From positions 1,989,001 through 2,053,000 of the forward strand of contig OX335660.1 of the NCBI GenBank assembly GCA_946894095.1: 64,000 nucleotides of DNA. The letters are read 5' to 3'. Origin of the DNA: Incurvaria masculella. Lineage: Eukaryota; Arthropoda; Insecta; Lepidoptera; Incurvariidae. A model generated the notes under the pieces. It had not been told where the DNA came from. It searched no databases and worked only from the letters and a program-made list of their open reading frames with translations. A program made the position numbers and the translations under genes. Below are positions 1-64,000 of this stretch, in pieces (positions within the stretch are counted from its first letter, which is position 1; every line of letters begins with the position of its first letter).

Positions 1-2
1 TG

Positions 3-588
3 AAGAAGCTGATAACTGGTGATGAAAAGTGGATCACGTACGACAAGAACGTGCGAAAAAGGTCGTGGTCAAAGGCCGGTCAAGCTTCACAGACTGTGGC
101 GAAACCCGGGTTAACTCGCAACAAGGTGATGCTGTGTGTGGTGGGATTGGAAGGGCATTATTCATTATGAGCTGTTACCACCAGGCAGGACCATCGATTC
201 TGAACTCTACTGCGAACAACTGATGAGATTAAAGCAAGAAGTTGAGAGAAAGCGGCCGGAATTAATCAACAGAAGGGGTGTGGTTTTTCATCATGATAAC
301 GCTAGACCTCACACATCTTTAGCCACTCAGCAAAAACTAAGAGAGTTTGGCTGGGAGGTGTTAATGCATCCGCCGTATAGTCCTGACCTTGCACCTTCAG
401 ATTTCCACCTGTTTAGGTCTCTTCAGAATTCTTTAGGCAGTGTCAGGTTAACATCACGAGAGGACTGCCAAAACCACTTGTCGCGGTATATTGATCAGAA
501 GTCCCAATATTTCTATAGCAATGGGATCATGTCCCTACCTACAAGATGGCAAAAAGTTATCGAACAAAATGGTACCTACATACTTTAG
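3..588 (+). pseudogene. mariner transposase, 5'-truncated by the window edge and frameshifted
   Basis: C-terminal two thirds of a Tc1/mariner DDE transposase, which cuts and pastes its own element through the terminal repeats. The frame starting at base 3 gives the first catalytic region (TGDEKWITYD), then HHDNARPHTS with the second Asp, then YSPDLAPSDFHLF with the third, the DD34D arrangement of mariner. The reading frame changes near 131-139 within a TG run: MLC is read in one frame and VWWDWKG in another, consistent with loss of one TG pair. The frame then stays open to the stop at 588. The N-terminal DNA-binding half lies outside the window. The product would be truncated, so this is a dead copy. 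Confidence 0.93.
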
Positions 589-639
589 TTAAATGTAAAT
601 AAACCATATTAAAAAATGTTTTGAATTTTCTTAAAAAAT

Positions 640-665
640 GCGAAGAAACTTTTTCCCCAACCTAA
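640..665 (+). repeat. right terminal inverted repeat of the mariner element
   Basis: The sequence CGAAGAAACTTTTTCCCCAA followed by CCTAA is the typical mariner 3' terminus. It is followed by TA, the expected target dinucleotide, at 666-667. The left end is outside the window, so the pairing cannot be checked. Confidence 0.75.
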
Positions 666-1963
666 TATAATTCCGCCTTAAATAATGTTCCTCTTTAAAT
701 GTAAGAATATGTAGTGTTTTATATTGTAATTTGTTTCGTATCTTTCGTATTTTATCATTCACAACATTATGATTAAGTTCTGATCTTTTTAATGTGTTCA
801 TAATTTGTCAAACATTTTCAAATATTTGTTGGTAGAACTGATTATGTGTACATTATACTTGTTTTACTTTGAATAAATCCTTTAATTTATTTGATCGTGT
901 TTTAATTAATACCTGCTTTATATGTAAATTTAATAAGTCTCACTAAATTTAATTTATTATTTTAGTTAAAAATTACACCATCAAAGATAATAATTGGCTA
1001 AAGTTTTAATTTTATTAGTGACAAACATTTGATAATCGTTAGTATCACTACTATTAAACTATGATAATGATAATTGTTATCATTAACATAACCATACTCA
1101 TTAATATATGTTTCATGCTTCATTACCATCCAAACCTATAAATTACCATCCAGGTGGTTTTCATTACCATCCATACATTCATTACTTTCCATCAATTTTC
1201 TTCTAAACTAAAACGTCGTACAATGACGCCTTTCTTATGTTACTAAGTCTAATAGGTACAGGAACACATAAAACAACAAATATAATTTAAAAAAAATAAA
1301 AAAAAAATTCCGCGGAATCATGCAAATTTGAACGAAATGACGGAACGACCCGCATACATCTATTTAAAAAAAGATATGAGCTGCGCAACAAGTGCAAATA
1401 AATTATTATAACCGGCAACATTTCACTGGTATTTATTAAAAAGGGGTCAATCTGGCTTCTTATAAATGCCCGACGTCTAGATATAAAAAGTGACAAATAT
1501 GAATTTCCCAAATCTGGTCATCATAAAAGAATTTCAATCATTGATCCGAAAAGTGTAGTTTTAATGATTAAAAGTTGTGTTATTTTACGTACTCAGCATC
1601 TCCTTGCACCTCGTACCTCTAAAAGAAACGGATAAATCGTCTTTTCAAAATATAGAGTCCTCTAACTGTCAGGAGTCAGGAGATTATAGAGAGGAATACG
1701 GCAAAAAAAAAAAAATTTTTTAAACCGAAATCGGCTAACTAGCAAGAAAAATGGCCCGTAGTCTTTGAACTCGAAGCTAGGGAAATCGAATACTTGCGAA
1801 ATTAAATAGATTACGCAAAATTTTATGACAGCAGCAGTAATTATGCTTCAGGTCATTTCGATTTAAAAAAAGTTCTACGCAAAACGATCAATAGTTATAT
1901 AATGATGTTAAAAAAAACCACAAATCCAATTTTAGGCGGCACTGCGGTGGAAATCAGTACGTC
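666..1963. other. AT-rich intergenic DNA without a recognisable gene
   Basis: No supported coding region. At 1125-1190 a short motif (ATTACCATCCA) recurs three times in about 60 bases, a small degenerate tandem repeat. Homopolymer A runs occur near 1290-1310 and 1700. Confidence 0.6.
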
Positions 1964-3107
1964 TATTACGAGTTTTTTCGAAAGCGATATCGCATCGAAA
2001 TCGCATTGAAAATGTATGAGAAACTAAGCAGCACCTCTTGTGGGCGAAAAAGGTAACTAATTTCGGTATTACGGGTTCTTTTGACTTTTGAAATCGCCTT
2101 CGCTTCGCTAGCGAAATCGATTCGATTTTGCCATTTGTATGGAAAACGGTATCACGAGTCACAATTTTGACCGCTCGGCGAAACGAAATTTTCGATTCGA
2201 TTCTCACTGGACATTTTCTTGGTGACAGGCCTGTATTTTATTAAAAATGTGTTCGCGGGGGTATTTCGCGTGGCGACTAGTTCCTGAAGCCGAACAAGAA
2301 GACCTGTGGGAAACACACCGGGTTAATAATTCATATCTGAGATGGATGGTGGACCCAGTTAGGTGTCTAACTGAGTCGGAATTCAAGCGGCGTTACCGCA
2401 TATCAAAAGAGGCCTTCGCTTTCCTCAGCGAGGAGCTGAAACGTTACACCGACCTGCGGGTCCTCTCAAAGAGTTAGCCGCGACCATAATGTATTATTTT
2501 ATTTTGCCCGAGAAACCCAGCCATGGTGATTTTTTTAATCGGTTAACTTGTTGTAGGTTAATTTGTTTCGTATCACTGGAAAGGGATAATTTGGCTTGGC
2601 ATTACTCCACATTCATTATGTGATTGATTTGAAACCAGAAGAAGTCTTAGATCACTTTTCAAATATGGACCGAATCTGTATATAATTTTTTGTCAGATTT
2701 TTGTCTTTGTTTCATGTGTCTGTATCCTTTTTGTAATAAATTAGTTCGTACCTAGCAAGAATGTTCATCGAATCACCCCCCCCCCCTCCCCTCCACCTCA
2801 AGGCAGCCTTTTTTTTAATATTATGACTGCTAATCCAAACATTACAGGAAAGAGGCTTCTAAGCAAACAAATATTAGCTTTAACCTAATGCATTAAGATT
2901 TATTTCCGCTTGGCAATATTAAGTTAATGTGAGCATGTAAACGGTGTTTTGTCACGCTTTGTCTATGGTCTATCGCTAGCGAAATCGAGCTTTCGATTTT
3001 TCGATTTCGAGAGGTGGGTAACTCATGATCACATTTTGACAGCTCGCGATATCGACAATCGCCGAGTCGAAGCGATCTCGAAAAAGGCGATGCGTAAACT
3101 CGTAATA
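1964..3107. mobile_element. short PIF/Harbinger-like element with long imperfect terminal inverted repeats
   Basis: The left end at 1964 reads TATTACGAGTTTTTTCGAAA. The reverse complement of the right end at 3107 starts TATTACGAGTTTACGCATCG. Both ends continue inward with related CGATATCG / CGCTAGCGAAATCGA words at 2100-2200 and 2970-3080, so the arms are long but diverged. The only coding remnant between them is a Harbinger N-terminal fragment. The exact target duplication is unresolved: the neighbouring triplets read TTA on the left and TAA on the right depending on where the tip is placed. Likely a non-autonomous, internally deleted derivative. Confidence 0.6.
2247..2477 (+). pseudogene. 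PIF/Harbinger (HARBI1-type) transposase N-terminal fragment
   Basis: A 76-codon frame carries the N-terminal Harbinger signature CLTESEFKRRYRISKEAFAF followed by LSEELKRYTDL. This matches the helical region that precedes the helix-turn-helix in HARBI1-type proteins. It ends at a stop (LSKS) with no catalytic region downstream, so it lacks the whole DDE core. It sits centrally between the inverted repeats at 1964 and 3107 and is the only clue to the element's class. Confidence 0.65.
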
Positions 3108-3456
3108 AATGTACAGGTCTGCTAGCTATATTATACCCGTGTGCATAAGAAGCGGACAAACGCTGACACTGAATTTGATATAGTTAACAGAAAGTTGGTT
3201 GCTCGAGATAAAAAATAACACATATTTATTATTAAAGCTTTCCATGGAAGTTTGTCTAGTAGTGTCGATTCCACCTCTCTCTGGGCATAGATGCAGAGAT
3301 GAAATGGTCAAAATTCTCCGAGCCAGATATCATTGGCTTGATATGTGTGTGCAAGTCAGGAATATAAATTAGGAATATAAAGGAATTTTAGGAATATAAA
3401 AATGTATAATTCGCCATAGCCTGTGTCAGTACCGTCCTCGCCCTCCCAGAAGTTGA

Positions 3457-3720
3457 TGGCCTGCGGTCGTTATCGACTTGGAAGCAAGAGCAGTCAAAAA
3501 TGAATCCGCCAAATCAGTTGCAACATTTATCTACGAAGACATAATATGTAGGCACGGCGGTATCGAAACAATTATAGGCGACCAAGGTCGGGAATTTTGT
3601 AATGCTCTTATCGAAGAACTATTACAACTCACCAGGGCGAGACATCGCGTGACCTCACCCTACCACTCTAAGGCTAAAGATCTTATGGAAAGAACGAACC
3701 AGAGCATAAAACGCTTCTGA
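3457..3720 (+). pseudogene. retroviral-type integrase core fragment (Ty3/gypsy or Ginger)
   Basis: The frame reads WPAVVIDLEARAVKNESAKS and continues with FIYEDIICRHGG, IIGDQGREF (second catalytic Asp) and MERTNQSIKRF (region of the catalytic Glu). These are landmarks of an rve integrase core, which joins element ends to target DNA. The family is close to the KRBA2/Ginger type or to a gypsy pol; the fragment cannot separate them. It starts after a stop near 3454 and ends in a stop at 3718. A degenerate continuation (KVLEWARALHG) runs about 60 bases further. There are no LTRs or protease/RT around it, so it is an isolated relic. Confidence 0.72.
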
Positions 3721-4699
3721 AAGTTCTTGAATGGGCAAGGGCACTGCACGGTGTCCTCTTTGCTAAGACTATGCTGTCTTAGGAGTCACTGAGAAGAAAC
3801 GTTCGACGAGTAGAGAAAGTATCTCTTAAAATCTCCACCTTCAGACACTTGTGAATGCAAGCGTGATATGACGGAGTAATTTTAGCCAATTAGTCTTACA
3901 CACATTTAAGTTAAGAATTTTCAACCCAGATGCAATCGTTTTTGCCAGTGAATCCAGCATACACTGCAGAAAGATTCATATAAAAGCTTCTTGATAGATT
4001 TCTGTCTCACCGAGAAGACGTCAAGGAATTCTACGACTCATTATTGAATTGGCCGAAAGCTGCAGTGGACCTAGATGAACGCATGCTTATTGCTGAGTAA
4101 AAACAAAGTTTTCAATATAAATTAAAGTTTTTTATAATATATTCCAGTCCATCATTTAAAAAAAGCACATAGGTGACGTCATATTCCGAAAATATTTTGT
4201 AATACAATAGCTAATTAAGTCCGCTCCGCTCTTGTCAATGTCGTATTGGACTGATGTCGAGCTGAATTATTTCCTAATCAAAATCAGTTGTGGCCGGTGT
4301 GGCGTCATTAAATAAGAAACATGCAAACATTCTCATTTGTTGGAAAGATGTACACCAAAAATGTACGTAGAGTTTTTAAAAGCATGTACCGCCAGAGTAT
4401 TTTTGCACTGCTAAATTGAAATGGTATGGAAAACACAGACAATTTTAAAATTTACGAATTAACGAACTTTCAGAGATTTATAAATTATCACCTCGTAGTT
4501 TTGATCTTATTACTACACTCAAACACTTTAATTGAACATTAAATTAATCAGCGTCAGCCTGCGACAAATTATGTTCATTACTACTCTTCAGATGAATATC
4601 GTGACAAATTAACTGCTATTAGTAGATTATTTTGTTTAAAATTTAAGACGAACATGGACGAAGTCAGCTGCGATTGCCAAATATTTCGCAACTTAACTA
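3721..4699. other. no recognised gene; one short open frame at about 4000-4100
   Basis: Mostly AT-rich filler. At about 4000-4100 (+) one frame reads LDRFLSHREDVKEFYDSLLN and continues WPKAAVDLDERMLIAE before a stop. It looks protein-like but is too short to assign. It may belong to the same relic as the fragment at 4703-5012. Confidence 0.4.
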
Positions 4700-4702
4700 A
4701 GC

Positions 4703-5012
4703 ATGACTTCAGCAAGAGACTACATTGCCAGAAGAATCGAAAGCTGCTCCAGCGCTGACACCGAAGGAGATCAACCTGGACCAAAAAGTCTCCGTGGAAG
4801 ACCCTGCAATCCGTTCGAAGATGCTTCTCTGAAGAACAAGATCACAATTCACGCAATTAGCAGGACATCTGAAGAGTTGCAATTTGCTGCTGATATTTCT
4901 GCGGGTTCATAAATTCAAGGTCGGACATCTTCCCTTACTTCTCTTCAAGCACTAGCTCTGTATTTACATTTAGACTTGTCTAAAAATGAATATAAAGTGT
5001 TGAGGTCTATGG
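4703..5012 (+). pseudogene. fragment of an unnamed multi-copy arthropod repeat protein, N-terminal side
   Basis: The frame reads SLRGRPCNPFEDASLKNKIT, then SEELQFAADISAGS, a stop, then IQGRTSSLTSLQALALYLHL and DLSKNEYKVLRSMVNG. The pattern GRPxxPFEDxSxKxK...EELxFAA...ALALxLxxxLSKxxYxxLR recalls a repetitive protein family I have seen in arthropod and cnidarian genomes, for which I cannot give a name or function. The C-terminal side of what may be the same family occurs at 31936-32280. One in-frame stop at 4912 and no start make it a relic. Confidence 0.4.
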
Positions 5013-5039
5013 TAAATGGTGCGAACCGCCGAGCTGGCG

Positions 5040-5700
5040 ACGGACACTATAGTCGGCAAAAAGAGCGCAGCTGCGGTGCCCGCCGCCCCCGCCCACGCCT
5101 TACGGGCCGAAGACCCCGCCCCCTATTTTTACCCAGGACAAACAATCCTTGAACAAAATCTTTTCGGCCCTCAAGGCCAAAAACAATAATTTCAAGGGTG
5201 TCCAAAACATCCAGCAGGCAATAAAGGTCACGGTTCCAACGGTCACAGACTTTCGCATGCTCACGACGTTCCTCCAAAGAGAAAAGATTGGGTTTCATAC
5301 CTACACTCTGGAGGAGGAGCGCAAGCTGCGTGTGGTGATCCGAGAGGTACCGAAGGAGATCAGCAATGAGCAGGTCCAGCCACAAGGACAAGTGCCCACT
5401 TGACTATGTCCTTGTTGTCCTAGACCAAAGCGATGAGGGCAAACGCACCTTAAAATACTTCTTCCACATGGGAGGCCTAAAATCGAGAACCCCTACTAGA
5501 CGGGACTGCCCCAAGTCTCGGGGCACTAGGCTAACTGCCGCCGATTCAAGAAAGCTCCGCAGAGAAACACAAAAGGATCCAAGGCCTCCAGAGCTCTGCT
5601 GGGCGAAGGGCACCTTCCGCGCCCTCCCCGCACCCCGACCCCGCCGCTCCCCCCTTCAAGCTAAAACACGCTACTTAAAAAAAGGTTTGTACACTGCAAG
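5040..5700 (+). pseudogene. non-LTR retrotransposon ORF1 fragment (Jockey/RTE-like)
   Basis: Two frames together cover an ORF1 RNA-binding protein. From 5149: IFSALKAKNNNFKGVQNIQQ, LTTFLQREKIGFHTYTLEEE and RKLRVVIREVPKEI, the conserved block of Jockey-type ORF1. After a frame change near 5366-5400, DYVLVVLDQSDEGKRTLKYF and HMGGL follow, where family members lead into CCHC knuckles. The zinc-knuckle region is replaced by degenerate Arg/Pro-rich sequence to about 5700. No ORF2 (endonuclease/RT) follows, so this is an internally truncated copy. Confidence 0.72.
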
Positions 5701-5797
5701 AAATACTTAAATCGCTGAATGAAAAATAATTAAACCCCAAGAAAAGTTATTAATATTGGATAAAATTGGAGTGGAAAACAGAGAGAGATAAGTTGAA

Positions 5798-6178
5798 ATG
5801 TCAAAAACAGTAAATGTTTTAAGAAAAAGGTGTTCACCTGAGTTATATGCGTCCAAAGGTGTGATTAACCTATGTAAAAGTATTATCACGCAAGGCTTAA
5901 ATGAGGATAAAAGGGTGAAAAAAAAGCACACGACAAACTGCATTGCAACAAAGTCATTACGTTACTTTGTTGGTGAATATTTATTTCCGAACATCGAAAT
6001 TCATGATGCAGACAATTTTGTCAATCATAATTTTGAATTGGCTGAGACTTTTATGGGTAAATATATCAATGCGAGAATTTCATTTCTGTCAAAAAAAAAG
6101 GAACCCACAGGAATGTATTCGATGCTTTATACCAAATTAATTCAAACCAAACAAAAAAAAAACAATAAGTCCTCGTAG
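5798..6178 (+). CDS. hypothetical protein, 126 codons
   Basis: An ATG-initiated frame, basic and Lys-rich toward the C-terminus (KTKQKKNNKSS end). It contains GEYLFPNIEIHDADNFVNHN and FELAETFMGKY. I do not recognise a domain and see no signal peptide or membrane segment. It could be an exon-like relic of an element or chance. It sits directly downstream of the ORF1 relic, and a poly-A stretch (AAAAAAAAAC) lies at its 3' end, which may be a retrotransposon tail rather than coding sequence. Confidence 0.25.
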   Translation: MSKTVNVLRKRCSPELYASKGVINLCKSIITQGLNEDKRVKKKHTTNCIATKSLRYFVGEYLFPNIEIHDADNFVNHNFELAETFMGKYINARISFLSKKKEPTGMYSMLYTKLIQTKQKKNNKSS

Positions 6179-6599
6179 CCCAACATAGCACCCTTCATTG
6201 TAGATAATGTATGAAAAGATGTATGTCTGTAGAGAAGGCTAAAGAAGTACGCTGTGATCGAACCTTACGGCGCTATATCATCTCTGCTTACACCTCCGGG
6301 GTAGCGGCGTTATGGTATGAATATATGTTAAAGTGAACCTATGTGAAGGTTCCTTATCGATATTTTTTTTAGTAAACAACTGCTGCAATGCATAATCTTA
6401 CCGAAGACTAATAAATTCAAATGATTTGTATTCCTTGCATGTAAATAGTAAAACTATGTGAAAAATATAAGAACATTATATTATAAATATCGACGTATAT
6501 CTGTTTATTTTATCGATAACTGTACACGTCATGTCAGTGCCTAGTAGTCGTGGGACGTGAAATGAGAAATGGGTTTGTATAACTGTTAGTGTAAAAACG

Positions 6600-7030
6600 A
6601 AGTATTCATTTTACGCCGAGCAGTATGGCCGCTACACATTTCTTGTAGCGCACTGGATCGCGCACGCGGCGCGCTAACGAAAGCCCGTAGGTTGCGAAAC
6701 GTCTAGACGCAACGACCCGCCAGCCGCTATTGTCTCGCTCGCGCAATGGCGGGCGGCAGTAGCTGTAACCGAGCCTGTAACCTCGGTTGAGGCTTGTAGC
6801 CGCAACTGGGGTTACCGCCGAAACCGTAATGCGCGCGCGCAGTGCGCAATGTAGTCGATAGGTTAGGTAGGTAGTCGAAGAGGGGCGACCGCCGTTGGTC
6901 CAGTCTGTTCCGTCGCAGCGGCGCGGTCGGGTGTGCGCTCGCTCGCCTTTCCCGCGTTTCTCCGAATGGCCGCGGCGCGTTCGTGTGGACTTCCAGTAAG
7001 TTCGTTTTTTCGCGAGCTTAGAATGTATTA
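6600..7030 (+). promoter_or_regulatory. CpG-rich island, candidate promoter / non-coding first exon
   Basis: An abrupt 400-base GC- and CpG-rich block in AT-rich surroundings. It includes GCGCACGCGGCGCGCTAACG, GCGCGCGCGCAGTGCGCAAT and GCAGCGGCGCGGTCGGGTGT. At about 6990-7000 it ends in CTTCCAGTAAGTTCG, which contains a strong splice-donor match (GTAAGT) on the + strand. No long frame is present. A host promoter with a 5' UTR exon is one reading; GC-rich TE ends are another. Confidence 0.35.
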
Positions 7031-8961
7031 TAGCGACAGCTATGCGTTTACATAAAAAGGGAATGGATACGATATCATATAATGCGATACATGATACATT
7101 TAAACTCTTTAAAATATGTAGGTATGTTTATTTACAGTCAGAGGCTTTTGTTCATCTCAAAACATGTTCCCCTTATAATTAGTTTCTTTGTTGGTTTGAA
7201 TCATAATCAAGGTGCTAAAGACTGTACATTTTATTATTTATATTGATACAAATAGGTATATCTAATGGATTTCAGTAATAATACCCTATCCATTCCGTTT
7301 TTAATCTAAGGCTGCGTGTATTTTTTCTAGGATATTTTAGCAAGTGTTACACGCACGTTGGCGATGGCGGAAAAACGAAAAAAGTTAGTGACGTGTGGAA
7401 GTATTTCCACACGTATATTAAAAAAAAAAAAGGTTTTTTGGCGTTTCTTTTTGCAACAGTTTCCGCAAACAGCTATCAGCATCAGCAGTAACCGTTACTA
7501 ACGTTTTCGAAGACCTGTGGAAACGCCCACGACTAGTGCCTAGCGAGTTTACGCGAGAACTTGGTGGGAGACCGTGTGCAACGAACGTTATGGTTTCGAT
7601 GTGTGTGAATCCTTACTGTGTTGGTTCAATTTCTTAGTGTGCGTTCATTTCAACACAACACAACGGAGATTTACACGAGTGTGCGAAAAGCCATCATAGT
7701 TAGCGTGGATCTACTTCCCCGCTCCCCACTAGAAATTACAGAAACGAGTGCATGGAATAAGAAATATTTCAGGACGAATATATTATAAGGATTTTATCAA
7801 TGTGTGACTTAGTATTAGTATTATTTAGAATTGTATGGGACAATGTACCTGACTCAAATAGATTATTATTATTAAAGCACTGCTTTGGCGTCTCTCGTCC
7901 TAAATGCTCTAAGGAAACATCTATTAAAAGCACTCAATTGAAAAGTTATATTAGAATATAAACTCCATTGGATCCGCGATGGAAAACTCCCTTCTTACGC
8001 TACCCCGAGTAAGCTACTTTCGGAATTAAATATTCTTAGAAATATATTATTAAAAGTAGAGATTTTCCTGTAGAACTGACGATTAATAATATACAGATAT
8101 TTACTTATTATCTAGACAATAAGATACTATTTATACTAAGAATAACTTTAGTGCAACCGACAAAATATATCCTGCACAAAATATTTCCTCTCGCGACTCC
8201 GCATGACTCGGCTATTGCAAGTACTTATGCGCTCGTCTCGCCAACTTTTAAGTTCATGGCTTAACAAGATGTACTCACCCGTCGAGAAACTTGAACTTTG
8301 TAAACAAACTGATAAAAGTCACTATGTGTGTTCTTTAAAAAAATGTTACTCTGCCATAACCAACGCTTGTTGTGAAAAGAATTTTTTACAGGTAATTACT
8401 ACCATCCACTTCGAATGAAACTTTATAATTATTTACGCAGAAATCGATGTATGGCAATGACAAAATCATAACCAGTCGATTTTTGTACAATCCAAGTCTA
8501 GCAAAGTATCATTGATACAATGAGGGTAATTTTAATGAAATTTTGTCAAATATGTCTCCGATTAAATTATCTTATATTGATCTATATTATTTGCGATACT
8601 CATCTCGTATTGAGTTAAACAGAACTTGGTGGTGGACCAAATCTGGAGGTGGAATAATAAGACTTCAAAAAAAATAATGCTACAGGCAATTAATTATTGA
8701 AAATGCCAGCATTTGTAAGCACACACATACAAAGTAAAATGTATATACATTCAGCGTTACTAATAAAAATATTGAACTCCGTACACAGCGTATGCACACC
8801 ATGCATAACTTAATCATTACTAATAAAACACTTCTTGACTAATTACCAGTTTATCGCTATTTTAAACCCATATCTGCTTCCTTCCTTCCAGAATAGATTT
8901 AGTTAGCATATTTTGGTGTTGAGGTTTATGATGTTTTGTTGATTTAGCGCCGAGTGCAATA
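7031..8961. other. no supported gene
   Basis: AT-rich DNA with A runs near 7420. At about 7500-7700 the sequence is less AT-rich and might be untranslated exon, but no splice sites decide it. A 71-codon frame at 8203-8418 (+) has no recognised domain and I do not call it. Confidence 0.4.
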
Positions 8962-10132
8962 ATGGACCAGCTACAGCAATTAGACGAATTGAATCAGTTG
9001 GACGCGATGGAAGAGGACGAAGCAAGAGCGGAAAGAAGAAGGAAGCGGTACAAAGAAAGAAATGATCCATATACTCTTGACGACATCGACTTCAAAAATA
9101 AATATCGGTTTTCGAAAGAATATGTCACTAAAATTACAGAGCTTATACAAGTTGAAATAGAAATGGATAGAAGAGGAAAAGGCATACCTGCGAGGCTGCA
9201 TGTCCTCGTAGCACTACGAGTTTGGGCGAGGCAGGAGGTAGGCCTGTGCATTATAATATTTGTACCTATTATTAATGCTGATGAACCTACTTTGGACAGA
9301 CATTTCCCCTTATGCTAAGCTGTAGAGTTTATGATAATAGCGTTCACAGCGACCAGCCGTGAAGGTATGCATAGGGAGCCGCTTTACCCCTTGACATACA
9401 AGTGCGACAGAGGAGACCATCTGCGGTAGGCCTTGCCGCTTAAGTTTTGCATGCAAACGCTCTAGTTGTACCTACCGACTACCATTGGAACTGTTATGTC
9501 TCTCACCACCCATAACATGTTTACGCTACCAAAAATTCGATCCTTTCTCGGGACGCCGGATATGCTGGCTCCCACATCTCCAAGAGCAGTCTTGGCTCAC
9601 GCACACGCATATATTTACTTTGGACTAGAGGAATTATATGCGAAATCCAGCCCCTATCTTCCATGACGAACAGCCATATTAGTTTTTACAAAATTAAATT
9701 TTCTCTCCACCGCTCATCGACAAAGTGCTTCACCATTTGGGATCATACTTGGACCCAAATTTCCCACACTTCGTTAAGCATGTGTGATATGTATGATTGT
9801 GTTTTACTTGATCAACTACATTCATAAATATTTTTATTATTATTGTTGTAGGTTCAAGACGATGCTGCTGATTTACATGGGATGAGTCAGCAACGATTAC
9901 CAACTTGTGTGGCAACAGCGTTAGCACGAAAAGCTGCACAGTTCATAAAAATGCCAACGATTGAGGAGCAGGCAGCTATTGGTCAGAAGTTCAGGCAAAT
10001 AGCTGGGTTCCCAAATGTTTTAGGATATGGAGGAAATGTAATTGCACCCATATTAGAATAAAACAGGTGACAGGCGATGAGGCCGAGTTCTACATTAACA
10101 GGAAGGGCTATCCCTCTCTGAATGTTCAGGTA
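8962..10132 (+). pseudogene. HARBI1-like (PIF/Harbinger) transposase, split by an intron and broken
   Basis: Exon 1 (8962 to about 9237) starts with ATG: MDQLQQLDELNQLDAMEEDE, then FKNKYRFSKEYVTKITELIQ and HVLVALRVWARQEV before a GTAGGC donor. This is the HARBI1 N-terminal helical region. The next coding block starts at about 9852: VQDDAADLHGMSQQRLPTCV (helix-turn-helix), then PTIEEQAAIGQKFRQIAGFP and NVLG, the stretch just before the first catalytic Asp. There the frame breaks (10024-10050). It resumes in another frame as CTHIRIKQVTGDEAEFYINR and KGYPSLNVQ, ending at a GTAATA donor near 10132. The exons for the other catalytic residues are absent. The sequence type differs from the MADF-linked transposases elsewhere in the window. 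Confidence 0.78.
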
Positions 10133-10339
10133 ATACTGGTTGAAAGTGCCTTCATAGATAAATGTATTATTAACTTAAGTATTTATTTCATTCCTGGGGG
10201 CGGAAAACCAGTAAAAGTTTCTTTGTGGATTCCTCTTTACTGGTTGATTGAATCTGCGGATCTATCAGTTTTTGACGTCAGTTAGTGTAGTTAGACTATC
10301 AAAAAAATTAAAAGAAATTAAATTAAACTCAACTGCTCA

Positions 10340-10835
10340 CAGCCCCTAGTAGTCCGACTTGTCACCTAAAGTGACGTTGACGCCAAACCAATCGACTGAC
10401 GTTGAATGTATGGAGAATTGAAGAGTGCGCGCAGTGGGCGTTATGCGAACGAACATTTGCGAGTCTGAGTCTGATTTGATAGCTCACTCATCGTGAATTC
10501 CGACTAGGGGCTCAGAGCTCTGTATTGGTAGTCGAAGTTCTCACCTAAATCGGCATTTATGGAAATTTGAAGTTAAACTCATGCACGTTTTACAACTTAT
10601 TCTTTGGTTTTACTTCTCCAACCTGTCCAAATCCAACTTGGACTAACGATTTGTATGAAATTACAGAGTCAACGTAAACGACAATGTCAACGGTGACGGT
10701 GCGTAAGCTGTCAGATCAAACTAGGACTCGCAAATGTTAGTTTACTTAAAACCAATGCGACGCGCTCTGCAATTCTCCATACATTTGAAAACGCCAGTCG
10801 ATCGGTTTAGGTGATATGTCTGACTAAGGCCTCTG
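10340..10835. mobile_element. MITE or pair of adjacent MITEs with about 90-bp terminal inverted repeats
   Basis: The left end (AGCCCCTAGTAGTCCGACTT, then GTCACCTAAA and ATGTATGGAGAATTG) matches the reverse complement of the right end (AGAGGCCTTAGTCAGACATA, then TCACCTAAACCGATCGACTG and ATGTATGGAGAATTG). A further inner terminus occurs near 10500-10560 (CGACTAGGGGCTCAG, then TTCTCACCTAAATCGG), so two related elements may abut. No coding capacity. Confidence 0.65.
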
Positions 10836-11029
10836 ATGCTACATCGATATGACTAGCTGAAAACCACTCTGATAATGAAATAACCTACCAGTGATAACTG
10901 CATATAAAATGACTTGGGTAGAACTCGAGAGCTCACAAAATTGCAACACATGCACTACTTTATTTAACAGATGGCTAATACTACATTCACAGACGTGATT
11001 TCAGCCCATCACACCGCATTCCCGAAGGT

Positions 11030-11195
11030 ATTATTAGGTGCAATGCCAGAAGCTTCCCTCTATGAGCATGGTTAAATTGAACTGGATGGATTATACGAAC
11101 AATTCATCTTTTCAAATTGTGTGTAGGGAAGGAGTAGGGGAAGGAGCTTTGCATGGATTCCGAACCATGGAGTAGTTCGAGTTCGTGATGAAATG
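11030..11195 (+). repeat. dispersed SINE-like repeat, copy 1
   Basis: Contains CAGAAGCTTCCCTCTATGAG, CATGG, AACTGGATGGA and ATGGATTCCGAACCATGGA. The same ordered blocks recur at 28160-28345 and 53296-53495. This is the most diverged copy. No Pol III A/B boxes are obvious, so SINE is only a working label. Confidence 0.55.
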
Positions 11196-12484
11196 CACTT
11201 ATCAAAACAATTCTATTAACATATTAAAATCACTATAAACCTAACCTAACCCAACAAGACGGCTGCCAGCAGGTAGGCGCACCGATGTGAAGAGTAGTTG
11301 CGCATCGAAGGCTCTCAACAGGTAAACTACCAATTCACACTCATCACACACATTTTGGTCACTTCGAGACCGGATTAGACCACATTCGCGGCTAAACACC
11401 CTATTTTTCAGTTCAGTTGTTAATTTTGGAATTAAAGGGGTTTAGTAGAACGAACTCCGAGAATCGGAGAAAATAATGTATTAGTTAAATTTAATGTACA
11501 CTTTCTTTTAATTGTAATTATACCATCTTCCCACCATCCAGTGCTACACATGTTGTGGCTTTAGCGCAGCCACACTAAAAATCAATGCCGATCGTCCACT
11601 CGATGCTTCAAGTGTGGCAGGCTCACCCTGTTGAAGAATGCGCCACCCCATTAGATATAATAACTTGTATGTATTGTTCTGGGAACCACAATGCAAGAGA
11701 CAACAATTGTACCGAACAGTCCCGTACCGAACCATAAAAGCCCTTATGGCAACAGGATATATCTCTAATGGGCAGGCTGCTAGGCGCCTTTCCCCTTTTC
11801 CAAGGCTTCCTAAACTGAAATAACTCTCTCCTCCCGGTCAATTACCTCCGAACCTCACACTCAAAATGTATCGCACAAGAAGACCTTCTTTACTCAACCT
11901 CGTCCACGTGCTCCCCTCTCACAATATACGACTAAAAATAGGGGATGTGGGTACCCTCCCCCAGAAACAACACCACTTCCTCTCGACCTCCTCAATATTT
12001 TAGATTTACAATCATTATTCTCTGCTTTCATACAGTTCATGTCGTCGTAATTTTAGAGGCCTTGGCCAAACTTTGTACCTTTGCAATACAATGCGCCGGG
12101 AGGCGCAGAGGTCAGGGAGAACAAGAGAAACAGGATATCGCAGCCTGCCCGCCGAGATTAGCAGGGCTTCTGGGGGCCAGAACCTCATATGAAACACTGT
12201 GAGGAAACTGCCCCGGGCCAACCGGAGATTCGTCTGCAGATGGACTCAGCGGTCCGTGTGGTACACGGTGGTGATACCGCTGTTTTTCTGAGGTCTGGGG
12301 GCCCTTCCGTGTGTAGCGGCTGCCGTACAACCGTGCTCACTAGAGTGTTTGATAGCAAAACTACCTCTCCGATTTGTCATTTCCTATATGCCTCTTGACC
12401 AACCCTCTTTAAAAACACATGGCAGTGAAACATATAAGAAAGAAAAGTTGCACTGCCTTTTTTAATAAAACTCCTTAAAACTTC
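11196..12484. other. no supported gene
   Basis: A CCTAACCTAACCCAAC run lies near 11240. The region around 12060-12400 is richer in GC with several overlapping short frames in different phases, none with a recognisable domain. It may be a worn non-LTR 5' region, since endonuclease-like coding sequence begins just after it. Confidence 0.4.
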
Positions 12485-12850
12485 TTCCTCCCCTTTTCAC
12501 ATAGACCTTGCCAACATTCGAGGTCTTCGATCAAATACTGTTGCCGTCTCATTTAGAGTTGGCAAAATCCCACCTCCTATTTTTGACGGAGACTCATGCT
12601 GCCGGCCTGCAGACGCTTCCGATCTCAATAAGGGACATTGGGTACTCCCTTTATGATCGCTTTAAGCCCAAAAGTAGTATCGTCGATGTGATGTTTCCGT
12701 CAAAAGACTTAGCTATGTTGAAGACTCCCGATTCCCTGTGATATGGGTCCGTGTGAATCTTACCCACCACGTGGTGAGAGTTTATGTTGGCCTGTTTTGC
12801 AATACTCTAACTAGCGCGCTTACCTTGAAATACTTCAACAAATACCTACG
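12485..12850 (+). pseudogene. non-LTR retrotransposon apurinic-type endonuclease fragment (CR1/Jockey-like ORF2)
   Basis: The start reads LANIRGLRSNTVAV in one frame. The sequence then shifts to AKSHLLFLTETHAAGLQTLP and IRDIGYSLYDRFKPKSSI, then again to VIWVRVNLTHHVVRVYVGLF from 12738. N-I-R-G-L and LFLTET are the hallmark N-terminal motifs of the APE-type endonuclease that nicks target DNA for target-primed reverse transcription. At least two frameshifts are needed and no RT follows, so it is a relic. Confidence 0.7.
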
Positions 12851-13056
12851 TGATCGAGACGATTCACAGGAGACCATGGAAGAATCAAATAAAATACTTA
12901 TTGCTCAGCCTTCCACTAAAACCAAGGTTCTGGCTATCACATCAAAACAAGTCTCATGCTTGCCCTTTATGCAAGCAGACCCACCTATTATATCGATGCA
13001 CAGAGTTCAAATCATTACCTATTGAAGCTAGAATCGAAAAGGTTAAAACATTTTAA
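12850..13056 (+). pseudogene. BEL/Pao-type gag zinc-knuckle region fragment
   Basis: The frame contains SHACPLCKQTHLLYRCTEFK followed by SLPIEARIEKVKTF. The pattern C-x2-C-x4-H-x4-C with a following basic linker is typical of the region upstream of the gag knuckles in BEL/Pao elements. Only about 70 codons are readable before a stop, and no protease or RT follows. Its abrupt junction with the endonuclease fragment marks an old insertion or recombination boundary. Confidence 0.55.
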
Positions 13057-13764
13057 GATTTGATGGAATTGTCTCCGTCCAGGTCATCGCAACCGCAATG
13101 GGAATTGCACCAAAGTTCTACTTTTAGTCATCCCGAACTATTCATGTAATCGCAAGTCTTTGTTCGGGATGACCGAGTCACAAAACCGCATAGCTATTCC
13201 CATAGCCATGAATAGAACATCCTAAAGGGTGGAGTAACCCATTTCGCGCATTTTCTTTAGCCGGCACTATGCATTTATAAGTTTCGCCTAAATCTAAAGA
13301 ACTAGCAACTAAGAGTAAAAAAAAAAATAACTCAAATGTAATACTGCTAAATGGAATTCAGCAGTCAGAACGAAAGTCAGACAGTGTCGCCAGTGTGCTG
13401 TAAAGCACAAGGGCAAATAGATAGGCTGCAAACCCAAAATGCGGCAACAAAAATACATACAACTTTTAACATTGGAAGAAATAATATGGAAAGAACACAT
13501 CTACATATGGTGTGGTAAGTGAAGCAACCAGTCTTTTAGTGAAACTCGAGGAACTTGGCTTGCGGTCTATATGTTTAGATATAGCATAGAAATAAACATA
13601 GTACAGCGAGGGCGAGTAATTTAAGAATCTGGAGTTGATCGTGGTGCGTTGGCGATCTCAAAAGAAGAGAACTACCACAGTTGCAATGGCTACTGGTTTC
13701 AAGCTTCAAGTTACATCAAGCATCTAACGGACGTTCAAGTCGCCGCCATTACGTCGTTAAAGCC
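13057..13764. other. no supported gene; left flank of Harbinger H1
   Basis: No domain-bearing frame. The last bases before H1 are CATTACGTCGTTAAAGCC; the right flank of H1 reads AACTTAAGCCCCAG. The shared TTAA(A)GCC word may relate to the target site. Confidence 0.4.
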
Positions 13765-13782
13765 CGGGTGACACGAGGCTAG

Positions 13783-14041
13783 TAAATCAAGCTAGTGAGC
13801 CAAGCTAGTGCTGCCAAGCTAGTAAGCTAGTGACACTAGCTTCGTGTAGACGGAACTAGCTTCGTTTACAAGCTAGTAAGTTAGTGTGGAAGCTAGCAAG
13901 CTAGTGCCTCAAGCCAGGATAGTTTAATAGCTTGGGGTTCTATTTTTCAAGCTAGTAGGCGCCCCCCACCACCCGTTTTACTATCCTGGCTTCGTTACTA
14001 GCTTCGTGTCAACCGCGAAGCTAGCGAACCTAAGCTAGTGT
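13783..14041. repeat. subterminal AAGCTAGT repeat cluster of H1
   Basis: Eight exact AAGCTAGT and three exact ACTAGCTT copies lie between the left tip and the MADF start. The right end (16550-16685) carries one AAGCTAGT and three ACTAGCTT plus several one-off variants. In the Harbinger family, subterminal repeats are bound by the element-encoded DNA-binding protein. The link to this element's MADF protein is inference. Confidence 0.8.
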
Positions 14042-14082
14042 GCAGTCGGAGAGCGTGGTGAGAGTGCGTGCAATTTGTTAAA

Positions 14083-15978
14083 ATGCCGAAATTAGCGGAC
14101 GAAATTAATTTAAAATTCGTTCAATTGTACAGAGAAGAGGAATGTTTGTGGAATGCAAGTATTCCATCTTACAAGGACAAGCAAATGCGAGACTCGTCAC
14201 TAGAAAAAATACGCGACATACTAAATAAAGATGGAATAGAAATGTCGATAAAAGAGATTAAAAATAAAATTAAAAATCTAAGAGCTACATATTGTCAAGA
14301 ATTAACAAAGATAGAAAAATCTGAGAGGTCTGGAGCAGGAACTGCAGAAGTCTATAAGCCAAAAATTATTTGGTTTGAGGAAATGCATAATTTCATAAAA
14401 AAGGTGCCAATGAAGAGAAAAACTTCGGTAAGTTATTTTAATATTATTTACTCTTTAAAATTATTTACCTTAAAAGTACTTATTGAAATATTAATAATCG
14501 TCGGCATTTTTAATTTTTCTTGTAGTTTTGTCTGAATTAACGAATCATTCTTGCTTGCCATGGTACTGCTCCATCATTGTTGAAATATCTCTTAAATTTC
14601 TCCCTTTTTTCGATAGCTGACAGAGAAGAGTGGTTACTTCCCTGTCGACTGATACTGGGTAAACATAAATTTTCCATTCTCCATGAACCGGGAATAATGT
14701 TTCCCGCTTCAATGTCTTCTTGGTCGACATCACTACTAATGCAATAAGTGCTTTTTTGCTCTTTTCGTAACCAATTATGCAGAGCACATGATGCTAGTAC
14801 AATTTTGTCTACTGTTTTTACGTCAACTGCGATTGGTCTTTGATAAACACGAAATCGGCTTGCCAATATGCCAAAGGCATTTTCTACAGTTCTTCTGGCT
14901 CTACTTAGCCGGTAGTTGTATACTTTTTCTTCATGTGTTAAATTGTCACCTGGGTACGGTTTCATAATATACGATTTTAATGGGAATGCAGCATCCGCCA
15001 AAATTACTCCGCCTTGTGGTAAAAGGTTATTTTCTAGTTGATTATATATGGAGCAATTCCTAAAAACACTTCCATCAGATGCCATTCCACAGGCGCCGAC
15101 GTCAATATAAATGAAATTATAATCGTAATCAACAATAGCCATAGGAACAATACTGAATGTTTTTTTATAATTAAAAAACACACTTCCACTGTTGCCAGGA
15201 GCTATGATTTGAACATGCTTCCCGTCGACGGCGCCATAACACGCTGGAAAGTTCCATTTCACTCTGAAACCATTTTCTATAGCTGCCCATTCTTCAGTTG
15301 TAGTTGGAATCTGTAACAATATTTTTAACAAATTTTTTATTTTCAGAACAATCAAGATTCTCCAAACAATAATAAAGATGACAACAGTGCAAGCAACAGT
15401 CAGTCATTAGAACCACCCGTAGCAGAAAATCTGTCAGAAAAGACAGTTGAAATGTCTCAACCTGCAAGCGAAATGTCGTTTATTCAAGATAAAACTTCTA
15501 AATTTATTTCCCCCGGAAGTAACATTCCGCAATTTGCGAAACCTTGCAAGTGAGTTCATTGATAAATGAAATTAAGGTGATTAAGGAGGATTTAAACAGT
15601 TCACGAGATTTTCAGGAACCAGAGCTGGATGAACATGAGATATTTGCAAAATATGTAGCAAGTCAGTTGAAAAAGCTTTCACCCGGACAGGCCATTTTAG
15701 CTAGGGATCAGATCAACGCAACACTATCCCGCTGTCGGATGTATGATTTAAACTTCGGAAATACTACATTTTCGTACCAGTCACCTATCAATTCTTCAGA
15801 CTCCAATATGTCAACCACATTTTCTTACAATAGTTCTGCAGCAAGTCCACTCTACACTAATCCACCATCACAACTACAACAGACTGAGCAACGTGATGAA
15901 CCCATCATCCATCCGCCACCACAGCAAGAGTTGGAGCAAGATGAAGATCCCATCTATCAAGCATTTCAAAATGCTTGA
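14083..15978 (+). CDS. Harbinger H1 MADF/BESS DNA-binding protein, one frameshift
   Basis: Exon 1 (14083-14427) starts at ATG in an AAAATG context rather than at the upstream GTG. It encodes a MADF domain: INLKFVQLYREEECLWNASI, IPSYKDKQMRDSSLEKIRDI, IKNLRATYCQELTKIE, IIWFEEMHNFIKK. It ends KRKTS at a GTAAGT donor, phase 0. The intron runs 14428-15346 and exon 2 begins after TTTCAG at 15347 (NNQDSPNNNKDDNSASNSQS). Near 15520-15550 the frame shifts by one base. The remaining frame ends at 15978 and holds a BESS-like motif (HEIFAKYVASQLKKLSPGQA) and a Gln/Pro-rich tail. Expected role: nuclear partner that binds the element ends and recruits the transposase. The whole catalytic transposase exon lies antisense in its intron. 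Confidence 0.82.
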
Positions 15979-16503
15979 TACATTTCTCGCCATTTATGTA
16001 GCGTAAACGTACCTACTTTAATTTGAAATAAATAAAATTCTACATACCTGTATATCTTTCTTTAATGCCTTATAAATTTCACTGCAAACTTCTGGTATGA
16101 ATCTAGATATAGTAGATCTTGAAACACGATACATGTGACTTAACTTCCTGTAATTGACACCAGATGATAGAAAATCTAGAGTTATTTCCAATTTTATTTT
16201 AGCCGGTATGGCTTCTCTCATATTAGTATTTAATTTTTGTATTTGTGGTCCCACTAGATTCAGTAAATTGTCAAAAATATTAGGTGTCATTCGCAAAATA
16301 CTCTTGAATTCGCCGGAATCCTCAGATCGCAGTTCTTTTAAAAGTAATGCAGATGCTCCATGACTATGTCTTCTTAATATCCAGGGTCTTGTCCAAGTAC
16401 GCTTTTCTTCTAGCAGAGCTAATATTTCATCTAGCGCATGTTGACACAACTTCCGAATTAACTTTCTTAGTAGAATTGCTTTTCTCTTACGCACACTGTT
16501 CAT
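14537..16503 (-). CDS. Harbinger H1 DDE transposase (HARBI1 superfamily), intact, 409 aa
   Basis: Two exons in phase 0: 16503-16048 and 15310-14537. The donor reads CAG|GTATGT and the acceptor TTACAG|ATT. Exon 1 has the N-terminal helices and an HTH (YRKLSHMYRVSRSTISRFIP). Exon 2 opens IPTTTEEWAAIENGFRVKWN and carries the DDE core: CYGAVDGKH (about residue 181), GMASDGSVF, ILADAAFPL, and RRTVENAFGIL with the Glu. There are no internal stops or shifts, and the length is typical of HARBI1-type nucleases. It should cut and join element ends together with the MADF protein. The intron contains the last MADF exon on the other strand. Confidence 0.92.
15311..15346. promoter_or_regulatory. bidirectional splice-acceptor spacer of H1
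   Basis: These 36 bases start with CTG and end with CAG. Read on + they are the acceptor of MADF exon 2 (TATTTTCAG); read on - they are the acceptor of transposase exon 2 (ATTGTTACAG). The two exons on opposite strands therefore begin directly at its two borders. The same layout occurs at 37033-37115, 43462-43500 and 63905-63994. Confidence 0.8.
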
Positions 16504-16691
16504 TTTTACGTATACGTGTTATCAGGTTAAGTACAACTCACTACTGACTTGACTAGCTTGAAATTTCCTAGCTTCGTGTAGACAGCACTAGCTTGGTTAC
16601 AATCCAGGCTAGTAGGTAAGCTAGAAACCAAGCTAGTGACCCCTTACTAGCTTACTATCCTAGCTTCAAAATACTAGCCTCGTGTCACCCG

Positions 16692-19600
16692 AACTTAAGC
16701 CCCAGAACTGACGTACAGAGAAACAGCCCACACCAAGTTAACGACCAGCTCTCCAAGGCTGACACACATTTAACTTATGATCTTAGAAGAGCATTGATAT
16801 AGTAAATATAAAGTTTCAACCTGAGATGACCAGTTCAAACAAATAATAATTATCGTCAAATAATAGTAAAGCGCAGAGCAGAGGAGGGAGACCAGCGGGC
16901 GGAGGAACCAACCACACCAACCCTCATGGGGCGGTGCTGGAAGATGAGGACACGCCCGTATTACCAGAAGTTTCACGAGGAGGAGGTGACTACAGATGAG
17001 TTTTTGTTTATATTTTCATTTGTTCCTATTCAACTAAGCCTTGATGATGACCCGAAAATATTTTGGCAAAATTTAATAGCGTCCTCCAACATATATGTTT
17101 TTATTTGCGAAAGAAACTGACAGTCTCCAAAATTTTTATATACCTCCAAAAAGACAATTTAGCGGGTCCGGCGACACCGGTAAGGGCGGTGGAAAATGTT
17201 GCTACGGCAAACAGTCATAATTGATTAATTGCACGTTTAAAACGGTTTTACTTTTGTGTAACAGATTATTTTATGTCTGCTGTATCAAACGTTATGTATA
17301 TAAATTAACTTTTTAATATTGCCACCCTATCCTGATATTCATGGAAAATAGCGGGCCTATATTCCTTCATTTTACAAAGCGGTGCTCAAGGATCTGAAGG
17401 AAAGGGCAGATTTTTCAATAATCGGCACTATAATTACAGGCCATGAAATAGCATTGCGGAAGAGACGCTTCCAGCAGTTAACCACAAGGGCTGTTTTTCA
17501 CTAGACCCAGAAAAACTTCGGCTTTTTAAAAAAAAAAAACTCAATGATTTTTATGGCACATGGCTTTCAAGGCAACATTGTCACGTCTTGGCGTGCTCGG
17601 GGGTGGCGTAGCTCAGTGAAAATCCAGATCATCGGGAACCAGAACTTTATTTGGCAAAATTATTTTCTAAAAACAAAACTCTCTCCGATCCGCTTTTTCT
17701 AGTCTCTCTTCGAACACGGAACTGTCATTTTTTTTAAACTATTCTATTTTATTTTTATGTGCATGGCCTGGCATGACACCCTTCCCTATCTTTACAAATT
17801 AGTTTATGTTCCACCAAGTTTAGTTCTGAGGTCCCAAAACTTCGAGGAGTATTTGCTAACTAATTTCAAGAACTGCCCGAGTGGGGCCCTGTGTCCCATA
17901 TTCATTTGTGAACACAGTTTGACCGAGTAAAACCTCGTCAAAATCTCAGTCAGAATCCTTGACCTGACAGTCGAGCAGACAGACATTTATATTTATAGAA
18001 AACGATCACTAGATCTGCTCGCAAGAAGCTAGTAACAATTTATAATATATACTCTATACTCTATGACTCCTTACAGACCTATGAAGTAATTGCCTTGTGT
18101 GGCCGTTACTTACTATCAACTCTGTGACAGAAGACTTGAAACTCTATGGATCATTGTATGCTGTCTTCTGAGACTGGCCGCTGGCCGGACAGACTAGACG
18201 TTTGACAGGTTGTCATACGTCACTTTGTAACATGAATTATTTTAAACTTCACAACCCACAACATAAATTATTCTACATAGTTAAACATAATCTTTTATAG
18301 GCCTGAGATAGAAAGCTAGAGCCATACGGGCTCCTTAAACATTTGCTTCGTCCTGTTTGCTTCGTCCCGATTTTTTTTTCCGGTTGGTTGATGAGTGCAT
18401 GACTCCAGCCTGAAGACGCTCCCAGCCGCCGACTCGAAGACGACCGAGCGAACGCCGAGGACCAGCGTGCTTTTGAAGCTCAGCACCCAGCATCGGAGGG
18501 TAGCGCGTTCCAAACTCGATGGCATCACACAACAACATATTAGACTAAGTCTTACGAGTCCTTTGTCTATTTACTAAGATGATACTACTTAATAGAATAC
18601 ATGTACTTACGTAAAATTATTCTATTTATTTAACTAATATGATAAACCTAATCAGGTATGGACGATGGCACATAAGCCAAAATATTACAAATAAATCAAT
18701 TAATAATATTGAATTAATTGCCTGGCATGACAAACATGTCAACATCAAAGCCATCCCACGGACGACACTGGACAATACTAAATCACTAAGTTGTGGAAGC
18801 AACAAAAAACAGCGGTCAGTACGGGACTGAGGAAGCAGACAAGAACCAGTGTTTCCAATTGAATGTGAAGCATACAATTTCGCTTTCGCATGATGTCATC
18901 GCTGTAATTGTTTGTTGTATCGTCAGTATTATTAAAAATAATTAGAAAGAGGTACGAAAAGAGATTTAAACTAGGGCGCGACTCGTTTAGCAGCTTTTCT
19001 GTCTAGTAGCAGTGTTTTTCGGAGTTGGAAAGTTTAGCTCACCTGACATAGGCCCATCGATATAATCTACGTCTATGCATAGTCCTACATCATTCGTTCA
19101 TTATTGATCTTCCATAAACTAAATTTTAAATTTTTTAGATGATTTTAATATCTTTTAATGTCTGACCATTAATGTAGTTAATTCAATTAAATTTATCAAT
19201 CAAAACTCATTCTATGAAAATGTAGTACGAGAATGAAATACAACTTATTTATAGGCCTCGATTCGCAAAGCTCGGAATCCTCGGATTGTTTGCCCGAGAC
19301 TCGACTCCCCAGAAGGCCAATCGTTACTCTCTGGTCGTAGTGGGAGAGCTTATAGAAAACTCGCCGCAGCTGCATAATTTGTTCGATTACATCTCGACGT
19401 ATTGGATTGTAATTGTGATTATTAGCTTAATTTGGTTTAAGAGCATAGGGGAGGCCGGTATATCCTAAATGTTAACCTCTGCATGGAGTAGAGTAGAACG
19501 CAAACGGCAAAATACGGTCGACAGGTGTAGCCGGGTGGTTCCCTGAGGCCGAATCTGGATGATTGGCCTCTCTACAGGAACACGCCTGGGGGTCATGTGA

Positions 19601-19818
19601 GGCAACTCCGAGATGAGACGATGAATCTAATTACCTTAAGTTTTATTGCATATCGTCACATTCATCCTATTCTTTGTGCATTGTGACACCGACATTTCTG
19701 CAAGGAGTTCAAGATTGAGCTTGAAGAGTTATAATGTACCACCTATTGCAAAGTTTTTGTGTTACTCATGTGCTTCTGTGTATGCTCATGTCTCATATCT
19801 TTGTGAATCTTACATTCA
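16692..19818. other. about 3.1 kb without a recognised gene
   Basis: Several short frames (for example 16926-17120, 18639-18830, 19286-19468) lack any domain I know, and none has splice or start context that decides it. The 18639-18830 frame contains IELIAWHDKHVNIKAIPRTT, faintly like a piggyBac strand, but it is too weak to call. A run of A lies near 17530. Confidence 0.4.
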
Positions 19819-20061
19819 GGGGGTCCGTTCAGGGCAAAAGTGAGTTCGAATTCGTCACTAAATATCAACTCACTTTTTTAAATAGTCAATGTTTCCACAC
19901 TTATTGAATATCATTACAGTTGGGTAAAAATCTGGTCTGTCCCGTAAATATGTTGAAAGTATAAATAACGGTTCCGTTATTTAAATAATAATATATTTCC
20001 CAGCTATTTTTAGGTTAACTCACTCCCGAACTCGAACTCACTCTTACCTGAATGGGCCCCC
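19819..20061. mobile_element. 243-bp MITE with about 40-bp terminal inverted repeats
   Basis: The left end GGGGGTCCGTTCAGGGCAAA, then AGTGAGTTCGAATTCG, pairs with the reverse complement of the right end GGGGGCCCATTCAGGTAAGA, then GTGAGTTCGAGTTCG. The interior is AT-rich and non-coding. The target duplication is not clear. The class is unknown: the G-rich tip and subterminal GTGAGTTCGA resemble no specific family I can name. Confidence 0.75.
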
Positions 20062-20118
20062 AGATCCCCATCTAATGTCAGTTACACGCAAGTAAGGTGG
20101 GCTTTCAATGTAATTATT

Positions 20119-22594
20119 TTGTATAGAAGTCCAAAGTCTCCCGTTGCTGGCTTTTTGGGTTCGCAGCATGTGCCTTCTGGACGTCAGGCTCCACTTGTTG
20201 GGCCGACTCATGACGTCGGAAGCGAATTCGATGTGGAGTGGGATGAATTCTTCGATCCTCCCGATCTATTCACTCCCGCAGTCGGAGACGGAATTGCCGA
20301 ATGATGAAGCTACGGCGATGTTCATGAGACGGACCGACGAATGGACGATGCGCGAGCGGTCTTGCCCTACATATCGACATTGAGTTTCGGTTGGTCCGAG
20401 GACTACAGTACGTTCAGGTGGACGAGGGTAGCCTTTACGGGTGGGACCCCTGGAATTAGCTGATTGATTCCTTCCTCGCTATTTTGGATAAAGGTATCAT
20501 ATAGGTATATACCAATCGGCATGGCAATTCCTTGCTGAGCAAAATGAACATGGGACACTTGTCAGCACGCTCCCAATAGAATCTATGGGTGGAAACGGAC
20601 ATAGACGAATTGTACAGACTGTTTGCGTCTGTTTCTGCTGTTTCACGCCTTGATTGCGTATTGTTGACTATAGGAATAAGTTTTTTTTCAGCTGTCCCGG
20701 TTTTCAGAGGTAGATGTCCTACGCTACGATAGATATACGCTCCTCAGCAGATACCTGCACTTCGTAGATAACAACGAGAGTGCCCCCATGCGACGAGTCG
20801 AAGTTATACAAACTGAAGCCCATCATCGACCATTGTAACGCCCGGTTCCATGAGCTTTACGCTCTGGGCGAGCATATGTCGATCGATGAGTCTTTGACCT
20901 CATGGAAGGGTTGGCTGCCCTGGACTCGGCATTTAAATTATTACGATATTTAAAAAAAATATCTAAACTCTTGTGTTTTCCAAACACAAACAAAAACACG
21001 CTGCGTCCGTAGCGACCGGTTTTCCCACACCGAGGACGGAGTAATACAGTGGATGATTTAATTATTATGATAACATTATTTTTAGAAATACATTATTTTA
21101 TATGGAAACGTTATACGCTATATCAACGTTTGGGGACCCACGAGCAGTGTTTAGCTTTCGCTGAAGAGCAAAGACTTATATTAGACTTTAAGGAGTGCCG
21201 TGTTCACCGTTGCGCCATTCATTTAGTGATGCAAGGGAACAATACCGTCGGGTCCTTTGTTTGTAGAAAAGGCACGCTCAGAACGCGGTCTAGGATAAGT
21301 CGCGCTATTGGCACGTGGTTCGAGAACGCGAACATTTCCTTGGAGCGAATTTTTTTAATCGTGATCGATTGGTTTAGTTATTGTAGAGAGACAATATTGA
21401 CGGATTATTTCTCCGTTGAAGAAGCGCAGGGCAAAATTGGTGGTCCTGGAAAAGTCGTCCACGACTGTTGTGTAGAGTGTGGGATCTTATGTGACTGTAG
21501 TTGAGATTAACGTAAATTATCGCCAAGCCAGTAGTATGTTTATGAATAGAATTATTTTATTATTGAGTGTTTAATTAATCAGAAATATACTTGCGAGTCC
21601 GAGTGACTAATTAGTGTGAACTTTATTACGTAGGAGCCTACTAATTGATTAGGTAGGGTAAGTCTTTGACCTAGGGAAATTCTACATCTGTATTATAAAG
21701 AGCTAGGCTGTTTAAATATAAGTTTCTCTGGAACGGCACAGCTTAAATAGTAACGCATCAGGAGCTTGTAATTTTAGAATGAAGAAGATTGCCATTTTAA
21801 TATATGAATGCTTATAGAATTGCCGAGAACATATAATAAACATAATAATATGAAAGATCGTATCGAGTTCTTATTTTGATAGTATTCCTTTACTCGTGTG
21901 AAGCGAGCAACCATAATGTCCACCTTCCATGGTACTAAGCAGGTGCGCAAATTTATTGGTTCTGAGCTGAAGACATCGACCGGTACGTCAAGAGTTACCG
22001 TTGATAAGCCCACATCAATACGGGAATACGACTCGATGGGCGGAGTAGACCAAATGCTAGAGCCGTTTACGGTTGAGCGACGAAGGTGTCGCAAGTGGTT
22101 TATGAAACAGTTGAAACTGCTTCTTAGTGTCACGGTGACGATCTGTCGGATTTTGGTTGAAGGGTTTGTTGGGCATAGTTGAGTTAGAACGTCTTTCGAG
22201 AACAACTGTTACTCGAAATTGTCCAACGTCACTTTAACGAAACTGACTGTTCGCTGTCATGCAGTAACCGTTTGTGAACCCTTGACGAATAATCTGCGTT
22301 ATAACGTGACATTGGGGCATTACTCCGGTCCACTGATAGAGGCAAACCTTAGTTTTAGGACCAGCGACATATGACTTGACAAGACCAAACAAACACAAGA
22401 CGAAAATTACTGACGATGGACCTTCACAGAAGAAAAAATGCATTCGCAAGATCTGTACATACTGCCATGAACAAGACATTAAGACGAACCACAAAATTAC
22501 GCTGAAATGCATTATGTGCGGGGTTCCGTTGTGCGTATATCCGTACTGCGAATTGTACCATAAAATGCCTAAGAGTTATGCCTGCACCTTGTGA
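20119..22594 (+). pseudogene. piggyBac transposase relic B, interrupted and frameshifted
   Basis: Pieces appear in the right order. An acidic N-terminal frame (FDVEWDEFFDPPDLFTPAVG) lies near 20220-20290. At about 20690-20930, DRYTLLSRYLHFVDNNESAP and, one frame away, FHELYALGEHMSIDESLTSW and KGWLPWTRH include the first catalytic Asp (IDES). At 21898-22182, ATIMSTFHGTKQV and REYDSMGGVDQMLEPFTVER include the third catalytic Asp (GGVD). At 22376-22594 lies the C-terminal cysteine-rich domain (CIRKICTYCHEQD, CIMCGVPLCVYPYCELYH) that binds element ends. The segment with the second Asp is missing, replaced by DNA containing a Merlin relic. Confidence 0.82.
21049..21504 (+). pseudogene. Merlin (IS1016-type) transposase fragment inside piggyBac relic B
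   Basis: The frame contains LGTHEQCLAFAEEQRLILDF, NNTVGSFVCRKG and SRAIGTWFENANISLERIFL. After an apparent in-frame deletion come DWFSYCRETILTDYF and QGKIGGPGKVV. It aligns by eye block for block with the fuller Merlin transposase at 44782-45854 but lacks about 35 internal residues and the catalytic DDE part, and ends in a stop. It lies between two parts of the piggyBac relic, so it probably inserted there. Confidence 0.8.
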
Positions 22595-23289
22595 TTTATT
22601 TTTTAGATTCCCAATACTACATATGGTAATATTAAGTGTTAAGTTATAACTGGGTATGGTAATAGTGAGTTTTAACTCTAATTTTAGTATTTTGCCATGT
22701 AATAGATTTTGACCACTCCAAGCGTTCCTCATGTGACCCGAGAGCTGAATAATATATGTACAATAAAACAGTACAATAGGATTTGCATTAAATTTACTCT
22801 AATACTTTATTTGATCAAACCCTAATTGAATTATACATCGTTTCAACTTACGAACTTAAAATTGTTTCTTAATTTTGTGATGGTTTGTCTCGAATATGTT
22901 TACATTCCCTACCGTTAATTATAATGTATTTTTTCATTGTTAATTTTTGTTAACAATTTCATAATTAGCTGATTAATGTAACGAAAACCGTTCAATCCAC
23001 AGAAAATTAAACATAATAAAGCAAATAAATATGTATTTTTTTGTTTTGTTGAAAATGTTCTTGAAGAATCTGCACGACCAGTGACAAAAATAACTTTCGA
23101 AATATTGTAAATGGTAATATGCTAATTTTAATTTTCAGTATAACTCTTTTCAGTGGTGTGCGCAATTAAAAGATTGGAGGTGAAATTGTAAAATTTATAA
23201 ATTAAATTTAGGGCTTCAACCTCTTTTATTAGCGTACAACCGTCAAACTGGGGACCCGAACAAAAAACGATTAAAATCAGCGCAGTTCT

Positions 23290-23832
23290 GTGAAACCGCA
23301 TGGAACGCGGATCGGCACACGGCGGCGCCGGCCAGGCCGGTGCTCCAGGCGTACCGCCTTACGACACACCCCACGCACACGGACAACAGACCAACGGTCT
23401 CGAAGGCAGCGAACCCCATTACCCCCGGCCGACCACAGGGGATTCCGACCTAGACCCCAGGCCGACAGCCTAGCTGAAATTTCGGTATCAAGCCGAATAC
23501 CTAAGTTTTGGAGACAAGAAAGGAAGCTGTGGTTATCCCAGGTGGAGACAGTCACAGCCTCACAGAAGCTCAGCGACGAGCTGAAATGGCAACTCGTCAT
23601 CACAGAACTAGCCATGCAGGACCTACGACAAGTGAGTGACCTAATAGACAGGCCTCCTGCAGAACGGAAATACGAGGCACTGAAGGTGCGCCTCATAACC
23701 ACGAACGCAGAAAGCGAACTAAGGCGGTTCCAGAAGCTGCTGGGCGAGATGGAGCTAGGAATGCAGAAACCCTCCCAACTATTACGGAGAATGAAAACAC
23801 TCGCGGGGACAAAAGTAGGCGAAGACACATAG
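23290..23832 (+). pseudogene. Ty3/gypsy-like gag fragment, copy 1
   Basis: After an Arg/Pro-rich lead, the frame reads IPKFWRQERKLWLSQVETVT, LKWQLVITELAMQDLRQVSD, RPPAERKYEALKVRLITTNA and RRFQKLLGEMELGMQKPSQL. This is the capsid-like gag block common to one insect gypsy group. It ends in a stop after GEDT, before any nucleocapsid knuckle or pol. Upstream, CTGGGGACCCGAACAAAAAA at about 23250 could be a worn primer-binding region. The frame is open for 180 codons. Confidence 0.7.
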
Positions 23833-24036
23833 CACACATTCATTTGTGTGACCCGGTTAAGTTGAAATGTTCTACGGAAGGGCCGTGATATATGAATGTC
23901 ACTCATTAGGATGGTATCGTCGAGTTGTTTCCGGAGTCTACGTATCTGTATTTCTGTCCTGCATTCACAATGGTGGCTCTAGTTTGCGCCTAGTTAACGA
24001 TGAAGGAATTCGTGCTAAATTATTATAACGAATCAG

Positions 24037-24282
24037 GTGGTTCCCGGTGTCTTCGGTACGGGACAGGATCCGTTGCGTTTACTGACGATTATGACAGTGA
24101 TTCTGATGGCCCTGTTCGCTCTCCAGTATGTCTACCTGGTTGCCAGGAGGGTGCGCCGCTCGTTCGCTGCAAGAATTCGAAAGGAGTTCCAAGAGGCCTG
24201 GCGTCTCCTCCATTCACCTCGGTGTCTGCTGTTCCAGGTTCGGTGTGGTTCGGCGGTTACTCTGTGCGCGCATAGATGTTAA
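24037..24282 (+). CDS. hydrophobic small frame, copy 1
   Basis: The frame encodes a single strong hydrophobic stretch, TIMTVILMALFALQYVYLVA, followed by a basic segment RRVRRSFAARIRKEF. That layout would suit one membrane span with a positively charged tail. The twin at 25415-25717 keeps the same frame through this region, with changes including a 6-base in-frame insertion. I do not recognise a family; it could be a chance frame. Confidence 0.3.
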   Translation: MVPGVFGTGQDPLRLLTIMTVILMALFALQYVYLVARRVRRSFAARIRKEFQEAWRLLHSPRCLLFQVRCGSAVTLCAHRC

Positions 24283-24396
24283 AGACAGATTTAAACCTTA
24301 GTTGTAGGACACGTCATTATATAGGACAAATATGACAATTGGCATTAATATAGGCAACTATCACGACCACCGATAGAGGCAAACCTTAGTTTTAGG

Positions 24397-24645
24397 GTGA
24401 CTCCTTTCGAAGAACCAGCGACATATGACTTGACAAGACCAAACAAACACAAGAAGAAAATGACTGAAGATAGACCTTCAAAGAAGAAAAAATGCATTCG
24501 CAAGATCTGTACATACTGCAACGAACAGGACATTAAGACGAACCACAAGACGACGCTGAAATGCATTATGTGCGGGGTGCCGTTGTGCGTATATCCGTGC
24601 TTCCAATTGTACCACACAAGGCCAAGATTGGAGGTGAAATTGTAA
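24397..24645 (+). pseudogene. piggyBac C-terminal cysteine-rich domain, duplicate copy
   Basis: The frame reads KKKCIRKICTYCNEQDIKTN, then TLKCIMCGVPLCVYPCFQLY and H. The Cys/His ligands of the piggyBac C-terminal domain are present, including the CxxC pairs and PCFxxYH. After YHTRP the sequence joins GATTGGAGGTGAAATTGTAA directly, so the domain is fused to gypsy-derived DNA. No catalytic core precedes it in this unit. Confidence 0.78.
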
Positions 24646-24743
24646 AATTTATAAATTAAATTTAAGGCTTCAACCTCTTTTATTAGCGAACAACCGTCAA
24701 ACTGGTGACCCGAACAAAAAACGATTAAAATCAGTGCAGTTCT

Positions 24744-25271
24744 GTGAAACCGCATGGAACGCGGATCGACACACGGCCAGGCCGGTGCTCCAGGCGTACC
24801 GCCTTACGACACACCCCACGCACACGGACAACAGACCAACGGTCTCGAAGGCAGCGAACCCCATTGCCCCCGGCCGACCACAGGGGATTCCGACCTAGAC
24901 CCCAGGCCGACAGCCTAGCTGCGATTTCGGTATCAAGCCGAAGAAAGGAAGCTGTGGTTATCCCAGGTGGAGACAGTTACAGCCTCACAGAAGCTCAGCG
25001 GCTGAAGTGGCAGCTCGTCATCACAGAACTAGCCACGCAGGACCTACGACAGATGAGCGACCAAAAAGACAGGCCTCCTGCAGAACGGAAATACGAGGCA
25101 CTGAAGGTGCGCCACGAATGCAGAAAGCGAACCAAGGCGGTTCCAGAGACTGTTGGGCGAGATGGAGCTCGGAAACCCTCCCAACTATTACGGAGAATGA
25201 AAACACTCGCGGGAACAAAAATAAGAGAAGACACATTGCACACATTCATTTGTGTTACCCGGTTAAGTTGA
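24744..25271 (+). pseudogene. Ty3/gypsy-like gag fragment, copy 2
   Basis: Same protein block as at 23290 but with several indels: the IPKFWRQ region is shortened, the frame changes near 24950 and 25130, and LKWQLVITELATQDLRQMSD and PSQLLRRMKTLAGTKIREDT are readable. It lies in unit 2 of the tandem duplication. The extra frameshifts suggest copy 1 is closer to the ancestral state. Confidence 0.68.
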
Positions 25272-25414
25272 AATGTTCTACGGAAAGGCCGTTACATATT
25301 AATGTCACTTAGGAATTGACTCATTAGGATGGTATCGTTGAGCTGTTTCCGAAGTCTACGTATCTGTATTTCTGTCCTGCATTCATAATGGTGGCTCTTG
25401 TTCGGGCCTAGTTA

Positions 25415-25717
25415 ATGAGGAAGGAATTCGTGCTAAATTACTACAACGAATCAGATGGCTCTCGGTGTCTCGGTACGGGACAGGGTCCGTTGCGTTTACC
25501 GACGGTTATGACAGTGATTCTGATGGCCCTGTTCGCTCTCTTGTATGTCTACCTGGTTGCCAGGAGGGTGCGCCGCTCGTTCGCTGCAAGAATTCGAAAG
25601 GAGTTCCGAGGGGCCTGGCGTCTCCTCACCATGCATTCACCTCGGTGTCTGCTGTTCCAGGTTCGGTGTGGTTCGGACGTTCCTCTATACGCGCCTAGAT
25701 GTTTAAGACAGATCTAA
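25415..25717 (+). CDS. hydrophobic small frame, copy 2
   Basis: Contains TVMTVILMALFALLYVYLVA followed by RRVRRSFAARIRKEF, in the same frame as the twin at 24037. Compared with copy 1 it has two extra codons before HSPRCLLFQ. The conservation of frame is the only argument for coding. Confidence 0.3.
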   Translation: MRKEFVLNYYNESDGSRCLGTGQGPLRLPTVMTVILMALFALLYVYLVARRVRRSFAARIRKEFRGAWRLLTMHSPRCLLFQVRCGSDVPLYAPRCLRQI

Positions 25718-25793
25718 AGCTTAGTTGTAGGACACGTCATTATATAGGACAAATATGACAATTGGCATTAATATAGGCAACTATCACGACCAG

Positions 25794-26476
25794 GGTATCC
25801 CAAACAAGAGTGGACTCCTCGAAGGGCCACCTGGCCAGAAACCCCGAAGGGACTCCGCTTATTAGTGTAACATTTGTTTATAGAAGAGGTAGTCTAAGTT
25901 TAAGGAACCATTGTAATTAGGGCTAAGTAAAATGGGGGGGGGGGGGGTTAACTGTCTGCGGACGGGCGAATTCTTGATTAAAATTTTTTTTTGATAATCT
26001 TGTTCATTTATTTATTTACAAGCTTTTTACCCGAAGACAGCAAGAGAGGATTATGTTTTTCGCGCGTATCTATGTATGTATGTTTGTATGTAACTATGTG
26101 GGATTCTTTGTACCCTCATATTTTCTAAACGATGGATGTCGACAGTTTAGATATCATTAGATTCGCCTTGATCTCTAGAGTGTCATGGGATATATAATTT
26201 ACAAGAAAACATAATATTATGGCTGTCAGCCGGAGAAATGTCGCATGTGTAAAAAAAAATTTCACAGAACATCGACATGGGTATCAAAATAAAGATCTCG
26301 TTAAGCTGATTTCAAATATGTGTAATTAAAATATATTACTAACTAATTAGATTGGATTTTTCGCATTCGGGTTTTTTTATTTTTATTTTAATACTTGTTT
26401 CCCAGAACTTTAGCACGGGAAAAGCAAGCTTATTTCTCTATAATATTTAATTGTGTAAATTTTATTGTTTTCAGGC
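25794..26476. other. no gene; contains a poly-G run
   Basis: A run of about 15 G lies near 25932-25947 and an ATGTATGTATG-type microsatellite near 26070-26090. The segment ends in TTGTTTTCAG at about 26466-26475, a possible splice acceptor for the piggyBac frame that follows. Confidence 0.5.
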
Positions 26477-27713
26477 ATGAAACAACCATTTGCAAAGCAG
26501 CTAAAACATTCAACACCAGGCGAATATTACTGTTTGTTAGTTCCTGATGAGATTTTTGAAGATATTGCTGTTCAAACAAATACATTTGCTGAGCAAACTA
26601 AACCCAACGCAAAGCCTAGGTCACGAGCACATGCCTGGAATCCACTAACGAAGGACGACATAAAACAGGTATTTGGCCTAGTTTTGTACATGGGGCTAGT
26701 GAAACTGCCGAAACTTTCCCTTTATTGGAGTAAAGATAAAAATTTTGGACAAATCTTTGCCCGCAAAGTTATGAGCCGAAACAATTTTGAATTAATTTTA
26801 CAAAAACTACACTTTTCATACAACGAGACAGCCGATTCTTCAGACCGAATTGACAAGATACGACCTCTTAATTGATGCCCTGAACGAAACTTTCGAAAAG
26901 TGCTATGCTCCGAAAGAAAATGTATGCGTAGATGAAAGCCAAGTGCGATATAGAGGTCGAATAATTTTCCGACAGTACAACAAAAGCAAACGTCATAAAT
27001 ACGGAATGAAACTATTCAAGCTATGCACACTTCCTGGATAAACTTATACAAGTTACAGTTATATGCGGGTATAAACAACGAGTTAGTGAACACTACCCCC
27101 ACTAATGTTGTTATGAATCTATGTGAGAATATACTCAACGAGGGGCATACCATCGCTACCGATAACTGGTACACCAGTTTGGAGTTAAACTTCTTGACCA
27201 AGACACACATTTGGTTGGTACTGTAAGAAAAAATAGACGAGGTTTACCAAAACAAGTGATCGAATCGAAACTCAAACCGGGTGAGTCTGAGGCGATGCGA
27301 GGAAATGAGCGAGGAATCTGCTTTTTGAAATGGAAGGGTAAAAGAGATGTGCATATGCTATCAACCAAACATTCCAAGGGATTCAAAACTAGAAAGAAAA
27401 AAGGGAAAGTTGTCAGAAAGCCAAAGATGATTTTTGCATACGATGAAGCCAAAAGTTATGTTGATATGTCGGATCAAATGACTTCATATTCTTCGCCATT
27501 ACGCAAAACTGTAAAAAGATCTGTGAGTCACCAGTGCCTCACAGGTGATTCACCGATAACTCACAGGTGATAATGTCATGAGTAGATATGCAACGTGTGT
27601 TTAAAACATACCATGTAACTAAGTACCTACCTACTTGTACAATTATTTATATTTAGGTGGACCTGAAGCTCGAAGTAGAAGCTCGAGTATGCATGCAAGT
27701 TTTTTTTTTTCAG

Positions 27714-27984
27714 AAGCCAGCAGGACGCCGCGGCGCCTCCGCCGCTGAGGAGCGATTTTATTATCGCTCAGATCGAGGGCAGGAGCCTCCCCCGCACCTG
27801 CCTCTGCCACGAGTGCCTCGGGCGCGTGGCAGAGGCGCACCAGTGGTGTCGTTGCCACTGGCGCCGTGCGGGGGATGGTTACCTCTTCTACGCGTGCCGC
27901 ATCGAGCACGCGTGGCCCTCCACGCACACTGGGCCCGCGGAGCATGCGAGGCGCATGCGGCATGCGAGGCCCGAGGAAGATTAG
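27714..27984 (+). CDS. candidate terminal exon, Cys/His-rich (ZAD-like?), 89 codons
   Basis: A T10 tract and CAG at 27701-27713 form a good acceptor. Starting at 27715 one frame is open to TAG at 27982-27984: LPRTCLCHECLGRVAEAHQW, CRCHWRRAGDGYLFYACRIE, HAWPSTHTG, with a Met/His/Arg-rich tail. The second half of a ZAD zinc-finger-associated domain has the shape LPxxIChxC...A..F...C, which this resembles, but the match is loose. The GC-rich composition differs from its neighbours. An ATTAAA lies about 20 bases after the stop. It could be a real host exon or a chance GC-rich frame. Confidence 0.3.
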
Positions 27985-28159
27985 TTTTTGTTTAGTTTCT
28001 CTGATATTAAAAACATTGTAAACCAGATAAATTTGTTTTTATTTCACGATATGATAAATCTACACAATGCAAACTTACTTAAATTAATAAAATAAACTAA
28101 TATGCAGGTGTCCCGTAACTAGTAGATCGATGTTTATCAGAAAACCCTAAATTAACGAT

Positions 28160-28345
28160 AAATGTCCTTCCCTTTATGAGCATGGCTACATTTTACTGGA
28201 ATGGAAACACGGAAATTGCAGTTTTGACCATATTTTTATCCAATGCGATGGTACCAACCCTGGCGGGCATAACCCTACCATCTATTAGGGGACTTACCGT
28301 TTTACATGGATTCCATGGAACAGCTTGCATCCTTAATAAAAAAAA
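28160..28345 (+). repeat. dispersed SINE-like repeat, copy 2
   Basis: Contains CCTTCCCTTTATGAGCATGG, TTATCCAATGCGATGGTACC and ATGGATTCCATGGAACAGCT, in the same order as copies 1 and 3. Followed by AATAAAAAAAAC, a possible A-rich tail. Confidence 0.6.
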
Positions 28346-29380
28346 CTGACTTTTTGTTATATTTGACGTTAATGCATACCCGTTATATAATTTAGCGTGA
28401 TGGTGGTCAAAATATTTTTTGATCGGTTTCCAAGATTACCTCCCCCCCCCCCCTTCAAATAAACAAACAATATATGCATCTTGTTGCATACAAAATTATT
28501 TTTTGTTTTTGATTAATGTAAAAAAATCTTACCAATTTTTTATGTCACTGCACATGTGCCTATATTCAGGAAAAAAGATCCATGGCGGATGGCAGGTGAA
28601 AGTGAATCACAAGCCAACGTGAGGCTTAGGAGTAACCTTCTAATCTAATCTTTAGGCTGTATATCGAGAGTCCTTGCCTTTCCGTAAGGGAAAAAATATC
28701 TAAAAAAAATCTTCTTTGACTGACCAGAGTTGAATTCTTTTTCGCGATGTTTTGTTTTAGCAGATACCATTTGCCCTTGAAAACATCGATAAAAGCAATT
28801 GTCGTAATTTCCCTACACCACCAGCAAGATAAAATTGCGCGCGCAAATTTGATTTGCGAATTTAATTAAAAAAACTTTTTTTTTTGCAAGATTTTTTTAG
28901 GTGGGTGTGAGAAATAAAACACAGTGATTACATTTCAATAAGTTTTATTGTAGTAGTCGATTTTATGGTAGTTTAGAAAAGGCCTGGCGTGGGCGAATGA
29001 CTGCCTATGTAGCGGCCCTGGCGGGGAAAGGGTTAAATACTGCTGTGGTAAATGCATGGGTGATGTACTGTGAAAACAAAAATTGCAAAGAAGGAATCGT
29101 CGAGTTCAGAAGGAAATTAGTAGAGTACCTCACCAATTCAGAAAAGGAAATGGAAGAATCAGTGAATGAAAGACCTAAGAGAATGAAGCATCATCTGGCC
29201 AAAAAAGAAGGAAGTGTTAGAAACATGAGACGTTTCTGCGTTGAATGTTACAAAACGAATGCTGAAATGTTGGGTTCAAAATCGGCTAAAAATAAAACCA
29301 AAAAGGTTGCAACATTCTGCGCATCCTGTCTGGGTAATCCACATCTATGTCTACCTTGCTTCAACAAGCTTCACCGTTAG

Positions 29381-29739
29381 GCTGTGTCAAATTTGCTACC
29401 ATTACTTAGGCTTCCTTTTTTTTTGTTACCCTATTCTTCATAAAGTAAGTAAATAAATAATTTTTATTATTCCGTATTTTATTGAAACCAAAAGTCATGT
29501 GTTATTCTAAGCCATTTTCTACATATATTTCAAGTTCCATCTCAATCAACGCAGTAGTATCAGCATTTAGTAGTAATAAACATATTCAATACATCGCATT
29601 AAAACTTTTCTCCATAGAAAATGGCTTTAGACTAGCAAAATCTTAAGTTAGGCGAGAACCACTTTGGCGAAATGTTCTACAGGTCCATCCCGGTCACCCC
29701 GTTACGCCAAATCCATAGTAAACGCGACCCACGGCGCAC
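29381..29739. other. no gene
   Basis: AT-rich 3' flank of piggyBac relic C. No terminal repeat could be matched to the left end. Confidence 0.4.
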
Positions 29740-30130
29740 AAATTCATATTGAAAACAGGTCTGTTCTGGGGTCAATTCTGGAGACAACAAACAATTCTCA
29801 GAGCATCCTTACCACTTTACAAGAACGCAAAAACTTCTGGAAAGGAATTACACCCCACGACAAAAGTTTTCCGAGTGGTTTATAAGAAATCCGTTTGGCA
29901 ACATTCTATGGATAGACGAATGTGCATTTTACGAGAAGGGGATTATTCAATGTTCACAATGAACACTTTTGGCACCCTGAAAATCCACATGCTGTCCGAC
30001 CAGATCACCAATAGCGTTTTAGCGTGGACGTGTAGGCCGGGTAGGTGGGTGACTACCTTTCTGGCCCGGTTTCTTAAAACGTTTAAATGCACACTTCGTT
30101 TTTTACGTAGTAGGCATCTTCATCTGTTCC
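29740..30130 (+). pseudogene. mariner-like (ITm) transposase fragment, left part
   Basis: One frame reads FLRNPFGNILWIDECAFYEK and GIIQCSQ; around it come NPHAVRPDHQ and, after stops, VDV. The order W-x-DE-x-F...G-I...ENPHAV is the first catalytic segment of an insect DDE_3 mariner-like group. Several stops and shifts are present. The likely continuation lies at 31560-31690, beyond a non-LTR insertion. Confidence 0.55.
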
Positions 30131-30133
30131 GGG

Positions 30134-31514
30134 AAGGAGTTTGATTTTGTCAATCATAAAATACTATTAACAAAATTGGAAGATATAGGTATAAGGGGTA
30201 TTCCACTCAAATTATTTGAGTCTTATTTGAATAACAGAAGCCAAACTATACAACTAATGGCTTTTGACACAAAAACAAATATATTAAAAGAATACTCATC
30301 AAAAACAAATATTATTAAAGCTGGTGTTCCTCAGGGCAGCGTACTAGGACCTCTCTTTTTCCTGATATATATAAATGATATTTCGAAATGTATACTTCAC
30401 AAAATTAATCTTTTCGCAGACGATGCCACTGGAATAATTACATCTCAATTTAAAACGAGTACAGAACAACATGAAGCGTCAGTCAAGGATGCCCTCTCAA
30501 ATATTATTGAATGGCTAAAATGTCACCAACTACAAATTAATTTAACAAAAACGAATATCATACAATTTCATACATATCAGGGCTCTAGACAAGACATAAC
30601 CATTACATATTCAGGAACACTCATTGAGGAAGTGACCAGTGCAAAATTTTTAGGTATTATGATCGAAAACAACATTAACTGGAAATCACATATTCAAATC
30701 TTGGAAAATAAGTTAAGCTCCTTTTGTTATGCTCTTAAAGTACTTACTGCCGTATCATCAGTAGAAACAAGACTAATGGCATATTATGGTTATGTATACT
30801 CCCATTTAAAATATGGTATAATTTTCTGGGGAAATTCTGTGGATGTACAAAAAATATTTATCCTACAAAAACGATGTTTACGAGCAATATTCAGCATAAA
30901 AAATTTGGATAGTTGTCGAAGTATATTCAAAGACAGACAATTATTAACATTGACCTCTATTTACATACTAGAATTGTGCTGTTTTGTCAAACAATATCCA
31001 CATTACTTTAATGTAGTCTCTGATATTACCGGGTACAAAACGCGACAGAATATAGCGGGAAATTTATACAAATTGCCTATGCGCACTACGTTAGTATCAA
31101 AGAGCACGACACAGTCAGCTATATTGTTATATAATAGATTATCAGAAGATCTCAAAAAAACTGTTAATGTTAAAAAATTTAAACTAAATCTAAAGGAATG
31201 GCTTTTGCTAAAATCATATTATAGCTTGGAAGAATTCTTAAAAGAAAATAAGGGTTAATTTAGGGTAATTTTATTTTCAAAATGCTTTGTTCGTACGTGT
31301 TATGTATATGTTAATTTTTTTTTTCTTGTGTTTGATTGATTTTAAGTGCTAATATGCTAAAATTATTAGCATTTGCAAAAATTGCCACACCTATGTTTAG
31401 GTAGCATTTCTATAAACTGAGTAAGTCATTGTACCATATTTTCCTACTTTAAGACTACAATGCACAAGAAATGTCTTGCAATAAAGATTTTTGAATTTGA
31501 ATTTTGAATTTTGG
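30134..31514 (+). pseudogene. 5'-truncated non-LTR retrotransposon: RT C-terminal half and 3' tail
   Basis: From 30134 the frame is open to 31258: KEFDFVNHKILLTKLEDIGI (RT motif with the first Asp region), KAGVPQGSVLGPLFFLIYIN, LFADDATGII (catalytic FADD box), FLGIMIENNINWKSHI, then the thumb and C-terminal region ending LKENKG. This is a reverse transcriptase of the Jockey/CR1/L2-like group, which copies its RNA at the target nick. The endonuclease and RT fingers are missing, typical of 5' truncation. The 3' end has AATAAAG and a TTTGAAT-type tail (TTTTTGAATTTGAATTTTGA). No stop interrupts the remaining 375 codons, suggesting a fairly young insertion. Confidence 0.88.
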
Positions 31515-31559
31515 AGTGTCTATTGCTCTAACCAACACTGACACTCGGAGCGCCTGCAC

Positions 31560-31690
31560 ATAACTCAAGACTAGTCAAACGGCATTCAAACTGTACGTTT
31601 GGCTTAAGGTGGATAGGTCGGGCTGGCCAGCACGATCCCCGGACTTGACACCACTAAACTTTAACATATGGGGTCGACTTAGACACCAGG
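31560..31690 (+). pseudogene. mariner-like (ITm) transposase fragment, right part
   Basis: Contains RSGWPARSPDLTPLNFNIWG, the third-catalytic-Asp segment (WPxRSPDLxPLxFxxWG) of the same mariner-like group as the fragment at 29740. It stands immediately downstream of the non-LTR tail, so the retrotransposon probably inserted into this transposase. The frame runs into a palindrome at 31666. Confidence 0.65.
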
Positions 31691-31710
31691 ATCTTAAGTC
31701 GACCCCATAT
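31666..31710. repeat. perfect 16-bp inverted repeat with 13-base loop
   Basis: The left arm ATATGGGGTCGACTTA (31666-31681) pairs exactly with TAAGTCGACCCCATAT (31695-31710). The loop is GACACCAGGATCT. It lies over the mariner-like coding relic, so one arm is likely an inverted micro-duplication. Confidence 0.9.
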
Positions 31711-31935
31711 TATAATACGTAATCTACGAGGTGTGAGGTTCGCGGGGTTACTGACAATCGATCGGTCGTGCGTCGACAGGTTTGGATAAATGAGCGGAGC
31801 CTCATTTCTTCGAATTTTACCGCCCATTCGCATCACATTTGTTGTTTCTTCAAAGCAATATAAAAGCCACAGCACGCAGTCCACAGTTCAGTATATCTTT
31901 TACTAGATTTGCAAATTTTGCGCGCCCTATTGCAG

Positions 31936-32280
31936 AAATGTATGTGGAGCTCTACTAATGGTTGGTATTACATACCCTCGAGTGTTCACAAACGTTTACT
32001 GCATGGTGCTGAAATTATCAAACATTTCAATATTATGCCCATTGGCAAATTATCTGAAGAGGCATCAGAAGCCAGAAATAAAGATTAAAAAAAAATCGAG
32101 AACATCACACACGAAAATTTTGTCGTAAAGCGACAAACGAATACATTTTCAATGGTCTTCTTGTATCGTCTGATCCCTACCTGTCCAGCATAAGACCTAT
32201 ACTGAGAAAAACTCTAAAAACATCTGTCACTGACGACATGAAACCTCTACTTATTAGTGACGGACGGACGGACCAAGTCA
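31936..32280 (+). pseudogene. fragment of an unnamed multi-copy arthropod repeat protein, C-terminal side
   Basis: The frame reads MWSSTNGWYYIPSSVHKRLL, HGAEIIKHFNIMPIGKLSEE, ASEARNKD, a stop, then REHHTRKFCRKATNEYIFNG and LLVSSDPYLSSIRP. The pattern WYYxPSSVHKxLxHG...PIGxLSEEASEARNK...SSDPxxSS is one I associate with a repetitive arthropod/cnidarian protein of unknown function, perhaps the same family as the relic at 4703. It has one in-frame stop and no visible start. It is cut on the right by the LTR element beginning at 32305. Confidence 0.45.
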
Positions 32281-32304
32281 ACAACTACACTTTGATACTC
32301 CGGT

Positions 32305-33641
32305 TGTAGCATGTTTTCGAAACGCTTTTATTAATGTACAATCTCCCTAGAATTATGACACGTCGGTTCAACATTGCAACACAGATCTCCCGCGCAATTC
32401 GTAGCGAGCCAGCATTCCCTTTCTCCCTCGCACGCGACCCCAACGTATGGCGCCTTCGGCGGGCCAATCACAGGCTCAGGATAGCACCGCACGCGACTTC
32501 AACGTATGGCGCCTTCGGCGGACCAATCACAGGCGCAGGTTAGCACCGCACCGACACCACGCGTGGTACAGTTGTTGCAAAGCGCGCGCCAGGCCTTCAA
32601 TAACTAGACTGAGCAAGCCGCGCCGCTGGCATTCGGGCGCGGGCGCCGAGCCCCGCCGAACGTATGGAGCCTCTTCAAATTTTGAAAGACGGTTGGAACC
32701 TAATCGGTGCCGATGTCGAGTGTGGAGCACCGTGAGGAAGCCAGGTGACGCGGCCGGGCGCTTCGGGGGGCCGAGTAGAGCTGCCGGGTTCCTGCGGAGC
32801 TTCAGGTCCGGGCAGCGGAGCTTCGGGCCACGGCCGGGTGCGGCCTCGAGCACCGGCAGAGCTGCGGAGCGTATCTTTCGGAGACGTCGCCAGCCGAGGC
32901 GAGCTCCCGCGGCGCACGTCCATCGCCTGCGCATCTTCGGCGAGACCTTCTTGTGATCGGTACCACTCACACCTCTATCCTGGAACTATATGCCCAAGAT
33001 CAGTGAGATAGGACCCCACTAAAGTCGCTCGGGGAAGCGCGGCAAAATACAACCTTGGACTTCTGGTGATTACCTCCGTTGTGTCTGTTAGACATAAGTT
33101 CTTTGTTAATTTAAATTTTGTAAATATGTAGATATTAACCTCTTTGAAAGGCGAAGCCAGAGCCCATCTTACCCTTATATGCATAGCGTCTAGTTTTCTA
33201 TACCTCACCTTGCTCTAGTCTAGATTTGGTACTGTGTTTATGTCTCATGTAATATAGACTGAACATGATGTTAAATTTGGTGCACATTAATAACTCCTCC
33301 CTGGGTTAGGCCTCCTTTCCCTACCGCTATCCTACACACAACTACTCGGCGGAGGCGTTACAAGGTACATACACGACACCTTCCCTTCCCGATGTAGGTG
33401 GTAGGACAGCAACATAGCAGTCAGCAAATTCACCACCATGTAGCTGAATGGAAGTTTAACTTACCACCGGAAGAACCACACCCTGGGTTCCCTTTGCTCT
33501 ACCGCTACTAGCCGAGGCTTCTCCTGTAATTCTGCTTATCATTATTTTTTATATAAATTCTTGGACTTAACCGGCAGTGTTCCTACACTCGCCTGGAACC
33601 TCATACATAATAAAATAAAATCTTAAATTTATACAGCTACA
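32305..33641 (+). repeat. left LTR, 1,337 bp
   Basis: Starts TGTAGCATGTTTTCGAAACG and ends ATACAGCTACA. A GC-rich middle (32440-32960) gives several overlapping frames on both strands, which I regard as non-coding. Two nearly identical words, CAACGTATGGCGCCTTCGGC, lie about 60 bases apart at 32440 and 32500 and may be transcription-factor sites. Every segment I compared is identical to the right LTR. Confidence 0.92.
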
Positions 33642-33644
33642 TAC

Positions 33645-33660
33645 TGGCGCCCAACAGTGG
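33645..33660 (+). promoter_or_regulatory. primer-binding site of the LTR element
   Basis: TGGCGCCCAACAGTGG starts three bases after the left LTR. The first 11 bases match the complement of a tRNA-Lys 3' end as used by many LTR elements. This fixes the element's orientation as +. Confidence 0.7.
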
Positions 33661-35472
33661 TAATAATATCTGTGGTGAATCTTGCGTAGTAATTTTCTTC
33701 TGTTATTAATTGCAATATGATTTTTTTCTTTTATATGTGGTCATTTTCAGCGCCGAAGGTAAGTCAATGTGCCCTAATTTAACATACTTTACTGTTTATT
33801 GCTTATAAAAAGGTGCATTCGCTTAAATTACATATCGTACGGACATCATTGCTATAGTACCGCGCATATGCGTAACAAATTGCTACAACGCTTCTTTGTA
33901 AATACCTACCTATAGTCGTCGCACTGCAGCCCGCCGCGTGCCACGATCGAGTTGCGTCCGGTCAATCTTGACGCGCCGCTGTGTTTGAAAATAGCAGCGT
34001 AAGTCACGCGCCGCGATCACGGCAACCTACCTATGTCTCTGGAAAAAATATCTGGTCACACGATGAATAGTTGATCGCATTGTAGTTTTCTGTGCTCTAG
34101 ATACCTACCTCCTGGGTGGCAAGTCATATACGCTCGTCGATAATGGACTTCAGTTTTTTTATATATTTTTATCATCTCAGTTTTTACTGCATAAAGTAGC
34201 CTATTTACAATTCGCTGTTCTACACTTGTCAATTACATTCGTCAATCGAAAGTTAAAGTATATTTTGTCTTGTTGAATCTTTTCACAAAATACCTACGTA
34301 GCTCGACGCGCATAGCTACTGCGCGCGGTGGCAAATTCCTGGAAACTCGTCTGTAGGCATTGGGCGCGCGCTGCCCCGCCCCGCCCGCTCCCGCGCGTCA
34401 ACTAACCGCCAAGCCGACTTAACTTTGGTTCAGGCTCATAGTTAGGGCTGGATTGCACCATGTAATCTTTTATTCATAAAAAATATATTTTTCTTCTGTT
34501 GTTTGTTATTTGTATGTGTCTCTTATTTGCTCTTGTATTTTGTATATGGTGTCTTAAATCTAAATACCATTAAAAAAAAACAATACTTTTTGCATATTAA
34601 TATGGCTGAAATTTAATTAATAAACACTATTTTCATGTTTTAGAGCCTCGAATTTTGACTTCGCTCGCGTCCATACTAAATTATAATTTATTTTTTTTCG
34701 GTTTCAACTCTTTTCTTTGTTGTCTCATTCATTAAAGTTAAACGTTAACTTCATACTATTGTCCTTGCTCTTAGACTGTGGCTTCGTCCGCGTCAACCTC
34801 GAAATATTTTTTTTTGTCTGTATCTTTGTCTGTTGTTTAAACATATTTGTACATTATACTACTTATTGGTAAACAATGCTATTTTGCCCATGAACATTCC
34901 AATACAATTAAACATTTTCTTTGACATATTTATTTAAATATTTATTCTTAGATTCCCTAACTTTTAAGTTTATTTAGACTAGTCTATTTTTGTCCATGAA
35001 CATTTTAATGTTTATTATTTAGTATTGTCTTGTTTTTTATATTTTAAACTCTAGTTTTGGGAATACTTACATTATAATTGTCCCTCCCTTGCCCGCCCCT
35101 CTTTCCATGTAGTCGTGCGCGGTTGTTTTTGGCTATTTTTCGAACGCACGTAAATATCTAAAGCCTTATTGAAAAAATATCCCGTGAACGGTATTGGCAA
35201 GGGAATTCACGTTAATAAATAAGCCCTACCTTTGCTCGCAGGACGGTTTCGTGATAATCCTGCGTTATCAAAATTAAAGCCTCATATCACACACACAAGT
35301 AGGCGGTTTCTGTGAGTACCTACTATAAAATAAAAAGCCTAACTCCACACTTATGTGCTTGTTCTCATCACGAGACAGCACAGTACCTTGGTTAAGTTGT
35401 TTAGTTTAAGAATGTCACTTGGTTATTTATTTGGTCTCTTGTATAATATATGCCTTAGAATGGTGTATCATT
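33661..35472. other. non-coding interior of the LTR element, left part
   Basis: No retroviral frame. The sequence is T-rich with many stops in all frames. Short GC-rich patches occur near 33950 and 34350. It continues at 38472 beyond H2. Confidence 0.7.
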
Positions 35473-35479
35473 AGGCGGG

Positions 35480-35705
35480 TCCACACCGGACGATCCATCG
35501 CGCTCCGATCGCGCGCGGCAGCAGCGCGATCCAAAGATGCAGGCGGTGTGGACGTGCCGCGCGCGATCCATGCGCACGTATTGGAGCGCGCGCTCCCTAC
35601 CTCGCGCGATCCGTGTGCGGTCGGTTTTTGTGCCAGCCTCAAAGGTGCCTCAGTTGCGTGATGCGCGCGGTGTGGACGGTTGTGTTGGTTCGCGCGATCC
35701 ACCTC
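35480..35705. repeat. subterminal CGCGATCC cluster of H2 (left)
   Basis: Four exact CGCGATCC copies plus GATCCATCG and CGATCGCGCG lie before the MADF start. The right end (38325-38471) has eight GGATCG and three CGATCC. The motif is unrelated to that of H1 or H3. Confidence 0.75.
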
Positions 35706-35708
35706 GCC

Positions 35709-37538
35709 ATGGACATCTCAGAAAGTCGCCGTTTGATATCGCTTTATAAAGAATTTAAATGTTTATGGGATCCCAAAGATTCTAATTACACCAATAGAGG
35801 TGTTAGAGATGATGCTTGGTGTCAGATTTCTCGTGAAATGGGGAATAAGTCGATCGAGAACCTAAAGAAAAAAATGCGATCTCTGGCGGGAGGCTACAGA
35901 AGGGAGAAATACAGAGAGAAGCAAAGCCGTATAACTGGATCCGGTAAGAAAACAAAGCTACTTTTTATCTGTAGGTATTAAAATTATATATTTTATTATA
36001 AGTAATTACATCATAATATTTACTGTGGATTTCACGTGATTTCGCTTTTTACATTTAAGCTGTTAGAAATACACGTGGTTATTTTAATGAGTAACTTGTT
36101 TATTTCAGGTGCTCAAGATACATATAAATCAAAGTGGTTTGCGTATGATGACTTCGACTTTATGGCGGATAAAAATGAACCCGGAACCACACGCGATACA
36201 TTGGAACATGTGAGCTATTAGTTTACTGATATTCATTTTGCCAAACTATTGTATGGTTTGTAACAAAGTGTCTTGCTAAGTGGGACCGTATTGTAGTGGC
36301 ATTTTCTGTTGCTCTTCTTGGTACGACGGCCATCGGTTGTAGCGATTGTGATGGCGGTTCATTTCGCCAGCTTCCAGGTATTACATCTCCATTCTCCTGT
36401 ACTGTATCAAACGTTCCTGGCGATATAAAGTTAGGATTACTGCGTAAGTAGTTATATAGATGAACCGTTGCCAGCACGACTTTAGTCGCAGTTTCTGGTT
36501 CCAAAAGCATAGGTTTACGCAGGACTCTGTAGACAGAACTAAGTACTCCAAACGCGTTTTCAACTACTCTACGTGCTCTTGACAGTCGGTAGTTGAAAAT
36601 TCTTTCACAAGAACCCCTTTCCCGTGTACCATCGTATGGTTTCATAGTATAATCATTAAGCTGAAAAGCTTTATCACCTAGTATATAATAGGGTACCTCA
36701 ATTTTATAGGGAACTTGCAATATCTCCGGTGGAGGAATATTTAGCTCTTTTTTTTCAAGTTTTTTATATAAATTTGTGCTTTTGAACACGCCTCCATCTG
36801 ATATTCTGCCTTTAGTCCCAACATTCACATACAGGAACCTATAATTTGCATCTACTAATGCAAAAAGAACAATACTAGGAAATAATTTGTAATTATCAAA
36901 GTCGTTGCCACTATTAAAAGGCGATTGTATAGCGACGTGTTTGCCGTCCATCGCTCCTATCACGTGTGGGAAATTCCACTTATTCTCGAATTGCTGAGAA
37001 ACTGTACGCCATTCTTCTTTAGTTGACGGCACCTGAAAATAAAGGAGATCTTAATTATAATATAAAGCTGAAAATAAGAATAAGCAGTAAATAGTAATAA
37101 TAATTGTTGTTACAGGTAGAATCTGATACGACTAAAGGGGAACTTGAAGTTAATACTACAGTGAGCGAAAACGAGAACAGTAACATTACTAGTGACACAC
37201 AACCGGAGAGAGCCAACCACCACACAGATCAGAGTAGAGAGCAGAATGATCAGAATGCACAATCCAGTGTCCAAACAACAAACAAAAGAACAAAAAAAAG
37301 AAAGAAAACTACTTCTAATAATGCAGATGACATATCAGATGAAACTCTTTCAGAGGCTTTCCAACTTCTGCAACAATGTGCTCAGCCACCACAACCGGAA
37401 ACTGATTCTTACATTGCTTTCGGGCAGTATATATCTACTGAATTGCGGAAATATGATGCAGTAACATTAGTTAATGTCAAAAATGCTATATGCCAAGTTA
37501 TTTTTCAAGCTGAAGAACACAGGAAGATATGGGGATAG
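35709..37538 (+). CDS. Harbinger H2 MADF/BESS-like DNA-binding protein, three exons, 252 aa
   Basis: The ATG at 35709 (CGCCATGG) begins exon 1 (35709-35943): MDISESRRLISLYKEFKCLW, DDAWCQISREMGNKSIENLK, KKMRSLAGGYRREKYR. Exon 2 is 36109-36209 (AQDTYKSKWFAYDDFDFMAD), completing the MADF domain. Exon 3 begins at 37116 after TTACAG and holds an acidic/polar linker, a Lys-rich patch (KRTKKRKKTTSNN) and a BESS-like end (IAFGQYISTELRKYDAVTLV). All junctions keep phase. The frame stops at 37538 after EEHRKIWG. One base out of phase, a Ser/Gln/Pro-rich frame continues to 37737, so a single extra A near 37520 may have trimmed the C-terminus. Expected to bind the element's subterminal repeats. Confidence 0.85.
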
Positions 37539-38297
37539 CAATTATGGATATTACACTAATTCATACCCTGGCACACCAATAGCATCCACTTCATCACAGT
37601 CCCAGTCTCTACAACCTCAAAATTATCCAGCTCCAATTCCACAGACATCACCGTCTGCTCATCTAGCCTCCAATTCATCGCAGTCCCAGTTTCTGAAACC
37701 TCAGGATTATTCACTTCCACAGTCACCACCGAATTAAATAAGTACCTACCTATATCATGTTTTCAAAAAATAATTAATAATTGTAAACATGTTACTTCTT
37801 TAAATTATGATTGTAATACACTACTTTTTTATTGAGTAATAAAGTATGGTTTTACTTACCTTTACATAATCATTTAACAGGTCAATGATGGCTTCACAAA
37901 CTTCAGGAATAATTATCGATATAGACTGTTTGGAAATGCGGAACAGATACTGCAAACTGACGTACGAATCTCCAGTTGCTAAAAATCTCAATGTTAGTAA
38001 TAATCTTTCCTTCACAGTAATGGCATCTCTATAATTTGTATCATTCTTTCTTAGCTTGTTATTTAATAATGAACACAATATCTCAAATTGATTAGCATTC
38101 ATTCTTGCAAAATTGTGTTCAACTTTATCTGACACTAACTCTGCGTACAGCTGAGTCCCAGATTCCAAGCGATTTTTGTAAATTTGTTTCACCCAAAACC
38201 GTCGTTTTCTTTTTTGTGATTTTTTGCGCAAGCATTTAAGCAAAATAAAAGTTACTGCTGCAACGGCAAGACGCCGCCGTTGTACGTGTGACTCCAT
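36223..38297 (-). CDS. Harbinger H2 DDE transposase (HARBI1 superfamily), intact, 415 aa
   Basis: Exon 1 is 38297-37860, starting at MESHVQRRRLAV; the longer frame upstream has no ATG. Its donor is AAG|GTAAGT. Exon 2 is 37032-36223 after TTTTCAG, in phase 0. Exon 1 has a Lys/Arg-rich N-terminus and an HTH (LQYLFRISKQSISIIIPEVC). Exon 2 has PSTKEEWRTVSQQFENKWNF, IGAMDGKHVAIQSPFNSG with the first Asp, RISDGGVF, ILGDKAFQL and RRVVENAFGVLSSVYRVL with the Glu. No stop or shift. Exon 2 is entirely inside MADF intron 2, and its stop lies 13 bases from MADF exon 2. Confidence 0.94.
37033..37115. promoter_or_regulatory. bidirectional splice-acceptor spacer of H2
   Basis: 83 bases beginning CTGAAAATAAAGG and ending GTTGTTACAG. 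It gives a CAG acceptor to the transposase exon on - (at 37032) and to MADF exon 3 on + (at 37116). See 15311-15346 for the same device. Confidence 0.8.
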
Positions 38298-38471
38298 ATC
38301 GTACAAGAGTTAGACTGGCTGAATCACGGATCGCCTTAGGATCGCTTGGAGCGCATATTTGGGATCGCAAGTTTCCAAGAGTGGATCGGCATAACACGAT
38401 CCACGATCCACGCTCCGCGATCCTGGATCGCGGATCGCGGGATCGATGGATCGTCCGGTGTGGACCCGCCT

Positions 38472-40118
38472 ATTGGATACACGCATTCTCGGGGCGATAC
38501 GGAGTGCGGTTGGAAACACTCTATGTTTTAAAAACAAGCCTAAATCCAAAACTTAAAAACTAAAAAGTTAAATTATTGTTGCAACCGGCTTTAGTCCTAG
38601 TTACAGCAAGCCTTAGTTATAGTTTACACTCAGTCGCGCATTCTCAACTCAGAGATGCCGATGTAATTTGAAAAATAAAACCCACGATAACATGTAATGT
38701 AGTTTCCGCCTCTCACCCCACCCCCCACTCTTCCCTAGCAAGCTTCGTCTCCCCCCTACCTCACCCTACCCCTTTTCCCATCCTAGCCTGTAAGGTATTT
38801 TAGAAGTAGGGATACGTAAGGTTATTTGAATGTTGATGAATGCAAGTGTTTCCTGTCCCCATCTCCTTACAACTTATTGTTATCGCGTCTTTTGTTTTTC
38901 GTAAATTAAAGTCAACATCACTTTAAGTGCGCTCACACTTTAGCGTGTGCCCACGATTTCTTAGTCCCGTAACTATTTCTCTTATCCCTGCTACTTAAAC
39001 CTATGTATATATTTTTTTACCATTCTACATATATGTGTATATATTTATTTCTATTTGACTACCTTATTTTAAAACTTTGCGCTCCTTGACTCTTCTGTCC
39101 TCGTAACTCGAAACTTAATGCTTGGTAGCACGTCAATCAGCTGACGGGTCATTGAACTCTTGTAATTTCGTTGCGGGTGTATTCCGTTACTTTGCGTTTT
39201 ATTTAAAAACAAAATAAATTTAGCTCTAACTTTATTTTTGAATTATTTTAGTTCATGTTTCCTTTTAATGTAAACATAGTAACATCGTAACGTTGGTCAT
39301 AAAAATAAACTCACCCTTTTCTTTCAACTAAATTTATTTGGTTTTATAAATTGTAAACATAAAAAAATTTATAATAATAATTAGACTTCAACAAAATCTG
39401 CGCTCTTATGATGTTATTACTATGTCGCCTTTACCTTGTTTATGTTTAACGCTTTAGTTAGTAAAGTGAATGCACCTTTTCAATAAATTCCAATATAACA
39501 TTCAAATATCTTAGCACAAAATGTCTAATAAAAAACAAAGTTTTATATTATTAATATTATTTTCTCTTTAACAACGTATATGGGCTCTGGTTTCCTGTTT
39601 GTGTTAGTTATAAGGTGTTACTGCTTTAAGATTTCAAAAGTATCTATGTAATGTTTGTTTGGTTAAAATTATCTGTAATTTGATATTGTTCTGTAGAAAT
39701 TGAAAAAATATTTACATACGTTAGTACTTCTCTGGGCCTGGCTTCTGAACTTCTGTGAATCTTCTCGTGTTCATAAACTAAAAACGTCTCATGGTTATTT
39801 TGTATAATTGTCACTGTACTAACTAGCTTTATTTAGGTTTCTCTTTTCAAAACTCATGTTACTGTCACATTGATAGTTTATGTTACAGTCTTAATGACAT
39901 TTTGGTCATTTCATTAATGTCTAGTATACTTGGCATAATTGTATTTGTATTAACTAACTTTATTTATGTTTATCAAAACTTTGCCAATGTTACCGTCAGT
40001 TTGATAGTTTTTGTTACTGTCTTAATGACATCTTGGTCATTTCAATTAATGTCCATTGTACTTCAATTCTTTTTTCTTTTTTTCCTTTTTCTTTTTGGTT
40101 AGTTAATTTAGGATGTGT
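38472..40118. other. non-coding interior of the LTR element, right part
   Basis: Continues the interior after H2. No protein-like frame. A C-rich stretch lies near 38710-38780 and a pyrimidine run near 40070-40097. The bases just before the right LTR (GTTAGTTAATTTAGGATGTG) are a poor polypurine tract. Confidence 0.7.
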
Positions 40119-41455
40119 TGTAGCATGTTTTCGAAACGCTTTTATTAATGTACAATCTCCCTAGAATTATGACACGTCGGTTCAACATTGCAACACAGAT
40201 CTCCCGCGCAATTCGTAGCGAGCCAGCATTCCCTTTCTCCCTCGCACGCGACCCCAACGTATGGCGCCTTCGGCGGGCCAATCACAGGCTCAGGATAGCA
40301 CCGCACGCGACTTCAACGTATGGCGCCTTCGGCGGACCAATCACAGGCGCAGGTTAGCACCGCACCGACACCACGCGTGGTACAGTTGTTGCAAAGCGCG
40401 CGCCAGGCCTTCAATAACTAGACTGAGCAAGCCGCGCCGCTGGCATTCGGGCGCGGGCGCCGAGCCCCGCCGAACGTATGGAGCCTCTTCAAATTTTGAA
40501 AGACGGTTGGAACCTAATCGGTGCCGATGTCGAGTGTGGAGCACCGTGAGGAAGCCAGGTGACGCGGCCGGGCGCTTCGGGGGGCCGAGTAGAGCTGCCG
40601 GGTTCCTGCGGAGCTTCAGGTCCGGGCAGCGGAGCTTCGGGCCACGGCCGGGTGCGGCCTCGAGCACCGGCAGAGCTGCGGAGCGTATCTTTCGGAGACG
40701 TCGCCAGCCGAGGCGAGCTCCCGCGGCGCACGTCCATCGCCTGCGCATCTTCGGCGAGACCTTCTTGTGATCGGTACCACTCACACCTCTATCCTGGAAC
40801 TATATGCCCAAGATCAGTGAGATAGGACCCCACTAAAGTCGCTCGGGGAAGCGCGGCAAAATACAACCTTGGACTTCTGGTGATTACCTCCGTTGTGTCT
40901 GTTAGACATAAGTTCTTTGTTAATTTAAATTTTGTAAATATGTAGATATTAACCTCTTTGAAAGGCGAAGCCAGAGCCCATCTTACCCTTATATGCATAG
41001 CGTCTAGTTTTCTATACCTCACCTTGCTCTAGTCTAGATTTGGTACTGTGTTTATGTCTCATGTAATATAGACTGAACATGATGTTAAATTTGGTGCACA
41101 TTAATAACTCCTCCCTGGGTTAGGCCTCCTTTCCCTACCGCTATCCTACACACAACTACTCGGCGGAGGCGTTACAAGGTACATACACGACACCTTCCCT
41201 TCCCGATGTAGGTGGTAGGACAGCAACATAGCAGTCAGCAAATTCACCACCATGTAGCTGAATGGAAGTTTAACTTACCACCGGAAGAACCACACCCTGG
41301 GTTCCCTTTGCTCTACCGCTACTAGCCGAGGCTTCTCCTGTAATTCTGCTTATCATTATTTTTTATATAAATTCTTGGACTTAACCGGCAGTGTTCCTAC
41401 ACTCGCCTGGAACCTCATACATAATAAAATAAAATCTTAAATTTATACAGCTACA
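40119..41455 (+). repeat. right LTR, 1,337 bp
   Basis: Same length and termini as the left LTR. Five overlapping conceptual translations spanning the GC-rich middle and the 3' third are identical between the LTRs, and the raw lines I compared show no difference. Confidence 0.92.
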
Positions 41456-42071
41456 CGTTACGGCAAGACCTTCAACGTGTACTAGATCTTGGACCAGTAA
41501 AGATGTAAGGTGGTCTAACCTTTCAACTTTTACAACCTGCAATGGTAGACCGAGGTCTCATTCTGAATAGGGATCCGCCAAGTGCAAGATATGCAATCGT
41601 TCTAGCCAACGCAATCAAGCCGATGAGAAATGATTTATTTCTATCAAGGTCGATGAGTGAATCTTTACAGTTGAAGCCATGCATGTGGCGCTTCGATGCC
41701 CTTTAAACAAAATAATAAATGTGTTTATACGTAGGAATAGCACGAGGTTGATGGAGCTGGGGGTGGGCACTTCTTCCCTGGACGCACCGAAGGGTGGTAT
41801 TCGCTTCAGTAGTAGCTAGGTAGCATCATTACTGAAGTTAAGTAATTCAGTTTATAAGTTTGTATCGTGTCTCTATGAAATTTTAGTACGGCTTGTCCAA
41901 GGCTGTTCTTCTAGTTTATTTAACTGAGTTTCCCTTAGGGAAATATTCCTGTTTATCGTAATTGAACTATATAGATTTGAGTAAAACTAAACAAGATTGG
42001 TTCTGAACTTTTAACGCTCTTTACTGGAAACATTGATATGGTTGATTTATTACTAATCTGCATTAGCAACT
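41456..42071. other. no gene; gap between LTR element and H3
   Basis: No recognised frame. ACT at 42069-42071 is the left target duplication of H3. Confidence 0.5.
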
Positions 42072-43461
42072 TATGCTCCGTACGCACATACGGTTTTACT
42101 CGACAGTTTTACTCGATATCGAGTAAAACTTACCGTGTGGACGTAGCTCGAAGCGTTTTTACGGCTCGATTCGAGCCGGCTCGAAGGTATTCGGAGCTCC
42201 TAATTTCTGCCGAGTAAGTTAGAGCGAGCCTTCGAGTCCGGCTCGCGTGTGTGGACGCGTCTTCGAGTAACTCGCGAGAGTTCATCGAAGAATTTATCAA
42301 TACTTATAGAGAGTGTGATGAGAGACCTTTGGAAGGTCACTTCTAAAGAGTATTCCAATAAAATTAAAAGAAGTGAAGCGTACGAAAAACTCCTCAATCT
42401 CGCAAAACAAGTAGACAAAGATACCACGAAGTGTATCGTGGCATATAAGTGGTAGTGGCACTAAAGACACCTATGTGCCCAAATTGTGGTACTACGAACT
42501 TTTATCATTTTAAAATGATTCTGGAAGCCATGCATTGTCTACGGCATCGAACATTGATTCCGATGGTGATATTAATACACAGGTACGTACGTCCCATTTA
42601 TAATTATTCACTCATAGTTAATAACACATTTTAAGGTACATATTAAATCATATTTTCTTGTCATGCTACAGACCCTTCGTTGTTAAAAAAAAGTGAGTGA
42701 AATCGTCTCGTATGTCTTTTGCTGATCGAGTAGAATTTTTCACTTGGCTAGTAGGTAACGCCATCATATTTTCGTTCGGTCTACTGCCAATGTTTATTGT
42801 GCCGGTATCGAATGATTCTGAACCAAAATCGTTTGCACAGTAAGTATGTAGATGTTGCATGACGTCTCAAAAATTATGCAACACACATGATGCCTTTACA
42901 ATTTTTGTAATGTTTGTGGTATTTACAACCTGAATGGGTGTATGGAAAACACGAAATCTGTTGGCAAGCATACCAAAAGCATTTTCCACTACACGACGCG
43001 CTCTGCTAAGACGATAATTATATATTATACGATCATGGTTAAGCAGCTTGGAATTGAAAGGTTTCAAAAAATCGTTTCTTAACGAAAACGCTTCATCTCC
43101 AATAAAAACAAAAGACAATTCCTTGTTACTAGGAGGAAGTTTTTCTGGCAATGGTAATGGCAATTTTTCAGCTTTTAATAGCTTATAAAACGTTGTGTTC
43201 GCTATTAAGCCACCATCAGAAATTCGTCCGTTGCAACCAACATCAATCATAAGAAATTCATAATTAGCGTTCACTATGGCCATTAGTACAATGCTGTGAT
43301 AACCTTTATTATTATTATAATTATAAAGTAAAGAACCACATCCAGGTCTTGCCACTTGCTCTGATGTGTTTCCCGTTGACGCTACCCAAACAGTGAGGGA
43401 AATTCCACCTCAAAGCGAAATCATGAGCGACGGCTTTCAATTGCTCTTGTGTGGTTGGGAA

Positions 43462-43500
43462 CTGAAACAAAAAATTGTTTAGTTAATTAAATTGTTCCAG
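43462..43500. promoter_or_regulatory. bidirectional splice-acceptor spacer of H3
   Basis: 39 bases beginning CTGAAACAAAAAATTG and ending ATTGTTCCAG, with transposase exon 2 on - at its left border and MADF exon 2 on + at its right border. Confidence 0.75.
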
Positions 43501-43541
43501 GATAGTATGATTTCCGATGCCAGCAGCATCGAGCCAACTTC

Positions 43542-43752
43542 CTCGTCGCCATCAACATCGTTCCATGAAACGAATATTCACCATGGATTAGCGTCACCGC
43601 CGACTGCGGCATCGTCGCCATCAACATCGTTCCATGAAACGAATATTCACCATGGATTAGCGTCACCGCCGACTGCGGCATCGTCGCCATCAACATCGTT
43701 CCATGAAACGAATATTCACCATGGATTAGCGTCACCGCCGACTGCGGCATCG
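43542..43752 (+). repeat. three perfect 69-bp tandem repeats in the MADF linker of H3
   Basis: The unit begins TCGTCGCCATCAACATCGTT and ends CCGACTGCGGCA. Three consecutive copies are identical where compared, and the length is a multiple of three, so the 23-residue repeat stays in frame. Identity of the copies in an otherwise decayed gene implies recent expansion by slippage or unequal exchange. Confidence 0.9.
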
Positions 43753-43993
43753 TCGGCATCAAGCCTCTCGGCCATCGAATGCTACAAAGAAAATTGAAAA
43801 TCCTGATGAAATTCTCACATCCATTAATAAAAAGCTTAATTCAGGGCTTTTTGATCACACAGAAGGTGAATATGACGCAGTCGGAAAAAATATCGCTGCT
43901 AAGTTGCGCAAATTGCCAGATGGAATGAAAATAATAGCTGAAAAGTTATTTTCTGATGTCATTTTGAAATTTACAAGAGTGCGCCTTTCTTAG

Positions 43994-44781
43994 CTTCTAT
44001 CTGGATATCAGGGATGGTAGAGTGGATTTTTAGAAGCATTTTTGGTCAAGGAACATGGGCGCGGAAACGAAGTTTTCTATCCAAAATATTTTTTTGAAAA
44101 TATGAAATCACTCATATTCAGTCAGCAATATTAGCGTTCGTTCTATATTCCGACGCGAACAGGTCATGTTCACAAATTCATATTGCAAGTAAAATGTTGC
44201 CAACACGTAATTTCCCATAATTAAGGGTAAAATTAACAATTGCTGTACTCGTATTGCTACAAAACCGACTTAGCCGCCCCGACATTACATGTTGGTGTGC
44301 GTCATCCCTAGAGTGTTTTTTAGAAGTGCGGAGACGAAAGCTCGCGCAGGAGGTCCCGAGCGTGGCGAGCGGTACGAGACCGTAGCCGCGTGGCGGTGGG
44401 AGGTCGCGAGCGATGCGAGCGGGCGACCACCCCGCTGCGGCGAAGGTCGAGTGCGGTCGCTTAAGCGAAGGGGCCGACCAAGCGAGTCTTTCGGCGTAGC
44501 CATCAACTTACCTGCCTGGGCTTCGAGGTGCATTTAAAAAAGGCTTAAACCTCACGGAATATATCATTTGGCGTCTGGCAACACTTTTCGGTTGCAATGT
44601 TGGCAGCCTTGTGTTCGTGTACTTGCATGCATGCAATGCAACCCTTTAGTCTGTGTCCGTCCTGTGTCGTTCGCGTTACTTCGTCCTTCGTTGTCGCTAT
44701 ACACCGAGACACAGCTAGCATCTACGCCGCTACGCATTCAACAGGTTGACTCCGCTAACGCGTCGAGTCCCTTTGTTTGTC
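43994..44781. other. non-coding sequence upstream of the Merlin transposase
   Basis: Includes a GC-rich, GCGAGCG-repetitive block (44330-44500) that produces frames on both strands without domains. Merlin terminal repeats could not be identified by eye. Confidence 0.45.
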
Positions 44782-45854
44782 ATGGCGGAACAGGAACAGG
44801 CTGCGGGGCCTGCTGCGGGACCTGCACCGCGTGTTCTGAATGAGTTTGAAGAAGCTGAAACTGAATATGTGCCGCGCCATCTCTACTCGTGCGAAATAGC
44901 CGAGATGTGGAACATTCCTCGGATAGTTCGTGAGTTAGGGACGCGCGAACAGTGCATTCAGTTTGCGGAGGAGCAAAGACTTATCAAGGACGTTAACATT
45001 TGCCGTGTTCATCGTGTGCCCATGGTCAAAACTTTGGAGGGGAATAATACCGTGGGATCGTGGTCGTGCCGCAAGAGGTTGTGTCGCAATACTGTTCGAG
45101 CACGTACTAGTCGCGCGACAGGCACGTGGTTTGAAAACGTGCATTTGAGCTTGCCACGTGTATTTTATTTGATGTGGTGTTTTGTTCACCAACTATCTTA
45201 CGATTTGGTCAAGCTGAACGACCTTGATATGCAGCATGGGGTTTTATCGGCACGAACTATAAACGACTGGTACAATTTTTGCCGTGAGGTGGTCGTTAGT
45301 TTTTATCTACAACTGGAGCAAGAAGTTGGACAGATTGGAGGCCCAGGCAAAATTGTCCAGATCGACGAGTCCAAATTTGGGCACAGAAAATATCACCGAG
45401 GTCGCCGAGTCGAAGGGCATAGGATTTTGGGCATGATAGAGGATGGCTCTGAAGACTTGCGGTTGGAGCTATGTATTTATAATGACCGTAGCCAAGAAAC
45501 GCTGCTGCCCTTAATTCAAAAGCACGTGCGGCCCGGAACGGAAATCCACACCGATTGTTGGCGTGCGTACAACTGTTTGGCGGCAAATGGGTACGTGCAC
45601 AAAACCGTCAACCACAGTGATCCGGACAGAAGCCAACGATTGGGAGGGATGACGGGACGCACACGCAGCGGATAGAGTCGCAGTGGCGCATCGTAAAATA
45701 TTTTTTCCGTGTTGGTGGTGGCGGAAGTTTTCACGACGAACAATTCACGGACAAAATTGTGGAATACCAATGGCGTCGTTACGTTATACGGCGGAAGAAG
45801 GACCCCTTTGTGGCGCTTTTGGACGCGATTAGGATAGAATATCCGTTACATTAG
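44782..45854 (+). pseudogene. Merlin (IS1016/ISXO2-type) DDE transposase, one frameshift
   Basis: The ATG at 44782 (GTCATGG) begins MAEQEQAAGPAAGPAPRVLN, then LGTREQCIQFAEEQRLIKDV, NNTVGSWSCRKRLCRNTVRA, SRATGTWFENVHLSLPRVFY, GGPGKIVQIDESKFGHRKYH with the first catalytic Asp, and IHTDCWRAYNCLAANGYVHK with the second. Near 45625-45645 the frame shifts. The resumed frame gives the Glu segment (QRIESQWRIVKYFFRVGGGG) and runs to a stop at 45854 (AIRIEYPLH). It moves Merlin elements by cut and paste. It lies within H3, in what would be the transposase intron. Apart from the shift it is nearly complete. Confidence 0.87.
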
Positions 45855-46198
45855 GTGATAAGTGAGTGGCGCAATTGGACGCGGTGGTAGTTATTAAGCG
45901 GATATTGCGCAATGGACGCCGTGTGGTGGTGATTGCAAATGGCCGCCGCGCGCCGTTTCGTGTGAAATTTTGAGGTCAGTGTTTTCATATTTTTCATGGT
46001 TTCTTGGGTTTCCTCACCTAATTATCAATTCAGAATGATGCATTTTTGGGTTTTTCGTAGGTAATTTTTATATATTTTTTTTTTGCAGTTTTCGTGGCGC
46101 ACTCTTGTAAATTTTTTCCAAGTAATGATTCGCATACCTGCTGACTAGTTTATTTTGTGTTTAATTAAGACTTTACTCGTCTAAATAAAAATAATTAC
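45855..46198. other. sequence between Merlin and H3 transposase exon 1
   Basis: GC-rich at first (GGCCGCCGCGCGCCGTTTCG at about 45940), then AT-rich. No frame of note. Confidence 0.4.
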
Positions 46199-46801
46199 CT
46201 TAATGCATTCTTTTTTCAACACATTGTAGATAGCTTCACATGTTTCGGGTATAATCTCCGAAAGAGATTGCTTTGAAATTAATGCAGAATACTGTAGGCA
46301 TGTGTATGTTCTCCCTGTAGCCAAACAACGCAACGTGACAGCCAATCTTTCATGAGCTGAGATAGCTGGTCTCATGCGTGTAACTTTTTTTTCAATAATA
46401 GGAGTAACCATGAGAAGTAACCGTTTATATAATTCTTCTTGCATTCGCAAATAATTTTTGCAGTCTGGTGCACTTTATAACGTATACACAACTTATAACG
46501 TTCACATGGCTTAAATGATCACGTTGTTTGAACACTTTCTTCACCCAGAACTCCTTCGATTTTTTCACTTTTTTCTTTTTCATAATTCTGCCATTAGAAT
46601 ATGCTGCGAGTCCTGCTAAACACAGCCACTGCACTTTTCGCCTGTCGGACATGGTTGGCTCGCGAGGTTTCAGACGCAAATGAACATCGAGCCACTCGAT
46701 ACAATTTTACTCGAATATGTGGACAGAAGGGCGAGCCTTCGAGCCAAGAAAGTAAATGTTACTCGATCGAGTAAAACCGTATGTGCGTACGAAGCATAAC
46801 T

Positions 46802-47403
46802 GTCTAGAATGTTAGACGAATGAGTGTCGGGTTATAAATATTATTTTGAAGATGTCCAGGCTCCCTGGAATTCGGACGCTTGTTTAACCTCCGAGAAGGT
46901 TAGAATAGTATTTGTTTTGTTATAAATGTTTTCCGATCAAAAACCGTTGAAGAAGATGTCCAGGTTCCCTGGAGTTTTACCTTCTAAAAGGTTATACAGA
47001 AATTTGTTGGATTGGATCATTAACTCTTCGTTACTCGCGCTCTTTTTAGTTTCTCACTCACGCTCAAGCGGTAACCTATAAGTTGAATCGTTTCGAGGCG
47101 GCGCCACGCTTATAGCGCGAGTTTAAAAAGGTTAAAAATAGATATTGCCAACGCATATCAGCACACGCTCATTATAAAACTTGTCTGCGTTCTGTCAGCC
47201 GGTTAGGTGACGATCATTTTCTGAATCAAATTATTACATGAATTTATGCCGAGAAGCTGATAACAAATCCTTTGTTGTTGAGCGGAACAACGCTGACTCA
47301 TATTCAGTTGAGGAAAGCTTATGTTTTTTAATACAATTGTTATCGTACATTCTAGATGTTAGTGGCTGATTAAGCATGGTTGACTGAATTATTGATTTTT
47401 TCA
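46802..47403. other. no gene; short diverged duplication
   Basis: GAAGATGTCCAGGCTCCCTG at about 46850 recurs as GAAGATGTCCAGGTTCCCTG at about 46953, each followed by an AACCTCCGAGAAGGTTA / ACCTTCTAAAAGGTTA hairpin-like stretch. TTTTTTCAG at 47394-47403 could be an acceptor for the next frame. Confidence 0.5.
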
Positions 47404-48569
47404 GATGGCCACAAAGCAGACTCGTATTTATCACATGGTGCAATTGCTTTCTACCCAAGGCAATTCACTTGTGGTGTCTACTGTATACCAACATCTTGGA
47501 TCAAATCGCAGGATCAAGAATGTGCGACAGTGCTGCTGGCATATCCTGATGAGCTGCAAGAAATCATCAGAGAGCGGATCAAGAACTATGAAGGTCCTGA
47601 AAGAGACTGGAATTTGTACATAGCGCAGATCAAGTACACCACAGGTAAGTTCTAGGATTAACAATTTTCCAATCCCAACTTTATTAGAGTTGTATCACTG
47701 CGTCATCATTTTTGTCATCATGATACTAGATCTAATCTTGAAAGTGATGAATGTGCGGAAGCTTAGAATACAGAGACGTTCTCAATACCTCGATGCAGAA
47801 GTTCAGGGCCATGCTCAAATTAGATGACAGTGATGTTTTTCTTGCAGATTTCTACGACAGCGTGATCCGTTGCATCAATGAAGGTAAATATGGTGTAAAA
47901 GAACACAACGGTGCCGAAGTTACTTGCACAAAAATTTTAAAACCTCATTCTTCTGCATCGCTCAATTCATTTCTGAGACCGGGAATGGTTCAAAGAAATA
48001 CCTTTTGGTGGAAGTGGAAGAAATGGATTAATAGGCAATCAGATTTTGATGAGCCACGATTATTGATACATGAAGATATCAGTTCACCATCTGAAGTTTG
48101 ATGGTGATCCAAAATAATCCTACCCTATCTATGGCCTCAAGAATACCTAAATTTTCACAGATCGTCAACAACGTGTGGAACTACTGATGTCTCGTCTACA
48201 AGCGGAGGGATTGACCAGAATAGGACATTGAAGCATCGAGAGTACGCACCAGGACTCGTCGAGCTTGAACCAAATTCAGGTGTATACATTGCGAAGATGA
48301 TCTATTGTCTGAGATCCTCAGAGAAATGTACACAGTTGGCACGACTGCTGATCAAACATATTTTTTCTGAGTCTGCTTTGAAAAATTGTGAGTACGATGA
48401 AATCCTAAAGGGTCGAGGGCATCTTCAGTTAAAAAAAAAAGTTACTGCCGCGATAGTGTCGTTCGTCTTAAACTATAGGCTTCTTCAAAATTGTCTTCCA
48501 TCAAGTGCTAAGACTATCAAACGCGACATATCGTACCAGCTGAGTTTCTTCAAGAAAAGTCTTAAATAA
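47404..48569 (+). pseudogene. BEN-domain-like gene relic with insect N-terminal module
   Basis: Exon 1 (47404-47644, donor GTAAGT) reads GAIAFYPRQFTCGVYCIPTS, WIKSQDQECATVLLAYPDEL, IKNYEGPERDWNLYIAQIKY. This has the V-x-PTSW...C...P...W layout of the module that opens many insect BEN/DUF4806-type proteins. The middle (47770-48101) is a frame I do not recognise. From 48228, VELEPNSGVYIAKMIYCLRS, ARLLIKHIFSESALKN and LQLKKKVTAAIVSFVLNY resemble a BEN domain, a DNA-binding fold, ending at 48569. The joins between parts need stops or unproven introns. It may belong to a TE or be a host retro-relic. Confidence 0.5.
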
Positions 48570-48977
48570 CGGAGTTTTGGTCTACACTATCGGTCTGTTG
48601 ATTGCTCAATTTTTAGGTCAATTGCTAGCCACGAGGTGATTGGTATTGTTATAATTTTGACTGCTCTCAATATTGACCAGTGCGATTACCAGTTCTTATG
48701 GACGTTTATTTTGAATTAATTATTAGGGGTGTGCCGACCATCATTCGTCCAATGTACCGTGGTGGTGGTGGTACCGACTTGGGCAGGATTGATAAATTCT
48801 TCAATAATTTTCAAAGTTGTAATAAAAGGTTAATTTTATGATTTTTTAATTACAAATACCTATACGAAAATATGTTGTTTCTGAGTTTGCTGTCTTTAAA
48901 CATTATCCCAAAAATATAACTCTGCTTATATTGTTGTTTTGTAATCTAATATTTTTCAATTTACCAGGGGCAATCAA

Positions 48978-51377
48978 ATGCCAATGGCAGCAGCTGCAGC
49001 TGAATCCACAAGAGAAGTGTGTCCTCCAGCTGCAATGGAAGAAGCCCCTGCAATGTCATGCCAGCATGTGATTGCATCAACTTCAAAGATACCTACAGAA
49101 ACTTCTTCTACACCGAAGAAAAAGAAAATTAGGGCCCTTGAACCTGACACACCCAGAAAAAAAAAGCTACTGGAACGGCTTAAGAAAACCAAATGCACCA
49201 TAAAATCTCTAAGGAAGAGTGCTAAGATAGTTGAAAATATTGATTCTCCTTTTTTGAAGCAATTTGTATTGTCTGCTTTTGCGAATCAACGCAAAATGCC
49301 ACTGGGAAGACGTTGGACCACGCTCAACAAAATAGCTGCGCTCTCCGTTTTTAAACGTTCTCCTAAAACTTACAGGTACCTTAAGCATATCATGCCCTTA
49401 CCAAGCATAAAAACTCTGCACAATGTGTTGCGAAACATCCCCATGGAGCCAGGATTGCAGAAAATCGTCATGGAACATTTAAAATCGATGGCCGAAAAAA
49501 GTGACGATAATAATAAACTTTTTGCCCTGTTATTTGATGAGATTGCACTCAAACCTCGTTTAATTTATAATGAGGTCACTGATCAAGTTGATGGTTATGT
49601 GGATGTAGGACAGTCATCAGATGGATGTGGCAGGTCTGCTGCCTTGGCAGATCACGCTCTTGTGTTTATGATTCAAGGACTCTATAAGAAAAAAAAAACA
49701 ATCCATCGCCTATTACTTGGTGAATGGCACAATATCATCCACTAAATTGTATGCATTGATAAAATAAGTAATTCGGTCTATACATTCATTAGGTCTTAAA
49801 GTTCTGACCACAGTGTGCGATCAGGGCCCTACCAATAGAGGTGCTCTGAAGCTACTTAAGCAGTATACAGGCAGCAATGAAAATGACATTTTTTTCTTAA
49901 TCGATGACACAAAAATATTTATAATGTTTGACATTCCCCATTTGTTTAAGTCCATCAGAAATAACTTTCTTAACAGCGGAGAAATGATTTTTGATGGAAA
50001 AAAAGCCAAATGGACACATTTGGCGATGCAGAGAAGAAAAATAGCGATTCTTTTTTGTACTTGAGCAAAATCTCTCCTATACATGTGAACCCTAAATTTC
50101 GTACTAAAATGAAAGTTAAATATGCGGTACAAGCTCTTAGTAATACTGTGTCTGCTGTTTTGAAGTTGATGTCAAAAATAAATAAAGGCACCACATATGG
50201 GAGTGAATTGTTAGAAACTGCGATGGTTATTCAAAGCTTGGATAGGTTATTCGATTACACTAATAGTCCTTCTTGTTAATCCAACATAAAGGCAGGTCAA
50301 CGAGTTAGTGTTTCGGCTAAGACGGACCACGTAAAAGTTTGGCCTGAATATCGAAGACAACTATACGACATGAAATTTGTTAAAGCAGGGACCCAGATCA
50401 ATTAAAAAAATGTGCAATGTATTAAGGGCTACATAACTTCTTTGCAAAGTCTTCAAGACATATTCCATCATGTACACTCTCTTGGATTTAAATTTTTGAA
50501 TCTCCGGCAACTGAACCAAGATGCACTGGAAAATTTATTTGGATTAATACGCCAACATAGCCCTACAAATAAAAACCCTACCTGTGCACACTTTAGAGCC
50601 GCTTTAAAAACCTCAATTTTATCCTCTGCAACTGTACCACACAGCCGAGGTTCAAACTGTGAAAAAGACAATAATTCATTATTACTCAACTTCCGCAACT
50701 TAGTTTTTCAAAGTGGTACGGATACCAGTCGGGAGGACTTCCATGAAGTTAACCTCCATGTCGAAGCAAATGCTGAAGAAAAAACATTTTCCTCAAGTTT
50801 ACAGGATGTAGATGTAAACACAGAACAAGAATATCCTGTCTTGAGTTTAGAAGATGAAGATTTCTTTCTTCAATCAGAAAATGATTTCAGTACAATTGAA
50901 GAACAACCACTAGTGTATGTAAGCGGATACCTTGCCTCAACCATATTAAAAAGTAATGTTTGTAAAGATTGTAAAGCTTGCCACAATTACCTGACAACTG
51001 CTGATCCAGCAAATCCTATGTACTGTTACATAAAACTTAGGGAGTGGTGGAAGGACCATACAGCTTTAACTTATCCATCTATAAATCTTTGTCGGTAAGT
51101 TGAATCTGCTGTTCACTTATTTGAAAACGATGTGTGTTCTCGTCTACACGAACCCAACATTTCTCAACTCCTAAAAACATTAATACTATCCAGGTGTGAC
51201 CTAAACTGGTTAAACTGTTCCCAGCACTCCAAAGCCATTATTACTGCTTTACTTACACGCTTATGTCTTCTCATAATACGGCGGCAATGCCAAAGAATTA
51301 ATCAAGGCTTAGCATTGCGAGAAGAAGAACTAAGTAGCAAAAATAAAAAAGCTCAACAACAAAGCATAGCAATGTAA
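48978..51377 (+). pseudogene. P-element-type (THAP9-like) transposase, broken
   Basis: Begins after a possible TTTACCAG acceptor with a low-complexity Ala-rich start. TPRKKKLLERLKKTKCTIKS (coiled-coil linker), RWTTLNKIAALSVFKRSPKT, YRYLKHIMPLPSIKTLHNVL and LFALLFDEIALKPRL (DE motif with the first catalytic Asp) follow, then VTDQVDGYVDVG. Further pieces after breaks are VCDQGPTNRGALKLLKQYTG, FDIPHLFKSIRNNFLNSG, LNQDALENLFGLIRQHSPTN and LVYVSGYLASTILKSNV. That is the domain order of P transposases, which use GTP as a cofactor. Breaks lie near 49745-49800, 50050, 50280-50410 and 51098. No THAP finger was found upstream. Different sequence group from the intact P-type element at 57 kb. Confidence 0.82.
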
Positions 51378-53295
51378 TATTTACTGTCAGTGCTGATAAC
51401 AGAAAAATAAGAAACCTCTTGGACTTCTGTGACGAGACGAGCTGGGTTGGATTACGTAATTTCTTTTACTCGCGATGGCTCAGGGTATGTCAAAAGTTGA
51501 TGCTAATTTTACTGCTAAAATTATGAAAGTTTTAATTATGATGCTCAGTACGTAATAAGTTAGTATATAAAATATGTATTAAGGTTTTCTGCATTACAAT
51601 ACCGTATTTGTTGTTATTTAAAATTGGTCTAGTATTTATCGATGTTCCTGAAATTGGTTATGAATCATATTGTACGCATGAAGAATTATGAGTTTTGGCA
51701 TGTCAACGTTATTATGGAGGAGTGCAAAAAGCTAAAATGTATACATAATAGGTATGTGTTTCAAATACATTAATAGAAATAACAATTTTACCTCATACCA
51801 TCCATTGTTTACTTCATGCTGCCAATGTCAAACACATACAGCGTACGATAGGTAATTATCGTAACTATAATATTTTAAATGTAGATATGATATTGTATAA
51901 ATTCATTTATAGGTAGATAACCTACGCTTGGACGTGTCAAAAATAAAATCCGCCAGCTCTAATTCAATGCGAAGAAGAACTGACAAACAAACTTCTCAAG
52001 TCACCATTTTTTGTTGGTACCTTTTAAGTATTATATTAATTTACAAATAATTAACCTATACTACCGCTCACAAGAACATTTCACAGCATAAACGCAAATA
52101 CTTTAGAATCTGACCACTCTGTCTTACATTACCTACATCTGGTGTAAATTACCGTCGTCAATTTTGATACATAAGTATATCAAGTCAATAAAAATTAGTA
52201 GTCAGTAATTTTTTTGTCAGTTAATGCATCCTTAACCGTGTAATAACTCTTTTTAATTAACATTACTTTAAGCTGACGTTTAAAACCATTTTCATCCATT
52301 TTTTTATTCATTGTCTAATAATAGTTTATTATAAAAACTAACACGATTGCATCGCGTATCTTAGTTATGATTGTCGAATTGAGAGCAGAATCATTAATAT
52401 GTTTTCTGGCATAGCATATGTTCTGATACACATATGCACTTGGCAATGTCATGATTTCTATCTCCCCGAACGCTGACGTGACGTGTATATAATACCGTGA
52501 CGTTTGCAACCACTGGACAACCGCCTGATTTTATTTATTGTTTCGTGCTCAGCATGCCATCTATATTTTTCATAAAGCGCTGTTCTGATTTTGACAAACC
52601 AATACTATTAATTATATTCTTGCAGTGTTTTCTAATAGATGAAATTGTTTTTTGTAGCAATCGATGGTTAGAATTTTTGTGTTTTCACTTTACCTATAAG
52701 TTTAGCTGTAAATTGGTGTTTTAAGCAAGGTATTTGTTTATTTAATTGTAAATTTATAAATAAATTCTTACATATCCAGTGATTTGTGGTTTTTTTCCCC
52801 CCAAATAAATCAAAATCGAAAAGTCAAAACGGTAAGCTCGGAAAGTCCATTTTTTTTTTAATAATTATCGATATGTATTGATAAGTCGAAAAAAAATTTA
52901 CATCCTTATTATCGATATCGAAATTTGAGCATTTTACATCCCTAGTCACGTCAAACACACACAAGTAAATGTGTGTGTAATTGTTCTGCCAACCTAAGTG
53001 GTTTCCTCATGTTGGCACCACTTTTGCAATGAAATTTTGAATAAATTTACTATGGTACTTCCGCCTCTTAAAGCGAAGCGGTTTATATACTCTTTGGATT
53101 ACGCGAAAGGTTGTGTTTTGTATTGTTTTCGTGAAGTGCATTTCATTTTTATGTATCGGCGCTTGAAATGAATCAAATACTGTGCGTTTCTAGCGATTGG
53201 AAGCAGTATTTTTAGTGGTTGGTGATTGACACTTTTTTTTAGATTAAGTTGTTTTAGTTTGTTTATGTGACTGGACATGGATGGAAAAGGAATTA
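51378..53295. other. about 1.9 kb without a supported gene
   Basis: AT-rich. Short frames at 52315-52509 and 52497-52724 have no known domain. ATTATCGATATGTATTGATA-type self-complementary words lie near 52863-52925. No P-type terminal repeats could be matched. Confidence 0.45.
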
Positions 53296-53495
53296 GGTGC
53301 CATGCCAAGACCTTCCCTTTATGAGCATGGCTTCATTTAACTGGATGAAATACACGGTAATTTCTTCATTGCCGCTTCGGCCATCTTTTCATCCAATGCG
53401 ATGGTTCAACCCCGTCTACCTTGTAGGGGATGGGGACCTAGTTTTACATGAATTCCGAACCATGGAACAGCTCGCACGCATTCGTAACAAAAGTT
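53296..53495 (+). repeat. dispersed SINE-like repeat, copy 3
   Basis: Contains GGTGCCATGCCAAGACCTTC, CCTTTATGAGCATGG, TTTAACTGGATGAAA, TCATCCAATGCGATGGTTCA, CCGAACCATGGAACAGCTCG. It ends in an A-rich stretch (AAAAAAAGAAAGAAAG). It is the best-preserved copy of the three. Confidence 0.65.
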
Positions 53496-53870
53496 AACTC
53501 AAAAAAAGAAAGAAAGTGGTAGGTACATTAACGGAGCCGGGCGGATATTTGCACCCAGATATCTGGGATGGAAGGCAAGTGAACCCGTCGCGCCCCTGAG
53601 CTACGAGCCTTTCAAACTTTTGTGACTGTTTTGTGATTATTCATTAATCATATCAAATGCTCATAGTCCATTAATACCTATGATAGAAGCTTATTTAACA
53701 AATAACAGAAATTACCTAAGTAGGTATGCAATTGCAAATGACATACCTACTGTCGTATTCAGAGTGGGCGGACTAACTTTAGTGCGTGAATTATTGCCGG
53801 ACAAACCCGGTTTTTGTATGGTTACTCCAGTGCTAATCCCATACTAAGTTTTGACATGGTCACTGTTAAT

Positions 53871-53981
53871 GAAAGGAATGAACTAGAAAAGCAGGTGTCT
53901 CGAAGCAGCGTTTATTGCGACTGTTTGACATATCAAAAATATAGAAAAGAATGGAACTAAAAACTACCCACATATATTACA
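53871..53981 (-). repeat. 3' LTR of the gypsy element, 111 bp
   Basis: On - it runs TGTAATATATGTGGGTAGTT to CATTCCTTTC, preceded by the purine tract AAGTGTGAGGG (53992-53982). Very short for a gypsy LTR. Confidence 0.92.
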
Positions 53982-54073
53982 CCCTCACACTTATTCTAAC
54001 CCCACACCAAATACCATCAGGAAATCATGTTGTCTTAACATTTAAATACACAACAAGAACAATATTAAATTAA

Positions 54074-57000
54074 CTAAACGTACTTATGACTAATCAATCT
54101 CAAAACCGTAGCGCAAAAATACCAGTTAAGTATTTTTGCACGTACAGGTCTAGGCAATATAGTAAGTGGGGTGGTACACTGTGCCGCAGTCGATTGTTCT
54201 GGTAATTCTGTGGATGATGAGATTGTTAATGGTCGCGGGCTGAGGGTGGGACTTCGGACAACCGCAGGTAACGTTCTGGTAGGAGATGTTTCCCCCATTG
54301 TTTCCCTAGGTGGTGGAGACATGGCATCCGGAACCATATCCGGTATTGCAACATTAGAAAATCGCGGCCTACGTATGATTTGATCTATATGTTTATTCGC
54401 GATTTGACCGTTCCCTTGCCTCACTGCATAATTCCGTGACCCTAGCTTGTCTATGACCTCTCCAGTTGCCCATTTATCGCCCTTGCGATACTGGCGAGCC
54501 CAAACCTCCTCACCTATTTGTACCTGTCTATGGGTGCCGCCGGCGGCCTCCACTTGCCGCGCTTACATGTCTCTTACTCGAGCACCACGGTCCGGCAGCA
54601 ACAGATCGAGTCGTGTGCGGAGCGTGCGTCTCTGTAGTAGCATGGAGGGTGATGCTCCCGTTGTGCTGTGCTCCGAGTTCCTGTACGCCAGCAAATAACT
54701 TTGTAATGCAACCTCTATATCCACCCCTTCTCGATCTGCCTTCTTAATGGCCCGTTTACATAGTTTGACTGCATTTTCAGCAGCTCCATTCGATGATTGG
54801 TGATACGCTGCACACAATGTATGTTTTATTCCATTTAGTTTTAAGAAATTTTTAAATTCTGTGCTATCGAACGGGGGTCCATTATCTGAGGCGATCTCTG
54901 CACATATACCAAAACGAGCAAACATTTCTCGGAGTATCGCAATAACAGCCGGCGCTGTCGTCCGGCGCATGTGAAACGCTTCCATCCACTTGGTGGTGGC
55001 ATCTATTACAATCAAAAAGACCTGACCTTTATAAGGGCCCAAGAAATCCACGTGCAGTCGGGTCCACGGGTTAGGAGGGTAACTCCACGGCTGAGGCGGG
55101 GCGTGAGGTGGAGCGTCGGCTTCCGCGTTGCACGCCGCACACTCCCTGCATGTCCGCTCCACGTCCGCATCTATGCCGGGCCACCACACATAGCTGCGCG
55201 CGACCCCTTTTGTCTTCGCTATGCCCATATGTCCGCTGTGCAGCTCTTTCAAAATTTTTTCTCTATGAGATGGTGGTATCACCATTCGGTATCCCCACAT
55301 TATGCAGCCTGAGTCAAGATACAGTTCATGTCGACGAATGAAATAAGGCTTAAGATTATCATCACATGAATTAGGCCAACCTGAACGTAAACAACTTCTT
55401 ACTTTACATAGGTCAATGTCTTTCTCCGATGCCTTCCTTATGTCTTCGTGACCCACCGGTAATGCATTCTCAACAAAGTTTGCGTATGTCTCTTCTGTGC
55501 GCTGCGACTCGGCCTTTACTATTGCCGGCAGTCTCGACAAGGCATCAGCGCAATTTTTTTTTGTAGGTACATACTCAACCTGATAGTTGTATGCCGTCAA
55601 AATCACCGCCCATCTCTGCAATCGGCTCGCTGCCATGATAGGTATACCAGCTTTATCCCCAAAAATTGATACAAGTGCCTTATGGTCGGTCCTCAGAACA
55701 AACTTCCTTCCATATAGATACTGATGGAATTTTCTTACCGCAAAAATGATCGCTAGTGCTTCTTTATCGATCTGGGAATATGCCTTCTCTGCGGAGTTGA
55801 GAGTGCGAGACGAGTACGCCACCGGGCGTTCACCCTCGGGTGTCATGACGGCGATCACGGCGCCCACTCCTACGCTTGAGGCATCCGTGGTTAAGATCAG
55901 GTCCTGCTCCACAGAGTAGTGTGCCAATACTGTGCTGGAACCCATCAGATTTTTTATGTTTTCAAAAGCATTTTGACATTCCTCTGTCCAGATGTATAAA
56001 ACCTCTTTTTTTAGCAAATTGTATAATGGACATAAAATTGTACTAATGTTGGGAATGAACTTAGAATAGTACATTATAAGGCCTAGAAATGCTCTCAATT
56101 CAGACACGTTTTGAGGTGCCGGAGTTTTCTTAATGCAGGACACCTTGTCGGGACATGTGTGTATGCCCTGGGCGCTAACGACGTAACCCAAATAAGTAAC
56201 AGAGTCTGAAAAAAATTGTACATTTACTTTGATGCACCTTGAGTCCGTTCCTTGACAACCTCAAAAATACTTTCTCTAACGTTTGTATGTGATCGGCATC
56301 ATTCTTCCCAGTAATTATGATATCGTCCAGAAATATACCAACGTTTGGCAGGTCCCCAAAAATTTTCTCTAACTGCCTTTGAAAAATACCAGGACTTGAG
56401 GAAAGACCATAGACAAGTCTGTTGTACTGGAATAACCCTTTATGTGTGTTTATAACTGTATATTTCTTCGAAACATCATCTAACTCAAATTGGGCGTATG
56501 CTTGCGAGAGATCTATTTTTGAAAAATTTTTTCCTCCTTCTAGTTTGGTCAGCACGTCTTCTACTCGTGGTACAGGGAAACTGTCAACTTCTAATACCTT
56601 GTTTAAAGTTATTTTATAGTCCGCGCATATGCGGATGCCACCGTCTTTCTTCATGACCGGCACAATTGGTGTAGCCCAGTCAGAGGTCTCCACCGGGGTC
56701 AACACCCCGTCCTTGACGAGCGTGTCGAGCTGAACTTCTACCTTATTCCGTAAAGCGTACGGCAAGGTCCTCGCCCTCATGAATACTGGTCGCGCTCCCT
56801 CCCGCACGTGCAAACCGACCGTGCCACCAATGTACCGCCCCAGCTCACCAACAAAAACTTCAGCGTATCTGGAACTGAATACCTTTAAATTAAAATCGAC
56901 ATCCTGCTTAGCTTCCACACTGTGGTATTCAACCACTGGTATTTTTATTTTTAAAAGGCTAATCCAGTGACGCCCTAAAAGAGAAGTTTTCCCTGCTTGC

Positions 57001-57095
57001 ACCACATATAAATCAAGCTTTTCCTTAATATTTTTGTACTGTACCATGGGTTTAATCTTTCCTAAAGGTTTAACCTCAGAGGAAACATAAACCAT
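54074..57095 (-). pseudogene. gypsy pol: protease end, reverse transcriptase, RNase H, integrase
   Basis: The first frame (57095-56175) carries the end of the protease region and RT: VFMRARTLPYALRNKVEVQL, DWATPIVPVMKKDGGIRICA, FSKIDLSQAYAQFELDD, VGIFLDDIIITG (catalytic DD box). At about 56210 a change in a T run shifts the frame. The second frame (56191-54563) has RNase H (TTDASSVGVGAV, DKEALAI, LRTDHKAL), the integrase zinc finger (HSGHMGIAKTKGVA...CREC) and the DDE core (LHVDFLGPYKG, ASDNGPPFDS, NAVKLCKRAI). An in-frame stop at 54563-54565 separates the C-terminal GPY-like part (VQIGEEVWARQYRKGDKWAT), which runs to 54074. These enzymes copy RNA to DNA and integrate it. Two lesions plus the upstream insertion inactivate it. 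Confidence 0.92.
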
Positions 57096-57243
57096 AGAGC
57101 GAGCGAACTCGGGTGGGAACAGTAGACACGAGTGAGAACATCATATCGGTGCGTTCGATTTGGCAAGCAGTCGCGATCGAGTCCGAGCGACGAGCGCCTG
57201 TCAAGGATTGCGGAGTATTTTTTCACTGTTTTAAGTAATAACC

Positions 57244-60200
57244 ATGGTGAAATGTGTAGTTAAAGTATGCAAAAAAGACACTCGGAAACACACCAAACTG
57301 AAATCTAACATTACGTTTCACCGGTAAGTAAAATTTCAATACTTAAATGCAAAACTAAAACTAGTCGAAGCGGGGGTGAAGAAGGCGTGAGAGGCGAGGT
57401 TGCGAGCCCCGCCTCGCTTAACCGCCGCTACCCCGCCGCTACCCTGCAAACGGAGAGAGTCGAATAGGGATGTGCGTGGGTCGATATCTTCGCCTTGGTT
57501 GGATGAAGTGTAAATATTGGGAATCATTGCATTTATGAATATCGTGACTTTGTGTTCATTATTTCAAACGCATCAAATTTTATCACAGATTTTTTGGGTA
57601 TCTGAATTTTATAAAATAATAGATAACTATCCGCGGTACCCGGTTTTGCTCGAGTCAATATCGATTTGGACATTTACCCGAGCGGAGCCTTTTATTCAGA
57701 GCCAGAATTTCACTTGAGTATATGTAGATATGTCTTATGGATCATTATCAATATACACATTATGTCATTATATCATTATGTAATCCTATCATTATGCATA
57801 AATATTTATACCAAATTTTCGTTCCGTTAGTTTGTTTGGTTATGCGTGATTTTGATTGGATGTATGGGAACTCAAAAACATGACGATACTTAATTGTGGC
57901 GACCATTTTATTTTTGTTTTTGTGACTTTGGATATCAAAACCAGTGACATAATTAAATTAGTACGGTATGTTTCTTCTTTGACTCAGTGAATACCTTAAT
58001 TTTCAGGTTTCCAAAATCACCAGATTTGATGAAAAAATGGGTCGACGCCATAAGGAGGCCCGATTGGGAGCCCAACATTTGGAGCAAAGTGTGTTCAACG
58101 CATTTCTCGGATACGTCAATGTACGAAACCAAAAGTGGACTCCGTAAGCTAGTGCAAGATGCTGTACCTACGCTTTTTCTTCGACAATCTCCATCACCTG
58201 ACCATCAATCGGAGCTGACATCGTCTTCAAATCCATTACAATCAGTATCTGGCAGAATGTCTGTCGTTAATTCTGAAATACCCGATACTCCAAGGAAAAG
58301 AAAGCTGAAGAAAGAAATAATTCGGTTGGAGGATATAGCAAAACGACGCCGCTTAAGATGCAAAACACTGTATGCAGCTCGTACACGCTTAAAGAAAAAA
58401 GTGGACAGCCTTTCTCTAATGCTGAAGGAGCTAAATGATAAAAGATTTATCACTCAAGAACATCACGACATTCTCGAAGTTTGTGAGGTATCTGTAAAAG
58501 ATCTTTACAAGCGAATGCTAAATAAAGAAAAACGATATACACCTGCGTTGCGCTCCTTCGCACTTACGCTTCACTTTTATTCACCGAAGGCCTACTCCTA
58601 CTTAAGAAGCACATTTAATACATGTTTGCCACACCCGAGCACAATAAGAAAATGGTATAAATCCATTGATGCAGCTCCAGGATTTACTACCGAAGCATTT
58701 AAGGTATTACGATTAAAAGCAAAAGAGTCCGAGAAAAAAATAATTTGCAACTTGGTAACAGACGAGATGTCCATTCGACTTTTAAATGAGTGCAACGAGG
58801 ACATGGTACAAGGTTTTGTCGATTTCGGAGGCGAATTAAATGAACCAGGGGACTTGTCATTGCCTTGCACACAAGCTCTAGTATTCCTCCTGGTGGCCAT
58901 GAATGAATCATGGAAACTACCGGTAGGTTATTTTCTTGTTAATGGCGTAACAGGAGAGCAAAAAGCCAATCTTGTGAAAATGTGTCTCACTCATTGTCAT
59001 GATGCTGGCGTAGAAGTAGTGTCAATGACGTTCGATGGTTGTCCAGCTAATATCGCTATGGCCAAACAACTAGGCTGCTCGTTTGACTACCAAGGTAATC
59101 TACAAACATCGTTCCCGCACCCTGAAACCAGCAAACCTGTTTCAGTATTTTTAGACCCATGCCATATGATCAAGCTTGTGAGAAATACATTGGAAAACAA
59201 GAAGATTCTTCAAGATGAAAATGGAGGTAAAATCAAATGGCAGTATTTCATTGACCTCAACACCCTACAACAAAATGAAATGTTTCATTTAGCGAACAAA
59301 TTGACTTCGCGACACATTGCGTTCAGTAATCAAAAGATGAAGGTGAAGCTTGCTGTGCAATTATTGAGTAGAAGTGTAGCAAAAGCAATTGAATATTGCG
59401 ATAAGGAATTGCACATATTGAATTTCTTCAACTCTGATGCTACAGTATTCTTCACATATTTGATAAATGATCTCTTCGACCTATTAAATTCGCGAAAATT
59501 TCCTGGAATTGACTACAAAGCACCTATCAATGAAAAAAACGAAGCTAAATATTTAGCTTTCATGGAAAAGACACAAGCCTACTTGAAGAAACTAGTTGTG
59601 TTTGGAGATAAACAACCTTTGATGTGCACAAGAAATAGAATAGGATTTCTGGGGTTATACGTGTGCATAAATAGCATGAAAGAATTATATCAGAGGTTGG
59701 TGAAGGTAGAGAAAGTTATGACGTTTATACCTATGTACAAAATAAGCCAGGACCATCTGGAGATTCTTTTCTCAGTGATAAGGTCTCATGGAGGATTCAA
59801 CAATAATCCATCTGCGCTACAGTTTAAAGCAATCTACAGAAAGCTTTTGGTTCATATGGAATTAAAAGAAAGCTTCCGAGGTAACTGTGTCCCTCTTGAG
59901 CATATAACTTTGTTGACGTGTTCTTCTTCAGCCGATCACATAAATTTGACAACTAAAGGATACAGATCCAAATTAGAAAATGTGATGGTGGACGAACAAT
60001 TCATGGCTGACTTAGAAGAAGAAGATTCAAGTTTACCCAAAGTTCTGTTGTCAGAACTATCACAACACATTGTATCATACATTGCGGGATATGTTGTCAG
60101 ATACCTATTCAAAAAAATTCATTGCCCTCAATGTTTTATGGCTTTGGTTTCTAATAAACCCGCCAATCATCACGCGTTCATTGCGTTTAAGGATAGAGGT

Positions 60201-60551
60201 GGCCTCGTGTATCCATCAGAGGATGTCTTTGCGATTTGTAATGCCACAGAAACAATAGTAAAGACAGCTTTATGTTGTTTGGACGGGAATTATGACAAAA
60301 AAGAAGCCGACCTTAACACTAAAAGTATGGTTATTAAGACCTTGAAATTATTTATTGGAAAAGATATTTTCAGCGTTCTCCATAGTCATCTGTTTGAACA
60401 AGAGCCTTGCAGCAATCATCTAGTGCATCTCCTAAGTGCGGTCATCCAAAAATATGTTGACATAAGGGTAAAGTATTTAGTTCGTCGCTCCAATGTAAAG
60501 GAAACAAAAAGGCAGGTCTACAACAAGCTAACCCATTTTAAAGGACAATAG
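57244..60551 (+). CDS. THAP-domain P-element-type transposase (THAP9-like), intact, 874 aa
   Basis: Exon 1 (57244-57323, ACCATGG start) encodes MVKCVVKVCKKDTRKHTKLK and ends CG|GTAAGT. Exon 2 begins at 58007 after TTTTCAG and restores the codon. Together they form a THAP zinc finger (C-x4-C, then KVCSTHF and DAVPTLF at residues 1 to about 95). A basic coiled-coil region follows (RKRKLKKEIIRLEDIAKRRR). The RNase-H-like catalytic part contains VTDEMSIRL (Asp near 279), TFDGCPANI (near 370), FLDPCHMIKLVRN (near 410) and QDHLEILFSVIRSHGGFNNN (near 609). 848 codons of exon 2 are open. Length is close to THAP9 (about 900). The intron is 683 bp with no other gene. It should cut and insert its own element. 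Confidence 0.93.
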
Positions 60552-61041
60552 AAAGTTAATTAAAAAAAAACTATGAAATCTGTGTTTTATTCTTAGCATT
60601 TTAAATGTAGTATGAGGTATTAATGGAATTTAAATAAATAACGTACGTATCTTACACTACTTAATAGCAGACTAGAGTAATTCAAACAAAAAAGAAACTA
60701 AAAAAATAATAAAGTATTGAATGTTTTTACATGAATTAAAGGTCTCATTCTCATATTGACATTTACCTTGGCGTAAAAGAGGTTTATAAACTCATTCATT
60801 TTCCAATGTAAAGACATGAATATTCTTGACCTTACCTCCCTACGCATATACGTACTTATTATTCTACCATAATTAATTCGACTCACTCTTCAAACCAAGC
60901 GGTTGCTAATAGCTTTAATTCTGCTTATCGATAAATGTGCAAGAGCTCCGCTTTTGGACATCCTTATTTGCGATACATACGTAATGTAGGTAGCTATAGC
61001 ACATCTGTCTACGATCGTCAAGCAGGCGGCGGGGTGATAGG
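60552..61041. other. 3' region of the P-type element
   Basis: Non-coding. A short A9 run lies 20 bases past the stop, with ATAAATAA further on. AT-rich until the right TIR. Confidence 0.6.
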
Positions 61042-61054
61042 CTCGCTCTATGGT

Positions 61055-62239
61055 TTATGTTTCCTCTGAGGGTTTAACCCTCTCTCCTGTATAGTAGCGC
61101 AGTACTACATCACTAGGTTCGAGACCGAACTTGTTGAACATTCTTTTGTAACACTCATGGCTAATGCACGTTATCGCCGACCCTGTGTCCACTTCAAATG
61201 ACAAACTCTGATTGTCAACGAGTAACGCTAGCCGGATAGGCTTACACTGACTCAAATCTACATTTAATAGCGGCAGCTCGTTTACCTCGCCGCTACTTCC
61301 CGAATCCGAGTAGTCTTGCTCCACGTAGTGATGTCTCGCCCCCGCCGCCGTGTCGCGCTCGCTTCTGAGCCGCGGACACATCCTTCTTAGGTGCCCCTCC
61401 ATATTGCACACCTTACAGCTGTACCTCTTGAAGGTGCACTGCTCTGTGTTGTGCTTTGTCGCCCCGCACACAGAACAACAAGACCGCGCCATCTCCGCCG
61501 CCGACGATGTCATTCGATTGTCACTTTGACAGCTCGATCTCGCCGCGTCACGTTGTCCAACCGGTTTAAACGCCGTGTGCGTTCCAAAACCCTTCGCGTT
61601 CCCGCCACGACGACCACTCGTTGAACGATTTTTATTTCCGTTTGAACGGTAGGCATTCGATATGAGTGCGTGACACCCAACTGTTTCTCCTCGCATATTG
61701 CCGTTGCTTTTTGAGTCCCGGGCTTCCACTGTCGCCGAATCCTTCTCCGCCGTCTCTAATGTCGTCGCTAACTTGTGGGCTTGCACAAATGAAAGTTTAT
61801 CTTCCGCAAAAAGCCGCTGACGAATGTAGTCGCTTCTAATGCCGCAAACAAATTGATCCCGCAGGCTGTCATCCAACCAATCCTTGAAATCACAATATCT
61901 CGACATCTTTTTAAGCGCTGCCACGAAAGCCGCCATGTCTTCTCCTTGCTCCTGCTTCCGTTGTCTAAACTTGTACCGCTCCGCTAACATCGAGGGCCGC
62001 GGTTGTAGGTGGTCGGCCATGATCTTGACGAGTGCATTATACTGCTTACTCGCCGGTTTACTCGGCGTGCACAAGTTTACCAAAAGTTCGTAAGCCTCAC
62101 CTCCGATGAGTGTTATCAGTGTAGGCACTTTCAATTCTTCTTTCACTGCATTCACTAGTAGGTATTGTTCTAACCTTTCCGTGTAGAAAGTCCAATTATC
62201 CGTGTGGATGTCGAAAGGCCCGATCTTGCCGACCGACAT
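61055..62239 (-). pseudogene. gypsy gag plus protease start, truncated by the P-type insertion
   Basis: Starts MSVGKIGPFDIHTDNWTFYT, the usual gag opening of this insect gypsy group. It continues with the capsid part (YKFRQRKQEQGEDMAAFVAA, FVCGIRSDYIRQRLFAED), two CCHC-type knuckles (CSVCGATKHNTEQC and CKVCNMEGHLRRMC) and the protease active site (FEVDTGSAITCIS). The frame is open for 394 codons, and its last few codons and stop come from the inserted transposon's terminal repeat. The RT-containing frame on the far side of the insertion appears to be its natural continuation. Gag packages the element RNA; the protease processes the polyprotein. Confidence 0.92.
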
Positions 62240-62330
62240 GTTCTAGATGACCTCGGCACACTCTTAATAACACTCAATCAATAGCCGGATTGTACTAATC
62301 CGCGTGATTCGAACCAATATCTCGTCGCCA

Positions 62331-62441
62331 GAAAGGAATGAACTAGAAAAGCAGGTGTCTCGAAGCAGCGTTTATTGCGACTGTTTGACATATCAAAAAT
62401 ATAGAAAAGAATGGAACTAAAAACTACCCACATATATTACA
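62331..62441 (-). repeat. 5' LTR of the gypsy element, 111 bp
   Basis: Same sequence as the 3' LTR in every line compared. It is followed on - by TGGCGACGAGATATTGGTTC (from 62330), a tRNA-type primer-binding site. Confidence 0.92.
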
Positions 62442-62772
62442 TTAATAAGACTGTAAGTACCTACATATGTTTACTCCGTCGCGCGTCGGACAGGATCATA
62501 ACAGGATTATCGCGGGCGCGGGCGCGGGCGCGGTCACGAAATATCAAACACTTGAGTTTATATCCAAGTGTTCACGTACAAAACGCACGTGCGGTCTAAG
62601 TAGCGGGCAAGCTAGCGACCGACGCGCGCGGCCCGCTCGCGGCATTATCAAACGACTGAGACGTTTGTGTGTGTTCACGTCGAACTAGCGGCGGAGCGCG
62701 CGATTCACTCGCGACGTCAGGTAAGTTCAACCAGTTTGAACTTGTCGCTAGAAACGATAGCACGTTTCTTTC

Positions 62773-64000
62773 ATGTCGTTCAATACAGAAGAGTTTATTA
62801 GTGCTGTTCAGGCTAGAACTCCTATTTGGCAAAGTAAACACAGTCATCATATGAACAGAAATGTTCTTAATAAACTATGGAAGGAAATTGCTGGATTGTT
62901 TCCTGATATGGAGGGTGAGTCATTTTACTCACTATACATATTATTATGCTGGAAATATGATATATTTGTAGGTATTTTAAACTTTTTATTTCCTGAAGAC
63001 TACAAAAGATACATAATACAAAGGCGACTACGTGTATATTAAACGATTGTTTTCCCAAAAATATTTCGTGAATAAATTCCGAACTTGTTTAGCCCGATTT
63101 GATGGATTGTTGTTTCTTCCAGTTCTAGTTTGTCGCCTTTGGTGTCGAGTTGGAATTGTGAACTCATTATCACAATCGTAACCATCTGTATCAATAACAA
63201 TATTATGCAATAAGCAAGCAGTTTTTATAATCAGGCGTGCATGTTTAACATCAGTTTCAATAGGTTTTAACAAAACTCGCCATTTATTGCATAAAATTCC
63301 AAATGCACACTCCACGGTTTTTCTCGCTCTTGACAATCTATTGTTAAAATTTTCTCTCTCTTGATTCAATGTTCTTTGTGGGTATGGACGCATTATATAT
63401 TCTTTAAGAGGATAAGCTTCATCGGCTAATATAACATATGGAGCTGTAATATTAGAATTAGGTAATGTTCTTGGTTCCGGAATATTAAATGCACCTCTTT
63501 CGAGTAACCGGTTCAGGGACGAGGCATTAAATGTACCGCCGTCGCTTTGCTTTCCTCTATCTCCCACTTCAATAGTTAAAAATCTTTTCCTCGCATCAGC
63601 CACAGCTTGCAAAACAATAGAGAAATAATGCTTGTAGTTAAAAAATGCCGATCCTGATTTTTTAGGTCGTTTAACCCTACAAAGTTTACCGTCCAAACTG
63701 CCAATGCAGTTAGGAAAGTGCCACATCTCCCTAAAATCTGAAGCAATATTCATAAGCTGGTCTTCAGATGGCTGTGGCATGTGGACATTCAAATTGTTTT
63801 TCCAAATAGCTTCACAGGTACTATAAACGATCTCAGACACAGTACTAACACCCATACGAAAGCTATATGCCAAAGATCGAAATGCCAATCCAGTGGAGAG
63901 ATATCTGAAACATAATAAAAAATGTAATTATAATGTAAAACTTAAATATATTTACACTAATCATCAACACTAAACAATATTTCTGATTTTACAGAAAAGG
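62773..64000 (+). CDS. Harbinger H4 MADF protein, exon 1 and start of exon 2 (partial)
   Basis: Exon 1 (62773-62914) starts MSFNTEEFISAVQARTPIWQ and continues HHMNRNVLNKLWKEIAGLFP: the first half of a MADF domain with the conserved pattern of a residue-rich start, IW, and a Leu/Trp-containing helix. It ends at a GGTGAGT donor. The acceptor TTTTACAG at 63987-63994 would start exon 2 at 63995, six bases before the window ends. The intron between them contains the whole transposase catalytic exon on the other strand. Exon 2 identity is inference from the layout of H1-H3. Confidence 0.65.
63028..63904 (-). CDS. Harbinger H4 DDE transposase, catalytic exon (5' part outside window)
   Basis: The exon begins at 63904 after ATGTTTCAG and runs to a stop at 63028. 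It encodes YLSTGLAFRSLAYSFRMGVS (HTH), REMWHFPNCIGSLDGKLCRV with the first Asp, GDRGKQSDGGTF, VILADEAYPL and ARKTVECAFGILCNKWRVLL with the Glu, then a basic C-terminus. No stop or shift in 292 codons. Unlike H1-H3 the intron lies before the HTH, not between the HTH and the first Asp, so intron position is not fixed in the family even though the interlocked layout is. Confidence 0.88.
63905..63994. promoter_or_regulatory. bidirectional splice-acceptor spacer of H4
   Basis: 90 bases beginning CTGAAACATAATAAAAAATG and ending TTCTGATTTTACAG, an acceptor for the transposase exon on - and for the presumed MADF exon 2 on +. Confidence 0.65.

Follow-up and report, generated by a model that had tools for sequence, protein, structure and literature searches.

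Harbinger transposons need two proteins and, to our knowledge, the linkage and expression of the two genes in a cut-and-paste element have been little studied. PIF/Harbingers with a Myb/SANT/MADF gene are described from Medicago, fish and insects, and the four elements described here (H1 to H4) share with them a DDE_Tnp_4 transposase and a MADF partner as well as, in H1 to H3, terminal inverted repeats (TIRs) and, in H2 and H3, the 3-bp target-site duplication (TSD). Among the Medicago elements the relative order of the two genes varies, and their transposases have introns; the excerpted account mentions no interlock between the genes (PMC2213677). The co-domesticated insect PIF/MADF pairs APLG1/APM1, APLG2/APM2 and LPLG2/LPM2 belong to the same two families and derive from one insertion (PMC9710019, in excerpt). 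In Anopheles gambiae the pairs are separated by 97 and 179 bp, the annotation treats APLG1/APM1 as a single transcript, and LPLG2/LPM2 lie close together in most species (PMC9710019). Judged from the description in the available part of that text, the domesticated pairs are not interlocked, unlike H1 to H3. The cis-NATs of plants and flies are likewise opposite-strand genes that share DNA, and some of their antisense RNAs are reported, in the part of the source available, to end at an intron-exon boundary (PMC1175971). However, cis-NAT partners are host genes, whereas in the H elements both genes belong to one transposon and each holds the last exon of the other.

Two-gene elements and exon order

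The four elements lie in one window (the whole 64,000-nt stretch of Incurvaria masculella DNA that we analyzed; Table 1). The transposases of H1, H2 and H4 match PF13359 with E values of 2e-28 or better, and residues D181, D258 and E295, which we take to be the catalytic triad, are invariant across 31 aligned proteins. The second gene carries PF10545 in H1 and H2, and the H4 exon matches this domain at the cut-off. These domains and the TIRs of H1 to H3 uphold the two-gene MADF-Harbinger identity proposed in an earlier, sequence-only reading, which had also placed the ends of H1 at the exact outer bases of its perfect inverted repeat. The span it gave for H2 (35709-38297) has the interlocked order but runs from start codon to start codon within the larger element. 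A TSD flanks two of the three elements bounded by TIRs; none was found at H1, whose flanks read GCC and AAC.

Table 1. Predicted features of the four elements (coordinates within the window)
Feature	Position	Strand	Remarks
H1 PIF/Harbinger element	13765..16691		between perfect 20-bp TIRs (CGGGTGACACGAGGCTAGTA)
H1 MADF exon 1	14083..14427	+	MADF DNA-binding domain, PF10545; 3' end matched by P0144-P0146
H1 MADF intron	14428-15346	+	919 nt, predicted
H1 transposase exon 2	14537..15310	-	DDE_Tnp_4, PF13359; within MADF intron
H1 central gap	15311..15346		36 nt; a predicted 3' splice site on each strand, back to back
H1 MADF exon 2	15347..15978	+	within transposase intron; frame break near 15541-15547
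H1 transposase intron	16047-15311	-	737 nt, predicted
H1 MADF poly(A) signal	16027..16036	+	two overlapping AATAAA; 11 nt short of transposase exon 1 edge
H1 transposase exon 1	16048..16503	-	full-length relative P0028 aligns across junction
H2 PIF/Harbinger element	35473..38471		perfect 28-bp TIR, TSD ATT
H2 MADF exon 1	35709..35943	+	P0001 match
H2 MADF exon 1b	36109..36209	+	same joins read through by P0001
H2 transposase exon 2	36223..37032	-	within MADF intron; antisense piece 36329-36448 part of P0003
H2 MADF exon 2	37116..37538	+	P0001 match continues to 37734 in other frame
H2 AATAAA	37838..37843	+	16 nt short of transposase exon 1 edge
H2 transposase exon 1	37860..38297	-	predicted exon
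H3 decayed Harbinger	42072..46798		same exon order; TIR 31/32 bp, TSD ACT
H3 AATAAA	46184..46189	+	9 nt short of transposase exon 1 edge (46199)
H4 MADF exon 1	62773..62914	+	first part of MADF domain
H4 transposase exon 2	63028..63904	-	PF13359
H4 possible next MADF exon start	63995..64000	+	acceptor TTTACAG; pattern only

In both H1 and H2 the predicted exons follow the order MADF exon 1 (+), transposase exon 2 (-), MADF exon 2 (+), transposase exon 1 (-), with zero coding overlap and with the last exon of each gene wholly inside the intron of its opposite-strand partner. The splice sites of H1 are all GT-AG (TCG/GTAAGT, TTTTCAG, CAG/GTATGT and GTTACAG; slashes mark exon edges), and exons take up 2207 nt of its 2421-nt coding span, with gaps of 214 nt. 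The exon order and the canonical predicted splice sites confirm the interlock claimed by the sequence-only reading, and its statement that coding exons of the two strands never overlap holds for the predicted exons of H1 and H2. Exon order, splice-site motifs, intron phase and position, poly(A) motifs and TIRs can be read from the DNA itself; splicing is a prediction throughout H1 to H4.

Only H1 and H2 are well preserved. Their joined exons encode open transposases of 409 aa and 415 aa, respectively; neither has an intact MADF frame. The last MADF exon of H1, which we take to be a BESS-like C-terminal part, has the reported position inside the transposase intron but is not a single open frame. 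A copy on another contig (P0147) is open across the break site. We ruled out a mini-intron in this exon (15550-15599, GTGAGT...AAACAG) because P0147 codes across those bases; the H1 frame is simply broken. The H2 MADF protein diverges from P0001 near the C-terminus and has a premature stop.

The exon order recurs in H3, with the MADF donor at 42582/42583, transposase exon 2 starting at 43461, MADF exon 2 starting at 43501 and transposase exon 1 at 46652-46199. Furthermore, the transposase intron is phase 0 and falls at an identical codon boundary in H1, H2 and H3. The earlier statement that H2 and H3 repeat the layout is therefore correct for exon order, but H3 is decayed: all four exons are frame-broken, and its transposase intron houses another transposon, whose transposase is ISXO2-like (44719-45675). 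H4 shows the left half, as previously noted, before the window ends, but with other intron positions. Read by eye, its transposase intron is displaced upstream by approximately 42 codons and is phase 2, versus phase 0 in H1 to H3. A candidate MADF acceptor (TTTACAG/AAAAGG at 63994/63995), recognized by pattern only, sits at the expected place.

The transposases of H1, H2, H3 and H4 fall into four separate clades of a quick, midpoint-rooted FastTree phylogeny, of which we used only this separation and ignored the deeper order. The tree omits rows P0024, P0025, P0031 and P0059 and represents H3 by one 180-residue open piece. The four clades bear out the earlier description of the elements as highly diverged, and the layout is therefore old or recurrent.

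Relatives outside the window

Annotated butterfly proteins that are near-identical to the MADF proteins of the window support the predicted joins. Three Euphydryas editha models (P0144, P0145 and P0146) join 14427 to 15347 exactly, and a Bicyclus anynana protein (P0001, from a 30-sequence cluster) links the three MADF exons of H2. For the transposase, four of the five annotated proteins tested align across the H1 junction. On the opposing side, 20 of 22 raw-contig transposases, hand-picked among 120 matches listed of 3006, read across H1 residues 141 to 165 without leaving the frame, some of them with an extra residue or two (the exceptions are P0038 and P0126); these are not strong evidence because some sources may hold RNA. 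A Pararge aegeria model (P0003) runs from MADF exons into the antisense of transposase exon 2 (+ strand 36329-36448, 90% over 40 residues). P0038, from another contig, continues backwards out of transposase exon 2, crosses the 36-nt gap and takes in 9 bases of the antisense of MADF exon 2. The right half of the interlock was not seen outside the window among the relatives and contigs compared.

Repeated scans for the layout returned no locus from viral contigs and two from genome contigs (L001 and L002), in both of which the transposase lacks an intron across the site. Both are titled bacterial assemblies and are presumably eukaryotic contaminants. Pfam searches at E 0.05 of other frames (one of L001, two of L002) gave no MADF match on these short contigs. 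L002 lies inside the clade of H4 and L001 in a larger group with H4 and H3, so that loss or repeated gain of the intron must be invoked. Because both outside contigs lack the transposase intron there and domesticated pairs are described, in the available text, as side by side (PMC9710019), the layout is not the universal state of MADF-Harbingers. Hence, the earlier description of the layout as old and conserved applies to H1 to H3 in the window but not universally. A literature search, to which most subscription papers and Repbase were out of reach, recognized no earlier report of an interlocked layout.

Poly(A) signals and mRNA overlap

Beyond what had been noted earlier, an AATAAA on the MADF strand lies within 16 nt of transposase exon 1 in all three elements H1, H2 and H3. 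Shuffling gave chances of 0.030, 0.035 and 0.014 for this proximity, respectively, and 166 of 9086 window positions show it as background. The product of the shuffle chances, 1.5e-5, is optimistic because the 16-nt limit was set after inspection. With these signals, the mature mRNAs are estimated to overlap by 0-21 nt at the 3' end of the MADF gene in each of the three elements, versus about 1.6 kb for the unspliced RNAs of H1, by arithmetic from the poly(A) positions.

The sequence-only reading had cautioned that untranslated regions could still overlap. Given that the MADF signal stands so close to transposase exon 1 in all three elements, this overlap can be small, but the other end may overlap more in H2. 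There, a consensus AATAAA for the transposase occurs only beyond MADF exon 1b, with a weaker AGTAAA at the stop codon and a CATAAA inside exon 1b. The antisense 3' UTR of the H2 transposase would include the 101-nt exon 1b unless AGTAAA or CATAAA is used.

Origin and maintenance of the interlock

We consider it probable that these are two-gene PIF/Harbingers with inwardly transcribed, interlocked genes and little mRNA complementarity, in which the interlock became established a single time, ahead of the divergence of H1, H2 and H3, and was then kept. We infer such a single origin, and transcription and splicing as drawn, from the features above. The MADF and transposase genes would be transcribed inwards from opposite ends, overlapping over nearly their full length. 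Each pre-mRNA would traverse the other gene, and splicing would remove the last exon of the partner as an antisense intron. The MADF transcript would be cleaved just before, or a few bases within, transposase exon 1. In this manner, one DNA stretch could produce two mRNAs with little mutual complementarity. We propose that the interlock was retained because any one change that undid it would ruin the two genes together. Any advantage, such as limited mRNA pairing, joint inheritance of the gene pair or splicing control of the transposase, is speculative.

The introns of H4 lie elsewhere; a single frozen origin would account for this only if introns had moved. A broader proposition is that the interlock is ancestral to the animal MADF-Harbinger radiation and favored by selection: splicing-dependent, with unpaired mRNAs and fully paired unspliced nuclear RNAs, and preventing recombination or internal deletion from parting the co-evolving genes. 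We find this unlikely; if it were true, H4 would have re-created the layout independently, or its introns would have moved while the constraint held. Recombination between the two genes is rare in fish Harbingers, according to the excerpted report (PMC9179366), and the interlock would supply a physical reason if fish elements have the same layout.

We give even chances to the interlock being a neutral relic of one rearrangement, merely inherited, with introns, poly(A) sites and spacing reflecting compactness and no benefit from the interlock. The identical position and phase of the transposase intron in H1 to H3 and the small gaps in the H1 coding span are consistent with this. So are the 146 Arabidopsis genes whose antisense transcripts stop no more than 10 bp from an intron-exon boundary, as counted in the excerpted source (PMC1175971). 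However, the layout persists in three separate clades and, as its left half, in the clade of H4, where the introns are shifted; this is more than expected if it were easily lost.

It is doubtful that the interlock is an adaptation that keeps mature mRNAs unpaired, spares them the cytoplasmic siRNA pathway and makes both proteins splicing-dependent. The contrast between mature and unspliced overlap and the poly(A) signals just before the opposing exon favor it. Furthermore, the available part of a fly study assigns one siRNA class to overlapping mature 3' ends, with siRNAs that map as far as the poly(A) site (PMC7144943). Yet another class in the same text comes from nascent convergent RNAs, introns included, and the interlock would avoid the former but not the latter. 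The silencing idea of the sequence-only reading is thus at best half right, since flies also make siRNAs from convergent RNAs that are still unspliced. Expression data for overlapping Arabidopsis pairs, as excerpted, also argue against dominant dsRNA degradation (PMC1175971), H2 may have 101 nt of exon overlap, and a non-overlapping tail-to-tail pair would be a simpler way to avoid duplexes. With fully pairing unspliced convergent RNAs versus barely pairing mature mRNAs, the interlock offers a clean natural test of the two siRNA routes.

P elements make truncated repressor products, and in parallel, unspliced or early-ended transcripts of the H elements could encode only N-terminal DNA-binding parts as possible repressors. 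Reading with introns retained gives transposase N-termini of 161 aa (H1) and 158 aa (H2) and a 150-aa H1 MADF protein, but any intron gives a short read-through, and we hold such a splicing switch improbable. Least credible is an error of exon prediction, with one or both introns unreal and the genes shorter, simply overlapping or dead: the broken MADF frames of H1 and H2 would fit, but the MADF joins and transposase alignments in other insects' annotated proteins contradict it. Saving space was rejected as a main reason for the layout because intronless tail-to-tail genes would, by our reasoning, need about as much DNA.

Exon layout of the elements

We read the four PIF/Harbinger elements in the window (H1–H4), translated their frames and set the predicted splice sites to base level. 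The predicted exons of H1 and H2 follow the order MADF exon 1 (+), transposase exon 2 (−), last MADF exon (+) and transposase exon 1 (−) along the plus strand and do not overlap, bearing out the interlock proposed in the sequence-only reading. H2 has one additional MADF exon (exon 1b, 36109–36209), which stops 13 bases short of the transposase stop, the spacing already noted in that reading. In the middle of H1–H3, two predicted 3′ splice sites, one per strand, lie back to back within 36–83 bases, so that a single short stretch serves both genes; the MADF acceptor is 36 (H1), 83 (H2) and 39 (H3) bases from transposase exon 2. The transposase intron is in phase 0 at the identical codon position in these three elements. 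H4, which is cut by the window end, has the left half as in the others, with the transposase intron approximately 42 codons upstream (phase 2) and the MADF intron within the MADF domain. It also has a plus-strand acceptor pattern, and only that, at 63994/63995, 90 bases off transposase exon 2. If the right half of H4 conforms, both introns have shifted with the interlock retained.

The transposases of H1, H2 and H4 match PF13359, sharing 164 of 378 (H1–H2), 113 of 267 (H1–H4) and 104 of 289 (H2–H4) aligned residues. The MADF domain (PF10545) is found in H1 and H2, with exon 1 of H4 matching it at the cut-off. The transposase frames are open in both H1 and H2; their MADF genes are not intact. 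H1 MADF exon 2 has a frame change near 15541–15547, and the H2 protein parts from its Bicyclus anynana relative (P0001) close to the C-terminus and meets an early stop. Each of the four H3 exons is frame-broken, and the H3 transposase intron hosts another transposon, whose transposase frame is ISXO2-like (44719–45675; PF12762, 318 aa).

The subterminal regions of each element are crowded with its own short motif, which may be a candidate binding site for the cognate MADF protein. Within the left end of H1 (13996–14015), its terminal repeat recurs in inverted orientation with 2 mismatches; this copy may be a former internal terminus or a nested derivative.

Terminal inverted repeats (TIR) and subterminal motifs of H1–H3
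Feature	Positions	Description	3-bp target duplication
H1 TIR	13765–16691 (element)	perfect 20-bp inverted repeat at both ends	none
H2 TIR	35473–38471 (element)	perfect 28-bp inverted repeat	ATT
H3 TIR	42072–46798 (element)	32 bp, 31 matching	ACT
H1 motif AGCTAG	13768–14082 + 16504–16691	13 + 7 copies, 1 inside	
H2 motif GATCC	35473–35708 + 38298–38472	5 + 11 copies, 4 inside	
H3 motif CTCGA	42066–42285 + 46653–46800	9 + 6 copies, 2 in 42286–43990	

Support from proteins outside the window

The MADF and transposase joins are supported by annotated proteins, not transcripts. Of 23 protein matches to the H2 MADF gene, P0001 (a cluster of 30 sequences) spans all three predicted exons. Among the 9 matches to H1 MADF, three Euphydryas editha models place residues 1–115 on 14083–14427 and residue 116 onward on 15347, parting from exon 2 of the window further on. 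Four of five annotated transposases (P0028, P0033, P0027 and P0026) cross the H1 exon junction with no residue lost; the fifth (P0035) is one residue short there.

A Pararge aegeria gene model (P0003) joins H2-type MADF exons 1 and 1b to 40 residues that match plus-strand 36329–36448 (90%), the antisense of H2 transposase exon 2. This join has the look of a prediction error, but its simplest source would be an arrangement in which transposase exon 2 comes after the MADF exons and is encoded on the other strand. Thinner support comes from P0038, on another contig, which carries an H1-type transposase exon 2 (window 15355–14540, 98%); its reading begins before that exon, taking in 9 antisense bases from MADF exon 2 and then the 36-nt gap. 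The right half of the layout was not seen outside the window among the protein and contig relatives examined.

The closest full-length relative of the H1 transposase among the 120 matches listed is P0028 from the beetle Onthophagus taurus (73% over 409 aa), which also has a MADF relative (P0149). H1 MADF exon 1 is 99–100% identical to the E. editha models. Horizontal transfer is possible. MADF proteins of the H2 type, whole or in fragments, were matched in Bicyclus, Pararge, Spodoptera exigua and a firefly, Lamprigera yunnana (64–97% identity over 38–98% of the query), likewise a patchy spread.

Age and spread of the layout

A FastTree phylogeny of 122 sequences, with four fused, tandem or short-matching rows left out beforehand, placed the elements in four separate clades (support and members: H1, 0.999 and 27; H2, 1.0 and 11; H3, 0.998 and 10; H4, 1.0 and 10). 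Thus, the layout is older than these clades or had multiple origins. It is not universal. Two contigs in bacterial assemblies (L001 and L002), presumably of eukaryotic origin, encode Harbinger transposases with no intron at the H1–H3 site, and L002 falls in the H4 clade. Furthermore, 20 of 22 raw-contig transposases, picked from the 120 matches listed and some perhaps RNA-derived, span the intron site in one frame. In the Medicago elements described, orf1 lies upstream of the transposase in five and downstream in six (PMC2213677). Co-domesticated pairs reported from Anopheles gambiae are 97 and 179 bp apart, one being annotated as a single transcript, and the cockroach gene BPLG2 is described with two exons flanking a 900–1500-bp intron in all species but one (PMC9710019). 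Reading this intron as the remnant of an interlocked pair would be a guess.

Polyadenylation signals and mRNA overlap

We also identified a new regularity in H1–H3, a poly(A) signal close to transposase exon 1: the plus-strand AATAAA expected to terminate the MADF mRNA lies 11 (H1), 16 (H2) and 9 (H3) bases from the exon edge. When the 101 bases preceding the fixed 6-base donor were shuffled 5000 times with dinucleotides kept, gaps of ≤16 bases, a limit picked after the data were seen, had chances of 0.030, 0.035 and 0.014, respectively. AATAAA lay in the same reach at 166 of 9086 sampled window positions. Cleavage at the usual 10–30 bases past the poly(A) signal would give estimated mRNA overlaps at the MADF 3′ end of 0–19 (H1), 0–14 (H2) and 1–21 (H3) bases. 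At the H1 transposase 3′ end, ATTAAA at 14514–14509 and 14442–14437 yields 0 or 1–21 bases, and AATAAA at 62990–62985 in H4 yields zero overlap with MADF exon 1. The sole AATAAA of the H2 transposase (36104–36099) lies beyond exon 1b, the 101 bases of which would enter the transposase 3′ UTR; CATAAA and AGTAAA are weaker and closer to the stop. Hence the near-absence of complementarity between mature mRNAs expected in the sequence-only reading holds for H1 but may fail for H2.

Origin and possible consequences of the interlock

Both genes would start near opposite element ends and run inwards, RNA polymerase II having to traverse the other gene, whose last exon would be discarded through splicing. 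The most economical reading of the layout is a frozen accident, as every one-step exit by deletion or inversion that we could envisage would break a gene. The interlock would bind both genes together in inheritance; if fish elements share the layout, this would agree with the reported rarity of recombination between the two Harbinger genes in fish (PMC9179366).

Avoidance of silencing is a testable, unproved idea. Drosophila siRNAs of converging 3′ regions are reported to map as far as the poly(A) site, and Blanks-dependent siRNAs to derive from convergent RNAs that are still nascent and contain their introns (PMC7144943). The interlock would largely evade the first class but would supply the second. 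For overlapping pairs in Arabidopsis, the authors argued that dsRNA decay is not the principal effect and reported enrichment of spliced genes (1,723 of 1,912 versus 69.1% of all genes) and antisense ends ≤10 bp from an intron-exon boundary in 146 genes (PMC1175971). These antisense ends parallel the poly(A) positions of H1–H3. Compactness is, in our reasoning, a poor motive, since little DNA is saved relative to two adjacent intronless genes.

Other transposons in the window

An 864-aa open frame (57957–60551) with THAP, P-element HTH and TNP-like RNase H domains encodes a P-element-like transposase, and fragments of another lie at 48945–51098. Retroelement pol frames (RVT_1, RNase H and integrase) occupy 54563–57140, in a transposon-dense region.
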